The notes beneath the pieces are model-generated. The model was not told where the DNA came from. It did no database searches and saw nothing but the letters and a program-made list of their open reading frames with translations. Both the position numbers and the translations under genes were made by a program. From assembly GCF_014230085.1 (NCBI RefSeq), contig NZ_JACHVB010000060.1, positions 1 to 64,000 of the forward strand: a stretch of 64,000 nt of DNA. The letters run 5' to 3'. Shown here piece by piece: positions 1-64,000 of the stretch; positions within the stretch are counted from its first letter, which is position 1, and the number at the start of each line of letters is the position of its first letter. Source of the DNA: Ruficoccus amylovorans (GTDB lineage Bacteria; Verrucomicrobiota; Verrucomicrobiia; Opitutales; Cerasicoccaceae).

Positions 1-162
1 GCGGCCCAGACTGGCAGGCGTGCCGCGATCATCCTCATCATTGAGAAACCGTCCCACCAGAAATACCTCCAGCGCCTGGAGGGAGTCATCGAGAGCCATG
101 CCTTGCCGATAGTGGTTCTGCCGTACCGGCAGGGGCATTGCTTCCCCTGCGACAATCCATGA
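1..162 (+). CDS. C-terminal end of an unidentified protein (partial, 5' end outside window)
   Basis: An open frame runs from base 1 to a TGA at 160-162 (53 residues visible). Its stop overlaps the ATG of the next gene in an ATGA arrangement, the usual sign of translational coupling. The visible part reads as alternating beta and helical segments (AAIILIIEKPS..., then LPIVVLPYR) with a Cys-containing tail. I do not recognise the family; too little is visible for a function. It appears to be the first visible gene of a four-gene block ending at 1973. Confidence 0.5.
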   Translation, partial: AAQTGRRAAIILIIEKPSHQKYLQRLEGVIESHALPIVVLPYRQGHCFPCDNP

Positions 163-893
163 ACACGCCACCTCTTCAAGAACACGATCCATCGTCAGAG
201 CCCGAAGCTCCGAACCCGGTAGAGTCAGGTACTTGGAACAAGCTCGCTGGGCTTTGGGAACACGAACGGCTTAAACGCTTCAGGGAGAGTGGCTGGTATA
301 TTCCGCTGCTGGTTGTGCTGGGGATTGCGCTCTTTGCCGGTCTGTGGGGAGACAACCACGATGAGGAAACCGGCTTCATCGCCGGGCAGCCCTTGAAATC
401 AGGGGCAACCTATTACGTCTGGATCAGCGAGGTCAACCTGTTCTCCCGTCCGGGAGGCTGGGACCTGGATGGGAGTGCCCCGGATATCGCTTACGAACTC
501 TATACCGGGCACGGCAATGAGCGCATTTTTAAGAGCGATGTACGCCATGATACCCTGCTGGCCCAATGGTCCGAGATCGGGCTGAGGTACTCGGGCGAGA
601 TACTCGGCTTTGCGACAAGCGGAGCGGGCACGGTATCGCCCGAGGAAATGATTCAGGCCGCGAGGCTATTGGCAACAGACGGGGCAAGCCTGACCATCAA
701 GGTGCTTGATAAGGACCTGACGACAGACGAAGTCGCGGGTGCCTATACGCTGGCCCTGGATGAACTCCACACTGGCAGTAACGCCTACACCGGGCAGCGC
801 ATGGACGGGGTGAGCGAGGTCTCAAGCCTGAGCCTCGAAATCGTCCCCACCGAACTCCTGACCGATTACCTCAAGCAGAAGTATGCCCGCTGA
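159..893 (+). CDS. Membrane-anchored hypothetical protein with a C2-like periplasmic domain
   Basis: This 244-residue protein has a charged N-terminal cytoplasmic stretch, one membrane segment at about residues 47-63 (IPLLVVLGIALFAGLW) and a soluble C-terminal domain. That domain carries the pattern WDxDGSAPDIAYEL followed by a short D-TLL-W motif, which resembles C2-like or other beta-sandwich domains found next to membrane anchors in planctomycetes and Verrucomicrobia (family memory, not a search). I chose ATG 159 over the in-frame TTG at 138 because it overlaps the upstream stop. It overlaps the PqiA-like gene by 11 bases, so the three probably form an operon. Function unknown. Confidence 0.7.
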   Translation: MNTPPLQEHDPSSEPEAPNPVESGTWNKLAGLWEHERLKRFRESGWYIPLLVVLGIALFAGLWGDNHDEETGFIAGQPLKSGATYYVWISEVNLFSRPGGWDLDGSAPDIAYELYTGHGNERIFKSDVRHDTLLAQWSEIGLRYSGEILGFATSGAGTVSPEEMIQAARLLATDGASLTIKVLDKDLTTDEVAGAYTLALDELHTGSNAYTGQRMDGVSEVSSLSLEIVPTELLTDYLKQKYAR

Positions 894-1389
894 GATGAGA
901 CGACGTAAGCTGGCCGGTATCCGCAGGCTACTCCTTTTGAGCGCGGTTACGCTTGGACTGGGGCTTGTTTTGCCGTGCCTGAGAATGAAGCCCGGCTTTT
1001 GGGGCGTGGAGAATTACCTCCCGGTCGGTGAGCCCGAGAGCAAGTCCATCCTCTCGGGCATCTGTCACCTGGCCCTCTCCGGGGATCTCTTTCTGGCCAG
1101 TCTTCTGCTGGGGTTCTCAGTGCTATTCCCTGTCTGGAAGCTCTGCGTATTTTACAGCGCTGTCTATCGACTGGAGCATGGGCTTCCGGCTACGCAGTCG
1201 CTCAAGTTTGCCGGGACGCTGGGGAAGTTCTCCATGCTGGATGTGATTGTCATGGGCATGCTCGTCCTGGCCTTTCAATCCTTCCCCGGCGGTACACGCA
1301 TTCATATCGAATGGGGCATCGGATTTTTTCTGCTCTCCGTCATCCTGAGCATCGTCGCGTCTATCCAGATCAAGCCCCTGACGCATTAG
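883..1389 (+). CDS. PqiA-like inner-membrane protein
   Basis: A 168-residue protein with about four hydrophobic segments (near residues 15-30, 58-88, 115-130 and 140-160). The stretch GKFSMLDVIVMGMLVL followed by a short loop and a final membrane helix matches the paraquat-inducible protein A (PqiA/YebS) half-domain, where W/F-S-M-LDV is the hallmark. Classical PqiA has two such units and zinc-ribbon cysteines; here a single unit without the CxxC ribbon is present. PqiA-type proteins work with MCE-domain proteins in envelope lipid transport; no MCE protein is visible here. ATG 883 overlaps the previous stop; ATG 895 is an alternative start. Confidence 0.7.
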   Translation: MPAEMRRRKLAGIRRLLLLSAVTLGLGLVLPCLRMKPGFWGVENYLPVGEPESKSILSGICHLALSGDLFLASLLLGFSVLFPVWKLCVFYSAVYRLEHGLPATQSLKFAGTLGKFSMLDVIVMGMLVLAFQSFPGGTRIHIEWGIGFFLLSVILSIVASIQIKPLTH

Positions 1390-1421
1390 GCTTCCCTTCA
1401 TTAACCCTGACCGAACAGAAC

Positions 1422-1973
1422 ATGATCGTACAGCTCCTGACATCACTGGGCATCGCACTCGCGTGCTGGGCCATGAATACACCGTTGCATGCCGATGACA
1501 CATTGGGAATCGACCCCACTTATGACGACGATCGCTACATCACTTCCTTCGAAATCACTCAGGGCGGGAAGACTATCCACACCATCCGTCCACGCTACGC
1601 TGATGTGCTGAAGGAAAGCACCTGTCTGGAGTTGCAGTATGAATGGATGTCCCACTTATCCCCGTTAAAGCCGTGGGATGCTATCACCTCACCGGCAGTT
1701 CCAGCGCTGGTCGTTATGGAACGCGAGCGGGAGTTTCCAGTCACAGGTGCCCCCGAGTGGGTCATGCGTATTTTCCTGCTCGAAGATGGCCAGATGCGTG
1801 AGCTTCCCCCCATACGCGGTGGGGGTGAGGTCTATTACTTCTGCGACTTTGACTCGGACGGCACGCTGGAGTTTGTCAACGAGGAAGGTCATTCCGTCAG
1901 GGCCGATGGCACTGTGCCGCAGTCAGAGAGGGTCTATAGGTTCGATGGGGAGCAGTACAGGCCGACGAGGTGA
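1422..1973 (+). CDS. Secreted hypothetical protein with a DxDxDG-type motif
   Basis: Starting at ATG 1422, 33 bases after the PqiA-like gene, this reads 183 residues with a clear signal peptide (hydrophobic core LLTSLGIALACWA). The mature part holds FCDFDSDGTLEF near the C-terminus, a calcium-binding-like acidic loop as in FG-GAP/EF-hand-like repeats. No family recognised. A longer frame opens at 1311 inside pqiA-like DNA but lacks support. Notably, the leader and first ~25 codons recur almost identically in inverted orientation at 31787-31890, where they front a different 56-residue open frame. Confidence 0.65.
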   Translation: MIVQLLTSLGIALACWAMNTPLHADDTLGIDPTYDDDRYITSFEITQGGKTIHTIRPRYADVLKESTCLELQYEWMSHLSPLKPWDAITSPAVPALVVMEREREFPVTGAPEWVMRIFLLEDGQMRELPPIRGGGEVYYFCDFDSDGTLEFVNEEGHSVRADGTVPQSERVYRFDGEQYRPTR

Positions 1974-2015
1974 GTTCGTCGCGGATCGTATCGTGGGTTG
2001 TGGTATTTTGGGGGA

Positions 2016-2050
2016 TAAAAAAACGAGCCCGAAATTAGCTGAGCTCGTTG
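2016..2050 (-). terminator. Rho-independent terminator for the helicase gene
   Basis: On the minus strand the stem ACGAGC (2048-2043) pairs with GCTCGT (2028-2023), with a 14-base loop region, and is followed by a run of seven T (2023-2017). It lies 20 bases beyond the stop of the minus-strand helicase gene (2070). Confidence 0.6.
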
Positions 2051-2069
2051 GAATATGCGGGGATCTGCT

Positions 2070-3422
2070 TTAAACCCTTTGTGGGGATTGGCCGTTTTTG
2101 ATGGCCTCGAAGGTTTCCTCTACGTCCACGCCGGGTTTAAGGTAGATCGTGATGTTGCGCTTCTCGCCTCCGCTCAGCCGAACAGAGCGCTTTTCTGATA
2201 CGGTGTAGCCGAGCAGTTTTAAGTAGGTCCCGAGCTTTTTGTCGTTGGGCAGCGAAGCAAGCTGGGCAGCGGTATGTCGGGTGTGTGGGTCCGACTCGAT
2301 CCCATGTTTTTCCTTCAGAGCCTGGAGGTACACAATGCGGTCGTTGATCCACGGCCCTTCCCACTCACTGATCCAATTCTGCAACTCAACGGCCCCGGCG
2401 GGTATTGCTTCCTCAATCATGCGGATCGTTCCACGGGTTCTGGGAGCTTCGTAGGTCTCCAGGAAGCTATCGCTCACCAAGTGTCCCATGAGGGCTGCGC
2501 GGAAGGCCGCTGGCTCTTCGCGAACCATCCGGTAGAGCCTGGGATAATAATCCGGGTTCTCCAGCACCCATGCCCGCAGTTCGTCCTTGTGGTTTACCCA
2601 CTGGCTGGTCAGGACGCAGAAGCGACGTTCGTTATCCGAGACCGGCAGGCTGTCGGAGTGGTTGGTGGCCGCTAGGTAGTTCGCGGTAGCGCGGGCCTCG
2701 CGGGGGGCTTTACGCATTTCGCGCAGGCTGATACGACGGTTGCCGATCAGGCTCTTCAACCGTTCCAGCGTGTCGTACTTGCGGACGTTGTCCAGTTTCA
2801 GCTCCTCGACAAAGGTCAGGCACTTCCCGTAGGCGGGGGAGGCGAACTTGTCTTCAAGGTTGCTGGACTGGAGGACGCCGACATTGGGCTCCCCGAGTGC
2901 CGCCTCCATCAGCTCACGGAACCAGCTCTTTCCGTCGCCCTGGACCCCGTACAGGATTATCATCCAGGGCCTAAGCTGGCCGGGGTTCTGGACGCACCAC
3001 GCGAGATAATCCAGCAGGAGCGCAGCCTCTTGCTCATCTGAAAACAGATGGTTGATGTGTCCGACAAGCAGTTCACGGGCGAGATCGACCCTGTCGGGAA
3101 GCGCGTCCTTGGGATACTGGACGGGCCGATACTGATTCAGTAGACGCTCCCCGTTCTCGTGCACGAAGACCGGGCGTGCTTCAGCCGGGGCATACTCCCT
3201 GCCAGCCACTTCTGGGCAACGTTCGATTGTATAGGTGCTCGGGGACTCGGTCGAAACCTTGTCCCCGTTACGGACGACCGGGCGGTCACTGGCATACTTG
3301 AGGTCGAAACCTCTGCGCGTGCGGGCAGTCCCGCTGTGGACATCGACGATCTCATCGGCCACAAAGTGCTCAATCAATCGCTGCTGCTTGTAAGAGCTGA
3401 GCCTGCTTTTTCTTTCATACAT
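2070..3422 (-). CDS. D5/SF3-type primase-helicase, DUF5906-like, mobile-element replication protein
   Basis: A 450-residue ATPase of the superfamily 3 / D5-like helicase type used for phage, plasmid or satellite replication. Walker A is GVQGDGKS at residues 159-166, a Walker B-like strand CLTFVEEL lies at about 201-208, the sensor/motif C strand ends in the NH of AATNHSD (about 251-257), and an arginine-finger region DNERRF follows (about 263-268). The N-terminal archaeo-eukaryotic-type primase domain common in full-length homologues is missing or reduced to ~100 residues, so this is a short helicase-only form. It is transcribed leftward, as is the integrase, from the far side of a repeat-rich 477-base gap. 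A terminator follows the stop. It supports an autonomous or satellite-like integrative element. Confidence 0.85.
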   Translation of the reverse strand: MYERKSRLSSYKQQRLIEHFVADEIVDVHSGTARTRRGFDLKYASDRPVVRNGDKVSTESPSTYTIERCPEVAGREYAPAEARPVFVHENGERLLNQYRPVQYPKDALPDRVDLARELLVGHINHLFSDEQEAALLLDYLAWCVQNPGQLRPWMIILYGVQGDGKSWFRELMEAALGEPNVGVLQSSNLEDKFASPAYGKCLTFVEELKLDNVRKYDTLERLKSLIGNRRISLREMRKAPREARATANYLAATNHSDSLPVSDNERRFCVLTSQWVNHKDELRAWVLENPDYYPRLYRMVREEPAAFRAALMGHLVSDSFLETYEAPRTRGTIRMIEEAIPAGAVELQNWISEWEGPWINDRIVYLQALKEKHGIESDPHTRHTAAQLASLPNDKKLGTYLKLLGYTVSEKRSVRLSGGEKRNITIYLKPGVDVEETFEAIKNGQSPQRV

Positions 3423-3455
3423 TGCTGATAAACTAAGAAGGTTTTACGTCCTTAG

Positions 3456-3609
3456 CTAGTGTCGTGTTAGCTAAGTTCTTAACAAATGTTAATGGCCACA
3501 AAAAGGCACAAGAAGCACAGAAAACTTCGTGGATACAGAGTTCGCTCTGCGTCTTTGCGCCTCTGCGGTGAAAATATTTTTATCAGGAACTAAGCTAACG
3601 GGACACTAG
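3456..3609. repeat. MITE-like 154-bp element with ~25-bp terminal inverted repeats
   Basis: The ends 3456-3480 and 3585-3609 are inverted repeats matching at 21 of 25 positions by my count; both outer ends begin CTAGTGTC on their own strand. CTAG at both ends could be the target duplication or part of the repeat. The interior (GGCCACAAAAAGGCAC ... CGTCTTTGCGCCTCTGCGG) contains no gene. Short size, terminal inverted repeats and lack of coding fit a miniature inverted-repeat element; the mobilising transposase is not in the window. Confidence 0.6.
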
Positions 3610-3634
3610 GTCAGCCCCTTTATTTTTTAGCTCA

Positions 3635-3842
3635 TGTCCCCTCTGTCCCTTGATTGTCCCCTGATATTTTTCAGCAGGGGACATCCGATAACCATGATGA
3701 ATAAAGGGATTAATGGCTTTTGTCCCCTTGTCCCCTCACAACACATCATTTAGAAAAAAACAGCAGACATACGAATGACAAGGGAGAGAGGGGAGAAGTA
3801 AACGAAGCTAAAATCATCGGGGGACAGGGGACAGAGGGGACA
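3635..3842. promoter_or_regulatory. Array of GGGGACA / TGTCCCC repeats between helicase and integrase (candidate origin or operator region)
   Basis: TGTCCCC occurs at 3635-3641, 3655-3661, 3721-3727 and 3729-3735, with a one-base variant at 3644-3650; GGGGACA occurs at 3677-3683, 3820-3826, 3827-3833 and 3836-3842. The two orientations cluster on opposite sides, so the region is also a large imperfect inverted repeat. Placement upstream of a helicase gene in a mobile element suggests iterons of a replication origin, or operators for an element-borne regulator. No gene lies in 3423-3899. Confidence 0.5.
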
Positions 3843-3899
3843 ATACGGTTAAAGCAGAGATTCGGCTCTGACGCTCAGGGGGGCATACAAGAGAAAACA

Positions 3900-5291
3900 T
3901 TACTTTCTCCTTTCTCGCTGCCAGTGCCCATTCTTTGGCAGCTCTATCCCGCGCTTGAGGCAGCGTTTGCGGATAGCCTGGTCTGACACCCCGAAATCAT
4001 CGGCCAGGCGCGATAAGGGCTTTTCCCAGACCAGCACCTTAAGGTCATGGTCGGAGGGCCAGTTGTTGAGGCCCTGTCCCATTGGAAGATGGACTTTGAT
4101 GGTTTTCAGCGATTCAGGAGAAATTTCCCAGTAGGCATCGACGGACTTGGGATCATCGATGACGTCGCGGTAATGGCGCTCGATCATCGTTCTGGATGTG
4201 CCATTGTTGAACGCCGTATAGGCGTCATCCTTGTCACGCTCCAGTTGAAAACTAATCGAGGTGTGCCGGATAATGTCCTGCACCCAATGCTCGGCTTGAG
4301 TGGCTACCTTGAGAATCTTCATCTTATATGCTGCGCCCTTGGGCTGACCTGTAAATGGAAACTTTTTCAGCCAGGCGGAAAGTATCTCTGGCTTGGGAAC
4401 CCGCCTGTTCATCTGACGACGTAATTTTCCCCCTGTGACAACGATGTATTCGTCCTTAATGTTTTTGGTCTCCAGGTCGTCGATCTCACTGGGACGTAAT
4501 CCCGCAAAGAGCCCAAGTGCAATGGCCGGGGCCATGGCTCCATCACTGTAGATCATGGACGCGCGGAGCAGGCGCTTAGTTTCATCGAGGGACAGGATTG
4601 AAACCTGGGAGTTGTCGGCTGGCAACTGGTCGAGCCTGGCACACGGGTTTTCAACCGCATAGTGATGACGAACACACCAGTTGAAGAAGGTGCTTAGGCT
4701 GCGCCTGTAGGTTCGCTGCGTGTTGTTATTCTTGTACTTGGACAGCAGTGGCTCAATGACTTTCAGTCCGATCTGATGCACCAGCGTATTCGGATCCATA
4801 CGCTGGAGGAGTTTCAGGCCTGTCGTGTAGTAGGCGTGGGTCCTCTTACGATGTCCCTCTTTGCTTTTCAGAAAGCGTTCAATCGCAGCCCCGATGGCAA
4901 TATCTTCGAGCTCAGGCTTATAGTGTTGGATGAGGAAATGAACAGCCCCGTCCAAAGATAATCCTGTTTTGTCGTGGACTATGGTTTCCAGCTTTCGGTA
5001 GTGGGCTACAATCTCAGCCACTGACGTCCCCGATCCTAAGTTGATAGCACTCTCTGCATCTGCCAACTGCTCACGGGATAAAGCAGTGCGTTGGAGTTGA
5101 TAGTTGATGGCAGCCCCCTCAGCCTCGGTTTCTATGCGTGCTCTGTGTTCGACAGCATCGGCTTTGTAGCGGAAATTCTTCCGTTCTCGCTTCCCATCGG
5201 GCCAGTAACCAGACACTTTCCAAGATGTGGTGCCGCTATCGTTAGTGTACGCTTTGACCTGAAAACGCTCAACTCTCTTGGGCCGGGACAT
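3900..5291 (-). CDS. Tyrosine-recombinase integrase with C-terminal helix-turn-helix tail
   Basis: A 463-residue site-specific integrase. Residues 1-60 resemble an Arm-type DNA-binding region, 130-230 a core-binding SAM-like domain (FFNWCVRHHYAVENPC), and 235-380 the catalytic domain with Arg266 (LFAGLRPSEI), Arg342-His343 (IIRHTS) and the nucleophile Tyr374 (ERHYRD). The HxxR histidine is replaced by Asp339. Residues 411-456 form an extra helix-turn-helix-like tail (WPSDHDLKVLVWEKP...GVSDQAI), which recurs alone at 29923-30060. The gene starts ~100 bases from a tRNA-Val 3' fragment at 5392-5437, as expected for an integrase beside its attachment site. It should catalyse integration and excision of the element to its left. 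Confidence 0.9.
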   Translation of the reverse strand: MSRPKRVERFQVKAYTNDSGTTSWKVSGYWPDGKRERKNFRYKADAVEHRARIETEAEGAAINYQLQRTALSREQLADAESAINLGSGTSVAEIVAHYRKLETIVHDKTGLSLDGAVHFLIQHYKPELEDIAIGAAIERFLKSKEGHRKRTHAYYTTGLKLLQRMDPNTLVHQIGLKVIEPLLSKYKNNNTQRTYRRSLSTFFNWCVRHHYAVENPCARLDQLPADNSQVSILSLDETKRLLRASMIYSDGAMAPAIALGLFAGLRPSEIDDLETKNIKDEYIVVTGGKLRRQMNRRVPKPEILSAWLKKFPFTGQPKGAAYKMKILKVATQAEHWVQDIIRHTSISFQLERDKDDAYTAFNNGTSRTMIERHYRDVIDDPKSVDAYWEISPESLKTIKVHLPMGQGLNNWPSDHDLKVLVWEKPLSRLADDFGVSDQAIRKRCLKRGIELPKNGHWQRERRK

Positions 5292-5391
5292 AATTCATAC
5301 TGGTCAACTATTTGGACAACTGCCAATTGCATTACTATTGAGACCAATATAAGCTAAAGTAGAACAAAAAGTTACGCTTTAAATATTAACG

Positions 5392-5437
5392 TTTTACACC
5401 CAGTAGGTCTCAGGTTCGAGCCCTGCAGCGCCCACCA
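5392..5437 (+). other. Attachment site: 3' half of a tRNA-Val(UAC) gene
   Basis: The 46 bases fit the 3' half of a tRNA: anticodon TAC at 5395-5397 within a valine-type loop (ends ACAC), T-loop TTCGAGC flanked by CAGG and CCTG, acceptor AGCGCCC, discriminator A and encoded CCA ending at 5437. No 5' half precedes it; the DNA to the left is the integrase promoter region. Such a fragment is what an element leaves at the end distal to the restored tRNA after integrating into a tRNA 3' end. The intact tRNA-Val should lie left of the window in the same orientation. Confidence 0.75.
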
Positions 5438-5482
5438 TTACTTTTCAACACGTTACGCTGTGTTTGAGCAGCTTACGAAATT

Positions 5483-5784
5483 TAAGCGAACAAGCCCGAG
5501 TGTAGTCCATGCCTTGGAGGTTGGTTTCGAAGGGATCGGGTGCGATTTCTTTTGCAGCTCCTTGAGTTGCTTGGCCTGATTGATCTCAAGCATCCCGAGC
5601 TCGCGCTTCCAACGATAGAAAGTCTGCTCGCTGAGCCCTGCCTCCCGCAGACATCAAGGATGGGTTTGCCCGCATCGGTAGCCCGTAATATCCGGATTTT
5701 TCTGTACTGTATCGCTTGCCTTTCATACCCTGAGTCCTTCCCAGACGAACGACGCAAGCGGACCAGTTTATGTGGACACGGTCA
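5483..5784 (-). mobile_element. IS3-family remnant: IS end plus frameshifted orfA
   Basis: On the minus strand, 5726 starts MKGKRYSTE and then, through at least two single-base frameshifts, KIRILRATDAGKPILDVC and AGLSEQTFYRWKRELGMLE, the N-terminal helix-turn-helix of IS3-family OrfA (HTH_Tnp_1 type). Similarity fades after QLKELQK (about 5548). The IS end reading TGACCGTGTCCAC lies at 5784-5772, upstream of orfA. OrfB is absent here. The remnant sits just outside the tRNA-Val attachment site. Confidence 0.7.
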
Positions 5785-5832
5785 CCGTTGTTGACTCCGT
5801 TAAGACAAGCGAAGATGCCCGCCCGGCCTCAT

Positions 5833-6570
5833 TCAGCTTTCTTGAGTAGAAGTGTTTCTCAGGAGATTAAGGTTGCGAAAAAAGCGCAGGCGGTAGTTTT
5901 CACGACGACCTTCATTTAGATACAATATGCCGATGTAGGGACGATCATCAGCGATACGTGTCGATGTGCTGTAAATCATTTTCCAGGCACCGCTATCCCA
6001 GGTGGCGATCTTGACGGGCAAGTTTGGCGTATCGCTTTTGGGGATTTTGAAGATCATCGACTGGGAAGGCTGCAGCATCTGCTGTGAGCCACGCAGCTCC
6101 GCTGCCATCTGACGAGATGTCAGATTAATGAGCATCACATCCCCGTCCGGGATATGCTGGGGAGAGGCATCGACCGCAATCGATCTCAAACCACCCTGCT
6201 CAGCGACGATAAAAATGATAAACTGCTGGCTAGCCTGCGGAATTTGGCAGTCCATAATGGGCCGGTACTGCGGCTGCCCGTCCAGTGCCGACATCTTGCG
6301 ATAGATCGGCATGGGGTTGGGGCCGTTATAGCCTTGGGGCTCCCCCAGTTGGCAGACTCTGTACTTGAGCGGCACGTAGTCCGAACCATTTTTGTAATAC
6401 AGGTCAACCGGCAGGCCCTTCTCAGGCAACGCCGCCGACGACGACTGATTCCACAGCATCGCCACAAAGCTGGCCTTGGCCGACGTGAGGGGTTCAGCAG
6501 CGGCAGATACCGCCACCGTCAGGGTCGAGGGCAACAGCAAAAGAGAGATAAGCCTGCATAGGTTTCGCAT
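5833..6570 (-). CDS. Secreted partner of Verru_Chthon cassette protein A (unknown function)
   Basis: A 245-residue protein with a signal peptide (LCRLISLLLLPSTLTVAVSA). It starts 27 bases after the stop of the Verru_Chthon A gene and is co-directional, so it is probably the last gene of that operon. The middle holds an IPDGDVMLINLTSR strand pattern followed by a QMLQPSQSMIF segment and a C-terminal beta-rich part. I recognise no named family. The C-terminal half clearly resembles the decayed open frame at 49695-50000 (DAS...MINL...), which there too follows a Verru_Chthon A fragment. That repeated linkage suggests a dedicated periplasmic or extracellular partner, for example an assembly or display factor (inference). 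Confidence 0.7.
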   Translation of the reverse strand: MRNLCRLISLLLLPSTLTVAVSAAAEPLTSAKASFVAMLWNQSSSAALPEKGLPVDLYYKNGSDYVPLKYRVCQLGEPQGYNGPNPMPIYRKMSALDGQPQYRPIMDCQIPQASQQFIIFIVAEQGGLRSIAVDASPQHIPDGDVMLINLTSRQMAAELRGSQQMLQPSQSMIFKIPKSDTPNLPVKIATWDSGAWKMIYSTSTRIADDRPYIGILYLNEGRRENYRLRFFRNLNLLRNTSTQES

Positions 6571-6597
6571 GATGTTTTGGTGTTGAGGATTGAGAGA

Positions 6598-9500
6598 TTA
6601 AATTTCGCTGGGGTTCAGCCAACGGAAGCTCACGATCTCGAAGCGACGCCCGAACGCTTCATTTACCGCGCTGAGGGAGCTCGGCTCGGTATCGGGGCTT
6701 TGCGAGTCGTCCACATAGTCGGTGGTGCGCTGCACGACAGCCTCGGCGTAAGCAGTCCCCATGACCTTTCCATAGCGGTCTTCACTCTGTCCGGCCACGC
6801 GAATGACAAAGGTGTCGGAGCGCACCGTCATCGCCGAGCCAAGCGCGGATAGCACATCGACCTGGGAAAGATAGCCGGGGAGGTTCAGTCCGACCGGCGC
6901 GAGAAAGCCCTTGTTCTTGTCAAAGTCGGTCGAGACAAGGTCGCTGGCATCGACCAGCAGGCTGGCATCGGCGTAAAAAGGTTCGTTAACCTGCGAAAGC
7001 TCGAGCGCCGCAGCCAGTGCTCCGCGCAACTGCACCATGGTCCCAAGCGTGTACGCGCTGTCATGATAAACTGAATACGGGTCAGGCGCGCGGGAGGAAA
7101 GCCCGCCGCGATGATAAAGGCTGTCGGTGTCGAGCACGCGATTAACAAAGGCACTCATGGAGGGGAACGGCCCGCGCAGGCGTACCTGATCGACGATGCG
7201 CTCGGCCAGGTCTCGGATCTGATCGTCACTGATCCGGCGGTAGCCTTTGACCGATCCGCTCTCATCCGCCCCGAGGTCGCCGGTGTCGAGCGCCGAGCCC
7301 ACGGCGGTATCCAGCCGGGTGTAGAGACTACCCTCCCCGCTTTCCCCGTCAAAATCGACCCCGCGCAAGCCCGCGAGAAAGGCCGCCCAGGCATCGACCG
7401 AAGTAGAGTTTACATTAAACCCGCCGACGAGTTGGAGGCCCTCCGCCGCCCGGTCATAGTTGCGAAGATCACCGGCCAGAGCATCCGCATCGACTGCCAG
7501 CAGCGGATTAAGCGGATCGGTATCGGCGCCGCTCTGCGGAATCGTGGAGAAGAAGTACCGGTCAAAGAGCACATCGTTAAGCAGGTAGGAGAAATCCCAG
7601 ATGTACTGGTCAAAACGGGTTGTGCCAGAGGGTTGGCTGAAGTAGAGGGTGTCGCCTAAATTCCGGATATACGGGTTGGCGTAGGATGAACCGATCGCAT
7701 AGGCGGGCGCGTGACCGTCTCCGGCCGCGTTCCAGGTCTCGGTGTTTCTGGGCAGCTTGACCGGGGCCGTGATGTTCGCCTGACTCAGTTGGGCGAGAGA
7801 AAAGAGCGGTCCGTGAGGCAGGTCGTAGAGGATAGCCTCGGTGGCTCCGCCCGCACTGGTGGTAGTCCCGACATAGCCGTTGGCACTGCCGGGCAGTTGA
7901 ATCTGGTAGCTCTCGGCCTCGCTGTCGGCGAGAAATCCGCCCCGAAAAACAGCCTGGTTATCATAGCCCATCCCATAGGCCTGATCGAAGTAATCGTAAT
8001 TGGGGGTAAAGGCCCGCGGGTTAAAGAGACCGGCCCAGGCGATGTTGGCGGAGTTGGGTAACTGGCCGCCCGCGAAAGGTAATCCCGCGACAAAAATGTA
8101 TTTGGGATCCGGATACACGGCTCCGGGCAGGTCATAGGTCTGCACACCGGTAACCGGCCCAACATTGGAAGCGCGTATGATCGCCTGGTAATCGTCCTGA
8201 CCGTCTCCTGCGAGAAAGATATCGTAATAGGGGTTGGTGGTGCTGTTGATCTTAAAGCTGATCGTGTATGCGACCGAGTTTGCGCCGGTGCTCGTATCGG
8301 CGGGCTCAGGCGGGATGATTTCGCCCTCGGTCCTGATACTGTAGTCGTTCACATTCGGACAGATAAAAGCAGCCCCCTGCCGGTAGCCCACTTCCAGCGT
8401 GTTGGGCGTGCTGGTATTGCCCCAGGCGGTGGTGGTGGACATCTGCGGGTAGCCGTCCGGCGCGCTAAAGGTTACGCTCTGGCCGGCGGGGATCAGCGTG
8501 GCCGGGAGGGTAAAGTTCGTCGCTCCGAGATAGAGCGTTCCGGTGTCGGACACATTGTCCTTACCCGTTATGGTAGCATCAATACGGATGCCGTTCTGAC
8601 CGTTATTGAGCTTGGAGACCACCGTCATCGACGGGCATGACAGCGCAAAGGCATAGGGATTCCAAACCTGGACGACCGGCATATAGTACAACCGCACGGC
8701 CCCGGCAGAAACATCCGCATAGATACCGAGTTGATAATAGCTGATGACCGGGTGGACCCCCATCTGGTAGGGACTCCCCGAAGGGCGGTCCGGCCGGGCA
8801 GTCATGCTTCCGTTGGGAGAGCGCAGGTTATAAAAATCCCGCAAGACTCCCCACTGCGCGTAATTACGATTGACCGGATTATTTACGTCGAGCGCGGCGG
8901 CACCGCCCAACGTCGGGCTGACGATGAAGGTGGAATCACTGATACCTGAAGGGGCGGAGTTCCCCTCGTCCAGTCCGTAGGTGAGATCTTTTTTCAGACC
9001 ACCGTTTTTTACATCCACCAGCACGCTTCGTGACTGATAGGTGAAATCGTGAAAGTGGTCGCGAGCCGTTGCATCGCTGATGGTCTGGTTGCTATCGGCC
9101 AAAGGCAAAGCGGTAGCCGACAAAACGCGGGCGAGCCTGGCCTGATCAAGCCCCTCGAAGTCCTCGTCGGTGGCCTGGGCCTTAAACGCCGCCTGACTGC
9201 GCCAATCATCGCCGCCGCCGATCTGCTGTTCGCTCAGGTTGATACGTGCCTTGATATTCTCATCGCCCACCCACCAGGCATAGCGCCCGGCATAGTCCCC
9301 CTCATCAAGCGTGACCCACTGCGCGCGCACCGGGTCGTCCGGGGCATCGCTGAGCGCCCCCACAAGCACCACTGAATTTTCATCGTCGAGTTCCGTCTCC
9401 TCGGTGATATAGCCCCCGGGATAGTCTCCGGTGCCGGTCAGATCGTGGACATAAAGCTCGTTACCGCTGACGAGGACGGCGGGGAGCTTGTCGAAATTAT

Positions 9501-9948
9501 GTCCCGGCACTGCTCCGGGATCGGCATGCTCGGAGCCGCTCACATCCCACACCAGGGTGTAATAGGGATTCCCGGGCGTAGCGAAGACCATGTCAGCCGA
9601 GTTCGCCTGTGAGGAAAGCAACGAGCCCACAATATCGGCCCGCGCCGTCACGCGTTGATCAGGACCGGCCGCCTGCTGAAGCTGCCCCAACCCGACCCGC
9701 AAAGCGAACAAGGCGTTGGCGCGGGCTTCCTGCTGGTAGCGGCTCACGGCAGAGGTAGCGGTCTCCACCCGCACCATCGTCGAGAGGGATGTCACCAGCA
9801 ACACACACAATCCCATCAAGAGGATAGCAATGATCAGCGCGAAACCTCCACGCTGCCGCCGCAAGGGAATGCGGCGCGTCCCGAACATCTCCGCCGCCGC
9901 AGCGGAAGAGCGCTGGCGCAAGTGCTGTTGTATGTGTTTTGACATCAT
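6598..9948 (-). CDS. Verru_Chthon cassette protein A-like giant prepilin-type protein
   Basis: A 1116-residue protein beginning (after ~30 basic residues) with RGGFALIIAILLMGLCVLL, a prepilin-like cleavage/membrane segment, followed by a very long exported region with repeated GEW/YAWWVGDENIKARINL-type pieces. This architecture and size match Verru_Chthon cassette protein A, a family named from Verrucomicrobia and Chthoniobacter pseudopilin cassettes (family memory). Near the C-terminus is a QIRDLAERIVDQVRLRGPF motif also typical of pilus-tip (GspK-like) proteins. I chose ATG 9948, 4 bases after the heparinase stop and preceded by GAGG; the frame stays open to 9993. The usual cassette proteins B, C and D are not adjacent; one pseudopilin (12386-13018) and a secreted partner flank it. 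Confidence 0.8.
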   Translation of the reverse strand: MMSKHIQQHLRQRSSAAAAEMFGTRRIPLRRQRGGFALIIAILLMGLCVLLVTSLSTMVRVETATSAVSRYQQEARANALFALRVGLGQLQQAAGPDQRVTARADIVGSLLSSQANSADMVFATPGNPYYTLVWDVSGSEHADPGAVPGHNFDKLPAVLVSGNELYVHDLTGTGDYPGGYITEETELDDENSVVLVGALSDAPDDPVRAQWVTLDEGDYAGRYAWWVGDENIKARINLSEQQIGGGDDWRSQAAFKAQATDEDFEGLDQARLARVLSATALPLADSNQTISDATARDHFHDFTYQSRSVLVDVKNGGLKKDLTYGLDEGNSAPSGISDSTFIVSPTLGGAAALDVNNPVNRNYAQWGVLRDFYNLRSPNGSMTARPDRPSGSPYQMGVHPVISYYQLGIYADVSAGAVRLYYMPVVQVWNPYAFALSCPSMTVVSKLNNGQNGIRIDATITGKDNVSDTGTLYLGATNFTLPATLIPAGQSVTFSAPDGYPQMSTTTAWGNTSTPNTLEVGYRQGAAFICPNVNDYSIRTEGEIIPPEPADTSTGANSVAYTISFKINSTTNPYYDIFLAGDGQDDYQAIIRASNVGPVTGVQTYDLPGAVYPDPKYIFVAGLPFAGGQLPNSANIAWAGLFNPRAFTPNYDYFDQAYGMGYDNQAVFRGGFLADSEAESYQIQLPGSANGYVGTTTSAGGATEAILYDLPHGPLFSLAQLSQANITAPVKLPRNTETWNAAGDGHAPAYAIGSSYANPYIRNLGDTLYFSQPSGTTRFDQYIWDFSYLLNDVLFDRYFFSTIPQSGADTDPLNPLLAVDADALAGDLRNYDRAAEGLQLVGGFNVNSTSVDAWAAFLAGLRGVDFDGESGEGSLYTRLDTAVGSALDTGDLGADESGSVKGYRRISDDQIRDLAERIVDQVRLRGPFPSMSAFVNRVLDTDSLYHRGGLSSRAPDPYSVYHDSAYTLGTMVQLRGALAAALELSQVNEPFYADASLLVDASDLVSTDFDKNKGFLAPVGLNLPGYLSQVDVLSALGSAMTVRSDTFVIRVAGQSEDRYGKVMGTAYAEAVVQRTTDYVDDSQSPDTEPSSLSAVNEAFGRRFEIVSFRWLNPSEI

Positions 9949-9952
9949 GACC

Positions 9953-12325
9953 TCAATGTGGGTTTGCGGTGAACGTGCCGCCGAGGGGGACAAGCGTTGT
10001 CTCCCCCGGAATACTCAAAAGCGGAAAAGCAGTGCGTTGCATGCCCTGCGCGTCGATCGCCATCCCCGGATCAGCGGTGAGCACAAACGTCGTGGTCTGC
10101 GCCTCCGGGGGTTCCGTGCCTGTGAGTCGCACGGCGTGCGCGCTCCCGTCTGAGAAACGCAGGGCGGCCCACCCCTCCGGGGGCTGCGGCATCTTTCCGT
10201 CAACGGTCAACAGCCACTGTCCCTCCGCTCCGGCGGTAAGGCTCTGCACGCCAAAGGCCGATGCAGACTCGCCGCCAGCCAAGAGGACTCCGCCCTTGGT
10301 CAACTGGCTTCCGGCAGCAGCCCAAGTCCAGAGAATGCTTCCCCCTGACTGGGAAACCCCGGCGGCGCGTCCGCTCAGGTGGTAGCCATCGATGGTGACA
10401 TCCGCCCCCGGCAGCCCCAGTATCCAGGTGTCGATACGGTTGGGCAACGTTACCCGTACGAGTATCCCGGCCCCATCGTCCGTGCGTTTCCACTCCACGT
10501 GCTGGATTAGTGAAGACTGACCGGCATCGACCGGCTCATAAAGCGCTCCCCAGAGCGTAACCTGCTCCGGGCTCACTGCGCGCTGGCGCATCAGATGCCA
10601 GCCCGGGAAATCGTTCTTTTTCGAAGCGTCCTGGTTGGTCGGGCGCAGGCGCGGCATCTGGCTGAGCCAACTGGTTGAGCCCGGCTGCGGTGCCAGGTAC
10701 AAATCGAGCGCGACTTGACTGTCTTCGCCGGTCCAGGTGATGTTAAAACTCTTATCGCTCTGCACACGCTTCGGATTGCCCAGCATCTCCGTCCATGAGC
10801 TGCCCTTTCCCTGATCCTTTAGAACTTCCGCCAGGTTATCCTTACCGCTCGGGGTCAGCGGGACGCTGACTTCCTGATCGACCGGCTCGTCTTCGCTCTG
10901 CCGCAGAAATGAGCGGTGGAGCGTTCCGCCCTGAAGCCAGAAGGCGTCCACCACGTACCCAGTCCACTGCCCGGTCGCGACCTGTATGAGGGCGCGTTCG
11001 CAGAGTGTTGCCTGCTCGGCTTCGGGACCGGGTGAGGCGGCGGCCACGTAAGTGATCAACCCAGAGGAAGAGGTCCCATCGTCAAAGCCGAGAATAGCGC
11101 TCCTGGCCCACTGCCCTCCCCAAACGCCGTGAGGCCCCTTACCATAGCTGGCATTATCCGCGACCACGATCGAGGTGTTGTGGGCGTAGGGAGACATGTG
11201 AAAATAGCGGTTGTTGGCAGGCCGGAAGGGATAACCCGCGTCGGGAAGTAATTCCTCTCCGTGAGCCCATAGTTGCAGGCTCAAACGACTATCGTGATAA
11301 TGTCCGCCGCCATAGCGCCCTCCCCCGGTGAGCGTGGGAACGGACAGATGCGTCTCCATATCCGGTCCCGGCACCGCGAAGTGCCCAAAGTCAGGAAAAA
11401 CGATCACCTTGGGAGCGCGTGGGTAGGCATCCACCGGAACAGTCCAGTGGGTGTCATTCACGGTGATCGGATGGCCACTGGGCATGGAAAAGTCGGCCAA
11501 CACTTCGTTAATGCGCTGAAGTCTTTCGCTGAGACGGTCCAACTCGTTATCCGGATCTTCGATCAGACCGGCGTCACCCCCCGCGCGGAGCATCGGCAGG
11601 AGCGCTTTCAAGTTACCGGTGACTTGTGTGCCATAGGAGACGGACCCCTCCTGCCACATGAGATCCGCGTGCCAGAATTCCGGGCTGTAGGCGAGCCTGT
11701 CAGCTACCTCCAGGCACAGTTGCATGAGGCTGGCATCATTGAGCACGAGAGCCAGCGAGGCCGCGTGCCGAAGTCCGTAGGGCGTGTAGTTCGTCACCTG
11801 CCCGGGCCGCTGCAAGATCTCTGCAAAGGAATCGGCATAATCCCAGAGCCAGTCCTCCACGTCATCGCGGATGGCTAAAATCTCGCCATCGGCGTTTTTC
11901 ACGGGCCAGACCGGGGCATCCTTGACCAGCGCGTAGGCAATCACCGCCGGATAGGGAATCCACTGGCCCTCCGTATGAATCGGAGCCGGGGGAACAGGAG
12001 TCTGCCGGGAGGCGAGGCCCCCAAGAATGGCCGCAGCCTTTTCGGCATCCGCAACCTCTCCGCTCAGCCGATAAAGATGGGCCATCCGCCAGGCTGTCCA
12101 CTCAATCGGTGGCCGCCCGTAGCTGACAAACTCTGCGCTGGAAGCAGCCTGCTCGTAAAGCTGTCCATCGCTGGAAGCCCGTGCCGCAGCCGTCGCCGCT
12201 TCCAGCTCCGGTACCTGGGCCTCCCCGGGAGATGCCGTACTCCACGCGGCTCCGTCCCAGGCCGGGTTCGCATAGGTGTACAGCGGCAGCAGGCACAGGA
12301 GACTGACTCTTGTGATCAAATTCAT
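9953..12325 (-). CDS. Heparinase II/III-family polysaccharide lyase, exported
   Basis: A 790-residue protein with a short signal peptide (LITRVSLLCLLPLYTYA). The N-terminal ~300 residues form an alpha/alpha toroid-like region, and GGGHYHDSRLSLQLWAHGEE followed by LLPDAGYP (about residues 335-365) is the heparinase II/III C-terminal domain signature with candidate catalytic His/Asp. Such enzymes cleave uronate-containing polysaccharides (heparinoids, alginate, ulvan-like) by beta-elimination; the substrate cannot be told here. The gene lies between a pseudopilin (upstream, 60 bases) and Verru_Chthon A (downstream, 4 bases), so all are probably co-transcribed. Confidence 0.8.
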   Translation of the reverse strand: MNLITRVSLLCLLPLYTYANPAWDGAAWSTASPGEAQVPELEAATAAARASSDGQLYEQAASSAEFVSYGRPPIEWTAWRMAHLYRLSGEVADAEKAAAILGGLASRQTPVPPAPIHTEGQWIPYPAVIAYALVKDAPVWPVKNADGEILAIRDDVEDWLWDYADSFAEILQRPGQVTNYTPYGLRHAASLALVLNDASLMQLCLEVADRLAYSPEFWHADLMWQEGSVSYGTQVTGNLKALLPMLRAGGDAGLIEDPDNELDRLSERLQRINEVLADFSMPSGHPITVNDTHWTVPVDAYPRAPKVIVFPDFGHFAVPGPDMETHLSVPTLTGGGRYGGGHYHDSRLSLQLWAHGEELLPDAGYPFRPANNRYFHMSPYAHNTSIVVADNASYGKGPHGVWGGQWARSAILGFDDGTSSSGLITYVAAASPGPEAEQATLCERALIQVATGQWTGYVVDAFWLQGGTLHRSFLRQSEDEPVDQEVSVPLTPSGKDNLAEVLKDQGKGSSWTEMLGNPKRVQSDKSFNITWTGEDSQVALDLYLAPQPGSTSWLSQMPRLRPTNQDASKKNDFPGWHLMRQRAVSPEQVTLWGALYEPVDAGQSSLIQHVEWKRTDDGAGILVRVTLPNRIDTWILGLPGADVTIDGYHLSGRAAGVSQSGGSILWTWAAAGSQLTKGGVLLAGGESASAFGVQSLTAGAEGQWLLTVDGKMPQPPEGWAALRFSDGSAHAVRLTGTEPPEAQTTTFVLTADPGMAIDAQGMQRTAFPLLSIPGETTLVPLGGTFTANPH

Positions 12326-12385
12326 AACACTGAATAGTTGGGGTTGTTTTCAGGCCGAGCTCAGGCTCCTGACCGAGAGATACAT

Positions 12386-13018
12386 TCATTCATTGAGGTA
12401 AAAGACCTCCGCGTAAGTGGGGTTTTCGATGTAGCGGACGCTGCCGTCCCAGTAGCATACGTTAACGCCGGCGCCGTGTCGCCACCCGTCGGCTCCCTTC
12501 ACCTTGGAGATAAACCTGGCCTCGCTTTTGTAATCATTGGTTGCGGGTTGGTCCGCGTCGATAAATGCCGGCGAACGCGCCGGGTCGTCGATTTCATTGA
12601 TCCGGCTCCACTCCTGATTCTCCTTTAACAGCAGATAGGAGAGCCGGGCCCACTCGGAGTTACCACTTGCGAGTTCTTTGATGGCTTCTTCGTCCTCCGG
12701 GCAGGTAAAGACTTTGGAGGTGCCGGAAGCCCTCTGTTTCACGTCCAGGTAGTGGTAAAGCTGCTGAAACCAGTAACCGCTTTGGATGTACGGGGTGGAA
12801 ATCAGCTTCCCGCCATGCTCATTGGTGTAAAGTTTACTGGCCGTGCCCAGTTGGCGCATATTGGATGCGCAGATACTCTGGTTTGCCTTATGCCGGATCA
12901 TCCCTGAGACCGGGATAAGGATGGCTGCCAGTATACCGATGATTACGACAACCGCCAGCAGTTCAATCAAGGTGAATCCTTTGGATAAGGCCTTGGGCTT
13001 ACTACAAAAATTAAACAT
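12386..13018 (-). CDS. Type II pseudopilin-like protein with H-X9-DG tail
   Basis: Starting at ATG 13018 (an upstream frame extends to 13081), a 210-residue protein has a 14-residue basic leader, then GFTLIELLAVVVIIGILAAI, the prepilin peptidase cleavage and methylation motif with Glu at +5. The C-terminus contains H-GAGVNVCYW-DG, i.e. exactly H-X9-DG, a tail typical of the large Planctomycetes/Verrucomicrobia pseudopilin-like family. Should be cleaved by a type IV prepilin peptidase and sit in the inner membrane or a pseudopilus. First gene upstream of the heparinase/Verru_Chthon A operon. Confidence 0.85.
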   Translation of the reverse strand: MFNFCSKPKALSKGFTLIELLAVVVIIGILAAILIPVSGMIRHKANQSICASNMRQLGTASKLYTNEHGGKLISTPYIQSGYWFQQLYHYLDVKQRASGTSKVFTCPEDEEAIKELASGNSEWARLSYLLLKENQEWSRINEIDDPARSPAFIDADQPATNDYKSEARFISKVKGADGWRHGAGVNVCYWDGSVRYIENPTYAEVFYLNE

Positions 13019-13157
13019 ACTTAATTTATTTATATATTCCGATTTTTGCGAGACATGCCTAACTTTACTAATATCGGTCAAAAAATTGACTTATGTACTC
13101 TTAATTCCCGTCTGTCCCGAGTTTAGATCTATAAAGCAACTTGGATGCCAACAGGCA

Positions 13158-14537
13158 TCAGGAGGCGGCTAAGGCCGCACACGAATTGAGAATATTATGA
13201 TTTAAAAGCCGTTCCCTCGCCATCTTCAATGGCTCCAGGTGACAAGCCTGGTAGTAATGCGGAAGCGGGGAGACGACTTTGTCCTGTAGAAAGTTTTCCA
13301 GATCTTTGCCGGCCAGTTCACAGGCACGGATATCTCCATCAAAAAGGTCTAAAATCGTCTCCTCGATACCGCTGCTGGCACGATCCGGCTCCAGTTCGAG
13401 GTTAACGATCTGCTCCTCAAGCTGCCGGACCCAGCCCCAGCCGCGATCGGCATGATAAGTCAGACGCTGGAGAATCTCACGGATCTGACGGAACGCTTCC
13501 CCCTCGCCGATGCCGTCGAGAAGGCTCAGGCACGCATCCAGCCCCTCGGCCGGCGCGCAACCATTGTATAAAATCAGGGCCGTGTTCACGAGCGAATCAA
13601 GGGCACCGTCCACGGGAGATACCTGAATCCGGCCGCTGGCATAACGGCTCCATGCGGTCGCAAATACTCCTTGGAGCTGAAAACGCGGGGTCAGTTCCGC
13701 CCATCCCTGAGTCGCCTGGGCACGATCACGCGTCAGAGGCAAATTCGCAGCGGGTCCGTCCGCCCCTTTGTAAGCGGTCGCAGCCCACAAGCGGCAACCC
13801 AGCGCATGCAGCTTCTCGACGTGCGGCAAACGATAGTGATAGGTGGCATTGTCGCGGGGGTCCCCGGTGTAGCCCCACACCACCAGGTCAACCCGGTCAG
13901 CGATAGCAGAAATCTGGTCGGGTGCCCACTGGACAATTTCGTCGTGCCACAGCAGCGGACGCACATCACGGGATTCCAGCATTTTCAGGCTGGGCTCAAG
14001 TTGGCGCAGATAGAGCGCCGCGATGCCCTGTTCCTGGACAAAGGCCTCGCTGGCCGGATGCTTGCCCAGGGTGTAAACTTCGTCACCCCCAAGGTGGAAG
14101 CGTTTAACCTGAGGCAGCAGCTCGATCACATCCTGCACCATGGCCGCAACCAGTTCGGGCGACTGCGGATTGAGCGGGTGAAAGACATCCGTGCGGTTCG
14201 GTACTTCACGCAGCGCTTCATACTCGGGCAGGCGCAGGACATTCTCGGAGTGCCCGAGAGCCTGAACCAACGGGATGATCTCTAACTCCAACTCCTCGCA
14301 CCGCCGGGCAAAACGGGCAACCTGTTCCGTTGTGTAGGCGTGCGGGGCACGCAGGCGCTCATTGCAGCGCCAGGGGAAGCAGTCCTCCCACTCGACCAGC
14401 ACGGCCTGGAACCGAAGTTCGTGAAAGACTTCCAGCAGCTCCAGGAGTCTGGAAAAGGTGGGGACCAGCCCCTTCAGGTCAAGATGAACCCCACGAAACG
14501 GAACAGCGGGTGCGTCGGAATGGAATAGATCAGTCAT
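13158..14537 (-). CDS. GH20-like beta-N-acetylhexosaminidase, cytoplasmic
   Basis: A 459-residue TIM-barrel protein without a signal peptide. FHLGGDEVY places the family 20 catalytic Asp-Glu pair at residues 152-153; WHDEIVQW (about 206) and VVWGYTGD (about 228) fit later barrel strands. In GH20 enzymes the Asp orients the substrate N-acetyl group and the Glu is the acid/base. The final ~120 residues are a helical extension. Absence of a leader implies action on imported oligosaccharides. It lies 8 bases downstream of the AraC regulator gene and upstream of the pseudopilin-heparinase operon. Confidence 0.8.
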   Translation of the reverse strand: MTDLFHSDAPAVPFRGVHLDLKGLVPTFSRLLELLEVFHELRFQAVLVEWEDCFPWRCNERLRAPHAYTTEQVARFARRCEELELEIIPLVQALGHSENVLRLPEYEALREVPNRTDVFHPLNPQSPELVAAMVQDVIELLPQVKRFHLGGDEVYTLGKHPASEAFVQEQGIAALYLRQLEPSLKMLESRDVRPLLWHDEIVQWAPDQISAIADRVDLVVWGYTGDPRDNATYHYRLPHVEKLHALGCRLWAATAYKGADGPAANLPLTRDRAQATQGWAELTPRFQLQGVFATAWSRYASGRIQVSPVDGALDSLVNTALILYNGCAPAEGLDACLSLLDGIGEGEAFRQIREILQRLTYHADRGWGWVRQLEEQIVNLELEPDRASSGIEETILDLFDGDIRACELAGKDLENFLQDKVVSPLPHYYQACHLEPLKMARERLLNHNILNSCAALAAS

Positions 14538-14545
14538 AAAAAATG

Positions 14546-15493
14546 TCAGGAGGTCAGTGTGATGCGCAGCGGGGGACGGCCCTGCTCCAGGTGGCTGCGA
14601 TAGGCCGAGGGGGACATGCCGATTGCCCGGCTGAAGGACTGGCTGAAGGAGTAGATGGACTCGAAGCCGCTGAGCTTGGCGATGTCGGAGACCGAGATGT
14701 CGCTGCGGTGCATGAGCTGCACCCCCCGCGTCAGGCGGGAGTAGCGCAGGTAGCTGCCGAGGCTCACCCCATAGCTCTCACGAAAAGTCTTGCGCAGGTT
14801 GCTCTCAGAGACGCCCAGGTACTCAGCGATATCGTCAATGCGCAACGCCTGCGACATATTCTCATCCACAAAGTGCGTGATCCGCCTCAGGGTCTGGCAA
14901 GTGTCGAGGTCTTCGGCGGAGACATCGTCGGCTTCGGCAACGACATCGCGTTTTCCCATTGCCTGGGCGAGGCGCCCCATGCGCAGAGCGGTCTCAAAGA
15001 TATTGGATTCCGACTGGCCACTCAGGTAAACCCGCGTCGCGTCGGCAACCATCTCCATGTCGGCATCCTCCAGTCGTACCGGCTGATTAAGGGCACTCCC
15101 GAGGTTCAGATCAACCAGCAGCTCAAACGTGAAAAACAGCCACGAGAACTCTTTATGCGGGAAGCCGAAGTAGCGGTGGAAATTTCCCGGCTCCATGAGA
15201 ATGGCCATCCCCGGATGGAAACGGTAGACTCTATCACCGCTGCATACACAGGCCTTGCCCGTGTAATTAATAACAAGCTCGTAGCGTCGGTGCAGGGTGT
15301 GGCTGACACCGGCAGGAATCATCTCCTTGCTCTTCGTGCGGTAGAAGAACAGGTAGTTATTCGGCATGACACCGTTACCCCAGACGTGCCCGTGGTAGTG
15401 ATCGGCCAGATCACCGACTTGGGGCAACCAGGAGGGCTGGGGAATAGACTTAGCGTCTGTCATCGGTGGTAGATCTTTTACAGGCGATTCCAT
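14546..15493 (-). CDS. AraC-family transcriptional regulator
   Basis: A 315-residue protein: an N-terminal cupin-like sensing domain (about 40-170, with RYELVINYTGKACV and PGMAILMEPGNFHRYFG) and a C-terminal double helix-turn-helix (about 210-305; SMSPSAYRSH at the end). ATG 15463 is an equally possible start. It is the promoter-proximal gene of the leftward module 1 operon and divergent from the secreted protein at 15561, so it probably controls both directions from the 67-base gap 15494-15560. Confidence 0.9.
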   Translation of the reverse strand: MESPVKDLPPMTDAKSIPQPSWLPQVGDLADHYHGHVWGNGVMPNNYLFFYRTKSKEMIPAGVSHTLHRRYELVINYTGKACVCSGDRVYRFHPGMAILMEPGNFHRYFGFPHKEFSWLFFTFELLVDLNLGSALNQPVRLEDADMEMVADATRVYLSGQSESNIFETALRMGRLAQAMGKRDVVAEADDVSAEDLDTCQTLRRITHFVDENMSQALRIDDIAEYLGVSESNLRKTFRESYGVSLGSYLRYSRLTRGVQLMHRSDISVSDIAKLSGFESIYSFSQSFSRAIGMSPSAYRSHLEQGRPPLRITLTS

Positions 15494-15560
15494 CGAAAAA
15501 ATTAAAAGTTCCGGTTTTTATGTTGACGATCGATTAGATTAAACTTTTACAAGAAGCATA

Positions 15561-16253
15561 ATGTCAACGATTTTATTGAAATTTCTCACCTCAGTCCTAC
15601 TCCTCACTCCTATCCTTGTGAAAGCGGAAACCATTCTGGAGTGGGACTTTACCCAGGGCAGCCAGACGGCTGAGAGCTGGCTGACCCAATGGACTCCCGA
15701 GTCCGACGCCGCCAGACTTCCGGAAGCCGTGCGCGTGGCAGCCCCTCCCGGAAATGTCATCGGCGATCACAGCGCTCTGGTCATCGAAGACATCGACGAT
15801 AGCAGTAACGGGAGTCGAAATGACGCCGCCGGCACCCCCACCTTTTCTTGTTCCTTTGCTCCGGTCGATAACGGCACGCTGAGCTTCCGGGCGGGAACGT
15901 CGGGCACGCAGAACCAGCATGCGATCTTCACCCTTCTCTCCGGCAAGCGCACGCTGCTGGTCATTAAACTCATCGGCAATACCACCGGAGAGATTGTCAG
16001 CGGCACCGGCAAGACCGAGTTCTCGGACGGCAAGAGCTGGTACAACCGGGCCCGTGACTTTGCCATCACCTGGACGGATAAGGGAGAGGTCAGCGTGAGC
16101 TTCACCCCCGAGCAGGGCGCCCCCCTCAAGCTTGATCATCTCAAGTTTATTTCACCGGGCCGCCCCGACTGCATTCAAATCCAAGTCGGCTACGGCAAGG
16201 CCACCGGCAAAGCCGTCCGCCTGGAATCTTTCTCACTCAAAACAAACGAATAA
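15561..16253 (+). CDS. Secreted beta-sandwich protein of unknown function
   Basis: A 230-residue exported protein (signal peptide LLKFLTSVLLLTPILVKA) preceded by an AAGAAG Shine-Dalgarno-like stretch. The mature part, starting ETILEWDFTQGSQT, has the strand pattern of laminin-G/jelly-roll domains (SGDGKSWYNRARDF-like and LDHLKF pieces), suggesting carbohydrate or surface binding. No catalytic motif seen. It is followed 20 bases later by a PEP-CTERM protein and then an SSS symporter, so it is part of module 1's rightward unit. Confidence 0.65.
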   Translation: MSTILLKFLTSVLLLTPILVKAETILEWDFTQGSQTAESWLTQWTPESDAARLPEAVRVAAPPGNVIGDHSALVIEDIDDSSNGSRNDAAGTPTFSCSFAPVDNGTLSFRAGTSGTQNQHAIFTLLSGKRTLLVIKLIGNTTGEIVSGTGKTEFSDGKSWYNRARDFAITWTDKGEVSVSFTPEQGAPLKLDHLKFISPGRPDCIQIQVGYGKATGKAVRLESFSLKTNE

Positions 16254-16273
16254 CACACCGACCACACCGCATT

Positions 16274-17038
16274 ATGAAAATCCTGAAACTCGCAATGCTG
16301 TTGTCACTGGCAGGCTTAAGCTTGGGCAGCGCACACGCACAGACAGCGCGCAACTACGGCTACACCTTTACGACTCCCGGAAACTTGGCCACCGATGTTG
16401 CCAGTTGGGACTACACATCGGGCACGGCGTACAGCGGCACCGGTACCTACGGCAACACCGAGAACACACTGGTCATCCGCGGCGAGAGTGGCTCCTCCGA
16501 TCACTCCATCGTCACCATATCCGGCGAAACCGCCTATTACGTTCGCACCGTTAATACACAGAACACCAACTTTGGTTTCTATCTCCTGAATCTGGACTTC
16601 AGCGGCTTCGACAGCAGCACCTCATCACTGGTGACCTACAGCTTCAAGATCCTGGCCAACGATACCAACAATGCCATCAATCCGAATAACTGGACCGTAC
16701 TGTATGCTCCCGGTAGCGTCGCTTCTGTAGGATCCGCCTATTTTCAGGACAATGTAGTGAAGACCTTTGACTTCCAGGATGACAACACGACGTGGACCAC
16801 GGTCAGCGGAAGCTTTATCGTGGAGGACGGCAGCACGACCGGGGCCATTTTGATCAATGCCGGTACAAGCGGAAGCGGCTACACCTCTGCCGGCGGTTAC
16901 TACCTCGCCGACCTGAATGTGGAGGTAACCGCTGTCCCCGAACCGGCAACCACGGCACTGTGTGGCGGCATCTTCATCCTGGCCGCCCTGGCATTGCGTC
17001 GCCGGTTCTCCGCCCGCTCATCAAAGAAGGCCGTGTGA
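16274..17038 (+). CDS. PEP-CTERM exported protein
   Basis: A 254-residue protein with a signal peptide (LAMLLSLAGLSLGSAHA) and a C-terminal sorting tail VPEPATTALCGGIFILAALA followed by a hydrophobic stretch and RRRFSARSSKK. PEP-CTERM tails are cleaved and re-linked by exosortases in organisms making exopolysaccharide; no exosortase gene is in the window. The mature domain is beta-rich, Thr/Ser/Asn-rich, and unassigned. Ends before a terminator hairpin at 17192-17228. Confidence 0.85.
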   Translation: MKILKLAMLLSLAGLSLGSAHAQTARNYGYTFTTPGNLATDVASWDYTSGTAYSGTGTYGNTENTLVIRGESGSSDHSIVTISGETAYYVRTVNTQNTNFGFYLLNLDFSGFDSSTSSLVTYSFKILANDTNNAINPNNWTVLYAPGSVASVGSAYFQDNVVKTFDFQDDNTTWTTVSGSFIVEDGSTTGAILINAGTSGSGYTSAGGYYLADLNVEVTAVPEPATTALCGGIFILAALALRRRFSARSSKKAV

Positions 17039-17191
17039 GTGCCGAAGACGAGTTTTCGCAGAAATAATAAAAGCACCCGGCAACAGCGGGGAAGTGGAAG
17101 CACACGCCACGTTTAACCCGTTTAAGCACAGCAATAGAGCCGGGGCCAGGGGCTGAAAAAAAGCCCCAACTGAGAGTTAAAGGCAATCCGA

Positions 17192-17228
17192 GGGCCGTCC
17201 GTTATCCAACGATGCGGGCGGCCCTTTT
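17192..17228 (+). terminator. Rho-independent terminator after the PEP-CTERM gene
   Basis: GGGCCGTCCG (17192-17201) pairs with CGGGCGGCCC (17215-17224; one G-T pair), followed by TTTT at 17225-17228. A second, smaller hairpin GGGGCT/AGCCCC lies at ~17151-17166. The symporter ATG is only 31 bases further on, so it is either read through or has its own promoter overlapping the hairpin. Confidence 0.65.
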
Positions 17229-17258
17229 GGTTCCGCTTTGCCGATTCATACGCACGTC

Positions 17259-18983
17259 ATGAAAATTGAATACATCACGCTGGGAGCATACCTGCTCGTC
17301 CTGATGATTATCGGAGGGATGTTTTCCCGCCTCAACAGAAATATCAGCGACTTTGCCCGGGGCGGCGCGCAGGGAACATGGTGGATGGTCGGGTCAAGTA
17401 TCTTCATGGCCGGGATCAGCGCCTTTACCTTTACGGGGAACGCCTCGGCTGCGTTCAGCTCGGGCCCGACATTTCTGGTTATCTATCTCGCCAATATCGT
17501 GGGGCTGGTTCTCTGCATATGGATTGGTCCGTGGTTCCGGCAGACCCGCGCGACGACTTGGGCTGACATCATGCGTGAGCGTTTTAATGTCGGTGTCGAG
17601 CAGATCAGCGCCTATATTTCGCTGATCATTCAGCCCGTCGGCGCAGCCACCCAACTCTACGCCCTGGCCGTTTTTACCAGTGCTATTCTTGAAATTCCGA
17701 CCGCCTGGGTCGTCATCATTCTCGGGTTCATTGTGCTGTTCTACTCGATGACCGGGGGGCGCTGGGCAGTGATGGCAACGGACTTTATACAGGGGCTGAT
17801 CCTCTTCGCCGTGACGGTACTGATGTTCTACCTGGCCATGCAAAAAATCGGCGGTATCTCAGAGTTCCTCGGCTATTTTCACGACCCCCGCTTCCAACAG
17901 GACTTTAAATTAATCAAAGATCCGGGGCAGTTCGCAGACAACAAGTTTACCTGGAAGTGGGTCATCGTGATCTTCGTCCTCCAGCTTCAAGGATACATAA
18001 ATCTGGGGACAGCCGGCCGCTTCCTTTCCGTCAAGGACGGCAAGCATGCCAAATGGGCCGCCGCCTGGGCCGCCGTGCTGATGTTGATCGGAACAGTCGT
18101 ATGGTTTGTTCCGCCCATGGTGGCACGCTTTCTCTACGAGCCAGAGATCATGGCCCTGAACATCAAGGAACCGGCCACCGCCAGCTATGCTTACCTCGCC
18201 CAGCAGCTCCTGCCCAACGGCCTTATGGGCCTCATGCTCGCATCCATGCTGGCAGCGACCATGAGCAGCATGGATACCGGACTCAATAACACCACCGGCG
18301 TCATCGTGAACAACATCATCCCCCGAATTCGCCAGTGGATCAACCTCCCTCCCCTGTCCGATGCCAAGGGCTTGCTCTTGTGCCGTATTCTGACCGTGGT
18401 GCTGGGGCTCTACATTATTGCGATCGGACTCATGCTCACCTACCAGAAGCAGCTCTCGCTCTTCGACGCCTACCTTATGATTGCGGCCGTTATCGGTCTT
18501 CCATTGGGGATGCCGGTTCTCCTCGCGCTTTGGATCAAGCACCTGCACTGGGGGGCATATTACCTGATCATCGCTCTGGCCCTGATCCCGTCTGTCTACT
18601 TCGTCGTGGCCAGCTCGGCCTACGGCCAGGAGTGGCCGATCCAGGACCGCCTGTTGTGGATCTACATCTTCAGTGCGGTGGGATGTGTGCTAAGCCTTCC
18701 CCTGTGGAAGCGCGCCAAGGCCGCCTATCGCGACAAGGTCAAAAACTTCTACGTCAAGATGCACACCCCCGTGGACTTTGCCAAGGAAATCGGCGAGTCC
18801 AATGACCGCTTCCAGTATCGTATGCTCGGAGGCACCAGCTTGATCCTCGGATCGCTCATCCTGCTGTTCCTGTTCATGCCGAACAGTGCGGCTGCCCGCT
18901 GGCAAATCGCTGCCCTGGCGGGTAGCATCATGGCGACCGGGGCGCTTCTGTTGGCCTTCAGCCGGGTTTCCCCCAAGCAATAA
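17259..18983 (+). CDS. Sodium:solute symporter (SSS family)
   Basis: A 574-residue membrane protein with 13-14 hydrophobic segments. GGMFSRLNRNISDFARGG, the glycine-rich TM2/3 region (SSIFMAGISAFTFTGNASA) and ATMSSMDTGLNNT (conserved Na+-site region of TM8) are typical of SSS/NSS-like sugar or organic-acid symporters. ATG 17259 preferred over TTG 17238. It probably imports the sugar released by module 1 enzymes using the Na+ gradient; substrate unknown. Confidence 0.9.
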   Translation: MKIEYITLGAYLLVLMIIGGMFSRLNRNISDFARGGAQGTWWMVGSSIFMAGISAFTFTGNASAAFSSGPTFLVIYLANIVGLVLCIWIGPWFRQTRATTWADIMRERFNVGVEQISAYISLIIQPVGAATQLYALAVFTSAILEIPTAWVVIILGFIVLFYSMTGGRWAVMATDFIQGLILFAVTVLMFYLAMQKIGGISEFLGYFHDPRFQQDFKLIKDPGQFADNKFTWKWVIVIFVLQLQGYINLGTAGRFLSVKDGKHAKWAAAWAAVLMLIGTVVWFVPPMVARFLYEPEIMALNIKEPATASYAYLAQQLLPNGLMGLMLASMLAATMSSMDTGLNNTTGVIVNNIIPRIRQWINLPPLSDAKGLLLCRILTVVLGLYIIAIGLMLTYQKQLSLFDAYLMIAAVIGLPLGMPVLLALWIKHLHWGAYYLIIALALIPSVYFVVASSAYGQEWPIQDRLLWIYIFSAVGCVLSLPLWKRAKAAYRDKVKNFYVKMHTPVDFAKEIGESNDRFQYRMLGGTSLILGSLILLFLFMPNSAAARWQIAALAGSIMATGALLLAFSRVSPKQ

Positions 18984-19036
18984 CAGATACAGATGGTTAA
19001 CTGAGAATCGGGCGATTGCTATTTTGCTTGGCCGAA

Positions 19037-20437
19037 TCACCTGTTAAGTCCCTCATTCTCAGCTTCAGGTATCGGCGGTTCATAGTTGGCATCCCCGCCA
19101 TGCCTGTAAAACCCCCGAAGCAAAAGCACATAAGCTCCCGCACTGCCAGCGGAAATGAGAAAGCCCAACAAAAAGGCATAGCGGTATTGATGGCCCATAA
19201 CCTGGATGAATGTGCCTAGCATTGGTGGCAGAACCATTACGCATCCGGCTGTCACCAGTGAGGCCGCCGAGGCAAATTGCGCGAATTTCGCCTGGGGCAG
19301 CAAACGTGGGGCCAGCGAGGCCGTCCCGGTCAGGTAAATACCGGAGATCACCGTGTGGAGTAGAAATGTCACAAAGAAAACATTCCCTTCATTCGGCAGC
19401 ACAAAACCGGCCAGCGTTACCCCGGCATAAATGATCGTGGCCCACAGCCCGACACGGATCGGGTGGAACCGGTCGGCGAGAGACCCCAGAGGATAAGTCA
19501 GGATGAGAGAAATGACGTAGGAGAGCGCCAGGCATTTACCGTAGAGATCGTCGCTCATCCCGACACTGCGCGCGTGGAAAATGCTGAATGCGTTAACGGG
19601 CGCGTTCGCAATCATGCCCAGCGTAAAAGCCAGAAAGAAACACAGATAATAGCGGTGGGTGAAGCATTCGCGCAGGTAGCGCACCAATGGCTCCAGTCGC
19701 TTTCCCTTTCGACTCACACGTTCCACGGGCTCGGGCGGCGGGTATTCGCCCTCTTTCACCTTCAGGCACATTAGAGTAAAACCGATCCCGTAAAACAACC
19801 CCAGCACGCCGAAAATCTCAATGGTGTGGGCCTGCGCCTTGCCCATCAGGAAGAAATTGAACAAGATACCTGCGATCAGGCTCACCGCCCGAAACAGAGC
19901 GAAAAAACGTCCGATGACTTGCTTGGGCACCACGTCATTAATGAGCGCGATAAAAAGCGTATTCACGATGATGCTGCCGATTTCAAACGCAGTCCAAAAG
20001 AACGTAAATACCAGGATACGCGTCCCCATCAGACCGGGTGAGTGCTCTCCCAGCGCCTGATGCAACCACTCCCCCAGAGCCGGTGTCACCGCCAGGCCGA
20101 ACATCGCCAGCGCCACAAAAGGCGTCGGAATAAACAGGTATGGGATACGGCGCCCCCAACGCCCACGATGGCGGTCGGAACAGACACTCACCACTGGCCC
20201 GAGAATCATGCCAATGCCAGCGGGGATCGACCCGACCAGCAGTCCAACCAGCCAGTCGGGCGACTCAAACGAGCGCAGCATGATCTGGGCAACCGGCGTA
20301 ATGGCCCGCTCCTTCATCATCCACGCAAAGTCACCCGCCAATAGCCAAAGGAACAGAGAAACAACTCCGGCCAGGGTGTAGGTCAAGGTTCCAGCCGTCC
20401 AGATTCGACGGCCGGGCGAAGCGGCGGGAGAGTTCAT
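19037..20437 (-). CDS. MFS transporter, SLC45/GPH-like sugar permease
   Basis: A 466-residue protein with twelve hydrophobic segments. The loop 2-3 motif SDRHRGRWGRRIPY is the major facilitator signature of SLC45/sucrose-type and GPH-type disaccharide carriers; a second RKGKRLEP loop separates the two halves. The in-frame TTG at 20491 is a possible but less likely start. Downstream end of the leftward module 2 unit (PL22, esterase, transporter), so likely imports oligogalacturonate- or rhamnogalacturonan-derived sugars (inference). Confidence 0.85.
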   Translation of the reverse strand: MNSPAASPGRRIWTAGTLTYTLAGVVSLFLWLLAGDFAWMMKERAITPVAQIMLRSFESPDWLVGLLVGSIPAGIGMILGPVVSVCSDRHRGRWGRRIPYLFIPTPFVALAMFGLAVTPALGEWLHQALGEHSPGLMGTRILVFTFFWTAFEIGSIIVNTLFIALINDVVPKQVIGRFFALFRAVSLIAGILFNFFLMGKAQAHTIEIFGVLGLFYGIGFTLMCLKVKEGEYPPPEPVERVSRKGKRLEPLVRYLRECFTHRYYLCFFLAFTLGMIANAPVNAFSIFHARSVGMSDDLYGKCLALSYVISLILTYPLGSLADRFHPIRVGLWATIIYAGVTLAGFVLPNEGNVFFVTFLLHTVISGIYLTGTASLAPRLLPQAKFAQFASAASLVTAGCVMVLPPMLGTFIQVMGHQYRYAFLLGFLISAGSAGAYVLLLRGFYRHGGDANYEPPIPEAENEGLNR

Positions 20438-20502
20438 ATTTGCCAAGGGGTACGCGTCAAACGGGAGATGCGAAATCTTCTTTGCGAACAACGACTTAAG
20501 GC

Positions 20503-21228
20503 TCAGGGCTCGCTTATCACCACAACGGATTCCAAGGATGGATCGATGGTTGCCAGATTCGTCGAAACCATCATGGCCAGACGCCGGGCACCCGCCTCGC
20601 TGAAATGCGTGCGGTCGTCCGCCCCCTTGCCATGAACGTTATAGAAGGCGCTCCCGTCTTCGCCCAGCGACTGGAACTCGTCTCCGCTCATGGCTTGCAG
20701 ATCGACAAGCGGAACGCCCTCCTCGTCTGCCACCGCCTTCATCGCCTTGGCGTAGGGCAGTAGTTCATGGGTCACTTGCCCATTCTTGAACAGTCGCCGA
20801 TGAGGCGGCGTGACCAAGATGGGCGCGATACCCGCCTGACGAGCTTCCCGGATGAAGCGCCGAAGGTAATCCTTGAAATCGCTATCCGCGTCCGTGGACT
20901 CGGGACGGCCTTTGGCATGGGAATCATTATGCCCGAACTGGATCAGCACGAAATCCGGGCGCGCGGCTAGTAGCTTTTGCCAACGCTCAGGCGGGAAAGT
21001 TTTCGTGCTGCATCCGGGCTTCGCCTCGTTGATGACGATAACGTCTTCGGCAAGGTAGTCTGGAAGCATTTGCCCCCACCCTCGCAGCGGGTTCTCCTCC
21101 GGATAGTCGCAAACCGTCGAGTCTCCGATAATCCCGATTGTCAACGGACCATAACCAGGGCTTCCGCCAAAGGCAGAAGCAGCCACCGCGTATCCAAAAA
21201 CGGATACGAATAAAAACATTTTCCCCAT
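20503..21228 (-). CDS. SGNH hydrolase, rhamnogalacturonan acetylesterase-like (CE12 type)
   Basis: From ATG 21228, 241 residues with a signal peptide (FLFVSVFGYAVAASA). Catalytic blocks are in order: IGDSTVCDY (block I, Ser of GDS), RGWGQML (Gly block), QFGHNDSH (Asn block) and DRTHFSEAGA (Asp/His pair of block V). This arrangement is that of CE12 rhamnogalacturonan acetylesterases, which deacetylate pectin. The 141-base in-frame extension to 21369 overlaps the next gene and is rejected. Neighbouring PL22-type lyases support a pectin role. Confidence 0.85.
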   Translation of the reverse strand: MGKMFLFVSVFGYAVAASAFGGSPGYGPLTIGIIGDSTVCDYPEENPLRGWGQMLPDYLAEDVIVINEAKPGCSTKTFPPERWQKLLAARPDFVLIQFGHNDSHAKGRPESTDADSDFKDYLRRFIREARQAGIAPILVTPPHRRLFKNGQVTHELLPYAKAMKAVADEEGVPLVDLQAMSGDEFQSLGEDGSAFYNVHGKGADDRTHFSEAGARRLAMMVSTNLATIDPSLESVVVISEP

Positions 21229-21325
21229 AAACTTTTCCCTCTTTTTGAATTTTGGAGCTTCCCCCAAAGCGCTGTAGCAGCAAACAGGGAACGAGCATGA
21301 ACGCCCCCGCCTGCACCGCCAATGG

Positions 21326-23146
21326 TCATTCCGTAGCGCCGGCAGCCCCCTTCCCTGCGGTTGTGTCAACCAGACGAATCACAGGGATGGTGAACACCCC
21401 CGAGTCGGCATCAGCCAAGGGTTTCACCTTGAGCTGCCGCAGCGTCCCCACCCAACCCGGCGTGGAAGCCAGGTCGGCAAAGTAGCTGTGAAATTCTCCG
21501 TCGGGTGCCGACAAGTCCACAACGGCGGACTTGTCCTCACTGAACCCAGGGCTTTGCTCCGTCGTGTAGTAAACCTTGCACTGCCTGGCCGCCCCCTGGT
21601 TGCTCAGGCGGACCAAGAGCTTGTCAAAATCGGCGCAGGCCAGGCCAATTCCCTCGGGGCTCAAGATCGCTGCATTCAGGCGGGTAACCGTCCCGGTGAC
21701 GGCCGCGTCATCGGCTCCTCCGTCCGTCCACTCCAGGGTCAGACCGTCCCCGGCAGTCCACCCTTCTGCACTGGTAACAAAGTCCCAGCCGGTATTGTCT
21801 TCGCCATAGAAGGAAACGGCGAACACGTTCTGCATGACATCATTTCCCGAGGCGTAAAGCTTTGGCTCGGAGCTCTCCTCCCAGGAGCCCGTCTTAACCT
21901 GCTCAGGGGTGAGAAAATCCGGAGTATCGCCATCCAGGGTGCGAAACGAACTCCACACGACCAGTTCCTTACCCGGGATGTAGCGGGCGTTTGCCTCGTA
22001 GGTGCCGGATTTCCAGTAAGTACCGAGTTGGTCAGCCAGCGGGATCTGCTCCATTGTCTCGGTATCGTAGTCGTAGATCACCTTGTGGATATAAGGCTTA
22101 CCAAAACCGGGCCGATGCCACCAATCGGCGGACATGCCGTCTCCGACCCATTCCTCGGCCGTCGGGCCGGGATTAAAGTGAGTCTGAAACTGCCCCATCT
22201 TGATCTGTGCCTTCCGGTGGCCGAGTATTTTACCCGGGTGGTCCTTGTCCGGCTCGATGATGATGTTATACTCATCGATGTAGGGGCTCGAAGTATCGAC
22301 TGCGGTGATAACCGGATAGCCATCCGCATCCCAGTGTAGGTGGGACTGCACCAGTTGTTTGCTTGTCCGGTCGAAGAAATCGCCGCCGACGTCGAGGCTG
22401 GCGTTTTCCACCACGCCATTTTCCAGGTCAACCCATCCGATCCCGACCCGACGCCAGTCGCGGCCATAGTTCTGGTCGATGTACATATACAAGTCCGGAT
22501 CGACCGGCCCGAACATAATGTGGCTCATCTTGCCCTGGGCAATTACCTGGGAGCTGCCATCGGCGACAAGCCCGCACAGCAGCTCGATTTCCGCCTTATT
22601 CCCCTTGGACGGACGCATAAAAAGTATCTTGGCTCCGTCCGGGCTGACGGTGAGGTTCGCGCTGTAAATGTACGACGTATCCAGATCGACCAACCGCTCC
22701 TGCTCTCCCGTTTTCAGGTTTGAGCGGATGATGTATGAATAGGAACGGTCCGAGCGCTTTGCTTTCTCCAGGCAGTACAAATACTCGCCGACGACATCCG
22801 CAATGCCTCCCACCAGTCCCCGGGGCGTCAGTTCGACTTCCTCGCCCGTCTCAAGGTTAATCGAGTAGTACGTCAGCCCCAGAGGAGTCTGATTCCGGTA
22901 GGCCAGATAGGGCACCCCATCGACCTCGCCCTCGTTCTTGAACAGGTAATAAAAGCTCGTATTATGACCCGGGCGATCCGTCAACTGGTAGACACGGCGG
23001 CCAGTCGTCTCGTCGATGCGCGAGGGCCACAGGTCTTTATCGCCAGACACAGATGTAATGCCATCCGCTGCCCAAAGAGGGTTCGCACAGGCCGCCAACA
23101 CCAATGCGAACGAACTGCTTTTGCATATGCTACCAACAAGATTCAT
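21326..23146 (-). CDS. Oligogalacturonate lyase-like (PL22) beta-propeller protein with C-terminal beta-sandwich
   Basis: From ATG 23146, 606 residues with a signal peptide ending ...ANPLWAADG. Residues ~25-460 form a propeller with PL22/TolB-like pieces (YQLTDRPGHNTSFYYLF, ANLTVSPDGAKILFMRP, WWHRPG, AQIKMGQFQTHFNPGPT). PL22 lyases cleave unsaturated digalacturonate and related products using Mn2+-binding His. Catalytic residues are partly recognisable (HLHW, THFNPG), so a divergent member. The last ~150 residues (WDFVTSAEGWTAGDG...) are an extra beta-sandwich resembling the N-terminal module of the second PL22 protein (26367-28304). Confidence 0.75.
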   Translation of the reverse strand: MNLVGSICKSSSFALVLAACANPLWAADGITSVSGDKDLWPSRIDETTGRRVYQLTDRPGHNTSFYYLFKNEGEVDGVPYLAYRNQTPLGLTYYSINLETGEEVELTPRGLVGGIADVVGEYLYCLEKAKRSDRSYSYIIRSNLKTGEQERLVDLDTSYIYSANLTVSPDGAKILFMRPSKGNKAEIELLCGLVADGSSQVIAQGKMSHIMFGPVDPDLYMYIDQNYGRDWRRVGIGWVDLENGVVENASLDVGGDFFDRTSKQLVQSHLHWDADGYPVITAVDTSSPYIDEYNIIIEPDKDHPGKILGHRKAQIKMGQFQTHFNPGPTAEEWVGDGMSADWWHRPGFGKPYIHKVIYDYDTETMEQIPLADQLGTYWKSGTYEANARYIPGKELVVWSSFRTLDGDTPDFLTPEQVKTGSWEESSEPKLYASGNDVMQNVFAVSFYGEDNTGWDFVTSAEGWTAGDGLTLEWTDGGADDAAVTGTVTRLNAAILSPEGIGLACADFDKLLVRLSNQGAARQCKVYYTTEQSPGFSEDKSAVVDLSAPDGEFHSYFADLASTPGWVGTLRQLKVKPLADADSGVFTIPVIRLVDTTAGKGAAGATE

Positions 23147-23270
23147 TAATAAAAAGTTTTTTACATTTTTTAAACAGATACGATTGCCACCATCAAGCGA
23201 GTCCGGACGCTCTCCTGCTACGATCAGAGAGTAACCCAATACTGAGAGTATAAACGCCGCTCAGAGGGGT

Positions 23271-23299
23271 CCCGGTCCGCCCATTATAGACGGACCGGG
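23271..23299 (-). terminator. Hairpin downstream of the CBM-like PEP-CTERM gene
   Basis: CCCGGTCCG (23271-23279) and CGGACCGGG (23291-23299) form a perfect 9-bp stem. It sits just past the stop of the minus-strand gene at 23316 but lacks a clear T-run, so it may be a transcript stabiliser or a weak terminator between that gene and the PL22 gene. Confidence 0.45.
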
Positions 23300-23315
23300 T
23301 GGACTCAAAATCCAC

Positions 23316-24086
23316 TCAAGAGCAACGGGCGCGGCGCATGCGTTTGAACAACAGGACAAACACCGCCGCCATCAGGATAAGCCCGCTGGCAGCCGGTTCG
23401 GGAACCATCGTCAGCTCAAGTGTCGGGTAACTGCCTGACCCGGAACTCGAACGCTGCCCGGACAGAATCTGCAACTCCTCGTCGCGCCCGCTTCCTACTA
23501 AACGCGTTTCCAGTAGAAAAGTTACGCTTCCATTGCTGACAGAGTTGAGAAACTGAGCCAGTGCCTCTGTCGAGAGCGTAATGGTGCTCATGCTCGCAGT
23601 GCCACCTTCCACATCAATAGAGCCAAGCAGAGTCGCCTCGGCGGTATTGACCGACTGGTTCTGCAAGTTACCATCAGCCGTGTAGAGGCCAGGCATGGTA
23701 TTATAGGTGATCGTGCTATCGCTCCAGTTGGCTTCGGTGACAGGGCCCTTCGACGCGCTTTCGCTCAAGCCATACACATAGACCGTCGTGGTCGCAGCCG
23801 CAGCTTTATACAGGCAGAAGGATAACGTGGCCTCCGTGACCTGAGCCGCTACCGACGAAGGAAGCTCGAATTTGAAGGCACCAATATTGTTACGCTCGCT
23901 GCCGGAAATGTTGCGACGACGTACGCTCACATAGTCAACCGAGCTCGTCACATCATTCGGGAGACTCTCCATCAGCGTGGAGCTATCTCCAGTGGTATTG
24001 TCCAGAACTATATTATCCGCCTGGCCGACGAGAGGCAGCGCCAGGACCGACATTAGCACAACGAACTTCCATGAACTCATTTTCAT
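23316..24086 (-). CDS. PEP-CTERM protein with DNRLRE/CBM96-like domain
   Basis: A 256-residue exported protein: signal peptide (FVVLMSVLALPLVGQA), then a single domain with RNISGSERNNIGAFKFEL, EATLSFCLYKA and ANWSDSTITYNTMPG, the pattern of DNRLRE-type (CBM96) domains that bind alginate or other polysaccharides. It ends VPEPAASGLILMAAVFVLL plus a basic tail, a PEP-CTERM sorting signal. Likely a cell-surface polysaccharide-binding protein of module 2. It lies 54 bases downstream of the AraC gene on the same strand. Confidence 0.85.
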   Translation of the reverse strand: MKMSSWKFVVLMSVLALPLVGQADNIVLDNTTGDSSTLMESLPNDVTSSVDYVSVRRRNISGSERNNIGAFKFELPSSVAAQVTEATLSFCLYKAAAATTTVYVYGLSESASKGPVTEANWSDSTITYNTMPGLYTADGNLQNQSVNTAEATLLGSIDVEGGTASMSTITLSTEALAQFLNSVSNGSVTFLLETRLVGSGRDEELQILSGQRSSSGSGSYPTLELTMVPEPAASGLILMAAVFVLLFKRMRRARCS

Positions 24087-24140
24087 TTTAATCTCCTGTT
24101 TTGATTGGGGTTAAGTATGATTGATAAAAGAATCGGGGCC

Positions 24141-24965
24141 TCATGAACCGGAGCCCGTCTGCATCCCCTGCACATGGCTGAGGTATTGATTTCTCCATAC
24201 ACTGGCCGGCGTGCCCAGGTCGCGGTGAAACACCCGGGAAAAGTCTTCCACACTCCGGAATCCGCAGCGGTGGGCGATCTCCTCGACCGTCTTGGAGGTA
24301 TTGGCCAACAAGTCCAGCGCTCGCTCCAGTTGGAGTTCCCTGAAGATAGTGTGCGGGGATCTTCCCCGCGCCTTGCGCGTCATACGTCGCAGGTGCGTGC
24401 TGGTCATGTGCATGGCATAGGCGACCTCCTCCACCGTCGGGTTGGACTCCATGTGCTCGACGTACCAGGCAATGGCCCGCTCGACTCGCTCCTCTGCCAA
24501 GAGGTGCAACGGCGTATTGTTCCTGGGTTGCTCGTCCCGCAGGATGAGAAGCGAAAGCGTCAGCAGCGCCCGCTCAAAATACAGGTGGCTGTACTGGTTG
24601 GGCTTGTGGAAGTGATCATTTAACTCCGCTGACAGGCTCTGAATGACGGCAACATCCTCCTCCCGCAACGCAACGCATAAGTAGGGACGCTCGCCCAGGC
24701 ACAGCCGGACCTCTGACGGCACAGTGGCAAAGTGGAAGGCATAGCGATACGAACTCGTAAAGTCGCTGCTCCACCCATACCGCGAATGCGCCGGCATGAG
24801 CCACAACATATGCCCTGTGGGCTTAGGGGAAGGCTTGTCCACAAAACAGGGCGCGCAACGCCCCTGAGTGATCGCATAAAACTCCCAGTTCATCCGCACC
24901 GATGGTGGGACGGGCTCGACAGCATAATTACGGAATCCCTCTGCGATATAACGAAGCATACTCAA
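24141..24965 (-). CDS. AraC-family transcriptional regulator
   Basis: A 274-residue regulator: an N-terminal cupin-like sensor (about 20-110, MNWEFYAITQGRC) and a C-terminal AraC helix-turn-helix pair (about 165-262; TVEEVAYAMHMTSTHLRRM and VEEIAHRCGFRSVEDFSRV). Clearly paralogous to the AraC regulator at 57900-58787 (same NWEF start and layout). The position just upstream of the CBM96-like gene, with the oxidoreductase following, indicates it controls module 2. Confidence 0.9.
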   Translation of the reverse strand: MSMLRYIAEGFRNYAVEPVPPSVRMNWEFYAITQGRCAPCFVDKPSPKPTGHMLWLMPAHSRYGWSSDFTSSYRYAFHFATVPSEVRLCLGERPYLCVALREEDVAVIQSLSAELNDHFHKPNQYSHLYFERALLTLSLLILRDEQPRNNTPLHLLAEERVERAIAWYVEHMESNPTVEEVAYAMHMTSTHLRRMTRKARGRSPHTIFRELQLERALDLLANTSKTVEEIAHRCGFRSVEDFSRVFHRDLGTPASVWRNQYLSHVQGMQTGSGS

Positions 24966-25003
24966 ATTTTAATTAATCCGTTAGGCGTGAATCGACACAT
25001 AGT

Positions 25004-26239
25004 TCAGGTAGGCATCCCCTCCGACGCATGCGGCGAAAGCTCCTCAACCAACTCCAGATCGAGGCGAGAGGATTCGCCGGATGCGCAAGGCAGGTCCAGC
25101 ATCGCCCCCTCGCGGTAGGCGTCCAAAACGAGTTGGTCGATACCGCAGAGCCCGATACAGGGTCCATCCGTACACACAAAGCGATTGAGGGCGCCCGGAT
25201 GAACGCTGGGGACACAGCCTTCGGAGCGGCTCAAGACTTGATAGAAAGCGGCATTTACAACTTCAGTAAAGGGACGTGTACACTCCAGCGGACAGGGAGT
25301 CATCACCTCTTCAAAAAGGCTCCGACAGAGCGTCTCCAGCATGTCCAGGCGGTTTTCCCGGGCAGAGGGAAAAGCTTCGATTTTCCCGTCGTGCCAGCAG
25401 ATATCCATGTCCTGAAAATCGCGAAAAACAATATCAGCCTTCTCCGTCTCGATGGTCATCTCAGGCGCAACCATACGCTCGGAGCACAGCGTCATGTTAG
25501 TCACTATTTCAACATCCGTGTCGGTGATTATCCGCAGGCTGCTCGTATCCTCACTCTCAATGTCATTCGCGTGCCAGAGCCGGGCGCTCATCTTCACGGG
25601 CCGCGCCATGCTCACGGCTTCTGCCCCCCCGAAATAGAGGCAGTTGCACAGCAGGTGAGCCAAGGGGTTGTTGATCGTACCATCCAGCACCCAGTCCCCG
25701 TCCACGCGCAGATGCCCCGCCCAATCCGAACGCGTAAAATAACTCCGGGGCCGGGCCCACGCCCCCACCCCGCGAATGCGGTGCATGCGCCCGAATTCCC
25801 CCTGGAGCAGCCGGTCCTTGACCAGCCGCACGCTCGGCAGGTACAGCGCGTTGAAACAGACCTCCACCGGCTTGGCGTAAAAACGGGCAGCCTCCCGCAA
25901 TTCGTCCCATTCATGCAGCGTGGCGACGGGAGGTTTTTCGACCCAGACCGGCAGCCCCGCCTGAAGGCAGCGGATGGAAATCTCCTTGTGCCGATGGATC
26001 GGCGTCGGATTCATCACCGCGTGCACGCGATGTTCGATGTACTCGATAAAACTGTCAAAATCGTCAATGACGCGCACGCCGCGCTGCTCGCACAGGGCGA
26101 CCTCGGGCAGCGTCAGGTCCGGAGAAAAAGCCGCCACCAGCTCAATCTCGCCGCGGAACATCCAGATACGCTTGATTAATTCCATCGCGTAACCGCTACA
26201 GCCGACAATGGCCAGTTTAGCCACTTTGGGACGGCTCAT
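25004..26239 (-). CDS. Gfo/Idh/MocA-family NAD(P)-dependent oxidoreductase
   Basis: A 411-residue cytoplasmic protein with an N-terminal Rossmann start (KLAIVGCSGYAMELIKR; the glycine motif is altered to GCSGYA), the family EKPP motif (VWVEKPPVATLHEWDEL, about 110) and a C-terminal alpha/beta substrate domain. Members oxidise or reduce sugars and cyclitols. Paralogous to 58836-60083 (shared RPRSYFTRSDWAG / RPRAYYERAAWAG). Probably processes a monosaccharide released in module 2; substrate unknown. Confidence 0.85.
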   Translation of the reverse strand: MSRPKVAKLAIVGCSGYAMELIKRIWMFRGEIELVAAFSPDLTLPEVALCEQRGVRVIDDFDSFIEYIEHRVHAVMNPTPIHRHKEISIRCLQAGLPVWVEKPPVATLHEWDELREAARFYAKPVEVCFNALYLPSVRLVKDRLLQGEFGRMHRIRGVGAWARPRSYFTRSDWAGHLRVDGDWVLDGTINNPLAHLLCNCLYFGGAEAVSMARPVKMSARLWHANDIESEDTSSLRIITDTDVEIVTNMTLCSERMVAPEMTIETEKADIVFRDFQDMDICWHDGKIEAFPSARENRLDMLETLCRSLFEEVMTPCPLECTRPFTEVVNAAFYQVLSRSEGCVPSVHPGALNRFVCTDGPCIGLCGIDQLVLDAYREGAMLDLPCASGESSRLDLELVEELSPHASEGMPT

Positions 26240-26366
26240 CCCCTATCCTTTCCGTCAGAAGCAACCATGCTGATGGCCGGGCATATGGCTGCTCTCTCCT
26301 GTAAGGCTTCATGGAAAAGGTGACTATTCATAAAAGGCTCGGGGCTTAGAATTTCGAGGCAGGCGC

Positions 26367-28304
26367 TCACGGTTGGTGAGGGGCAATTTCCACCGCGTAG
26401 GTATGGGTGAGCGCTCGCTTGCCGGGACGGGGGCTGTCGAAATTACCGCTAAAGACCAGCCATTTACCGTCGGGCGTAAAGGTGGCGTTCGGCTCGACAC
26501 CGGTCACCTTGTCGTAGTCGTGATCGCGCATATCAACAAGCCGCTCGGACTTCAGGTAACCCGCCCGGATCAGAGGATCTTCCGGCGAATCGAACGAATC
26601 CATCTGCGAAAGGACGGGCCGAAACAGATATATCCACTGGCCGTTACCACCGGGGACGGGCGTGCCGTCCATCTGCGTGGCCGCAACGCTCCGCTGATTC
26701 CCGCCGTCGCCGGAGAAGACGCTACCGTCGGGCGAAACGTTGTAATGGACGGACCACTCCTCGCGTTCGTGATTATACCAGGTGCGTTCTCCTGTCTCCA
26801 GATCCACGCTGGCGAGCCAGAACACGCCGCTAATGGGCGTTTGCAGATCGTACCAGACGGTCTTTCCGTCGGGGCTGAAGAACTCGTGCCCGGCGATTTC
26901 CCCGTGCATGATTCTCTTGTGCAGGTTTTGGGCGGGGCTGCCGTCGGCGCGGAGCGTCCAGATGCGATCGACATAGTGCCAAGGCCCCTCATGGCAAAAG
27001 AGTATCCGCTTCGGGTCCGTCGGTGACGCTTGCAAGTGGTTGGTCCAGTCGTTCTCGCGGTGAATGACCCGCACCTCGCCCGTCTTCACATCGAGCGCAT
27101 AGATGAGCTTGGGGGTTCCGGCCGCCCAGTTTTTATAAAAACTGCCCGTGCCGGCCCCTCCCGTCGGTGGGTGCCGGGGCACCGTTTCACCATCAGGGTC
27201 GGACTTGACACCGAAAACCAGGGTCTCGTCACAGTTGAGAGCGACCTGCCGGGAGCGGGCTTCGGGTGGTATGCGCACCACTTCGCGCACCGCCTTGGTG
27301 TCGATATTTGCAGCGAGAATGCGGTCGTCTAAATTGATATACGCCTCCCGCGTCTTCCAGGCTGTGGCAAAGCTCTTACCGCCGGGGTAGATCAACTCGC
27401 TCGTGGGCGGGGAAACACCCAAGGTGGAAATGTCCACCGCGACAACGCCCTGCGGCGTATTGATGATAACCTTGTCGCCCTCGGGTGTATAAGCTCGCTG
27501 GTGAAAGTACAGGCTCTCGCCTCCGGTATCCGGGGACAGGCGAATGATGCGATGCCCGGTTTCCGGGTCGATCCAGTCGGAGCGCAGCGGCTCGACCTCT
27601 GGCAGCGCAACCGGAACCGGTTGCATACGCGCGGATGTGGGATGAATTGGCATGGCAAGCAGGCGGATATAGTCTATTTCGAAATTGCGCTCGATATTGT
27701 CACCCACCGGATCAATGCGGATTTCGCTGATGTTGCCGTCCCGGAGGCTCGGGGCGTCCTCGAACGTGACAGTATAAAGCTGCGCATATCCTGGCCCGTC
27801 AGGTTTGAGCGTCGAGTGGAAGCGGTCATTCGCCCAGGCACCCTTGCCGTTCCAGGTGCCGTCCCGGAGATGCCCGCTGGCGTTTTCGCTGCTTCCATTG
27901 AAAGTGACGACGGTCCCGGCGCTATCGAAGGGAGCCGGCTGCATCTCCCCGCTGCCGTCAGGGGCAAGCTGGCGAAACCGCACCTGCATGGAATCCCAAC
28001 GATACCCGGCGGTAAGCGGCACCTCAGTCCGAAGAAAAAGACGGGGATCCGTGGAGACCAAGCCCGGGGAAGTCAACCAACCGGAATCTATCCGGACCAG
28101 CCCGGACATCCCGGTACTCATCCAGTCGCCCAAGTCCGCGTCATCCTGAAATTCCCAGGCACTTGACTGAGCAGCCACCAGATTGGTCGAAACCACCCCA
28201 CCACAATAGACGGAAAGGCTGGCGCACAGGCAAATGGCCAACCACCGGCTGCGGACAAGGGGATGAACCCGATTCGTGTAAACATCAATGTGTTTATTTA
28301 TCAT
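26367..28304 (-). CDS. Oligogalacturonate lyase-like protein (PL22) with N-terminal beta-sandwich
   Basis: A 645-residue exported protein (signal peptide LAICLCASLSVYCGGVV). Residues ~45-205 form a beta-sandwich (WEFQDDADLGDWMSTG ... EIDYIRL); residues ~225-640 are a propeller with strong PL22 signatures: LYFHQRAYTPEGDKVI, QASPTDPKRILFCHEGPWHY, MHGEIAGHEFFSPDG and VDRIWTLRADG. His residues in FCHEGPWH and AGHEFF are those expected to bind the metal in this family. It should cleave (unsaturated) oligogalacturonates. First gene of the leftward block below; 5' neighbour of a 600-base gap. Confidence 0.85.
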   Translation of the reverse strand: MINKHIDVYTNRVHPLVRSRWLAICLCASLSVYCGGVVSTNLVAAQSSAWEFQDDADLGDWMSTGMSGLVRIDSGWLTSPGLVSTDPRLFLRTEVPLTAGYRWDSMQVRFRQLAPDGSGEMQPAPFDSAGTVVTFNGSSENASGHLRDGTWNGKGAWANDRFHSTLKPDGPGYAQLYTVTFEDAPSLRDGNISEIRIDPVGDNIERNFEIDYIRLLAMPIHPTSARMQPVPVALPEVEPLRSDWIDPETGHRIIRLSPDTGGESLYFHQRAYTPEGDKVIINTPQGVVAVDISTLGVSPPTSELIYPGGKSFATAWKTREAYINLDDRILAANIDTKAVREVVRIPPEARSRQVALNCDETLVFGVKSDPDGETVPRHPPTGGAGTGSFYKNWAAGTPKLIYALDVKTGEVRVIHRENDWTNHLQASPTDPKRILFCHEGPWHYVDRIWTLRADGSPAQNLHKRIMHGEIAGHEFFSPDGKTVWYDLQTPISGVFWLASVDLETGERTWYNHEREEWSVHYNVSPDGSVFSGDGGNQRSVAATQMDGTPVPGGNGQWIYLFRPVLSQMDSFDSPEDPLIRAGYLKSERLVDMRDHDYDKVTGVEPNATFTPDGKWLVFSGNFDSPRPGKRALTHTYAVEIAPHQP

Positions 28305-28902
28305 GGGTTAGCCAAAGCTTGATGCGCAGGGGTATACTATGAAGGGGAGGTGCGATTGACCGGCGGGGTTAAAATCCAAACGAACCGGTGTTCTCACAAA
28401 GACGTTTAAGATGCGGACCACCGTACCAGTACAGGAGTTCGACATGGTCAAAAACGTAGAATTCCCGCCGGTGAGATGCAACGCCACTCGCAAGACGAGT
28501 ATTTAACATTTTCAAACCACCACGGATGATGATTATGCCTGCCAGCCTTGGCTGCCTTCGTCAATCTCACCGCTCCCATCAACTGTAAAAGCCCGGGCGG
28601 GCGCAGACACTTTTTCGACGGCGAGGTCTCCCCGGTTTAACTGATTCACACACACGCAATGGATGCCCGGTCCAGACATACAAGCCCCCGCCTCTTCTCT
28701 GACCACCCGATCGGCCACGTCCAGACCGCACATTGGAGGTTCGTTTTCGTTAAGCAAACGTCCCCTCTGCGGTATTGTCATTGGATTCAGGAGGATGCCA
28801 TAGTTGGCAACATCGGCATCGTATTACCTCACCGGCGCCGTGTTCGTTTCTCTTGCAGTATCTTTCGTTGGAAACCCCAACCTGTTGTTTTCCCATTTAC
28901 CC
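28305..28902. other. Intergenic region, 598 bases, no convincing gene
   Basis: Lies between the divergent PL22 gene and the pseudopilin gene, so it should carry both promoters, but no clear consensus promoter was identified. A minus-strand open frame 28533-28781 (82 codons) with several cysteines and LNRGDLAVEKVSAPARAF is of doubtful coding value and matches nothing I know; it may be a decayed remnant. Confidence 0.4.
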
Positions 28903-29619
28903 ATGAAACTCTCTTCGCATACCCCCGTCTGCGGGCGAAAGACCGCCTTTTCATTGATCGAACTACTGACCGTCATCGCCGTTGTCGGGATCCTCTCTGC
29001 CATTGTGGTTGCGATGGTCGGAGGCATCCGGGACAAGGCCACGCTCGTCAACGACTTGAGTAAGCTCAAGCAGATTCAATCGCTGGTCTCTCTGTACGCG
29101 GTGGACCACAACGGCGACCTGCCGGACGTGGACGGGCGAATAAGCAAAAGCACACTCAGGTGGCGCTGGTACGGCACCGAATACAGCCAGGGGCAGGAGA
29201 CCACCCACCGCTCCCCTCTCATGGACTACGCCAACATAAACGACGTTCACGAGTTTAACAAAATAACGATCCCCACCCGCAACCTCAGCGACGCAATGGC
29301 AGCAGGCACCGAAACGGTGAATGCGACAGAAGGTGCTTACGGCTATCCCTTCGTCGTCAATTATCTGCTGATGTCCAACACCATCGGAACCCCCTCGGGT
29401 AATTACAACCTTATCCCGAATCCGAGCCGGACCTTGTTGATGACAGGCTCCAACCCGAACACCTGGGGGCCCGGTTTCTACAAAAACCAGGGACTGAACC
29501 GGATCGGAGGCATCAACGATTCGACCGTTCCTGTCGTCTGGGCCGACGGACACACCTCCGTTGTTACGCTTACGGATATAAAGGACAATGTAAATAACTG
29601 GATATTGCTGGAGCAATAA
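28903..29619 (+). CDS. Type II pseudopilin-like protein
   Basis: From ATG 28903, 238 residues: leader KLSSHTPVCGRK, then TAFSLIELLTVIAVVGILSA with Glu at +5 (Ala replaces the usual Gly before the cleavage site Phe). The C-terminus has VPVVWADGHTSVVT, the DG-type tail, but without the H-X9 partner histidine. A frame opening at 28804 would add an implausible extra hydrophobic N-terminus. Encoded alone, divergent from PL22, directly before a degraded IS. Expected in a pseudopilus or inner membrane. Confidence 0.8.
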   Translation: MKLSSHTPVCGRKTAFSLIELLTVIAVVGILSAIVVAMVGGIRDKATLVNDLSKLKQIQSLVSLYAVDHNGDLPDVDGRISKSTLRWRWYGTEYSQGQETTHRSPLMDYANINDVHEFNKITIPTRNLSDAMAAGTETVNATEGAYGYPFVVNYLLMSNTIGTPSGNYNLIPNPSRTLLMTGSNPNTWGPGFYKNQGLNRIGGINDSTVPVVWADGHTSVVTLTDIKDNVNNWILLEQ

Positions 29620-29635
29620 ATTGTTCGGCGTCCGC

Positions 29636-29922
29636 TGACCGTGTCCACGCGAAGCCCTGCACACAAGCGCGAGTTGGTGCAAACGTTGGTGTCGCAGGGC
29701 AGATGTTCAGCGCGGGCGGCTTGCCGTCACTTTGGGTTGCACCGCAGCACGTTTGGCTACCAGGCGAGGGATGCCGCGCCTTGGTTGGTAAAGTTGCGTG
29801 GGGCTTTGCGTCGCAAGAGCAAGAGTATCCCGAGTTGGGCTACCCCAAGATCACGCGTCTGCTCAAACGTGACGGTTGGGACGTAGGCAAACGACTGGTG
29901 CAGCGTCTGCGCCAGGAGATGG
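29636..29922 (+). mobile_element. IS3-family remnant: orfB start (frameshifted, truncated)
   Basis: From GTG 29641 the frame reads STRSPAHKRELVQTLVSQG, then ACRHFGLHRSTFGYQAR; after one frameshift near 29825 it continues EYPELGYPKITRLLKRDGWD and ends at RQEMG, where integrase-derived DNA starts (29923). This is the N-terminal region of IS3-family OrfB. The 13 bases TGACCGTGTCCAC at 29636-29648 equal the IS end seen at 5784-5772 (reverse) and here also coincide with the expected orfA stop/orfB start. OrfA and the DDE domain are missing. Confidence 0.7.
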
Positions 29923-30060
29923 GTGCCCATTCTTGGGCAGCTCTATCCCGCGCTTGAGGCAGCGTTTGCGGATAGCCTGGTCTGACACCCCGAGATCATC
30001 GGCCAGACGAGACAATGGCTTTTCCCAGACCAGCACCTTAAGGTCCGAGTCGGAGGGCCA
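29923..30060 (-). pseudogene. Integrase tail remnant (helix-turn-helix domain only)
   Basis: 138 bases on the minus strand align without gaps to 3924-4061, the C-terminal helix-turn-helix of the integrase (about 93% identical by my count). The reading frame for WPSDSDLKVLVWEKP through KRGIELPKNGH is intact, but there is no start, no catalytic domain and no stop. It indicates a second, largely deleted element carrying the same type of integrase. Confidence 0.8.
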
Positions 30061-30112
30061 TACGACGCCGTGGATGATCCCTCGTCAGGTGCATTACCTG
30101 TACTGCGATATT

Positions 30113-30138
30113 AGCTTGAAAACAACGTTGCATTTCAA
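30113..30138. promoter_or_regulatory. Palindrome upstream of brnT (candidate BrnA operator)
   Basis: CTTGAAA at 30115-30121 and TTTCAAG at 30133-30139 form an inverted repeat just upstream of brnT (start 30164). A second copy (AGCTTGAAAACA...TTTCAA) lies at 30702-30726 beyond brnA. BrnA antitoxins autorepress through upstream palindromes; the downstream copy is unexplained. Confidence 0.45.
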
Positions 30139-30163
30139 GTGGGTATGACTAGAGTACCCGGCA

Positions 30164-30439
30164 ATGTTTGAATACGACCCCAACAAGAGCCAAGGCAACA
30201 AGCTCAAGCACGGCGTTGACTTTGCAGAGGCTCAAGCGTTGTGGGAAGACAGAGATGCAATTGTCGTTTCAACCTCTCATACGTCCGAACCTCGTAAGGC
30301 CCTGATTGCCCGACTGAAGGGTAAGGTGTGGATCGCGATTTTCACGATGAGAGGCCGAAAAATCCGCATTATCTCAGTACGCCGAGCCAGAACAAACGAA
30401 GAAAGACACTATCATGAAAGCCAAGAAAATCTCAGTTGA
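30164..30439 (+). CDS. brnT: BrnT-family ribonuclease toxin
   Basis: A 91-residue protein starting MFEYDPNKSQGNKLKHGVDF, the BrnT signature (F-W-D-xxK-xxN-xxKHGV), with the later REG/RARTNEERHYHES region where conserved Arg and Glu/His are expected. BrnT toxins are RelE-fold ribonucleases that inhibit translation. It overlaps the downstream antitoxin start by 26 bases, the usual brnT-brnA order. Sits inside the decayed mobile scar, between an integrase remnant and a tRNA fragment. Confidence 0.9.
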   Translation: MFEYDPNKSQGNKLKHGVDFAEAQALWEDRDAIVVSTSHTSEPRKALIARLKGKVWIAIFTMRGRKIRIISVRRARTNEERHYHESQENLS

Positions 30440-30668
30440 GGAGTTTGACCGCCGTTTTGATGACGGAGAAGACATCAGCGAACACCTGGATTGGTCAACC
30501 GCCCGTCGCCTGCATGGAGGCAAGCGCGAAGGGGCAGGACGTAAATCCAGTGGCCGTCACCCCTATACGATTCGATTGAAACCGCAGATTCACGCAAAAT
30601 TCCAGCAACGGGCGAGGAAAAAGGGCATCAGCCTCTCGGAGTACATTGAGGAACTCGTAAAGGATTGA
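30414..30668 (+). CDS. brnA: BrnA-like antitoxin
   Basis: An 84-residue protein: KISVEEFDRRFDDGEDIS at the N-terminus (toxin-binding), a linker GGKREGAGRKSSGRHP and a C-terminal ribbon-helix-helix-like segment (KKGISLSEYIEELVK). This is the BrnA antitoxin layout; it should bind BrnT and repress the operon. Overlap with brnT implies translational coupling. Both genes look intact, so the pair is plausibly functional. Confidence 0.85.
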   Translation: MKAKKISVEEFDRRFDDGEDISEHLDWSTARRLHGGKREGAGRKSSGRHPYTIRLKPQIHAKFQQRARKKGISLSEYIEELVKD

Positions 30669-30701
30669 AGATTCAACCGGGAGTCGGTAGAAGTTAATCC
30701 A

Positions 30702-30726
30702 AGCTTGAAAACAGGGGTCGTTTCAA
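30702..30726. repeat. Second copy of the brnTA-flanking palindrome
   Basis: AGCTTGAAAACA ... TTTCAA (30702-30726) repeats the 30113-30138 site in the same orientation with a different centre. The two copies bracket the toxin-antitoxin pair, as in a cassette with direct-repeat borders or duplicated operators. Confidence 0.45.
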
Positions 30727-30811
30727 ATCGAGAATTCTAGTAAAAATATAGTAACGTCGCACTCAATCCCAGATAAATACTAACTATAATCGAGCTTCCC
30801 AAGCTTGAGAC

Positions 30812-30839
30812 GAGGGTTCGACTCCATCCGCCCGCACCA
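30812..30839 (+). other. Second tRNA 3'-end fragment (candidate attachment site)
   Basis: GAGGG, TTCGACT, CCATC, acceptor CGCCCGC, discriminator A and encoded CCA follow in exact tRNA order (T-arm has one mismatch). The preceding bases do not form an anticodon arm. The tRNA would have acceptor GCGGGCG, typical of Leu/Ser/Tyr-class genes, but the identity cannot be read. It repeats the arrangement integrase (minus) - tRNA fragment (plus) seen at 3900-5437. Confidence 0.6.
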
Positions 30840-30898
30840 CGCTTTTTAAGGTCAAAATCGCTGATTTAAAGGCACTTAAAGGTCATTTTGGGGATTTT

Positions 30899-31279
30899 TC
30901 AGAACAGTTCCTTGGTTTCTTCCGGGCTTGTGCGTCCGGCGACATCATACTCAACGGTGTTTCGCTTGCTGCGGCAACTGTCCAGATAACCCGCGTCATC
31001 CTTTCGGTCCGTTCCCAGCACCAGCTGCAATGCCTGTAGGGTGCGGTGGTGTGCCAGATACATTTCCGGGCGGTAGCCTTCTGCGTAGAGAAGGATCGTG
31101 CAGAGCTTCAAGGCCGCATTGTAGGCGATGCCGAACTGCCAGTCGGAACTGAGCCTTGCTGTTTGCGCGTCAGCCAGGTCACGCTCAACGATGGCCAATA
31201 AGTCCGCAATTTGCTGACGGTTTGTTGCATGAGGCCGCAACCACCCGTTTTTATGCCAATTTTGAGAGCTCGTCGTCAC
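30899..31279 (-). CDS. HEPN-domain protein, toxin of a broken HEPN/MNT pair
   Basis: A 126-residue all-helical protein with GTG start at 31279: NRQQIADLLAIVERDLADA, then a hydrophobic helix (AYNAALKLCTILLYAEGY) and CRSKRNTVEYD, the Arg-Lys-Arg-Asn-x-x-x-Tyr signature of HEPN proteins that pair with minimal nucleotidyltransferases. HEPN toxins of this type act on RNA or are held by AMPylation from their MNT partner (family knowledge). The start overlaps the end of a decayed MNT-like gene (31251-31680). The frame is intact, so a toxin without a working antitoxin is implied unless it is inactive. Confidence 0.7.
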   Translation of the reverse strand: MTTSSQNWHKNGWLRPHATNRQQIADLLAIVERDLADAQTARLSSDWQFGIAYNAALKLCTILLYAEGYRPEMYLAHHRTLQALQLVLGTDRKDDAGYLDSCRSKRNTVEYDVAGRTSPEETKELF

Positions 31280-31680
31280 TGTCTATAATCCACCGCTTGG
31301 GCTTGGTTGTCACCTCCGTAATGTAGGCATCCCTCGCCCGCAACTTCTCTGGATAGGACTGAAGAGAGATCGCGTTGGGGTTGATTTCCCCACCGAGCGT
31401 TGCCGACAGTGGCCGGAGGCGGGGAGCCAGCCGGTTGTTTTCAGTGCAATGCTGTGTAATTCGGGGTACAGGGGATGCTCCGGGTTTGCCCTGAAATAGA
31501 GCCGATTGCCGTCTCTTTTCTAAAGCACAAGGCCAGCCTCCCGCATGTGGGCGATTTCCCGTTGAATGGTACCAACGGCTAAATGGCTCAATCGTGCGAG
31601 GTCACGCAAGTGCAGCGACTGGCCCGTGTCCGCAAAAAGCAGCCTCCGTAACTCAGCCCTGACTTTCGGAAAAATCTGTT
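31251..31680 (-). pseudogene. Decayed nucleotidyltransferase (MNT) antitoxin with N-terminal winged helix
   Basis: The minus strand reads QIFPKVRAELRRLLF, then SLHLRDLARLSHLAVGTIQR, EIAHMREAGLVL-stop-KRDGNRLYFRANPEHP, a winged-helix region as in MNT antitoxins, with an in-frame TAG near 31520. After IALKTTGW the catalytic nucleotidyltransferase core (GSxxxGxxxxxSDxD) is missing, and after a frameshift the C-terminal end resumes (ISLQSYPEKLRARDAYITEV, SDDELSKLA, stop at 31251). No start codon is obvious. So the antitoxin was destroyed by an internal deletion and a nonsense change. Confidence 0.7.
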
Positions 31681-31684
31681 AAAC

Positions 31685-31855
31685 TCAATCCCTCAGATAA
31701 AAGGCTGCCTGTGGATCTTTGGGAGTACGTTGATCGGGCGGGGTATCAAACTGCCCCCAAACGGGCACTGGCAGCGGGTGCGGGGCAGGTAACGGTGTAT
31801 TCATGGCCCAGCACGCGAGTGCGACGCCCAATAATGTCAGGAAGTGTACGATCAT
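31685..31855 (-). CDS. Short open frame fronted by the duplicated leader of the 1422 gene
   Basis: From ATG 31855 a 56-residue frame begins MIVHFLTLLGVALACWAMNT, nearly the same signal peptide as the protein at 1422-1973, then diverges into a Pro-rich tail with no resemblance to any family. It ends where the MNT remnant begins. Probably a non-functional truncated copy rather than a gene. Confidence 0.35.
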   Translation of the reverse strand: MIVHFLTLLGVALACWAMNTPLPAPHPLPVPVWGQFDTPPDQRTPKDPQAAFYLRD

Positions 31856-31890
31856 GTTCTGTTCAGTCAGCGTTCATGAAGGGAAGCCTA
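31787..31890 (-). repeat. Inverted copy of 1387-1490
   Basis: Read on the minus strand, 31890-31787 matches 1387-1490 at roughly 90% over ~104 bases without gaps. Similarity starts at TAG, which is the stop codon of the upstream gene in both places (PqiA-like there, SSS symporter here), runs through the intergenic leader and the signal peptide of the next gene, and then stops abruptly. Confidence 0.8.
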
Positions 31891-33447
31891 AGCCGTGTCT
31901 TCAAATTCCTTTCCGGGGCCATTCGTCTTGGGATTGGAAAAGATGGTCAACCCTTCGACGTTTTCCCGCCTTGAGCGCTGAATCAACGACAGCGCCACCG
32001 CAAAGCAGACCATGAAGCTCACCACGACCGCTGTCACCATGTAGGGGTGGATTTTAACCCCGAAGAGCGGCGGCACCACCTCCATCTGCACCAGCACCAG
32101 ATAAACATTCAGCACCAGCGCACACCAGAACGCTTTCCAGAGGATGCGGCGGTTGACGCGTGGCGCGAAGAACCCCAGCAGGAAGAACCCCGGCACGACC
32201 CCGCCGATCATCCCCAACACCCGCTGCGAGTAGTCCATGAAACTCTCCTTGGTCGAGAAGGCGAAGACAAAGCCAAGCACGAACATGATAAGCGCGGCCA
32301 GCGCAGTCATCAGGCGTGCCGTGCGCTTGTAAAAGGCGTCGCTGCGGTTCTTGAGCAGATACGGACGGATAATGTCCGAAGTCGCTACCGTGGCAAAGGC
32401 GTTGAGTCCCGCGCTGAGCGACCCCATCGCCGCCGACAGGATGCCCGCGATGACGAAGCTGTTCAGCCCGGTCGGCATGCGCGTCAGGATAAAGTGCGGC
32501 AGCACTTCGTCCGCCGACAGCCCCGCCACTGCCGGGTCCGGCACGAGCTTGTAGAAAACGAACATCGTCGTGCCGATGAAAAAGAAAAAGGCCCAGGTCG
32601 GCAGGCACAGCAACGCGCTCAGCCAACCGGCGCGGCGGGCTTCCCGCAGGTCTTTGGCCGCGAGAAAGCGCTGGATCTGTACCTGGTCGGAGGTGTACAT
32701 CGTGATCCAGCCAAAGGTGCCGATAATCATCATGCTCCAGAACGTGCGCTCGCTCACATCCCACTCAATCGCGCCGAGGCTGAACTTGTCATACTCCCCC
32801 GCTACACGGAAGACCTCCGGCAAGCCACCGGGGATGTCCAGCAGCATCACCACCAGCACAGCGAATCCCCCCAGATACAGGATAATTCCCTGCACCGCGT
32901 CCGTCCAGATAACCGCCTCAATACCGCCGAGAATGGTGTACACCGTACAAAAAGCCCCGGCCACAATAATGACCCAGGCAATCGGCACGCCCGTCATCAT
33001 GTGCAGCGGAATCGACATCAGGTAAATGACCGCCCCCAGCCGGAACCCCTGCCCGACCAGCGACATGATGGCTCCGTAGAGCCGGGCGCTTCGCCCGAAG
33101 CGGGCGTTCAGGTACTCGTAGGCCGTGGTCTTGGTCGCCTTGCTGCGGAAGAAGGGAATGATCAGCCACACCGCCAGGGCAGCCACCACCAGGATCGACA
33201 GATTCGGCGTGAACTGCCGCCAGTCCAGCACGTAGGCCGCCGCCGGCATGGCCAGGAACGTGACCGAGCTGATCATGGCGGAAATCATCGACAGGCCCAG
33301 CACCCAGGTGGGGATGTTGCGGTTGCCGATGAAGTAGCCCATCGTGGTCTTTGTGCGTCGGGAGAAAAAGACACCGATTCCCAGCATGGAGACAAAGTAC
33401 AGGACCATGATGGCCAGATTGACGGGTTCGAGCAGAAAACTGTTCAT
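31888..33447 (-). CDS. Sodium:solute symporter (SSS family)
   Basis: A 519-residue membrane protein with ~13 hydrophobic segments; RRTKTTMGYFIGNRNIPTWV (TM1-2 loop), MISAMISSVTFLAMPAAAY, and AMGSLSAGLNAFATVATSDI (Na+-site helix) are typical of SSS carriers for sugars, myo-inositol or sialic acid. It is the distal gene of a leftward unit after the LacI gene. The stop TAG lies at the border of the inverted repeat 31787-31890, hinting that its 3' flank was exchanged by recombination. Confidence 0.9.
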   Translation of the reverse strand: MNSFLLEPVNLAIMVLYFVSMLGIGVFFSRRTKTTMGYFIGNRNIPTWVLGLSMISAMISSVTFLAMPAAAYVLDWRQFTPNLSILVVAALAVWLIIPFFRSKATKTTAYEYLNARFGRSARLYGAIMSLVGQGFRLGAVIYLMSIPLHMMTGVPIAWVIIVAGAFCTVYTILGGIEAVIWTDAVQGIILYLGGFAVLVVMLLDIPGGLPEVFRVAGEYDKFSLGAIEWDVSERTFWSMMIIGTFGWITMYTSDQVQIQRFLAAKDLREARRAGWLSALLCLPTWAFFFFIGTTMFVFYKLVPDPAVAGLSADEVLPHFILTRMPTGLNSFVIAGILSAAMGSLSAGLNAFATVATSDIIRPYLLKNRSDAFYKRTARLMTALAALIMFVLGFVFAFSTKESFMDYSQRVLGMIGGVVPGFFLLGFFAPRVNRRILWKAFWCALVLNVYLVLVQMEVVPPLFGVKIHPYMVTAVVVSFMVCFAVALSLIQRSRRENVEGLTIFSNPKTNGPGKEFEDTA

Positions 33448-33563
33448 GAAAGCGGTTGGATAGAGGCTAAACGTTGGGAAGGGTTGGAAAAACTAGAAAC
33501 AAGTGTCCTCTGCCGCACAGCTCACGCTGTCGGAAAAAAGATAGATGCCGGAAACCGGAGAGG

Positions 33564-34694
33564 TTAGGCCAGCGCGGTGGATTCGCGGAGGATGAGGTCG
33601 CCCTCACTCAGCAGGTGCATGCCGCTTTGGTACTTCATTCCGCGGTCAAGCGTGGCGATAATTTCGCTGGCTGCCTGGCGGGCCAGGTCGAAGAAAGGCA
33701 ACTGCACGGTGGAGAGCGACGGGCGGCAGGTCTGGCTGATGACGGCGTCCCCGAAGCCCATCAGGCCGATGTCTTCGGGAATCTTCAGCCGGAGGTTCCT
33801 GGCCGCTTCCAGCACGGCCACGGCGACATCGTCGCTTGAGGCCATGATGGCCCGCGGCCGCCGTGCGGCGAGCACTTCTTCCAGCGCTTCGGGCGGCAGG
33901 CTGTCGTTCTCGATCGGCAGGCGATGGAAGCGGTTCTCGTCCGAGTCCAGCGCTTGCTGGCGCAGTGCCTGGGCAAAGCCTTCGCGCCGCAGCTTCATGC
34001 AGACCAGGCTGGAAAGGTTGCGGTTTTCGACGTAGATCACTTCACCGCCGAACTGCCGGATGAGGTACTCCCCGGCCAGGCAGGTGAGCCGGCGGTTGTC
34101 CGCGTCTATGGCGCGAAAGCGGATGTGCGAATCGTACGTCCCAAGCGCGATGACCGGCATTTTCTTCGCCATCGTTTCCAGGATTTTTTTCGCCTGCGCA
34201 CCGGGGTCGATAAAGATCAGGCCGTCGAGGAGGTCCTCGTTAAAATTGACCGGCATCTGCGCCGATTCCGGCGACTGGTCGTATTTGTGAATGACCAGAT
34301 CGTAACCCTGAAACTCCGGCAACGCGAAAATCCCCGAAAGCAGAATATGGGAAATGGAGGTAATGACAGACACCGGCGCCACCCCCTCGACCTGCCTCAC
34401 CCGCCGCGCCGGGATGGCCAGCCCGATCAGCCGCGTGCGGCTGGAGGCGATGGCTCGCGCGAGGCGGTTGGGCTGGTAGCCCAGCAGTTGCGCCGCCGCC
34501 TGCACCCGCTCTCTTGTGGCAGGGCGGATGCTGTAGTTACCCGCGCTGTCCCCCAGGATGCGTGAGACGGTGGCCTTGCTCAGGCCGCAGTGCTCGGCCA
34601 CATCGGAAATGGTCGCACGGGTGTGCTTGAGCGCACGGCGCTTGTCGCCGGTCTTGCCGGAGGCGGAGCGCCTGGTCGTTTTCTTCGCTGGCAT
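33564..34694 (-). CDS. LacI-family transcriptional regulator
   Basis: A LacI/GalR regulator of ~376 residues (in-frame ATG at 34739 would add 15). Helix-turn-helix: ATISDVAEHCGLSKATVSRI, hinge region PNRLARAIASSRTRLIGLAI, then a periplasmic-binding-like sensor domain with FIDPGAQAKK and DDVAVAVLEAARNL. Basic N-terminal extension (AKKTTRRSAS) precedes the HTH. It is encoded between the symporter and the pseudopilin/sulfatase genes, so it likely represses module 3 in the absence of a sugar inducer. Confidence 0.9.
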   Translation of the reverse strand: MPAKKTTRRSASGKTGDKRRALKHTRATISDVAEHCGLSKATVSRILGDSAGNYSIRPATRERVQAAAQLLGYQPNRLARAIASSRTRLIGLAIPARRVRQVEGVAPVSVITSISHILLSGIFALPEFQGYDLVIHKYDQSPESAQMPVNFNEDLLDGLIFIDPGAQAKKILETMAKKMPVIALGTYDSHIRFRAIDADNRRLTCLAGEYLIRQFGGEVIYVENRNLSSLVCMKLRREGFAQALRQQALDSDENRFHRLPIENDSLPPEALEEVLAARRPRAIMASSDDVAVAVLEAARNLRLKIPEDIGLMGFGDAVISQTCRPSLSTVQLPFFDLARQAASEIIATLDRGMKYQSGMHLLSEGDLILRESTALA

Positions 34695-34799
34695 GAATTC
34701 AGGTTGTCTGAAAATGTCGGAGGGTTGTGGATTAAACATGGTGAGATTGAGCCGGAGTTCAACGCATACCTAAGGCGGATTGATTTTTACCCAAAATTA

Positions 34800-35486
34800 T
34801 CATGGCCCGTTCCTGAGGTAGCCTTCGACCGCGCCGGTGTAGGTGGTGGGGGAAGGTATCGTGCGCACGCTGCCGTCGCAGAAAAGCACCTTCATCATAT
34901 CCTTGCCGTGGAACTGGCGCACCCCCGAGCCGATGGCGTAGGTGCCGCCGTTGTAAACGTTGTTGGTGTCGTAGGTCTCCACCAGCAAGGCAGTCTGGCC
35001 GGGATTGACGAGCTCGGACAAGCTGATGCCAGTGGCCGAGGGCAGGAAAATCCCCGTGTAATAACCGACCACCACCGGATTGATCGAGTAGGAGCGGACC
35101 TGCTTCCCGACCGGACGCTCGACCTCGTCCGACGGGTCGGCCACAATCGGGTTGTAGGTCGGGAAGCCGTCCACCCGCTCATCCGAAAGCATGCTCAGGG
35201 CAACCGCATCCCACTGCCAGGTGATCCCCCGCTCGGAGACGGTGAGCAGGTTCGGGAAATGCAGCTTGTTAGCCTCGGCGTAGAGGAAAATAGCGCTTCC
35301 CAACTGCCGCATGTTCGAAGCCCCGACCGTGTCGTTGACCGTCTTCTTTACCTTGCCCGCCACCACAAATACAATTGAGGCCACGACCGAGATGATCGCG
35401 ATCACGACGAGAGATTCGAGCAGCGTGAATCCGTCGCGTCGGCGGGTGTTTTTTACAGGGCTTGGGAGCATGCGAATATGGGGCAC
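34800..35486 (-). CDS. Type II pseudopilin-like protein
   Basis: A 228-residue protein with basic leader (PSPVKNTRRR) and DGFTLLESLVVIAIISVVAS, prepilin motif with Glu at +5. The C-terminus has FHGKDMMKVLFCDGSVRTI: His and DG ten residues apart, one more than the canonical H-X9-DG. Short alternative start at ATG 35471. Immediately downstream (28 bases) of a second pseudopilin, 35515-36216, and similar to it in the middle (ITWQWDAVALSMLSDE / VTWFWDACILSMLGDA). Probably a minor pseudopilin of module 3. Confidence 0.85.
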   Translation of the reverse strand: MPHIRMLPSPVKNTRRRDGFTLLESLVVIAIISVVASIVFVVAGKVKKTVNDTVGASNMRQLGSAIFLYAEANKLHFPNLLTVSERGITWQWDAVALSMLSDERVDGFPTYNPIVADPSDEVERPVGKQVRSYSINPVVVGYYTGIFLPSATGISLSELVNPGQTALLVETYDTNNVYNGGTYAIGSGVRQFHGKDMMKVLFCDGSVRTIPSPTTYTGAVEGYLRNGP

Positions 35487-35514
35487 ATCGGGATAGACGA
35501 AAAAGCACCAGAAG

Positions 35515-36216
35515 TCAGTTTTTCAAATAGTTCGCCACGGCCTCGGAACGAGTTTTGGGAGCTTCGACATTACGCACGCTGCCGTCGCAGAAGAGGATGT
35601 TGACCGTCTCGCCGTGGGTCGCCAGCTCGCCCGCCCCCACGAAGTGCGACCCCGAGTTGTAGGTGTTCAACGTCTGGTGCTTCTCCACCAGCATGGCGGT
35701 ACGGGCCGGGTTTATCAGCGAATCGATGCGCATGCCCTTGTTCGGCTCGGAGTCCGCGCCGTATCCGGAGAACTCCGGCGGCGCGCTGCCGGAGACGTAG
35801 TTGATGAGCACCGGGTTGAGCGAGTAGGAGCGCGGGATGTCCGCCTTCGCCGGGTCGCGCTCGTAGGCATCCGCCGGGCAGTAGAGAATGTCGCTGTAGG
35901 GCGGCAGCTCCTTGCTGTAGGACAGGCGTGTGCTTTCCGTCGCATCGCCCAGCATGCTGAGGATGCACGCATCCCAGAACCACGTGACCCCGGATTTCGG
36001 CTGATTGTGCGAGTCGGGAAAACGCCCGCTATTATCATTCACGTACAGGAACATCCCCCCACCAAGTTGTCTGAGATTTGAGGCACAGGTGGCTGTCTGC
36101 GCGGTCTGGCGGATGTGCCCGACGGCCGAAAAGATGATCGCCGCCAACACCGCGATCACGCTGATAACCGCCAGCAACTCGATCAGGCTGAACCCGCGCG
36201 CCCCCGCCCTGCCCAT
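35515..36216 (-). CDS. Type II pseudopilin-like protein with H-X9-DG tail
   Basis: From ATG 36216, a 233-residue protein: short leader GRAGAR, then GFSLIELLAVISVIAVLAAI; C-terminus HGETVNILFCDG is exactly H-X9-DG. The frame stays open to 36333, adding a 39-residue N-terminus that would be long for a prepilin leader, so 36216 is preferred. Paralogue of the adjacent gene; together they precede the sulfatase on the same strand. Confidence 0.8.
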   Translation of the reverse strand: MGRAGARGFSLIELLAVISVIAVLAAIIFSAVGHIRQTAQTATCASNLRQLGGGMFLYVNDNSGRFPDSHNQPKSGVTWFWDACILSMLGDATESTRLSYSKELPPYSDILYCPADAYERDPAKADIPRSYSLNPVLINYVSGSAPPEFSGYGADSEPNKGMRIDSLINPARTAMLVEKHQTLNTYNSGSHFVGAGELATHGETVNILFCDGSVRNVEAPKTRSEAVANYLKN

Positions 36217-36375
36217 GCTCGCACCAGGTACAAACCAAGCGCTGTCGGTCAGGTTCGGGAACGCCTCGCCGTCCGGGCATACGGCCCCCGGGCGCAGGCT
36301 GGTGGTTAAATAACTGGGGGTTGGGGCAAACATCGGGGTGGTGAAATTCGGGGTAATCAGTGTGTCGAGAAAGCG

Positions 36376-38100
36376 CTAGGGTTTCTGAAGTGCGGGCACG
36401 GACTGGCGAGCCTGCGCGAGATAATCGTCTTCGTGTTTTTGCCAGAGGGCCGCCAGTTCGTGCAGCTTTTCCGGCTCGGTTCCGGCCAGGTCATGTTGCT
36501 CGCCCCGGTCGGTCTTCAGGTGGTAGAGTTCCCACGGGCTGCCCGCTCCCCTTGCGACCAGCTTCCAGTCGCCAACGCGGAGGGCGCGATTGTCCATATG
36601 ATGAAAGTATATCTCCCGCTGCGCATCGCCGGAGTCATTCTCCAGCACCGGCAACAGGCTTTGCCCCGGCAGGGCCGGAGCGAGCAGGCCATTCCATTCC
36701 GGAATGGGCTCGGCACCGGCGATCTCAAGGATTGTCGGCAGCAGATCGACCAGATGGCCCGGCGTATTTCGCAGTCCGCCCCGGGCCTTTAACCCCGCTG
36801 GCCAGCGGACAATGAGCGGCGTGGCTACCCCGCCCTCATGGACGAAAGACTTGTGCAGACGGAAGGGCGTATTCGAGGCGCTGGCCCAACCCGGTCCCAG
36901 GCACAGGAATGTGCCCGGAGCCCCCATCCTGCGGTTCTTGTCGTGCGGCACCGGCAGGCGAAGCTCGGCGCTGGAGCCGTTGTCCGAAGCAAAGATCACC
37001 ACGGTGTTTTCCTCCGCTCCCATGGCGCGCACCTGCTCCAGCACGCGGTCGATCTCGTGGTCCATCCGGGTAATCATGCCCGCGTAGATCTCCATCTTAC
37101 GCGCCTGGAAGTCTCGTTGTTCCGCCGTCAATGATTCCCACGGCACAGCACGGGCAACCTCGCCGGGGCCGTATTCATCCAAAAGCTCTTCCTCCGACAT
37201 ATTCCACGCCGGGAAGGTGTCCGGCTCCAGCGGCGGCAAGTCATTGTCTGCGATCCCGAGCGCCCGCAAAGCTTGCAGGCGTTCCGTCCGCAACACATCC
37301 CAGCCCGCGTCATACCGTCCCCTGTACGGGGTGATGTCCTCCTCGGACGCGTGCAGCGGATGGTGCGGAGCGGTGAAACACAGGTAGAGAAAAAAAGGAT
37401 CGGCGGGATGTTCGCGCTCATGCTCCTTGAGAAAACCGATGGCGGCATCGGCAACGGGAGCCGAGATGTGCGTCTGGTCGCCCTTCACAGGAGGAGCGGT
37501 CCGCTTGGGAGGTCCGAGGTTGTACGACAGGTCAAAGCCTCCATCATCGACCGGGTCCGGCGCTCCGATCACGTGCCATTTACCGGCATGGTAGCTACGA
37601 TAGCCCAATGGCTTGAGATAGTGCGGCAGCAGGCGGGCCCAGGACGGGATATTCCCCTGCGGGGGATCGCTGCGGATTTCCTGCGCATAGTAGCCGCTCA
37701 TCAGGGTCGCCCGCGAGGGCCAGCAACGTCCGTTGGAATAAAACTGCGTGAAGCGCACCCCCTCGTCGGCGAGCCCATCGATCGCTGGAGTAGAAATCTC
37801 ACCGCCATAGCACCCCGCGTCCGAAAAGCCCATATCATCGACCAGAATGACGAGGAAGCTTGGCAACGCCGGTTCCTCACGGGCCGGAGTCAGCGCGCAG
37901 ACCTGCTGCGCCGTCGTCACCCCGATTGCCAGCACGAGCAGCCACAGCATACCCGTGCCCCGGAAGCAGCCACTCACCTTGTCCGGAGCGGCAGCCCGCC
38001 CCTTCCGAAACCGCCCCCGGCGCGGCCTCCCGTCCGTCCAGAGGAAGAAGGGAAGCGCCAGGGAAACGGTGCGGAAGATCAGCGACATGGGAACAGGCAT
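36376..38100 (-). CDS. Sulfatase (type I, formylglycine-dependent), exported
   Basis: A 574-residue sulfatase. VILVDDMGFSDAGCYG gives the N-terminal metal-binding Asp pair, and CWPSRATLMSG is the C-x-P-S-R formylglycine motif with Cys at about 126; GKWHV and FASDNGSS provide later catalytic and metal residues. Cys-type sites are matured by FGE or anaerobic maturase; none is in the window. Start uncertain: ATG 38100 gives two hydrophobic stretches; ATG 37950 (LWLLVLAIGVTTAQQVCA) would give a cleaner signal peptide. It should remove sulfate from a polysaccharide attacked by module 3. Confidence 0.85.
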   Translation of the reverse strand: MPVPMSLIFRTVSLALPFFLWTDGRPRRGRFRKGRAAAPDKVSGCFRGTGMLWLLVLAIGVTTAQQVCALTPAREEPALPSFLVILVDDMGFSDAGCYGGEISTPAIDGLADEGVRFTQFYSNGRCWPSRATLMSGYYAQEIRSDPPQGNIPSWARLLPHYLKPLGYRSYHAGKWHVIGAPDPVDDGGFDLSYNLGPPKRTAPPVKGDQTHISAPVADAAIGFLKEHEREHPADPFFLYLCFTAPHHPLHASEEDITPYRGRYDAGWDVLRTERLQALRALGIADNDLPPLEPDTFPAWNMSEEELLDEYGPGEVARAVPWESLTAEQRDFQARKMEIYAGMITRMDHEIDRVLEQVRAMGAEENTVVIFASDNGSSAELRLPVPHDKNRRMGAPGTFLCLGPGWASASNTPFRLHKSFVHEGGVATPLIVRWPAGLKARGGLRNTPGHLVDLLPTILEIAGAEPIPEWNGLLAPALPGQSLLPVLENDSGDAQREIYFHHMDNRALRVGDWKLVARGAGSPWELYHLKTDRGEQHDLAGTEPEKLHELAALWQKHEDDYLAQARQSVPALQKP

Positions 38101-38126
38101 CAAGGTTAATACGGGCGGACGAGGGA

Positions 38127-39707
38127 TCAGTTCCGGCCAGTCGCCGTCATCCGGCGACGGTAAACAAGCACCGCCAGCACGGCGAGGCTTCCCAGTATCC
38201 AGGCGGACGCGGCCTCGGGGATGGCGGACACGGCGAACTCGCCGTCATAGTCGATCACGGCCCAGACTTCGCCAGTCTCGGAATCGACGCCATAGGTTCC
38301 CAGCGCGTAGTGTTCACCGGGGTCGTAGGCACCCTCGACAAAAGTGGGTGTCCCGCCCGTGACGGAGACCGCCTTGACCCAGGAAGTCCCGTTCCAGTAC
38401 ACCAGGAAATTATCCGTCCCGGCACCGTTGATGATGAACTGAAGCACAAACGTGTCCGCCCCCGAGCCCGTGAGAGTCAGAATGTCGCTGAGCAGTTGCG
38501 GGTCCGAAGCGCTCCGGAACGAGCCCTTGATATTGCGCGTGGCCGAGGCCGTGCCGTCAATCAACTCCGCGGTGGTTGCGATCCCGCCGGTAAGGTCGGA
38601 GGTCAGCGAATAACCGGCAAACGACTGGCCCGCCGCGCGGATCAGCCCGTAGTAGGAGTCTGCGCTGCGCGTAATGACCTTGTTCGTGATGAGGTCTTCG
38701 CCATTGCGGATGTTGACTTGCAGGTTGCCTCCGGTCAGCAGGACATCGCCGCTGCCCAGCGGGGTGTTGCCCGAGGTGGCGCTGACCACCGCATTGAGCA
38801 GGCCGCCCTGCACTTCGGTACCTCCGGAGTAGGTGCTGCTGTGGAAAGTGAGAACCTGCGTGCCTTCGCCGCGCTTGACCAGCTTCATGACCCCGCCGAC
38901 GCCGTCGGCCGCCTGCAGGTAAGCGGAGTAGGTCTTACCAGCGTCCGTGTCGATAACCAGCGTCGCCGTGTTTGTGCCGGAGGTCGGCGCAAAGGCCGAC
39001 GCACGCATCTGACCGATGCTCGCGGTGTTGATCCCCTTGACATTGATGGTGCGGTCCTTGGCCTCCCCTCCCATCGACGCAATCAGATAGACGAACTGGT
39101 TATAGCCGGTGGTCACACCGTCGTAGGTAAGCTCGCCGAGGTTGGTTTCGCCCTCGACGTTCAGGAAGACGGAGCTGTTCCCAAGCCCCGCTCCACTGCC
39201 GTGGAGCGTCAGCCCGTTGCTAATGTTCAGCGACGACAGCGCCTGCGCATCCGACTGGTTGTAGCCAAAAAAGACCGAGTTCTGGCTCGCACCCGAAGCA
39301 AGCGCGGCACTGTTGAAAACAACCGTGTCAATGTTCAACGCCAACGTACCGGAGCCGCTGGTAAAGATCATGTCCCCCGAGCCGCTTTTGGTAAAAGTGT
39401 CGGTGACATTAAAAGTCTTGGCGCTGATTTCACCGTTTTTGGTCGCGGTGATTTTCCAGGCCGGATCGACGATCAGGTTCTCGATCGTGGTGACTTCGCT
39501 GACGAGGTTGATGTTGTAAGCCGTCGTCGTGGTGGCACTGGTCATCACCGTGTCACCCGCGCCGGGGACGCCATCGGGGTCCCAGTTGCCGTTATTAGAG
39601 GTGAGCCAGTTGGTGTTCGCCGTCTTGATGAACGTGTAGGTTTCCGCCTGGGTCACGAGCGCCAGCCCGGCGGAAAGGGCGAGAGCAAGGGATAACTTTT
39701 TCTTCAT
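38127..39707 (-). CDS. PEP-CTERM-like exported protein with autotransporter-type beta-strand repeats
   Basis: From ATG 39707 (a longer frame to 39905 has no leader), 526 residues: signal peptide LSLALALSAGLALVTQA, a start NWLTSNNGNWDPDGVPGAGD typical of autotransporter-associated beta-strand proteins, a repeated G-T-x-L-x-x-G pattern (STYSGGTEVQGGLLNAVV), and a sorting tail IPEAASAWILGSLAVLAVL followed by RRR. The tail is a PEP-CTERM variant with PEA. A likely surface-anchored beta-helical protein, similar in type to the partial gene at 63078. Confidence 0.75.
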   Translation of the reverse strand: MKKKLSLALALSAGLALVTQAETYTFIKTANTNWLTSNNGNWDPDGVPGAGDTVMTSATTTTAYNINLVSEVTTIENLIVDPAWKITATKNGEISAKTFNVTDTFTKSGSGDMIFTSGSGTLALNIDTVVFNSAALASGASQNSVFFGYNQSDAQALSSLNISNGLTLHGSGAGLGNSSVFLNVEGETNLGELTYDGVTTGYNQFVYLIASMGGEAKDRTINVKGINTASIGQMRASAFAPTSGTNTATLVIDTDAGKTYSAYLQAADGVGGVMKLVKRGEGTQVLTFHSSTYSGGTEVQGGLLNAVVSATSGNTPLGSGDVLLTGGNLQVNIRNGEDLITNKVITRSADSYYGLIRAAGQSFAGYSLTSDLTGGIATTAELIDGTASATRNIKGSFRSASDPQLLSDILTLTGSGADTFVLQFIINGAGTDNFLVYWNGTSWVKAVSVTGGTPTFVEGAYDPGEHYALGTYGVDSETGEVWAVIDYDGEFAVSAIPEAASAWILGSLAVLAVLVYRRRMTATGRN

Positions 39708-39757
39708 AGCTGGTAGGAGTTTGAGGTGTAAAAAATACGAGAACGCAGAGTGATACG

Positions 39758-40783
39758 TCAGGAGGATGGCAGCTCGACCGGCTCCTCGCGCATGGGGGTC
39801 GCGACAACACCGGGTACAGGCCCGAGCTCGCGCATGAACGTCTCCAGTTCCCGAACCGAGGGTAGCTGCCGCTCCTTCAGCCCCGGCGCGAGAACGTCGG
39901 CGCAATGTTTGCGTGCATGCAGTCCCAGCGGAACGCCGCGCAGCGCGAGGTAATGCTTGGCGGTGGACGGGTAAGCATCGCCCTCGATCAGTGAGGGCTC
40001 ATGGCTCATAATAAAGTCCAGCACCCGCTGAGCCCGCACCGGGTCTGCCGCGTACCCCGCGCATAGCCACGAGTAAAGCTCGGGGAAGAAGTTCGAGCCG
40101 ATCCCGCAGTACCCCGCGACGCCACGCTCCAGCGTCGAAAGCAGCGAGGGCATGTGCGCGTTGAAAATCGCCAGCGGCGTCCCTTCACTCAGGAGGACGC
40201 GCCGGGCCACGCGCTCGGCGTCGCAGCAAGTGTCCTTGAAAAACGTCACCTGACCACTATGCGCCAGACGCGCGAATGCCTCGTCCCCGATCAAACGGTG
40301 GTAAGGCAACGGAGCCTCGTAGAGCCCAACCGGTACCGGCAGCACCTCGGCCGTGGCCAGCGTGCGCTCGGCCAGCACATCATCCGATTCATCCTCAGAC
40401 ACCAGTGTCGAACAGGTAAAGACAACGACATCCACACCGAGCGCCGCCACCCGCCGGGCCCGCTCCTCATAGGCCGTGAGCGAATCGCACTTACCCAACG
40501 AAGCGACCACCGGCACCCGCCCTGCGGCCAGTTCCACCGCCTCCTTCACCAGCCGGAGTATCTCCGGCTCGCTCAGGTAGTCCATCTCGCTGGAGTGGCA
40601 AACCGCGAACAGTCCGGCCACGCCGCTATCCAGGTAAAAACGGAGCAGCGCACGGTAGGCCGTCCAATCCACCTCGCCTGCGGCGGTGAAAGGCGTCAGC
40701 ACGACCGGCCAGTTCCCGCCAGGCAGGCGTTGCCGGGCACAGGCGCGGACTGGCCCGGGTGAGTCATTTGATTGGTTCGGCAT
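39758..40783 (-). CDS. DapA/NAL-family aldolase (dihydrodipicolinate synthase-like)
   Basis: A 341-residue (beta/alpha)8 aldolase. Schiff-base Lys183 (VTFFKDTC) and Tyr155 (VGLYEAPLPY) are 28 residues apart, as in the family; the GTTGE loop is replaced by VCHSSEMDYL, so substrate specificity differs from DapA. Members cleave or condense pyruvate with sugars acids (N-acetylneuraminate, KDG, KDGal). The position beside a sulfatase and FG-GAP proteins suggests keto-deoxy sugar acid catabolism (inference), not lysine synthesis. Confidence 0.85.
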   Translation of the reverse strand: MPNQSNDSPGPVRACARQRLPGGNWPVVLTPFTAAGEVDWTAYRALLRFYLDSGVAGLFAVCHSSEMDYLSEPEILRLVKEAVELAAGRVPVVASLGKCDSLTAYEERARRVAALGVDVVVFTCSTLVSEDESDDVLAERTLATAEVLPVPVGLYEAPLPYHRLIGDEAFARLAHSGQVTFFKDTCCDAERVARRVLLSEGTPLAIFNAHMPSLLSTLERGVAGYCGIGSNFFPELYSWLCAGYAADPVRAQRVLDFIMSHEPSLIEGDAYPSTAKHYLALRGVPLGLHARKHCADVLAPGLKERQLPSVRELETFMRELGPVPGVVATPMREEPVELPSS

Positions 40784-40873
40784 ATCAGTCTTTTCTGTCG
40801 CCGCCGCTGGAGCGGGAGGGCGGGTTTATTTTCAGCAAATGGTTAACGATCTGAAGGCTTCGCGGCGGGTTGT

Positions 40874-43800
40874 TCAGGGCTGGAGGCTCCCCGCTCCGGC
40901 AGATTTTTTTACGGGTGTGCCGTTGGAGACTTCGAGCGCGACTTTGGCCGTGGCCGTCTGCCCGTCGATGTAGGTCGCCACAGCAGCCAGCTCGTAGAGT
41001 CCGTCCGGCACCGTCCGCGAATCCCAGGTGGAGTCGTCTCCGAACGCCACGTACGGCGGCAGGCTCTCGGTCGCGAGGTATTCGCCGTTGAGGTAAAATT
41101 TGACCGTGGCCACGCCGCCCGTTCCGGCGTCCACTTCGATCCGCACCTCGCCACTCACCGGCTCGCCCGGTTTCGGCGATGTGAAGCGCACATACCGTGG
41201 CCCCTTGCGCCCCTTTTGCAGCAGCGTCTCCACCGGCAGCCATTGCAGCGGCAGCTTCGCATCCTCGACACGCACCGGAAGTTCCCCCGCCGGGAGTTGG
41301 CCGAAATTCAGCAGCGCAACCGCTTCGCCATCCTCGGCGCGGGCGGCGAATTCCTCCGCCGTAAAAATCGGAAACGTGCGGCGGTTAAGATAGTCATTCG
41401 CATAGTAGGCCACACGCCCCGACTCGACGCCGTGGAAAAGGTCGGGCTTACCGTCGCCGTTCCAGTCCACCAGACAGGGACCGCCGTTGTGCCACTGGTC
41501 GTGGCCGTCCGATCCGGTCCACTCCGCCATGCGCCCACCACCGGTACGCATCGGTGAGACCTCAAAACGCGGCGCATTCGCCTCGCCCACATTTTTCCCC
41601 AGCAAGAACGCGCCCCCGCCCTCGTAGTAACTGGAAAACCCGACCAGGATGTCCGCCTTACCGTCGCCGTCGATGTCTCCAACCGTGATGTTCGAGCGCC
41701 CGCTGACGCCCGCCGGTTTGGTCCGCGCGTTGATCTTCACCGGCTTGCCTCCGGCATCCAGCATGGGCTCGATGCGCGTCACCGCACCGGGTTTTTCTTT
41801 GGAAAGGTGCAGCATGACGAGGTTGCCCTCGGCATTGAGCACGAGCAGTTCGGGATAGCCGTCACCGGTCCAGTCATAGACGCCGGGCGCATTGCGCCAA
41901 GGGGTGGTGACCTCCTGCCCCTGGTAGGTGAACGCCTGCAACTCGTCCGCGAAAACGGGCTCGCCCGTTTCCCCGAAATTCTCAAACCACCCCAAGCGCC
42001 CCAGGCTGTCGTTCACGATCAGGTCCGCCTGGCCATTGCCGGTCAGATCCCAAGCCGCGCCGGAGAGGTAGCCCCAGTTCCATTCCGCCGGACCCTGCAC
42101 CGGGTGCTCCGCCCCGACCGAACGCGCCGTCAGCAAAATCGGGTCGCCGCTCTCCGTCGTGACCGCGACCGGCGCCTGCCAACGCGGCTGCTCCGGCGTC
42201 CCGGTATTGCGGAAGAACAACAACCGTCCGTTGACATCGCCCATGAGCAAATCGGCCACGCCATCGCCGTCAAAGTCAGTCACCCACACCACCGGGCTGT
42301 CCGCCGCGACCAGCGGCCCGCCCTTTTGCGTCAAAACCTGCGGCGACGAAAAACGCAACACGCCACCCTCACCGGTCTCGTTGGTAAACAGCCAGCAGGC
42401 ACCCGACCACGCCGTAACCAGCAGGTCAGGACGACCATCGCCATTCCAGTCCGTCACCGTCGGCTTGAGCCCCATGTCCCCGGAGCCCTGAGGGCGCTCC
42501 ATAAAGATGTCGAACGGGACATAGAATGGCTCGACCACGCCCGCCCCGAGATCGGAGCGGTTGAGCAGGATGAGCAGGTCATCGCGGGCCGAGCCCACGA
42601 CGAGATCCGGCAACCCGTTTCCGTTAAAATCCGCCAGCCCGAGGTGCGTCCACGTCGCGTCGTCAATGACCACGGGATGACCATCCGGGGTACTCAGCGT
42701 CTGCACTGCCTTGCCCGGCACACGCAAATCAACCGTCGCCGTCACCCCGTCCGTGTAGCCCCCGGCGGGCTTCTTGCGCACCGCCAGCACGGAGGTGTTT
42801 CCGCTGCCATCCCAGTCGCCGGAGACTTGCTGCATCAGCCCGGAGGCGGGCAGGTCGTCCGTGGGAAGTTCACGCATGCGCGGGATAAAGACCGGCTCCG
42901 TCATCGTGCCGATATTGCGGGCGATGAAGCGCCCGCCGTCTGTGCTGCTGACCATCAAGTCCTGCACGCCGTTACCGTCGGCGTCCACCGGGTCGATGGC
43001 GACGCCGGGCCACCCCGCCCACAGCGGAACCACCTGCTCATCATTGTAAGTAAGCAACTCGCCCACGCCCAGCATCCGCTCCAGCGCGAGCGGACGCGGC
43101 CCCTCCGGCCCGGCGGCGTTGAAGTAGATTTCATACACAACCGCACCGGGAGCGGAGCGCCACTTGAGCGTGCCGTTACGCAGGTAGCGATCCGCGAGCG
43201 TCCCGATTGGCTGGTCGAAGGCGACCGGACAGGCGACCTGCCCGCCATCGGCATCAATGGCCAACACAACCACACTCGACGGATCGACCGGCTCACGACA
43301 ACCCGCCATCAGGAGCAGTCGTTGAAAGTCAAAATCGGCCCAGACCGGAGCATCTGCCTCATCCGTATCGATCACGCCGCGCAGGCGGTAGGCACGATCC
43401 TCTACCCGCCACGGCTCAACCGCCTCACCCGCTACCTCAACCGAAAAATCCTCCGGCACCAGCTCATCCGGCACGAGCCGAAGTTCCTTCACCCGACCAA
43501 TCCCCGTGCGGCCGCCATAGTTGATGTGCACGATCACTTCGGCCATACCGTCTGGCAGGCGCAGCCGTTTTTCAAAATAAGTCCACTCCGAGTGCGGGTT
43601 AAACTCGCGCACGCTTTCGCGGATACCCGCCCCGCCCTGCAAGGCTATCGTCAGCATGGCGTCGCGCTGGTGGTTCCCGCCCTCGACGCGCATCCATCCG
43701 CTCAAGCGCCACAAGCCGCCGTTGCGCTCGCGGGGCAGGCGTACCGTACGCATTGCCCGCTTCGCGCCGTTGGAGCTGGTGCCGGACAGGCGGGCCTCCA

Positions 43801-43984
43801 AATTCACTTCAAGCGCGCCCGGGCCGCTCACCGTCCACAGTTCGCCCGGTTCCGTGCGCCAGCCATAGGGGGCGGCCAGTCCGTCGCCCGAGAGCAAATT
43901 CCCGTCATCCGCCCGCAAGGCAGTTGCGAGCATCGACGCGCTCAGCGCTATCAGGAGAAAAAGCGTTCGGCTGGTGATAAACAT
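40874..43984 (-). CDS. Exported FG-GAP/VCBS repeat protein with terminal beta-sandwich domains
   Basis: From ATG 43984 (signal peptide LFLLIALSASMLATALRA; a 53-residue upstream extension is rejected), 1036 residues. An N-terminal CBM-like region (RLSGWMRVEGGNHQRDAML) precedes many FG-GAP repeats with calcium loops such as DWNGDGRPDLLV, DFDGDGVADLLMG, DIDGDGKADILVG and DWNGDGKPDLFHG (integrin-like propeller). The end (VATVKFYLNGEYLATES) is an Ig-like/Big domain. Likely a surface polysaccharide-binding protein. Adjacent, 38 bases, to the LamG protein upstream. Confidence 0.8.
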   Translation of the reverse strand: MFITSRTLFLLIALSASMLATALRADDGNLLSGDGLAAPYGWRTEPGELWTVSGPGALEVNLEARLSGTSSNGAKRAMRTVRLPRERNGGLWRLSGWMRVEGGNHQRDAMLTIALQGGAGIRESVREFNPHSEWTYFEKRLRLPDGMAEVIVHINYGGRTGIGRVKELRLVPDELVPEDFSVEVAGEAVEPWRVEDRAYRLRGVIDTDEADAPVWADFDFQRLLLMAGCREPVDPSSVVVLAIDADGGQVACPVAFDQPIGTLADRYLRNGTLKWRSAPGAVVYEIYFNAAGPEGPRPLALERMLGVGELLTYNDEQVVPLWAGWPGVAIDPVDADGNGVQDLMVSSTDGGRFIARNIGTMTEPVFIPRMRELPTDDLPASGLMQQVSGDWDGSGNTSVLAVRKKPAGGYTDGVTATVDLRVPGKAVQTLSTPDGHPVVIDDATWTHLGLADFNGNGLPDLVVGSARDDLLILLNRSDLGAGVVEPFYVPFDIFMERPQGSGDMGLKPTVTDWNGDGRPDLLVTAWSGACWLFTNETGEGGVLRFSSPQVLTQKGGPLVAADSPVVWVTDFDGDGVADLLMGDVNGRLLFFRNTGTPEQPRWQAPVAVTTESGDPILLTARSVGAEHPVQGPAEWNWGYLSGAAWDLTGNGQADLIVNDSLGRLGWFENFGETGEPVFADELQAFTYQGQEVTTPWRNAPGVYDWTGDGYPELLVLNAEGNLVMLHLSKEKPGAVTRIEPMLDAGGKPVKINARTKPAGVSGRSNITVGDIDGDGKADILVGFSSYYEGGGAFLLGKNVGEANAPRFEVSPMRTGGGRMAEWTGSDGHDQWHNGGPCLVDWNGDGKPDLFHGVESGRVAYYANDYLNRRTFPIFTAEEFAARAEDGEAVALLNFGQLPAGELPVRVEDAKLPLQWLPVETLLQKGRKGPRYVRFTSPKPGEPVSGEVRIEVDAGTGGVATVKFYLNGEYLATESLPPYVAFGDDSTWDSRTVPDGLYELAAVATYIDGQTATAKVALEVSNGTPVKKSAGAGSLQP

Positions 43985-44022
43985 AAGGGCATACGTTCGG
44001 TAAAAATTGACTGCGCCATGAT

Positions 44023-44775
44023 TCAACGTCCGCCACCGGCGGCCCCCGCCCCATTCGCCAACGCCTCCCGACCCTGCCGGTAAAGGAGGCCCAACTCTTC
44101 GGGGCTGAGCGCTTCGTCGTAGAGGCTGACCTCGTCCATCCAACCATTGACCCCGCGGCGAGAACCTTGCGCAACCGTGCCCACCGTCATTGTCTCATAG
44201 GACTGTGGCCCGGCGATCGGAAAGCTCCTGCGCGCATCGTTAAGTACAATACTCAGGCTATCACCCTCGACGACGACCGCGACAAAGACCCACTGCCCCA
44301 CCGGCACCGCCAGGTTTCCCGCCTGGAGGTTGCGGGCCGGGTTCGTGTAGTAAACATCCATGACACCATCCCGGACCCGCAGGTCCAGCACGGCGGCCTG
44401 CCCCTCCGGCGTCTTCCCCCAGAAGCGCACGATGTTATGCGGGGCCGTGTCGGAAAAACCACCCTCCTGCGTGGTAAAGCGCACCCAGGCGGTAAAAGTC
44501 AGGTCCGTCGCAGTACGGAACTCACCGAGCACGACCCGCATGCCCTGCCCGCTCGCGGCATTGTCGAGACGCACGCACTTCCCCGACACCCCGGCATCAT
44601 CGAAAGACGGCGTCCCCACCGGCCCCATCCGTAACGGCTGGGAACCACCGGCTGCATAAGAGCCATCCAGCTTCCAACTCGCGTAAGGCTCAGCCGCGCC
44701 AGCAACCACAGCTTGCAGTAAAAACAGACCCGCCAAAGACAACTTACTCAAAAAACAAAAAGGGGCATTCATCAT
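44023..44775 (-). CDS. Exported LamG/concanavalin A-like lectin protein
   Basis: A 250-residue protein with signal peptide (KLSLAGLFLLQAVVAGAA) and one LamG-type jelly roll: YASWKLDGS, DLTFTAWVRFTTQEG, VRDGVMDVYYTN, QWVFVAVVVEGDSLSIVLND and GWMDEVSLYDEALSPEEL, the canonical strands of concanavalin A-like lectin domains. First gene of the module 3 leftward unit. Probably binds carbohydrate; no catalytic site visible. Confidence 0.85.
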   Translation of the reverse strand: MMNAPFCFLSKLSLAGLFLLQAVVAGAAEPYASWKLDGSYAAGGSQPLRMGPVGTPSFDDAGVSGKCVRLDNAASGQGMRVVLGEFRTATDLTFTAWVRFTTQEGGFSDTAPHNIVRFWGKTPEGQAAVLDLRVRDGVMDVYYTNPARNLQAGNLAVPVGQWVFVAVVVEGDSLSIVLNDARRSFPIAGPQSYETMTVGTVAQGSRRGVNGWMDEVSLYDEALSPEELGLLYRQGREALANGAGAAGGGR

Positions 44776-45186
44776 GTTAAAAGCGCACAGTGCGCATGGG
44801 GTTTTCGCTCAACTGACTTTATGAAACCATAATCATTTAAAAACTGTCAACGCTTATTTTTCACAGCGATTTCCTTTAACAAAGCGCGAAACCCAAGCAG
44901 CATGCCAAGCGCCTTGATCCAACCTAAGCTCACCAATCCACGCCAATAGAAACCCTAAAACGACGATAAACCCAGATCCAAAATAAACCACAACCTACTC
45001 TTTAACATCTCATTAAGAATACAAGCTCATCAAAATATCAATCATCTGCAATCGCCTTACCACCATTTTTACGCGCACCCCCGAAAGCCAGAAGCTTATG
45101 CGTCGCCAGACGTTAATCACTTGACCTCAAGTCCGAAAATAACAAATGAAACCATTATCAAAACATCACCCCCATCACCACCCCAA
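44776..45186. other. Divergent intergenic region, 411 bases, A/T-rich, no gene
   Basis: Lies between the leftward LamG operon and the rightward sialate O-acetylesterase gene, so it must hold both promoters. A TTGACA box is present on the minus strand (around 44850, complementary TGTCAA) upstream of the LamG gene, but no well-spaced -10 could be assigned. An in-frame TTG at 45121 is a less likely start of the esterase gene. Confidence 0.4.
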
Positions 45187-47313
45187 ATGAAAACCGCGAC
45201 CCAAGCCCCTGGCATCCCTACGCCCGCCCGTCCCTGCCCAGCAGGCAAGGCGCTGCTCCTCGCAGTGGTTGCCACGTTGTCAACGCTCTACTCCCAAGCA
45301 GACAACCTGCGACTACCGGGCCCTTTTTCTGACCATATGGTCATCCAGCGCTCCAGAAAAACGCCGGTCTGGGGATGGGCCGAACCTGGGCAGAGGGTCA
45401 GCGTCACAATGGGCAATACCGCAGTCACCACCACGACGGGCCCGGATGGCCGCTGGACAGCCTGGCTCGACTTATCGCAGGCCGACAGCTCACCGCAGGA
45501 GATGCGCGTGGAGGCCGAGGGCGGGCCCTCCGTCACCGTCAAGGATGTCCTGATCGGAGAGGTCTGGCTCGCCTCGGGTCAGTCCAACATGGCGTTCGAG
45601 CTTGAACGCAGCGACATAACGCCTGGCGAAATCTCCGCCTCCACCAATCCGCACCTGCGCGAGTTCCACGTCCGCAATTCTCTCCAGCCAACGCCGGGCG
45701 AGGATTGCCACGGGTCGTGGGTAGTGGCAAGCCCGGCCAGCGTTGGCAAGTTTTCCGCCGTCGGGTGGTACTTTGGCCAGGCACTTGAACGGGGCCTGAA
45801 AACCCCGGTCGGTATCATCAACGCCTCCGTCGGCGGCACCCCGATCGAAGCGTGGCTGAGCACCGAGACGATGAGCGCCGACCCCGTACTGGCCGAGGGC
45901 AGCCAGCGCGCCATCAACGCCTATACGCACACCGATCAACTCGTGAGCGACTTTGCCACCGAGTACGGGGCCTGGCTGCGCGCCAACCAGCGCGAATGCC
46001 CTGCTCCGACAGAGCTTGAGCGCTTCGCCACTCCCCCTGCGGCTTCAGCTTCGGCCCCCGCATGGGCGGACGTCAATGTACCGGGCTTTCGTTTCCCGGC
46101 AGCGGGAGTGGGCTGGCTGCGCAAGGAGGTGACCCTCACACCGGAAAATGCCGGTAAGCCCTGGCCCATCGCCATCCAGACCGGCTACGGCTATCAGGAA
46201 CTGTACTGGGATGGCGAAAAAGTCGGCGAGACCTCCTTCCGCGACAAGCCCGGCATCCCCATTCACACCATCCCGGCCCGGCTCATGAGCGCCGGCCAGC
46301 ATACGCTCGCGCTGCGCATTTACTGCCCGGTGTATCCCGCCATGATCCACCAGATATCCGACCGGATGCGCATCGGCGAGGACCCGCACAACTTCATCGG
46401 CCAGTGGCAATTCGCCGAAGAGCTGCGCTACCCCACCCTCCCCGAGGCCGTCCTGGCCGAGGCCCCGAAGCCGCTCAAGCCCCTCCTGCCCAACAACGCC
46501 CCCGGCGTGCTTTACAACACCTTCATCGCCCCCCTCATCCCCTACGGGATTCGCGGCATCATCTGGTACCAGGGGGAGTCAAACCTCAGCCGCGCCGCCG
46601 AGTACACCCACGCCTTCCAACTGCTGATCAGCGACTGGCGCGAGCGCTGGGGGCAAGACGAGCTTGCCTTCTACTTCTGCCAACTGGCCGCGTTTTCCAA
46701 AAAGACGACAACTCCCGGCAACAGCCAGTGGGCCGAACTGCGCGAAGCCCAGGCAGCCGCGCTCGCCCTGCCCGAGACCGGCATGGCCGTCCTCAGCGAC
46801 GCCGGTGAAGCCTCCGACATCCACCCGCGCAACAAACGAGTCGCCGGTGAACGGCTCGCCGCTCTGGCACTGAGCAACACCTACGGACAAGGTACCGTTT
46901 CCCAAGGGCCGCAATTCGAGTCAGCCGTGCTGGAGGGCAACTCCATTCGCGTCAAGTTCAGCCATACGGGCGACGGTCTGGTCGCCTACCCCCTCGCGGC
47001 GACCTACCCCGTCCGCACCCTGAAAAACGAATCCCTGCCGCTCATCCTCAACAGCCCCGGCAGCGAGCTGGAGGGCTTCGCCGTGTGCGGTGCCGACGGC
47101 CAATGGAGCTGGGCACAGGCCCGGATCGATGGTGACTCCGTCGTCGTCTGGTCCGACACGGTGGAAGCTCCACAGCACGTTCGCTACTCCTGGGCCGACA
47201 ACCCTTCGGGCAATCTCTACAACGCGGAGGGCTTCCCCGCCATCGCCTTTCGCACCGATACCCAGGGCAGAATCAGCGAAGAAACTCGTTACGGTTTCGA
47301 CGGCCAGCGTTAG
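45187..47313 (+). CDS. Sialate O-acetylesterase-like SGNH esterase with inserted beta-sandwich
   Basis: From ATG 45187, 708 residues with a signal peptide (ALLLAVVATLSTLYSQA). SGNH blocks: GEVWLASGQSNM (Ser at about 133), GIIWYQGESN and DIHPRNKRVAGERLA (Asp/His pair). Between them, at about residues 285-410, a galactose-binding-like sandwich is inserted (GWLRKEVTLTPENAG, WDGEKVGETSF). Members deacetylate sialic acids or other acetylated glycans; in polysaccharide loci they often act on acetylated hemicellulose or pectin. Paralogue of 61231-62862, which lacks the insert. Confidence 0.8.
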   Translation: MKTATQAPGIPTPARPCPAGKALLLAVVATLSTLYSQADNLRLPGPFSDHMVIQRSRKTPVWGWAEPGQRVSVTMGNTAVTTTTGPDGRWTAWLDLSQADSSPQEMRVEAEGGPSVTVKDVLIGEVWLASGQSNMAFELERSDITPGEISASTNPHLREFHVRNSLQPTPGEDCHGSWVVASPASVGKFSAVGWYFGQALERGLKTPVGIINASVGGTPIEAWLSTETMSADPVLAEGSQRAINAYTHTDQLVSDFATEYGAWLRANQRECPAPTELERFATPPAASASAPAWADVNVPGFRFPAAGVGWLRKEVTLTPENAGKPWPIAIQTGYGYQELYWDGEKVGETSFRDKPGIPIHTIPARLMSAGQHTLALRIYCPVYPAMIHQISDRMRIGEDPHNFIGQWQFAEELRYPTLPEAVLAEAPKPLKPLLPNNAPGVLYNTFIAPLIPYGIRGIIWYQGESNLSRAAEYTHAFQLLISDWRERWGQDELAFYFCQLAAFSKKTTTPGNSQWAELREAQAAALALPETGMAVLSDAGEASDIHPRNKRVAGERLAALALSNTYGQGTVSQGPQFESAVLEGNSIRVKFSHTGDGLVAYPLAATYPVRTLKNESLPLILNSPGSELEGFAVCGADGQWSWAQARIDGDSVVVWSDTVEAPQHVRYSWADNPSGNLYNAEGFPAIAFRTDTQGRISEETRYGFDGQR

Positions 47314-47315
47314 AC

Positions 47316-47780
47316 TGCACGGGAACAACACATCTGTTCGGTCACCAGCAGTATGCGCCCCTCCTCCAACACTACAAAGAACTCAGCAGTGGCAGCGACG
47401 GAGGTGGAGACTCCATTCCTTTCGAGATAGACAGTCATATAACGGAGAAGGATACCGGAAAGATCGATGCAAGCCGCACATTCCGCGACTACCTGAGCGA
47501 TTATCAAGTTCGGGCCAAGAACCGTGAGATTGACGAGCTGGTGAATGTTCTGGCCCTGGACAAAGCAAAACTTTCCGCCCCGATGAACACAAGCGTCACA
47601 GAGGCCAACATCAACGATTGCTGTCGCTTGGATGACGCAAAGGCCACCGCCGAAAAGCAAAAGACAAAAATCCACTTTGAAAGCCTGGAAGGCGATGCCC
47701 GGTCGAGATCATCTCCGGACTCTCTGTGCTTTATAACAACATCCACACTTCCCGGAGTATCGAGCATGTCCAGAGCATGA
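47316..47780 (+). pseudogene. Type I restriction HsdR C-terminal remnant
   Basis: Frame from ~47334 reads HQQYAPLLQHYKELSSG, then SIPFEIDSHITEKDTGKID, and directly RTFRDYLSDYQVRAKNREID, LVNVLALDKAKLSAPM, VTEANINDCCRLDDAKATA, KQKTKIHFESLEG. This follows the C-terminal helical region of HsdR (endings such as TEANINEFGRFD...KATVDKAKAKAYFE), with the YMNSRFxKYL segment deleted after KID. No start, motor or nuclease domain, and no hsdM/hsdS nearby. A remnant of a lost type I system. Confidence 0.75.
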
Positions 47781-48310
47781 CACATTCCGACAAAGCACAC
47801 GGTCATAACACAGGACATACTGTGATGGCCAATTATTGAGGCTGATAATCAGACTTCGAGACGAGGTCCATGACACGCAAACGGGCCCCACCCATAGACA
47901 GAAAAAATCTGATACCGCCCTCAGGGCCATTGGAGTTCAAAGGTCAATGCCTTGGGTTTAGTTGCGAAACCCAACTTGAATGCTTTTGAATGCCGTGTTT
48001 TCCCAGATATATAATCGAAATCAAGCGTAAGCTTGGAATACACAAGGTCATAAAATTACATAAGCAACTTCTAAGCAAAGACTTGCAATTAAAATAAATT
48101 CAATTACGTATAGTAACTATCCCACCCCTTTTTCGCACCCCGAACTACCTCAAGTCGATGGATGGATACCTCGCCGAGTACACAGAAACGGCAGCATTGA
48201 TCCCCTTCGGCAACGCAGCTGGTACGTGCGCTCCTGAAATCTGGTACATTCTACTTTGAAAAGCCCTCCGTTCTCCTACCACTCGTAACCCCACTCAACC
48301 CACCCCACGT
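47781..48310. other. Intergenic region upstream of the OprB gene, 530 bases, no gene
   Basis: Contains only A/T-rich DNA, with TATAGT near 48111 as a possible -10 element but no well-spaced -35. No open frame with recognisable similarity. Confidence 0.3.
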
Positions 48311-49603
48311 ATGAAAAGATTCACCCTACCCTTCACCTGTCTCGCCCTGTGCGCAGCCAATGTGTATGCCGAGGATCCGGAAGCCCCAACTCCAATCCCC
48401 GAACCCGCCTCAGCCGACCAAAGTTTCTGGACACAGGAGTACCTGACCGGAGACTGGGGCGGTGTCCGTACCGAACTGGCCGACTATGGGGTCAGCTTCG
48501 AGTTTACCAATATCCTGGATTATTACGATGACATCTCCGGCGCGCTCTCCGGCGGTGGAACGGTATTCAACCGCGTCCGCGGCACGATGAACCTCGATCT
48601 GGACAAACTGATCGGGTTCACAAATGCCAAGTTCTCCGTCGGCGGCGTCTCGCAGTTTGGCAGCAATTACAACCGCTCCCACTTCGGCGTCTTGACCAAC
48701 CCCAGCTCAATCGAGGGGGTCAATACCACCCGCTTCGCCCAGATATGGCTGGAGCAAACCCTCTTCGACAACATGCTGACCTACCGCATCGGTAAGGTCG
48801 ATGGCGTCGGCGCCTTCGGGGCCCAGCCCTACGGCGGAACGTTTATGAACGATGAGTTGGCCTACATCCCCAACCTGCTCTTCGCCGCCGGGCTGCCCTT
48901 TGACCCGGCTCAGCAACTCGGAGCCATCATCACTCTGCGCCCCTTCGAAGACAGCCAGCTTGAGGGCACTTACGTCAAGGCCGGTGTCTTCAACACCAAC
49001 AACAACAACGCGATCAACTTCGATAACATCGGGACGGATTTCAACACGGATGGCCCGGTCGCGGTTGCCGGCGAGATCGGCTATAACTTCGGAGCTACCC
49101 CCGCGGATATGCCGGGCTACGTCAAAGCCGGTATCCACCACAACTTCGGCTCGTTCGTCGAAGTTAATTCCCCCAACACCAGCCAGGGTAACACGCTCTT
49201 TTACGTCAATGTGGGCAAGACCATCTACAAGTTCGATGAAGACGGTGAGCGCCACCTGGACGCCTCACTTTCTTTCAGCTATGCTCCCAAGCAGAACGTG
49301 AACGTCTATCACTACGAAATGACGGCGCTGCTGCGCGCCATCGGCCCGTTTGCCTCGCGCCCGTTCGACGAAGCCGGTCTCGGCTTTATCGCCGCCTGGC
49401 TGACCGACGACTACTCGAACTCGACGCCTACCACCGGCACCGACCCCAGCGGTAATGAGTTCACGGTCGAACTGACCTACAAGGCACGCCTCACTCCGTG
49501 GTTCACGCTGCAGCCCGACTTCCAGGTCGTCGTGAATCCCAACGGCAACGGCAGCCGATCGCCGGTCTACATCGCCGGTATCCGCAACGTCATCAGCTTC
49601 TAA
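48311..49603 (+). CDS. OprB-type carbohydrate-selective porin
   Basis: A 430-residue outer-membrane protein: signal peptide (RFTLPFTCLALCAANVYA), a Pro-rich spacer, then FWTQEYLTGDWGGVRTEL, the hallmark OprB start, followed by alternating beta strands and the end YIAGIRNVISF, a terminal Phe as expected for a beta barrel. OprB porins let mono- and oligosaccharides diffuse through the outer membrane; with no SusCD pair in the window it is the likely entry point. Single gene, own promoter presumably in the 530-base gap upstream. Confidence 0.9.
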   Translation: MKRFTLPFTCLALCAANVYAEDPEAPTPIPEPASADQSFWTQEYLTGDWGGVRTELADYGVSFEFTNILDYYDDISGALSGGGTVFNRVRGTMNLDLDKLIGFTNAKFSVGGVSQFGSNYNRSHFGVLTNPSSIEGVNTTRFAQIWLEQTLFDNMLTYRIGKVDGVGAFGAQPYGGTFMNDELAYIPNLLFAAGLPFDPAQQLGAIITLRPFEDSQLEGTYVKAGVFNTNNNNAINFDNIGTDFNTDGPVAVAGEIGYNFGATPADMPGYVKAGIHHNFGSFVEVNSPNTSQGNTLFYVNVGKTIYKFDEDGERHLDASLSFSYAPKQNVNVYHYEMTALLRAIGPFASRPFDEAGLGFIAAWLTDDYSNSTPTTGTDPSGNEFTVELTYKARLTPWFTLQPDFQVVVNPNGNGSRSPVYIAGIRNVISF

Positions 49604-49694
49604 ATCACCAGCACATCCAGCATCAACCGCAGGCCGGGAAGCTCAACATTTGCTTGTCAAATGGCCATCCCAAAGACGCTCGACGTGGCCTGAT

Positions 49695-50160
49695 TCAGAA
49701 AGAAACCACGTCGAGACCGACGCCGCCTTCCTCAGACTCATCCTGGACGAAAACCAGGTAGCGGGAGGACTTGGGGCGGGGCAGGTTCACATCTGAGACA
49801 ATCGTGAAGTCCTGTGCGTCACCAGTGGCCACACTGAGCGAATCGTAACGCTTTTCTCCCTGCGGTTCGATGTTTTTGGCACTACGGCTTTTGAGCAGGA
49901 AATTCTCCTCATTAAGCTTCACCGCCACGTCCTGATTGCTCAGGTTGATCATGGTGTAGCTGCCGGATGGAGCCTTGGAGGCATCGACGAACTCAGGCAT
50001 ACGCTGGACAATCGCCTCCGCATATTGTCATCACCGGCATAGCCGTGGTTCAACTGCGCGTGCTGCAACTCGGCCAGCGAATGCGGAGGCAGCTCCGGGT
50101 CGGGAATCTGGATGAGCACGAAGCGGTTGACGCCGTCCCTCCTGTTACCGGATGGATAAA
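49695..50160 (-). pseudogene. Decayed Verru_Chthon A + partner pair (internal deletions)
   Basis: On the minus strand, from ~50160: NRFVLIQIPDPELPPHSLAE, then LQHAQLNHGYAGD matching the SLAQL segment of Verru_Chthon A; after a frameshift, YAEAIVQRMPEFVDASKAP, matching YAEAVVQRTTDYVDDS near the C-terminus of the 6598-9948 protein; then directly SGSYTMINLSNQDVAVKLN...YLVFVQD, matching the C-terminal half of the partner protein at 5833-6570. Gene order (A, then partner) is the same as in the intact operon. The 101-codon frame 49695-50000 is the fused tail. Not functional. Confidence 0.65.
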
Positions 50161-52205
50161 CGAGCGGCAGAAACCTCGCGACCAAACTCCGCCCGCACAT
50201 TGGCCGGAACCTTGGCCTCACAATGAACACGTCCGGCCTCTTTCCACGCCTTTACCTTAATCGGACCACGCACCGTCGGCACCGTTCCCACGATCCGGTT
50301 CAGAGCGCCCAACTGGGGGTCGATCAGCACTTGACCGTAACCGACTTCGAGCGGACGTACCCCGAGCACATACCGGGCAATCATGGTGGCCGGCGCCGTT
50401 GCCCAGGCATGGTTCCAATCCAGATTTGGCTTCAAGCTCTCGTCCCACGCCTCCCAGGTCAGGGTGGCTCCGCGCTCCAGCATATGCTGCCAACTGCGCA
50501 GCCCCCTCCCCGCCATCAGTGTTATCGCATAGTCCGCTTCACGTGCTTCAAACAACCCCTCAAGCATGTAATACACAGCATAGACGGAGCAGGTAATGCC
50601 ACGGCTTTTGATGAAATCGACAACTCGCCCGCTTCGCTCCGCAGGAACAAGCCCGCAGGCCAAAGGAAATATATTCGCGTGCAGAGAGCTGTGCGCGCTT
50701 CCCTCCCCGTCCATGTAGGCGCCAGCGATTTCATCGAACAAATGCGCATTGAAGGCCGCATGCACACGCCCGGCTTTTGCCGCATACATCGCCTGATCCT
50801 CATCCAATCCCAAAACACCGGCGATCCGCGCCATGATCAGCAGCGTACGGTAGTGCAAGGCGTTGACCACGGTGTTGACCTCGACAAAGTCGTAGTCATC
50901 CCGCTCCACCGGCGGCCAATCCACAATGTCCCCCGCGTCATCACCCCCGGGAACGCCGCGACTGAGGTGGCCGGTTTCGAGCAGGCCATCCTCGCGCGCA
51001 TGGATCAGCAACAGCTTTTCACGCTTGAGCGTTTCATAGTGTCGCCGCAGGAGCCGGTCATCGCCCGTGGCCTCGTAATCGGTCCACGCGATCAGGATAG
51101 AGTGCTGCTTCCACTCCGTCGGCCAGGTCGGGCGCTTGAGCAAATACTCATGTGTGCGCCTCGCGAGCGAATATTCCCGGTCCAGCGCATAGTGGGCGCA
51201 CTGGTTGATGTAGGCGTCCGCTTCGTACGGAATGCGCTCACGGTCACCATCCACGTAGTAGCCACAATAAGAAGTCGCCTGCACCGTGTATTTGCAAAGC
51301 TCCCACACCCGGTCGAGCTCCCGGGACGACGAACTAAAATCGGCGGCCTTATCGTCGAACACGTACTGCACGCGCTTTTGCGTAGCGGCGACGAGTGTCA
51401 CCGCGTGGGCGCCCCCCTCGATCTGCACGTACCGAAATGGCAAGACAACACCCAACGCGTCATCGAGCTTGATCGCCTTGGGGCCGGTGTTCTGCGCTTC
51501 GGGCGAAGTCTCCACACGGACGATCCGGCGGCCGGGCGTTACCGACAGGTTGACTTCCTTATAGCGAACATTGCCGGGCGGGTTTCGGTCCACAGCACCC
51601 CCTCGGCAAGCTTCACCGACCCTGACCAGCAAGCTCGCCTCCGCCACGCATTCCAGCTCCAGTTCCAGCCAGCCAAATGCCTGCCGCCCGAAGTCGATAA
51701 AGCAACCTTGCCCCTCAATACGTCTGACAAGCACGGGCGAAACCGCTTCGATCTGAAGCGGATAGTGGCTGACAGCTTCGGCAACGGGAGTCTGTGCCGA
51801 CGGGCTGATGCGAAAACACTGTTCCTCTGACCAAAGGCTCGGCAAGCCATCGCGAGCGGCCCAAGTGCGCACCCGCCACCGATAGCTCCCGCCGGGCTTG
51901 AGCGCTCTCCCCTCGTACGAAACGCCCACCGATTGCGCCGAGGAGACCGGACCGGACACCCAGGCAACGCGACTGCCAGAGGCGTCCATGACCAGCAATT
52001 CATACGCTTCCTGAGAGGGCCCCGGCAGCCCTGCGTTGACGATCCACCCGAACGTCGGTCGAGTCGTAGCCAGCTCAGCCAGCCCCGGAAACGCCAGCAG
52101 ATCACACATCAGCCCGGACGGCTGGCAGTGGACAGGCAACCGCTCGTGCCCGTTTTTCCGCTTCACGTCAACTTCAGGCGCAACATTCGTCATCTCAGTC
52201 TGCAT
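50145..52205 (-). CDS. GH78-like alpha-L-rhamnosidase
   Basis: A 686-residue protein without signal peptide: N-terminal fibronectin/beta-sandwich segment (about 30-125), a Bac_rhamnosid-type beta domain (GCFIDFGRQAFGWLELELE) and a six-hairpin catalytic barrel with DGDRERIPYEADAYI, DWPPVERDDYDF and the C-terminal signature ETLKP-like DWNHAWATAPATMIARYVLG. These fit GH78 rhamnosidases; the conserved Glu/Asp near ERIPYEAD replaces the typical DERxGWTGD motif. Cytoplasmic, so acts on imported rhamnosides. Its last 16 bases overlap the adjacent decayed remnant. Confidence 0.8.
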   Translation of the reverse strand: MQTEMTNVAPEVDVKRKNGHERLPVHCQPSGLMCDLLAFPGLAELATTRPTFGWIVNAGLPGPSQEAYELLVMDASGSRVAWVSGPVSSAQSVGVSYEGRALKPGGSYRWRVRTWAARDGLPSLWSEEQCFRISPSAQTPVAEAVSHYPLQIEAVSPVLVRRIEGQGCFIDFGRQAFGWLELELECVAEASLLVRVGEACRGGAVDRNPPGNVRYKEVNLSVTPGRRIVRVETSPEAQNTGPKAIKLDDALGVVLPFRYVQIEGGAHAVTLVAATQKRVQYVFDDKAADFSSSSRELDRVWELCKYTVQATSYCGYYVDGDRERIPYEADAYINQCAHYALDREYSLARRTHEYLLKRPTWPTEWKQHSILIAWTDYEATGDDRLLRRHYETLKREKLLLIHAREDGLLETGHLSRGVPGGDDAGDIVDWPPVERDDYDFVEVNTVVNALHYRTLLIMARIAGVLGLDEDQAMYAAKAGRVHAAFNAHLFDEIAGAYMDGEGSAHSSLHANIFPLACGLVPAERSGRVVDFIKSRGITCSVYAVYYMLEGLFEAREADYAITLMAGRGLRSWQHMLERGATLTWEAWDESLKPNLDWNHAWATAPATMIARYVLGVRPLEVGYGQVLIDPQLGALNRIVGTVPTVRGPIKVKAWKEAGRVHCEAKVPANVRAEFGREVSAARLSIR

Positions 52206-52257
52206 AAGATAAACAAGTTTTTTTTAACAAATCTAGACGTGCGCGCGACCAGGCGCA

Positions 52258-54777
52258 TCAAGTTCCAGCCGTATCAAACACGGTCAAGCCCTTCAGATTC
52301 ACCTTTCTGGTTTGTATCAATAAACTGAATACATAGCCGGAAACAAAACACGTCAGCAGCGCCACCAGAATGAAAAAGGACCAATGCAGATCCGTATAGG
52401 TCCTGACCCAGAGCGTACACACGATCGACAGACACACGCCGATGATTGCCCCGACCCAGTTGCCACGTCGGGTAAAAAGCCCCAGGATGTATATCCCTCC
52501 AATGCCCCCGCCCAGCAGCGCGATGATCTCGTTCCAGATCTTGAACATGGAAGTGATCTCCATCCCGGCCATATAGAGCGCCGCCCCTGTGCCAAACAGC
52601 CCGACAAAAACCGACAGCACTTTCAGGCTTATCAAGCGGGCGCGGTCGCTGATACCGGGCCGGAATTTGCGAAACCAGTCCTCGACCACGATGGTCGCCA
52701 CCGAGTTCATACTGCTGGACAGCGTGGACATGGAGGCGGCGAAAAGCGCCGCAATAATCAGCCCCGCCAGCCCTACCGGAAGCCGCTGGATGATGAACAG
52801 CGGGACGATCTGGTCGTTATCCATCAGCGGGTCCAGCTCCTGCGGCCTGCTCCGGAAATAGGCGAAGGCAACGAGCCCGACTCCATGCACCAGCAGCGAA
52901 ATGAGAATCCCGAAAAAGGCATAGGTTTTGGCCAACTTGCGCACATCCGCCAGACGGACCGAAAACACACGCTGCACCACCGGCTGGTCTCCCAGAAACG
53001 AAGCCTGCTGAAAGAGCCAGCTCAGAATCCCTATCCAGAGAATCGGCAGCGTGTAGTCCCACTTCAAATAGAACAGGTCAAATTTGTCATACTGCGCGGA
53101 TACAGTGACGAATTCAGAAAACCCTCCCGGCAGACTGCAAATCCCCAACACCACCATAACAGCCGCTCCGCCCACCATCAGGCAGCCCTGAATAACATCG
53201 GTCCAGATAACTGCCTCGAAACCGCCCAGTGTCGAGTAAAGTGTGGTGACCAACCCCAGCAGGGCGACGCACAGATAGACGTTCAATCCCGTGACGGCAG
53301 AGATAGCCAGCGAAGGCAGCAGCAGCACCACACTCATTCGCCCCAGAAGCTGAAACAGGATGCACTGCGCACTGGCCACGTAGCGCAGTGCCGGATGGAA
53401 CCGCAGCTCCAAGAATTCGTAGGTCGAGGTCAGCCTCAACTTCCTCAGCAGGGGAAAAAACAAATAGGCCTGCAGAAAATAGCCGGGGATCAGCAGCAAA
53501 ACCAGGAAAAACCAGACCAGGTTTCCCACAAAGGCCTGCGCCGGAATCGCCATAAAACTGATGCTACTGGAGGCCGTGGCAAACATGCTGATACCCGCCG
53601 CCACGCCGGAGACGTTGCGACTGCCGAGGGCAAATTCCTCGCTGCTGTTTTGCTTGCGGGAAAAGCTCAGGCCCACCCATACGACCCCCATCAGGTAAGC
53701 GACCAAAACACCGTAATCCCACCCGGACAGGCTTTTAACCACCCGCAGTCCCGAGACGGAATATATCTCTGCCGTATCCAAGTCCGCCGCCAGGTAATCA
53801 CCGTTCCGGTCCGCCACACCGACACGCCGCAAGGGCTGCGCCACACCGGTAGCCGTAATCCAGGTGTCTGTCACCGAATGATAAATAAATGCCTCTTGTT
53901 TGCCTGCGGCCCTCGTCAGTAATTCATCCAGCGAGGAGAAAGCTTCAGCGGAGTTGAAACCGCCGAGCACAACCAGGTGACTTTGCCCAAGCCCCGCGAC
54001 CCCGCTCCCAGCCAGAGGAACTAACATGGGGGACAGTTCACGCCAGCCACGATGGTCCGTCGAATCGACCGGAAACTCGCGCCACCCGGCTCCTTCACCG
54101 CAAATGCGCAAGCCCTCCGCCCCCTCGCCGATACCACCGAAAACAATCAACTCGCCAAATCGACTGCCGACCTCAGGAAGTAAACGCCCGCCCATCGGCA
54201 TAGGCGGAAGGCGTTCCCAGCCCGCCGCACGTTGCGCAAGGTTTAGCCGAAACACCGCGTCCGAAGGCGCTAGTCCCTCGAGCGTGGCACTGCCGCCCAC
54301 CAGGTACAGATAGCCGTCGTGGACGACCGCGCTCGCATAGGCCCGCGCCTCCGGTAATGAGGGCAACGCCGTGATCTCCACGCGCCCGGTCTGCCAGGTC
54401 AGACGGCGGCATTCACGGCTAGTTTGCCCATTCTCCAAGCCGCCCAGAATGAAAAGCGAATCACCCGAAGCCGCGCTCGCGGCATACGCAGGTGCCTGTG
54501 CATCGAGCCGTTCCCATACTCCGTCAACACGCCACACATATATCTCCGACTGTCGCGCCCGCTCGTCCGCAAGCTCACCGCCAAACCACAGCGTGCCCCC
54601 GTCGCCGCAAAAGAACGCTCCGGCTCCCGCCGGGCCGGGCAGCCTGAGATCGGTGCCCGTGACCTGCAGGCTCTGCTGGTCTCCGGCCTCTGCGGAGGCG
54701 CAGCACAACGAGGCCACGCACAGCCCTAGCAAGAACCAGCGAACGACGCCATTGAGAGAGTTCCCTGAAAGTGGCAT
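52258..54777 (-). CDS. SSS symporter fused to an N-terminal kelch domain
   Basis: An 839-residue fusion. After a signal peptide (VVRWFLLGLCVASLCCASA), residues ~35-345 form a kelch-type propeller (LFILGGLENGQTS, LYLVGGSATLEG, LIVFGGIGEGAEGL, LVVLGGFNSAEA), as in NanM-type epimerases/mutarotases. From ~360 on is a complete SSS carrier (FALGSRNVSGVAAGISM, STLSSSMNSVATIVVED). Such fusions occur in sialic acid-type or sugar uptake loci, giving coupled anomer conversion and Na+-driven uptake (family knowledge). Next to the rhamnosidase and the heparinase-like lyase on the same strand. Confidence 0.85.
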   Translation of the reverse strand: MPLSGNSLNGVVRWFLLGLCVASLCCASAEAGDQQSLQVTGTDLRLPGPAGAGAFFCGDGGTLWFGGELADERARQSEIYVWRVDGVWERLDAQAPAYAASAASGDSLFILGGLENGQTSRECRRLTWQTGRVEITALPSLPEARAYASAVVHDGYLYLVGGSATLEGLAPSDAVFRLNLAQRAAGWERLPPMPMGGRLLPEVGSRFGELIVFGGIGEGAEGLRICGEGAGWREFPVDSTDHRGWRELSPMLVPLAGSGVAGLGQSHLVVLGGFNSAEAFSSLDELLTRAAGKQEAFIYHSVTDTWITATGVAQPLRRVGVADRNGDYLAADLDTAEIYSVSGLRVVKSLSGWDYGVLVAYLMGVVWVGLSFSRKQNSSEEFALGSRNVSGVAAGISMFATASSSISFMAIPAQAFVGNLVWFFLVLLLIPGYFLQAYLFFPLLRKLRLTSTYEFLELRFHPALRYVASAQCILFQLLGRMSVVLLLPSLAISAVTGLNVYLCVALLGLVTTLYSTLGGFEAVIWTDVIQGCLMVGGAAVMVVLGICSLPGGFSEFVTVSAQYDKFDLFYLKWDYTLPILWIGILSWLFQQASFLGDQPVVQRVFSVRLADVRKLAKTYAFFGILISLLVHGVGLVAFAYFRSRPQELDPLMDNDQIVPLFIIQRLPVGLAGLIIAALFAASMSTLSSSMNSVATIVVEDWFRKFRPGISDRARLISLKVLSVFVGLFGTGAALYMAGMEITSMFKIWNEIIALLGGGIGGIYILGLFTRRGNWVGAIIGVCLSIVCTLWVRTYTDLHWSFFILVALLTCFVSGYVFSLLIQTRKVNLKGLTVFDTAGT

Positions 54778-54801
54778 GTGTGGGTGAAGTTACCGGAGAG
54801 G

Positions 54802-57630
54802 CTACTTGTTATCCAGCGCAACTTCGATCCCGTCGAGGTCTCCGACTCTCCAGGTGATGACATCCTTGACTGCGCCATAGGTGATCTCCACGCGCTTGCG
54901 GTCTCCCTCCGTGGTGACGCTCATTGTGCCCTGCGGGCCATCCTTGAGCGAAGGAAGAATTCCCGTTACAAAACGCGGATCTTTCGCCCAGAAGTCAAAA
55001 CTGAGCATCATGTTTTCGTAGTGTCGGCTTAGCTGCGTGTCGGCGCGCTGACCGTCCGCCTCGATGAAAAATCGCGCGTTGACCTCGGGAAGCATGGCCC
55101 CCTGCGTAGTGGCTGTCATGGGCGCTTCCAGCGTCATGGCAGCGGCATCCACAATCAGGGCACCCGCCCCGGCACCGAAACCGTTTTCGGAGGCCGCGTC
55201 AACCTCAGCGACCGGAAGCAACGCCGTCGCGTAGAGTTCCGAGCCGGGCTCGCGTCCGCCGATCTGGATGTTGTTCGTACCCTCATTCAAGCTGAATACA
55301 CCCGGAACACGTTGCCAGGTTGGGAATGCCCGGCCAGCGAAATTCCAGTCGGTCGCCGGGGAACCGTTGACGCTCACGACGAAAGAATTGGTATCGCCGC
55401 CGCGCAGGGGGTCGCCAATCTTGACCTTGAGGAACAGCGCGTAATCACCCGCCTGCGGCACCTCGACGGACGCGGTGGCCTTGCCCGCCGATTTAACGGA
55501 CGTCGCGACCCGCGTTGTCGGAGCGTAGAGCTCCATCGGCGGCACCAGGCGGAACGACGGCGCGAAGGACTGACCGCCATTGGCGGGGCTGAGTTGCGCA
55601 ATGTCTTCACCGGCCTTAATCAGAGCCAGCGCGTAAAGACGCGTCCCCGGCTCGCGCCCGCCGACCTTTACCGCATTGGAACCGGCGTCCAGAGAAAAGC
55701 TCCCCGTGGTCGAATCGGGATTTTTCACCTGCTCCCAACGTACAACTGGCATGGCCCGGAAGTGCCAGTCAAAAACCTTCCCGCCGTTGACGGACATCTT
55801 GAACGAGTTGGCCCCGTCCAGGCAGACGCACATCGCGTACAGATCGTAGTCTCCTGCCTCCGGGACATGGATATCCGCTGTGGCCGAACCGGCCATCCCG
55901 CGCTTTGTCATGACGTAGGCATTACTCGGATCGCGCGGATTTAGCAGGGCGCCAAAGTCCGTGACCTCAGGCTGAAAACGCCCGTCGGTATGCAGCAGGT
56001 AGGTGTATTTGTGCTGATCATTATCCTGCCGAATCTGGTCGAACATGACAACGTAGGCCGGGCGGTCTTTATTTTCCCGGACGTACACGCCATAGCGCAG
56101 GGCCACTTCCGGCGAGGGACCGGGCTGGCCACTGAGCGTCTGGGTATAGGCATCGAGCATGTCAGCCACCACCCAGGTGTATTCCGGGCGTGCCTCGAAG
56201 CGAACGATCCGGGCCGACGTACCGTCCGTGTTATGACCGGGAGCCTGCCCCTGGCCGTCGATCAGGATGAGGTTGTGATCGACCGTAGTTTGGCGGCCGT
56301 AGCTGGAGTCCACTGCCCAGCGACGCCCGAGCGAATAGAAGTTATAGTGCCCCTTGTCACTCTGGCTGTGCGTCACGTGAAAATACGGTCCGGCCTCCAA
56401 CGAGAACATCGAGTCCAGGATGTCCCAACCCGAGCGGGAAACCGTCAGCCCGCGGTCAGAAAAGAGAATACTCTCGGGCACGCCCGCCTCTTGCGGCGAT
56501 TGCGGCTCGGGCGAGTAATCGGCACCGTAGATAACGATCTGCGGGAGGTTGTTTTTCTCGCTCGTGTTTTCGTAAAGCCACTTGGCCAGCGGGCTGTCTA
56601 TGATGCTGGAAAGCGCGAGCATATTGACGTCGGAGCGTCCGAAGTTATCATCGTTGCGGTCCTCGACATACGGCTCGCCGGGCACAAGCATATCCGCCCA
56701 GAAGGTCGGAAACTCGGGCAGGTTCCCGAAGTCAATCTGTTCCAGCCCCAGCGTATCAATTGCCCGAAGGAATGGAACGGAACGGTCGAAACCGTAGAAG
56801 AAATACGCCTGCGCCTCCTTGTACGCGCCATCGGGGCCGATGCCGTTTGAGAGCCATTGCTCCAGTACCCAGCGTGCCTGTTTCTGCCAGTTTTGGGAGC
56901 GCTCCGGAAAGCGCTCGCGCAGGGTCAGCGAGGCAAGACCGACCGGCCCCATCGTCACGCCGCTGAAGTTATGCCAGGGCACGAACAGGGCTACATTACG
57001 CCACGCAGGCGAGTTACGGAAGACGAGATCGGGATTGATGTGAAGGTTCAGGTTGGGGTCCGAAAAGGAGTAGTCCGGCCCCTTGTCGCCGACCGCTTCA
57101 GCCACCATTTCATCGCAGTACTCCGCCGTAGTCTGGGCGACGGTCTCAAACTGCTCGGAGGTCATGCTATCGCCAAAGAACTCCAGACCCAGCGCGAGGA
57201 AGAAGATAATGTCGCCGCGTTTGCCGGACAACCCCTGAGAGGCGGGCGTGCCATAAGGGAAAGCCTTCGCGAAAGCCACGATCACCTCGGCACCCTGCTC
57301 GCCAAAGCGGCGGTCACGCGTCATCTGCCAGGCCAGACCGAGGTTCCACAACTGGGGAAGATTCGCCCGACCGGCCAATTGGAAGCCTTTGTGGTCGAGC
57401 GGGACGACCCCCATCTTTTCCGGGTCAAGATACAGGCTGTCCCCGGGGGTATTGATCCGCTCAGCGGTTTGGAGCACCTGATCCCAGTATGGCTTTACCT
57501 CGGGTTTGGTGAGCGTTTCCCGCACATGCCCGGGATTGAAAAACAGCGGGCCTTGAGTTTGCGCATGAAGCTCCCCGGCAACCGCGAGAAACACTAAACA
57601 GGCAGACAACAACGATAATAGAGACTTCAT
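54802..57630 (-). CDS. Heparinase II/III-like lyase with two inserted tandem carbohydrate-binding modules
   Basis: From ATG 57630 (signal peptide LLSLLSACLVFLAVAGELHA; the frame to 57843 lacks support), 942 residues. An alginate lyase-like toroid (about 25-410; AYKEAQAYFFYGFDRSVPFL), the heparinase II/III domain SQSDKGHYNFYSLGRRWAVD (catalytic His/Tyr region), then at about 583-672 and 720-805 two similar sandwich modules (GDYDLYAMCVCLDGANSFKM and GDYALFLKVKIGDPLRGGDT, ending VGGREPGTRLYALAL and IGGREPGSELYATAL), after which the lyase C-terminal beta domain resumes. The modules probably bind polysaccharide. Confidence 0.8.
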   Translation of the reverse strand: MKSLLSLLSACLVFLAVAGELHAQTQGPLFFNPGHVRETLTKPEVKPYWDQVLQTAERINTPGDSLYLDPEKMGVVPLDHKGFQLAGRANLPQLWNLGLAWQMTRDRRFGEQGAEVIVAFAKAFPYGTPASQGLSGKRGDIIFFLALGLEFFGDSMTSEQFETVAQTTAEYCDEMVAEAVGDKGPDYSFSDPNLNLHINPDLVFRNSPAWRNVALFVPWHNFSGVTMGPVGLASLTLRERFPERSQNWQKQARWVLEQWLSNGIGPDGAYKEAQAYFFYGFDRSVPFLRAIDTLGLEQIDFGNLPEFPTFWADMLVPGEPYVEDRNDDNFGRSDVNMLALSSIIDSPLAKWLYENTSEKNNLPQIVIYGADYSPEPQSPQEAGVPESILFSDRGLTVSRSGWDILDSMFSLEAGPYFHVTHSQSDKGHYNFYSLGRRWAVDSSYGRQTTVDHNLILIDGQGQAPGHNTDGTSARIVRFEARPEYTWVVADMLDAYTQTLSGQPGPSPEVALRYGVYVRENKDRPAYVVMFDQIRQDNDQHKYTYLLHTDGRFQPEVTDFGALLNPRDPSNAYVMTKRGMAGSATADIHVPEAGDYDLYAMCVCLDGANSFKMSVNGGKVFDWHFRAMPVVRWEQVKNPDSTTGSFSLDAGSNAVKVGGREPGTRLYALALIKAGEDIAQLSPANGGQSFAPSFRLVPPMELYAPTTRVATSVKSAGKATASVEVPQAGDYALFLKVKIGDPLRGGDTNSFVVSVNGSPATDWNFAGRAFPTWQRVPGVFSLNEGTNNIQIGGREPGSELYATALLPVAEVDAASENGFGAGAGALIVDAAAMTLEAPMTATTQGAMLPEVNARFFIEADGQRADTQLSRHYENMMLSFDFWAKDPRFVTGILPSLKDGPQGTMSVTTEGDRKRVEITYGAVKDVITWRVGDLDGIEVALDNK

Positions 57631-57899
57631 ATTCGGATGGGTAATAGTAAGTATTTTCCAAGACTGGAAGCAGAGCAGGACCTTCTGCCAACTCACACCA
57701 AGGATAAGGCCGAGGCAGGATTGGCTCACAATGTTAAAAGACTTGCCATGCTCATTTCTGTTATATTTATACTGAGCATCCGAGCGTTGCTCTTGACCGG
57801 TGTTTTCAGTATGTATTTCCGGCGGCGGATAAACCAAACTCACGCAACAGCACTCGCCCGGCTGCGATTGATCAGGGCGCTCGAAACAGGTGACTCGGC

Positions 57900-58787
57900 A
57901 TGATTCTCAGATACCTTTCCTGCGATATTCGTGATTTCAGCACGTTTCCCGACTTACCTTCCTGTCGCTATAACTGGGAGTTCTTTATCTCTTTTCGGGG
58001 AGAATGCCGCCCCGTTTTTGAGAACGAGTTTTCGACGAGTTTTCACGAGCGTTCCCTCTGGCTGCTTCGACCGCAGGAGATTTACCACTGGATTCCAAAA
58101 GGCACCCGCAGCCACCGGGCCGTGTTCCAGTTCGCGGATGTGCCCGACATTCTGAAGCAACTCGTCGGGAACAAGCTGTTTATCCGCAAAAGCATTACCG
58201 ACGAGGAGGCCGCCCTCATCGAATCGCTGGCTCTCGAACTTCGCCACTACTACGATGAGCAAACGGACCGCCTCTATCTGGCTTCGCTCAAGGCGGTCGC
58301 CCAACTGTCGCTGATTCTGACCGCGGACATGAAGTTCGACCGCCAGATCCGGCTCGACACCATTGAGGCTAACCGCGTGCTGAAGGCGGAGAACTTTTAC
58401 CGCGAACACCTGCGCGCCAATCCCAGCGTGAATGAAGTGGCGGCCCACGTCGGCATCTCCAGCAGCCAACTGCGGCGGCATTTTCGCGGTGTCCGCAATG
58501 AGTCACCGCACGAGGCTTTTACGCGCCTTCGTTTAATCGAGGCTAAACGTCTGCTGACCAATACGGATCTCACTCTGGACCAGATCGCCCTGCTGAGCGG
58601 GTTTGCCAGTCTGGTGGACTTTCACCGGATTTTTAAGACCAGCAATAAACTCACGCCCACGGCCTGGCGTCGAACCAGCGGCTATCACCTGAACTTCCAA
58701 GGCACAGAAGGAATAAAGACCAAAAAGTCGAAAACAAAAAAAGCTAGGCGCATCATCAAGGACGGTTTTCTCACCAATCCGGAATAA
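57900..58787 (+). CDS. AraC-family transcriptional regulator
   Basis: A 295-residue AraC regulator, divergent from the heparinase-like gene. Sensor: CRYNWEFFISFRGECRPVF, RSLWLLRPQEIYHWI; DNA-binding: NEVAAHVGISSSQLRRHF and LDQIALLSGFASLVDFHRI, ending TPTAWRRTSGYH. The C-terminal tail is unusually basic (KKSKTKKARR). Paralogue of the regulator at 24141. The 269-base gap upstream carries both promoters, so it probably activates the heparinase-kelch/SSS-rhamnosidase operon. Confidence 0.9.
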   Translation: MILRYLSCDIRDFSTFPDLPSCRYNWEFFISFRGECRPVFENEFSTSFHERSLWLLRPQEIYHWIPKGTRSHRAVFQFADVPDILKQLVGNKLFIRKSITDEEAALIESLALELRHYYDEQTDRLYLASLKAVAQLSLILTADMKFDRQIRLDTIEANRVLKAENFYREHLRANPSVNEVAAHVGISSSQLRRHFRGVRNESPHEAFTRLRLIEAKRLLTNTDLTLDQIALLSGFASLVDFHRIFKTSNKLTPTAWRRTSGYHLNFQGTEGIKTKKSKTKKARRIIKDGFLTNPE

Positions 58788-58835
58788 CGCGTTCGTCGAG
58801 GCAGAAAATACCAGCCCGGCGGCAGCTTCACAAAG

Positions 58836-60083
58836 TCAGGTTCTCCCCGGAGAGTGAAACGCCAAGCTCTCACGCAAGCCGTCACAGGCTTCGTTCGCCT
58901 GTCCGCTTCTTGCCCATGAAGCAGAGGGACAGCGTGAAAACAGCCGAGCCCCGTTCATCAACTCGCGCAACACTACCGGGATATCGCGAATGCCGACACA
59001 ACCGGGCATATTCTTTTCATCATACTCGAGGTGGTGCTTCCCCACTGTGCGAATGCCTTTCGCGACCGCATAGGCCGTTTCGAGCAAAGTGAGATACCCC
59101 CTCGTGTCTTCCAAGTTCGTATTGAAGTCTGTCCCGGATTGTGCCTGCACTCCCCGGCAGAAATTCTCATAGCAATCCACCAGTTGCGCATAATAAGAGC
59201 CCCCAAGGACATCTGTCAGCACCACACCGTTAACAGTGGAGAACCCCGAGTCCACGTCGATAATCCCCGTCGCCTCGTCTCCGCGGATTTCGATCGTGGC
59301 CGGAAGTTCCGTCAAACAGGCATGTGACAGTGCGATAATCATCTCCACCCCATCCTCCATACGTGCGGTCAGCGAAAGCGTATCGTAACTCTCGATCTCG
59401 TGCGCACGGTAAAACTCGGCCTCCAGATCAACAACCGAACAAGCCGGGCCGCACTGCGCAGCCAGCAGTTGAAACAACCCCATGACCAGATGCGCAAGGG
59501 CATTGCTGGCTGGCCCGTCAAAGACGGGAAGCCCATCGACGGCCAAACGTCCAGCCCAGGCAGCACGTTCATAATACGCGCGGGGCCTCGGCCACAAGGC
59601 ACTGGCCCGCAGGCTGCGCAGTTTCCCCAGACGGCCTTGGCCGATGGCCGCTTTCATCTCCCGGAAACAGGGCCAGCAGGATCGGTTGAATCCGACCGCG
59701 ATGCGGTCCGACTTCGGGTGTTTCAGCAGGAGTTCCAACTGCCTCACGGTAGCGACCGGAGGCTTCTCCAGATAAACAAACAAGTCCGCATCCACACAGG
59801 CGAGCGCCATCTCGAAATGGTAAGGAATTGGCGTAACGATCAAAACCGCATCCAGTTGCCCGGTCATCTGCCTGAGACACTCTCGCAGTTCACCGAAGCA
59901 GCGGGTGGAGCGCCTCTGCCATTCCTCGCGCAGGACAAGGTTCTTCTCAAGGTCAAGGGCGGGATCGACAGCCGCAGCCAGTCGCACCCACCCCCGCTCC
60001 TCCATCTGGAGAAGTGCCTGAGTGTGGTAATGTCCGAAACCTCCGACCCCGATTTGGGCCAGGCGTATGGGTTGATCATTCAT
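58836..60083 (-). CDS. Gfo/Idh/MocA-family NAD(P)-dependent oxidoreductase
   Basis: A 415-residue cytoplasmic oxidoreductase: RLAQIGVGGFGHYHTQALLQ (glycine-rich dinucleotide site), VYLEKPPVATVRQLELLLK (family EKP motif) and FDGPASNALAHLVMG in the substrate domain. Paralogue of 25004-26239. Shares the AraC-Gfo pairing of module 2, here with opposite orientation to the regulator. Likely acts on a released sugar or sugar acid. Confidence 0.85.
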   Translation of the reverse strand: MNDQPIRLAQIGVGGFGHYHTQALLQMEERGWVRLAAAVDPALDLEKNLVLREEWQRRSTRCFGELRECLRQMTGQLDAVLIVTPIPYHFEMALACVDADLFVYLEKPPVATVRQLELLLKHPKSDRIAVGFNRSCWPCFREMKAAIGQGRLGKLRSLRASALWPRPRAYYERAAWAGRLAVDGLPVFDGPASNALAHLVMGLFQLLAAQCGPACSVVDLEAEFYRAHEIESYDTLSLTARMEDGVEMIIALSHACLTELPATIEIRGDEATGIIDVDSGFSTVNGVVLTDVLGGSYYAQLVDCYENFCRGVQAQSGTDFNTNLEDTRGYLTLLETAYAVAKGIRTVGKHHLEYDEKNMPGCVGIRDIPVVLRELMNGARLFSRCPSASWARSGQANEACDGLRESLAFHSPGRT

Positions 60084-60327
60084 CGCAAATATGTCTGGAA
60101 GCAGTTGTCAGACAGAATGGAAGTCCCCTCGACCGGCCAGTCAGGGAGAAATCTCCCTTGCCATGCCCACTTCACATGGATGGCCAGAGGTAACGATCGG
60201 CAGTCTCATCCTGCTCAACGCATCCCAACCTTCGCCATTTGAGTTAACAATACATGAATGAAAATCCGATTAGTATTGTTATATTCATGGCCATTAACGC
60301 CCATTGAGCGGAAAGGGAACTGCTGCT

Positions 60328-61149
60328 ATGATAAAATCGATGCTGATTACCCCTTTCAACAAATCCGCCTCCACCTCTTTGTCTCAACGCGCAGGCTTTA
60401 CATTGATAGAGCTACTATGCGTGATCGCGGTCATCGCCATCCTCGCGAGTCTCCTCATGGTAGGGACAAACGCGGTGCGGCGCATGGCCGACAACACCGA
60501 GACAACCTCACGCCTTCGCCAATGCGGGATAGGCATGTTCAACTACGCCGCCGATCACCACGGCAACGTACCCAGCAATGGTCTGATCGGTGCCGACGGC
60601 ACAGACCGTTCCGGCCCAGGCAGACGCTGGCCGGACAAAGTGGCTCCCTACATGGGACTGAACCCTCCGTACCTCATTGCAAACAAAGATTGGAAAACGT
60701 ACCAGCCCTACCGTTGTGTGAGCCAGGACGACTTCATTGAGCAGCAGAACCTGACCGGCCCCAATGCGGTCTTTGGGCTCAACGAGTACTTTTCTCTCGA
60801 ATATGAAGGCGTGCCCGGCGAAAAAGGCTGGCGCAAGTTCAGTGATGCCATCGATCCCGCCACGACCCCCTTGCTCGTCACCCTCTCCGCCTACGATGAA
60901 AACGGAAGCCTGATCGGATCCGGCCATGTCGCAAATCCCCGCGGCGGCCCCTCGCCCCTCGCCCGTAAATATGGCTGGAGCCAGCGCACGAACGGCACCG
61001 GCCCCGCACCGACCCTCAACGGAGCCTACGGCATACTCTATATAGATGGCCATGTCGGGGTTGTGAGCAATAGCTGGCCTTTTTCTGCCATCAATGCCGG
61101 CATGGATTTCCATCCGAAAAAAGACGTGTCCATCACGCCTGCCGAGTAG
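60328..61149 (+). CDS. Type II pseudopilin-like protein
   Basis: From ATG 60328 (TTG 60304 alternative), 273 residues: leader with NKSASTSLSQR, then AGFTLIELLCVIAVIAILAS with Glu at +5. The C-terminus reads GAYGILYIDGHVGVVS, a DG tail lacking the paired histidine. Followed 81 bases later by a sialate O-acetylesterase gene on the same strand, continuing the pattern of pseudopilins near glycan esterases and lyases. Confidence 0.85.
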   Translation: MIKSMLITPFNKSASTSLSQRAGFTLIELLCVIAVIAILASLLMVGTNAVRRMADNTETTSRLRQCGIGMFNYAADHHGNVPSNGLIGADGTDRSGPGRRWPDKVAPYMGLNPPYLIANKDWKTYQPYRCVSQDDFIEQQNLTGPNAVFGLNEYFSLEYEGVPGEKGWRKFSDAIDPATTPLLVTLSAYDENGSLIGSGHVANPRGGPSPLARKYGWSQRTNGTGPAPTLNGAYGILYIDGHVGVVSNSWPFSAINAGMDFHPKKDVSITPAE

Positions 61150-61230
61150 CTGGTAAGTTTTTCCCTCAAATGGCGTTTAGACTTCTATCGCCCTCCTCCC
61201 GCTTTCTCCACACCGCAACCAACGCTCGTA

Positions 61231-62862
61231 ATGATCCATAAACCGACCACTATCACCCGCCCTGTTTCACTCGCGCTGTGCCTTTGGCTCGCCCTCTTGC
61301 TCCTGCCCTTGCACACGTCCCTCGCCAAGCTCGAGGTGCCCTCCTTCTTCGGGGACCACATGGTACTGCAACGGGAGGCTCCGATCAAACTCTGGGGAAA
61401 GGGCGATAACGGCACAACCATCACCGTGCGGCTGGAGAACCAAAACGCGCAGACGACCGTGAAAAACGGACACTGGCAGTTGGAGCTTCCGCCCATGAAA
61501 GCTGGCGGGCCTTATCCAATGAAGATTTCCGACGGCACTACGACACTGACGTTTTCGGACGTCCAGGTCGGTGAGGTTATTTTACTGGCCGGCCAGTCCA
61601 ATGCCCGCTGGCAGATCAGTCGGACGGCGGATGCCCCCGCCCGTATCGCAATGGCACGCGCAGGCAGCGGCACGATTCGTCAATTCTGCCACGACTATCG
61701 GGCTGCCAGTCAACCGCAATTCGATGTACTCAACGGCAAATGGATCGCCAACGACCCTCAACAGGTCGGTCTATTCTCTCTGCTGGGTTATTACTACGCA
61801 CAAGCCCTGCAACGCAACAATCCCAACGTCCCCATCGGCATAATCGAAGTTGCTGTCGGCGGAACTCGCGTAAAAAGCTGGTTCACTCCACGCATGCTGG
61901 CGGAGCACCCCTCCGCCCACGAAGTCCTGGTACGCTACCAAGAAGCGATTCCCGCCGAACGGCAAAAATACGACAATCTCCTCAAGCAATACAATGCCAG
62001 CGCCGAAGCCGCGAAAGCTGCCGGTAAACCCACCCCGGCCAAACCTTCCGCCATCAAATACGGCCCCCTCGACGAGAACCACCCGCAGCGCCCCGGCGGT
62101 TACTACAACGGACGCGTAGCTCCTTTTCGCGGACTGTCGGCCCGCGCCGTGATCTGGTATCAGGGTGAAAGCGACGCCGCCGTCAACCTTCCGCCCAGCG
62201 ACCGCGAGCACTATGCCGAACAACTTGAAGCCATGATCAGCGCGTGGCGGCAGGACTGGGACAACGACTCTCTGCCCTTCATGGTCGTACAGTTACCATC
62301 GTTCCAGAGCACAAGCTTTAACTACGTGCCCATCCGGGCCGCGCAGGCCGAAGCCGTTGAAGCCCTGAAGAACGCGGGATTGGTCGTAACGCTCGACACC
62401 GGTAATCCCGACGACATCCACCCCTACGGCAAGCAAGTCGTCGCCGAGCGTTTGGCAGACATGACCCAGGGCATCATCACCGGTAGCCGCTGGGAACAGC
62501 AGAGCCCGAACCTGATCAAGGCCGACCGGCAGGGCCGCGTCGTGCTGTTGGAATTCTCGTGTCCCGGAGACAGCGTGCTGCGCAATGCCTCTGCCAGCGT
62601 CGAGCTTCTGCTCGAAATGATCCGCGGCAAACAGCAGCAGGCGCTTCCGCTCAGCGGATTCGAACTCGTGGATGCGGAGGGACACGCCCACCCGGTCTCC
62701 GCCCAGTTGCTCGGCTCGAACAAAGTAAGACTCTGGAGTGAAGAAGTCAGCGAGCCAGTACGCGTGAACTACCTGCAAGCAGACAATGTATTATCAACGA
62801 TCAGCCTTTACAATTCCGAAGGCTATCCGGTCGGCCCGTTCTCCGTCGATCTGACGCGGTAG
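61231..62862 (+). CDS. Sialate O-acetylesterase-like SGNH esterase
   Basis: A 543-residue exported esterase (signal peptide LALCLWLALLLLPLHTSLA). N-terminal beta domain LEVPSFFGDHMVLQREAPI (conserved FSDHMVLQ start), then GEVILLAGQSNARWQ (catalytic Ser about 123; N-A-R replaces the usual N-M), VIWYQGESDAAV and PDDIHPYGKQVVAERL (Asp/His). C-terminal beta-sandwich ends near 62862. Smaller than the paralogue at 45187, lacking its inserted domain. Probably deacetylates glycans at the cell surface or periplasm. Confidence 0.85.
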   Translation: MIHKPTTITRPVSLALCLWLALLLLPLHTSLAKLEVPSFFGDHMVLQREAPIKLWGKGDNGTTITVRLENQNAQTTVKNGHWQLELPPMKAGGPYPMKISDGTTTLTFSDVQVGEVILLAGQSNARWQISRTADAPARIAMARAGSGTIRQFCHDYRAASQPQFDVLNGKWIANDPQQVGLFSLLGYYYAQALQRNNPNVPIGIIEVAVGGTRVKSWFTPRMLAEHPSAHEVLVRYQEAIPAERQKYDNLLKQYNASAEAAKAAGKPTPAKPSAIKYGPLDENHPQRPGGYYNGRVAPFRGLSARAVIWYQGESDAAVNLPPSDREHYAEQLEAMISAWRQDWDNDSLPFMVVQLPSFQSTSFNYVPIRAAQAEAVEALKNAGLVVTLDTGNPDDIHPYGKQVVAERLADMTQGIITGSRWEQQSPNLIKADRQGRVVLLEFSCPGDSVLRNASASVELLLEMIRGKQQQALPLSGFELVDAEGHAHPVSAQLLGSNKVRLWSEEVSEPVRVNYLQADNVLSTISLYNSEGYPVGPFSVDLTR

Positions 62863-63077
62863 AATAAACAACCATGCGCATCACCGCACCCGACAGGCAC
62901 GAGCGCTCGGGGCTCCACTCGGCTTAAAATCAGCTTTCCGCAACAGGAAATAAGCAGGTCTATAACATAAACGCGCATCCACTGGCCCGTGCAATTGACA
63001 CGTATATGGACAATTACAAACATTCCCATTATCAAGTTTACCACCTTGTTAATTAGAACCCCCAACGTTTACGCATT

Positions 63078-64000
63078 ATGCAATCAAAGTATTCGATCCT
63101 GGCACTGACTTTGCTATCTTCGGCCTCGTGGATGAGCGCTCAAACAACCAATTGGACGAACACCGGAACAGGTGATTGGAGCACCGTCTCGAACTGGAGT
63201 TCAGGCCTTCCTTCTGCCACCGTGAATGCTCAAATCAACCTGGGAGAGGCGCAAGTAACCACAAGCGCGCAAGCCAAACTGGTAACAATCGGCGTAGCGA
63301 CAAACGGGAAGCTCTCCGTCCAGACCGGCGCCGAACTCATCACGAGTGACCGCCTGAATCTTGGCCTCAACGGCGGCACCGGCACATATGAACAAAGCGG
63401 AGGGACGGTCAATGTCACAGAATTCCGCTTCAACACGAACGGCAGCAGCATGAAGATAACCGGCGGGTCATTCGTATCCAACGCCAAGAGCTATCTGGCC
63501 ATCAGCACAAATACCAGCAAAGGAACAACCCTCAGCCTGGAAGGAGGCTCACTGACAATAAACGGCAACCTTGTGCTGGCACGAGACGGCAGTGGCATTT
63601 TTAAGGTTTCCGGCGGCTCGTTCAGCGGCACTTACCTGACCTCCGAAAACAACGGCTCGGGTGAAATGCAGATACTCGGGTCCGGCGCCTCCTCCATCTC
63701 ATTCAGCACATCCATCATGGCGGGCGCACTCAATACCCTCATGTATTCCTTCGACAGTGGCGGCGTCACCACCGTCGAGGTGGGAGCCCACGCGGACTTG
63801 ACAGGCGTTACTTTTGTCTTCGACGACATGCCCGGGTTCAGCGCGCAGATCGGTGACACCTTCACGCTGGTTCAGTCGCGTAATACAGCTGGCAATATCA
63901 CGATTGATGAGAACCCGACAATCTCCTCGCTGGGCAACTACCAGTTCAGCTTGGCAGTGGTCGATGTCGACGGATACGATACCCTTCAGGCGACAGTCAC
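63078..64000 (+). CDS. Autotransporter-type beta-strand surface protein (3' end outside window)
   Basis: From ATG 63078 an open frame continues to the window end (307 codons). After a signal peptide (SILALTLLSSASWMSAQ) it reads NWTNTGTGDWSTVSNWSSGL, the typical start of autotransporter-associated beta-strand and PEP-CTERM proteins, with repeated GxLSVxxGAxL, GGTVNVTEFRFNTNG and GGSLTINGNLVLARDGSG units. No C-terminal sorting signal is visible because the gene is cut off. Related in style to 38127-39707. Probably a surface-anchored beta-helical protein. Confidence 0.75.
   Translation, partial: MQSKYSILALTLLSSASWMSAQTTNWTNTGTGDWSTVSNWSSGLPSATVNAQINLGEAQVTTSAQAKLVTIGVATNGKLSVQTGAELITSDRLNLGLNGGTGTYEQSGGTVNVTEFRFNTNGSSMKITGGSFVSNAKSYLAISTNTSKGTTLSLEGGSLTINGNLVLARDGSGIFKVSGGSFSGTYLTSENNGSGEMQILGSGASSISFSTSIMAGALNTLMYSFDSGGVTTVEVGAHADLTGVTFVFDDMPGFSAQIGDTFTLVQSRNTAGNITIDENPTISSLGNYQFSLAVVDVDGYDTLQATV

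Follow-up and report, generated by a model that had tools for sequence, protein, structure and literature searches.

Verrucomicrobiota play a major part in the breakdown of complex marine polysaccharides. The large protein that we call A resembles protein A of the Verru_Chthon cassette (TIGR02600), which is likewise a giant prepilin-like protein, with a homologous N-terminus and a C-terminal motif that aligns weakly. In several genomes with a single copy, A also lies beside GspH/I/J-like pseudopilins, as in the cassette with its B, C and D proteins; most dispersed pairs do not. Unlike members of TIGR02600, A proteins score 13–20 bits against a 332-bit cut-off; true TIGR02600 proteins were found in 2 of 115 genomes of the phylum, with no partner gene P beside them, and in our source genome A and P are dispersed away from the pilin core. 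GspK of the T2SS (NF037980) shares with A a prepilin-like N-terminus without Glu5 and a place after H-I-J-like genes. In contrast to GspK, A is about three times longer, occurs in about 20 copies per genome and is paired with P.

A search of the literature on Verru_Chthon and on pseudopilins with polysaccharides yielded one relevant paper. The genome of the related Verruconatronum alginivorum, also of the Opitutales, has 67 homologues of a PulG-like pseudopilin that is encoded inside an alginate-induced polysaccharide-lyase cluster (PMC13274419). Like A-P, this is a multiplied pseudopilin in a polysaccharide locus; the protein, however, is PulG-like and not A, and the accessible part of the text does not describe A-P (PMC13274419). 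The paper lends support to a connection of pseudopilins with polysaccharide loci, without concerning A-P itself.

The window is a stretch of 64,000 nucleotides from Ruficoccus amylovorans, whose genome (the source genome) comprises 4.5 Mb in 64 contigs. Its features are listed in Table 1. The intact A-P pair belongs to a close-packed run that begins with an AraC regulator, continues through GH20, PulG-like and heparinase-like genes to A, and ends with P. Just downstream of P, 2070–5291 encodes a DUF5906/VapE-like protein together with a protein that looks like an integrase but has no Pfam match; the two may belong to an integrated element.

Table 1. Features of the window, in window coordinates
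Feature	Position	Strand	Evidence
Intact P: secreted partner, 245 aa	5833..6570	-	Signal peptide; predicted tandem beta-sandwich; no Pfam/NCBIfam family
Intact A: putative giant GspK/Verru_Chthon-A-like minor pseudopilin, 1116 aa	about 6598..9948	-	G|FALII prepilin-like N-terminus, no Glu5
Heparinase II/III-like protein, directly upstream of A	9953..12325	-	PF07940 E=4.5e-7
PulG-like pseudopilin, H-X9-DG C-terminal motif	12386..13081	-	PF07963; TIGR01710 33.8 bits; TIGR04294 19.2 bits
GH20-type glycoside hydrolase	13158..14537	-	PF00728 E=5e-7
AraC-type regulator, first gene of the run	14546..15493	-	PF00165 E=1.7e-18
OprB-type carbohydrate porin, other side of the relic	48311..49603	+	PF04966 E=2e-44
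Relic piece 3 (P second half)	49695..49985	-	P profile positions 129-217 at about 49985-49725; 34.8 bits, E=1e-9
Relic piece 2 (A C-terminal motif)	about 49950..50024	-	A profile positions 1003-1027; 15.6 bits, E=4e-4
Relic piece 1	about 50045..50140	-	A profile positions 668-697; 13.4 bits, E=0.0018
Alpha-L-rhamnosidase-like gene adjoining the relic	50145..52205	-	PF17389 E=2.8e-46
Kelch-SSF sodium:solute symporter fusion near the relic	52258..54777	-	PF00474 E=8e-43

Family assignment of A and P

The original prediction had named the intact A a Verru_Chthon A protein, an assignment that is too close. Window A scores 13.5 bits against the full TIGR02600 model, far below the 332.3-bit cut-off, and the best score in the source genome is 19.9 bits, over the N-terminal 59 positions only. 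Among its 21 A proteins the weak N-terminal matches to NCBIfam models (GspK in 14, TIGR02600 in 13) are nowhere near the cut-offs. Compared by hhalign with a profile of true TIGR02600 proteins, A aligns over the first 72 columns (E=9.7e-10, probability 96), and its C-terminal motif aligns weakly (P value 0.02). Judged by sequence, A is distantly related to Verru_Chthon A but falls outside that family.

The N-terminus G|FALII is prepilin-like, and Glu at mature position 5 is absent from 20/20 and from 51/52 sequences having the motif. Against the GspK model window A scores 18.2 bits, confined to the helix and below the 130-bit cut-off; Pfam T2SSK gave no match in A, and comparison with GspK beyond the N-terminal helix gave no significant one. 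Evidence for homology to GspK is thus confined to the helix, and further along there is a hint only: the AlphaFold model of A (pLDDT 72, pTM 0.81), showing a long helix at the N-terminus and a large body of mixed structure, matched GspK structure 3ci0_K in Foldseek with a probability of 0.14. That Foldseek search returned no match at E<=0.001, and its spike-protein rows (probability <=0.03) were rejected as noise. Profile searches of the PDB with A, with the C-terminus of A and with P found nothing significant.

By a script pattern match, P carries a signal peptide with no lipobox and, in most copies of the source genome, an AxA-type cleavage site; N149 is the one invariant residue among 19 paralogues. 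Pfam gave no match above noise for any of 72 P members, nor did any NCBIfam model match window P. Its predicted structure is confident and all-beta (pLDDT 86.9), with best fold matches to the paired Ig-like extracellular domains of PepT1/PepT2 (E=1e-5, TM about 0.5). On this model we take P to be a predicted tandem beta-sandwich and read nothing more from the match; the modelled likeness to PepT domains says little on function.

A and P form a conserved two-gene module

Linkage of A and P had been proposed from two instances, a number far exceeded here. The source genome has 21 full-length A genes, 19 of them with P directly downstream, as well as two relic pairs. Where the gap was measured, the two genes of a pair overlap by up to 62 bp or stand up to 44 bp apart. 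P is present in 15 of the 19 genomes searched (the source genome and relatives), at 2 to 36 copies per genome in the same family, mostly 14 to 36, and at 1 to 2 in the other families of the order. A lies directly upstream in all 30 P loci fetched from the source and related genomes.

The reciprocal search used the C-terminus of A alone as query and drew loci from Opitutales, Akkermansiaceae, Verrucomicrobiaceae and Kiritimatiellota. P was directly downstream in 65 of the best 80 loci, a biased estimate of the fraction since these are the top-scoring loci and several come from the same genome; it was divergently upstream in three and absent from 12, most of these in Akkermansiaceae/Verrucomicrobiaceae. 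These 12, like two of the 21 A genes of the source genome (L052 and L056), have no P nearby, so A can occur where no P adjoins it. In an even sample of the phylum (145 genomes), A was found in 35 genomes and P in 23. A accompanies P in 22 of these 23, and in the other genome P lies at a contig end. Copy number in this sample is bimodal, 1–3 or 6 and more. P is not found mostly away from A, the clear exception being one Akkermansia-like genus (L193, L194 and L195; G069, G023 and G154) with a single P locus apart from A. In L193 and L195 the gene next to P resembles a sugar kinase by eye.

Adjacency extends over several families and reaches Kiritimatiellota (L164). After P, the families that recur most often beside A are sulfatases and SSF symporters, which are far less constant. 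Distance matrices of A and of P for the 19 pairs of the source genome are correlated (Mantel r=0.45, p=0.0002), consistent with the two genes having duplicated together; P diverges faster than A. A-P is a conserved two-gene module, and the assignment allows hundreds of hypothetical proteins to be named jointly.

Some loci depart from the usual layout. At L045 (G000:C43, 5592–14501) two A-P pairs are convergent, facing each other within 9 kb. L199 (G063) and L198 (G120) show variant orders, namely two tandem P genes after A, and a P gene that precedes A in the same orientation.

Pilin core, carbohydrate loci and possible roles

In five members of the order with a single-copy P hit (G157, G109, G036, G078 and G016), A-P follows prepilin genes. 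The fullest of these operons, which end with A-P, have PulG-like, I-like, J-like, A and P genes consecutively; in G078 only a PulG-like gene could be identified, some 1.1 kb upstream of A. The arrangement was not seen in the single-copy genomes at L189, L191 and L202. Dispersed A-P pairs have a prepilin gene just upstream in 3 of 66 loci. The pilin core of the source genome (L186, G000:C21, 8688–12269) consists of five tandem prepilin genes in the order PulG-PulG-H-I-J, neither A nor P was found in this cluster, and its J-like gene has no second copy in the genome, which also has T2SS genes with their own GspK (115 bits). A-P in the source genome is separate from the pilin core and present in about 20 copies, most simply read as a pair that left a prepilin operon and multiplied. 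Elsewhere in this genome (L188, G000:C34, 8506–10706) three PulG-like genes lie in tandem, in surroundings that also include mobile-element-like genes.

The A-P copies lie preferentially in carbohydrate loci. A sulfatase or SSF symporter is found within 10 kb of 17 of the 23 A sites of the source genome (relics included; two are neighbours on contig C43, so the sites are not fully independent), where 6.5 were expected and 0 of 5000 random draws reached 17. Generic N_methyl genes are not enriched near these sites. A-P, one-to-one, about 20 per genome and mostly in sugar loci, thereby offers a testable link between pseudopili and polysaccharide use.

The best reading of A-P, in which our belief and our doubt are about balanced, is that the pairs act as exchangeable tip modules of minor-pseudopilin type, each for a particular polysaccharide locus, the tip role being what we infer. 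A would be a very large minor pseudopilin akin to GspK and Verru_Chthon A, and P a secreted protein of two beta-sandwich domains devoted to it. Each A would cap a pseudopilus built from the shared core (it lacks Glu5, as GspK does), and P would bind the exposed periplasmic part of A. By swapping tips, the cell could use one machine to export or capture the enzyme or polysaccharide of whichever locus has its pair induced. More tentatively, and we hold this wider version to be doubtful, Opitutales and some Kiritimatiellota may run one pseudopilus machine with about 10–30 interchangeable A-P tips, each encoded in and regulated with a polysaccharide locus and conferring substrate-specific export or capture; such a system would parallel the SusC/SusD pairs of Bacteroidota in a modular form based on a pilus.

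Somewhat unlikely, in our judgement, is that P is a periplasmic chaperone or stabiliser for the folding or delivery of A and stays outside the finished filament. A single P per A, directly downstream and with a signal peptide, would suit such a helper, as would the very large, multi-domain body of A; the faster divergence of P is also what might be seen in a chaperone that tracks its client. The predicted tandem beta-sandwich, however, has no chaperone match, and 12 of 80 A genes lack a P. We rate as unlikely a role for A-P as a surface or periplasmic polysaccharide-binding pair for each sugar locus, similar to SusC/SusD, with the pilin helix as a membrane anchor only. The family's copy number (mostly 14–36 per genome), the dispersal of the pairs into carbohydrate loci and the beta-rich P agree with it, but no carbohydrate-binding family was matched, and the single-copy arrangement inside prepilin operons suggests filament assembly. 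The sequence data do not separate the tip, chaperone and glycan-binding readings.

The relic at 49695–50140

Between 50140 and 49695 on the minus strand lie three colinear pieces, from mid-A, the A C-terminus and the second half of P. The HMMs of A and P were built from intact paralogues of the same genome, leaving this fragment out of the training set. With the window reversed, top scores were 1.9 bits (A profile) and 4.9 bits (P profile); a broader P profile gave the fragment 48.7, against 6.4 for the reversed window. Direct tblastn of intact A against the window gave a marginal match at the relic (E=0.05), and that of intact P gave none there. The original prediction had placed fragments of both proteins, in the same order and strand, at 49.7–50.16 kb, and the colinear profile matches of 13.4, 15.6 and 34.8 bits bear it out. 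The proposed alignment of 49695–50000 with 5833–6570 is not significant pairwise and is recovered with the P profile at E=1e-9. Minus-strand translation of 49.6–50.3 kb reproduces the peptides quoted earlier, and a further A piece, DGVNRFVLIQIPDPELPPHSLAELQHAQL, lies just upstream of the stretch then quoted. The peptide of piece 2, YAEAIVQRMPEFVDASKAP (A profile positions 1003–1027), matches the A protein of L057 at 79% over 19 residues.

Absent from the relic A are the first ~667 codons, about 300 codons between the pieces and the last ~40 codons, and the two remaining pieces are in different frames. The relic P has lost its first ~128 codons; its open frame extends to a stop at 49695 and has no signal peptide. 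Given the change of frame between the A pieces, the loss of P's first half and of the greater part of A, and the missing signal peptide, 49695–50140 is, as read from its sequence, a deletion relic of one A-P pair. That deletions run A into the MINL region of P had also been predicted: the deletions are present, but the exact junction is not placeable to the residue, since VDASKAP is similar to both proteins. It is very improbable that the 101-residue open frame at 49695–50000 is instead a working A-P fusion; the frame does stay open through the junction, but it has neither signal peptide nor prepilin helix, half of P is gone, the A pieces are in two frames and no intact fusion of such kind was seen elsewhere.

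A search of relatives for an intact orthologous pair beside the rhamnosidase turned up three distant rhamnosidases, none of which has A or P near, and this sets no limit on the relic's age. On its own the relic is weak evidence for linkage of A and P. The proposal that P is a likely dedicated component of the system holds on the wider record: 19/21, 30/30, 65 of the 80 top-scoring A loci plus three divergent, and 22/23 genomes strongly support P as a dedicated companion of A rather than a chance neighbour. That P merely hitchhikes beside A with no functional tie is hardly credible given this adjacency across several families and Kiritimatiellota and the far lower constancy of the next commonest neighbours, sulfatase and SSF, despite the low sequence conservation of P (one invariant residue among 19) and its separation from A in one genus.

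If the pairs do act as exchangeable tips, those of disused loci would decay, as at 49695–50140 and on contig C40. The relic pair on C40 (L063, G000:C40, 2417–4657) joins A profile positions 3–106 in frame to 712–880, an in-frame deletion of about 600 codons, and the first half of its P is fused into a frame that looks by eye like a sialate O-acetylesterase. Another decaying pair is seen at L206 (G126:C4, 3229–7864), in a genome of 1.7 Mb, where A is in six pieces and P is still downstream.
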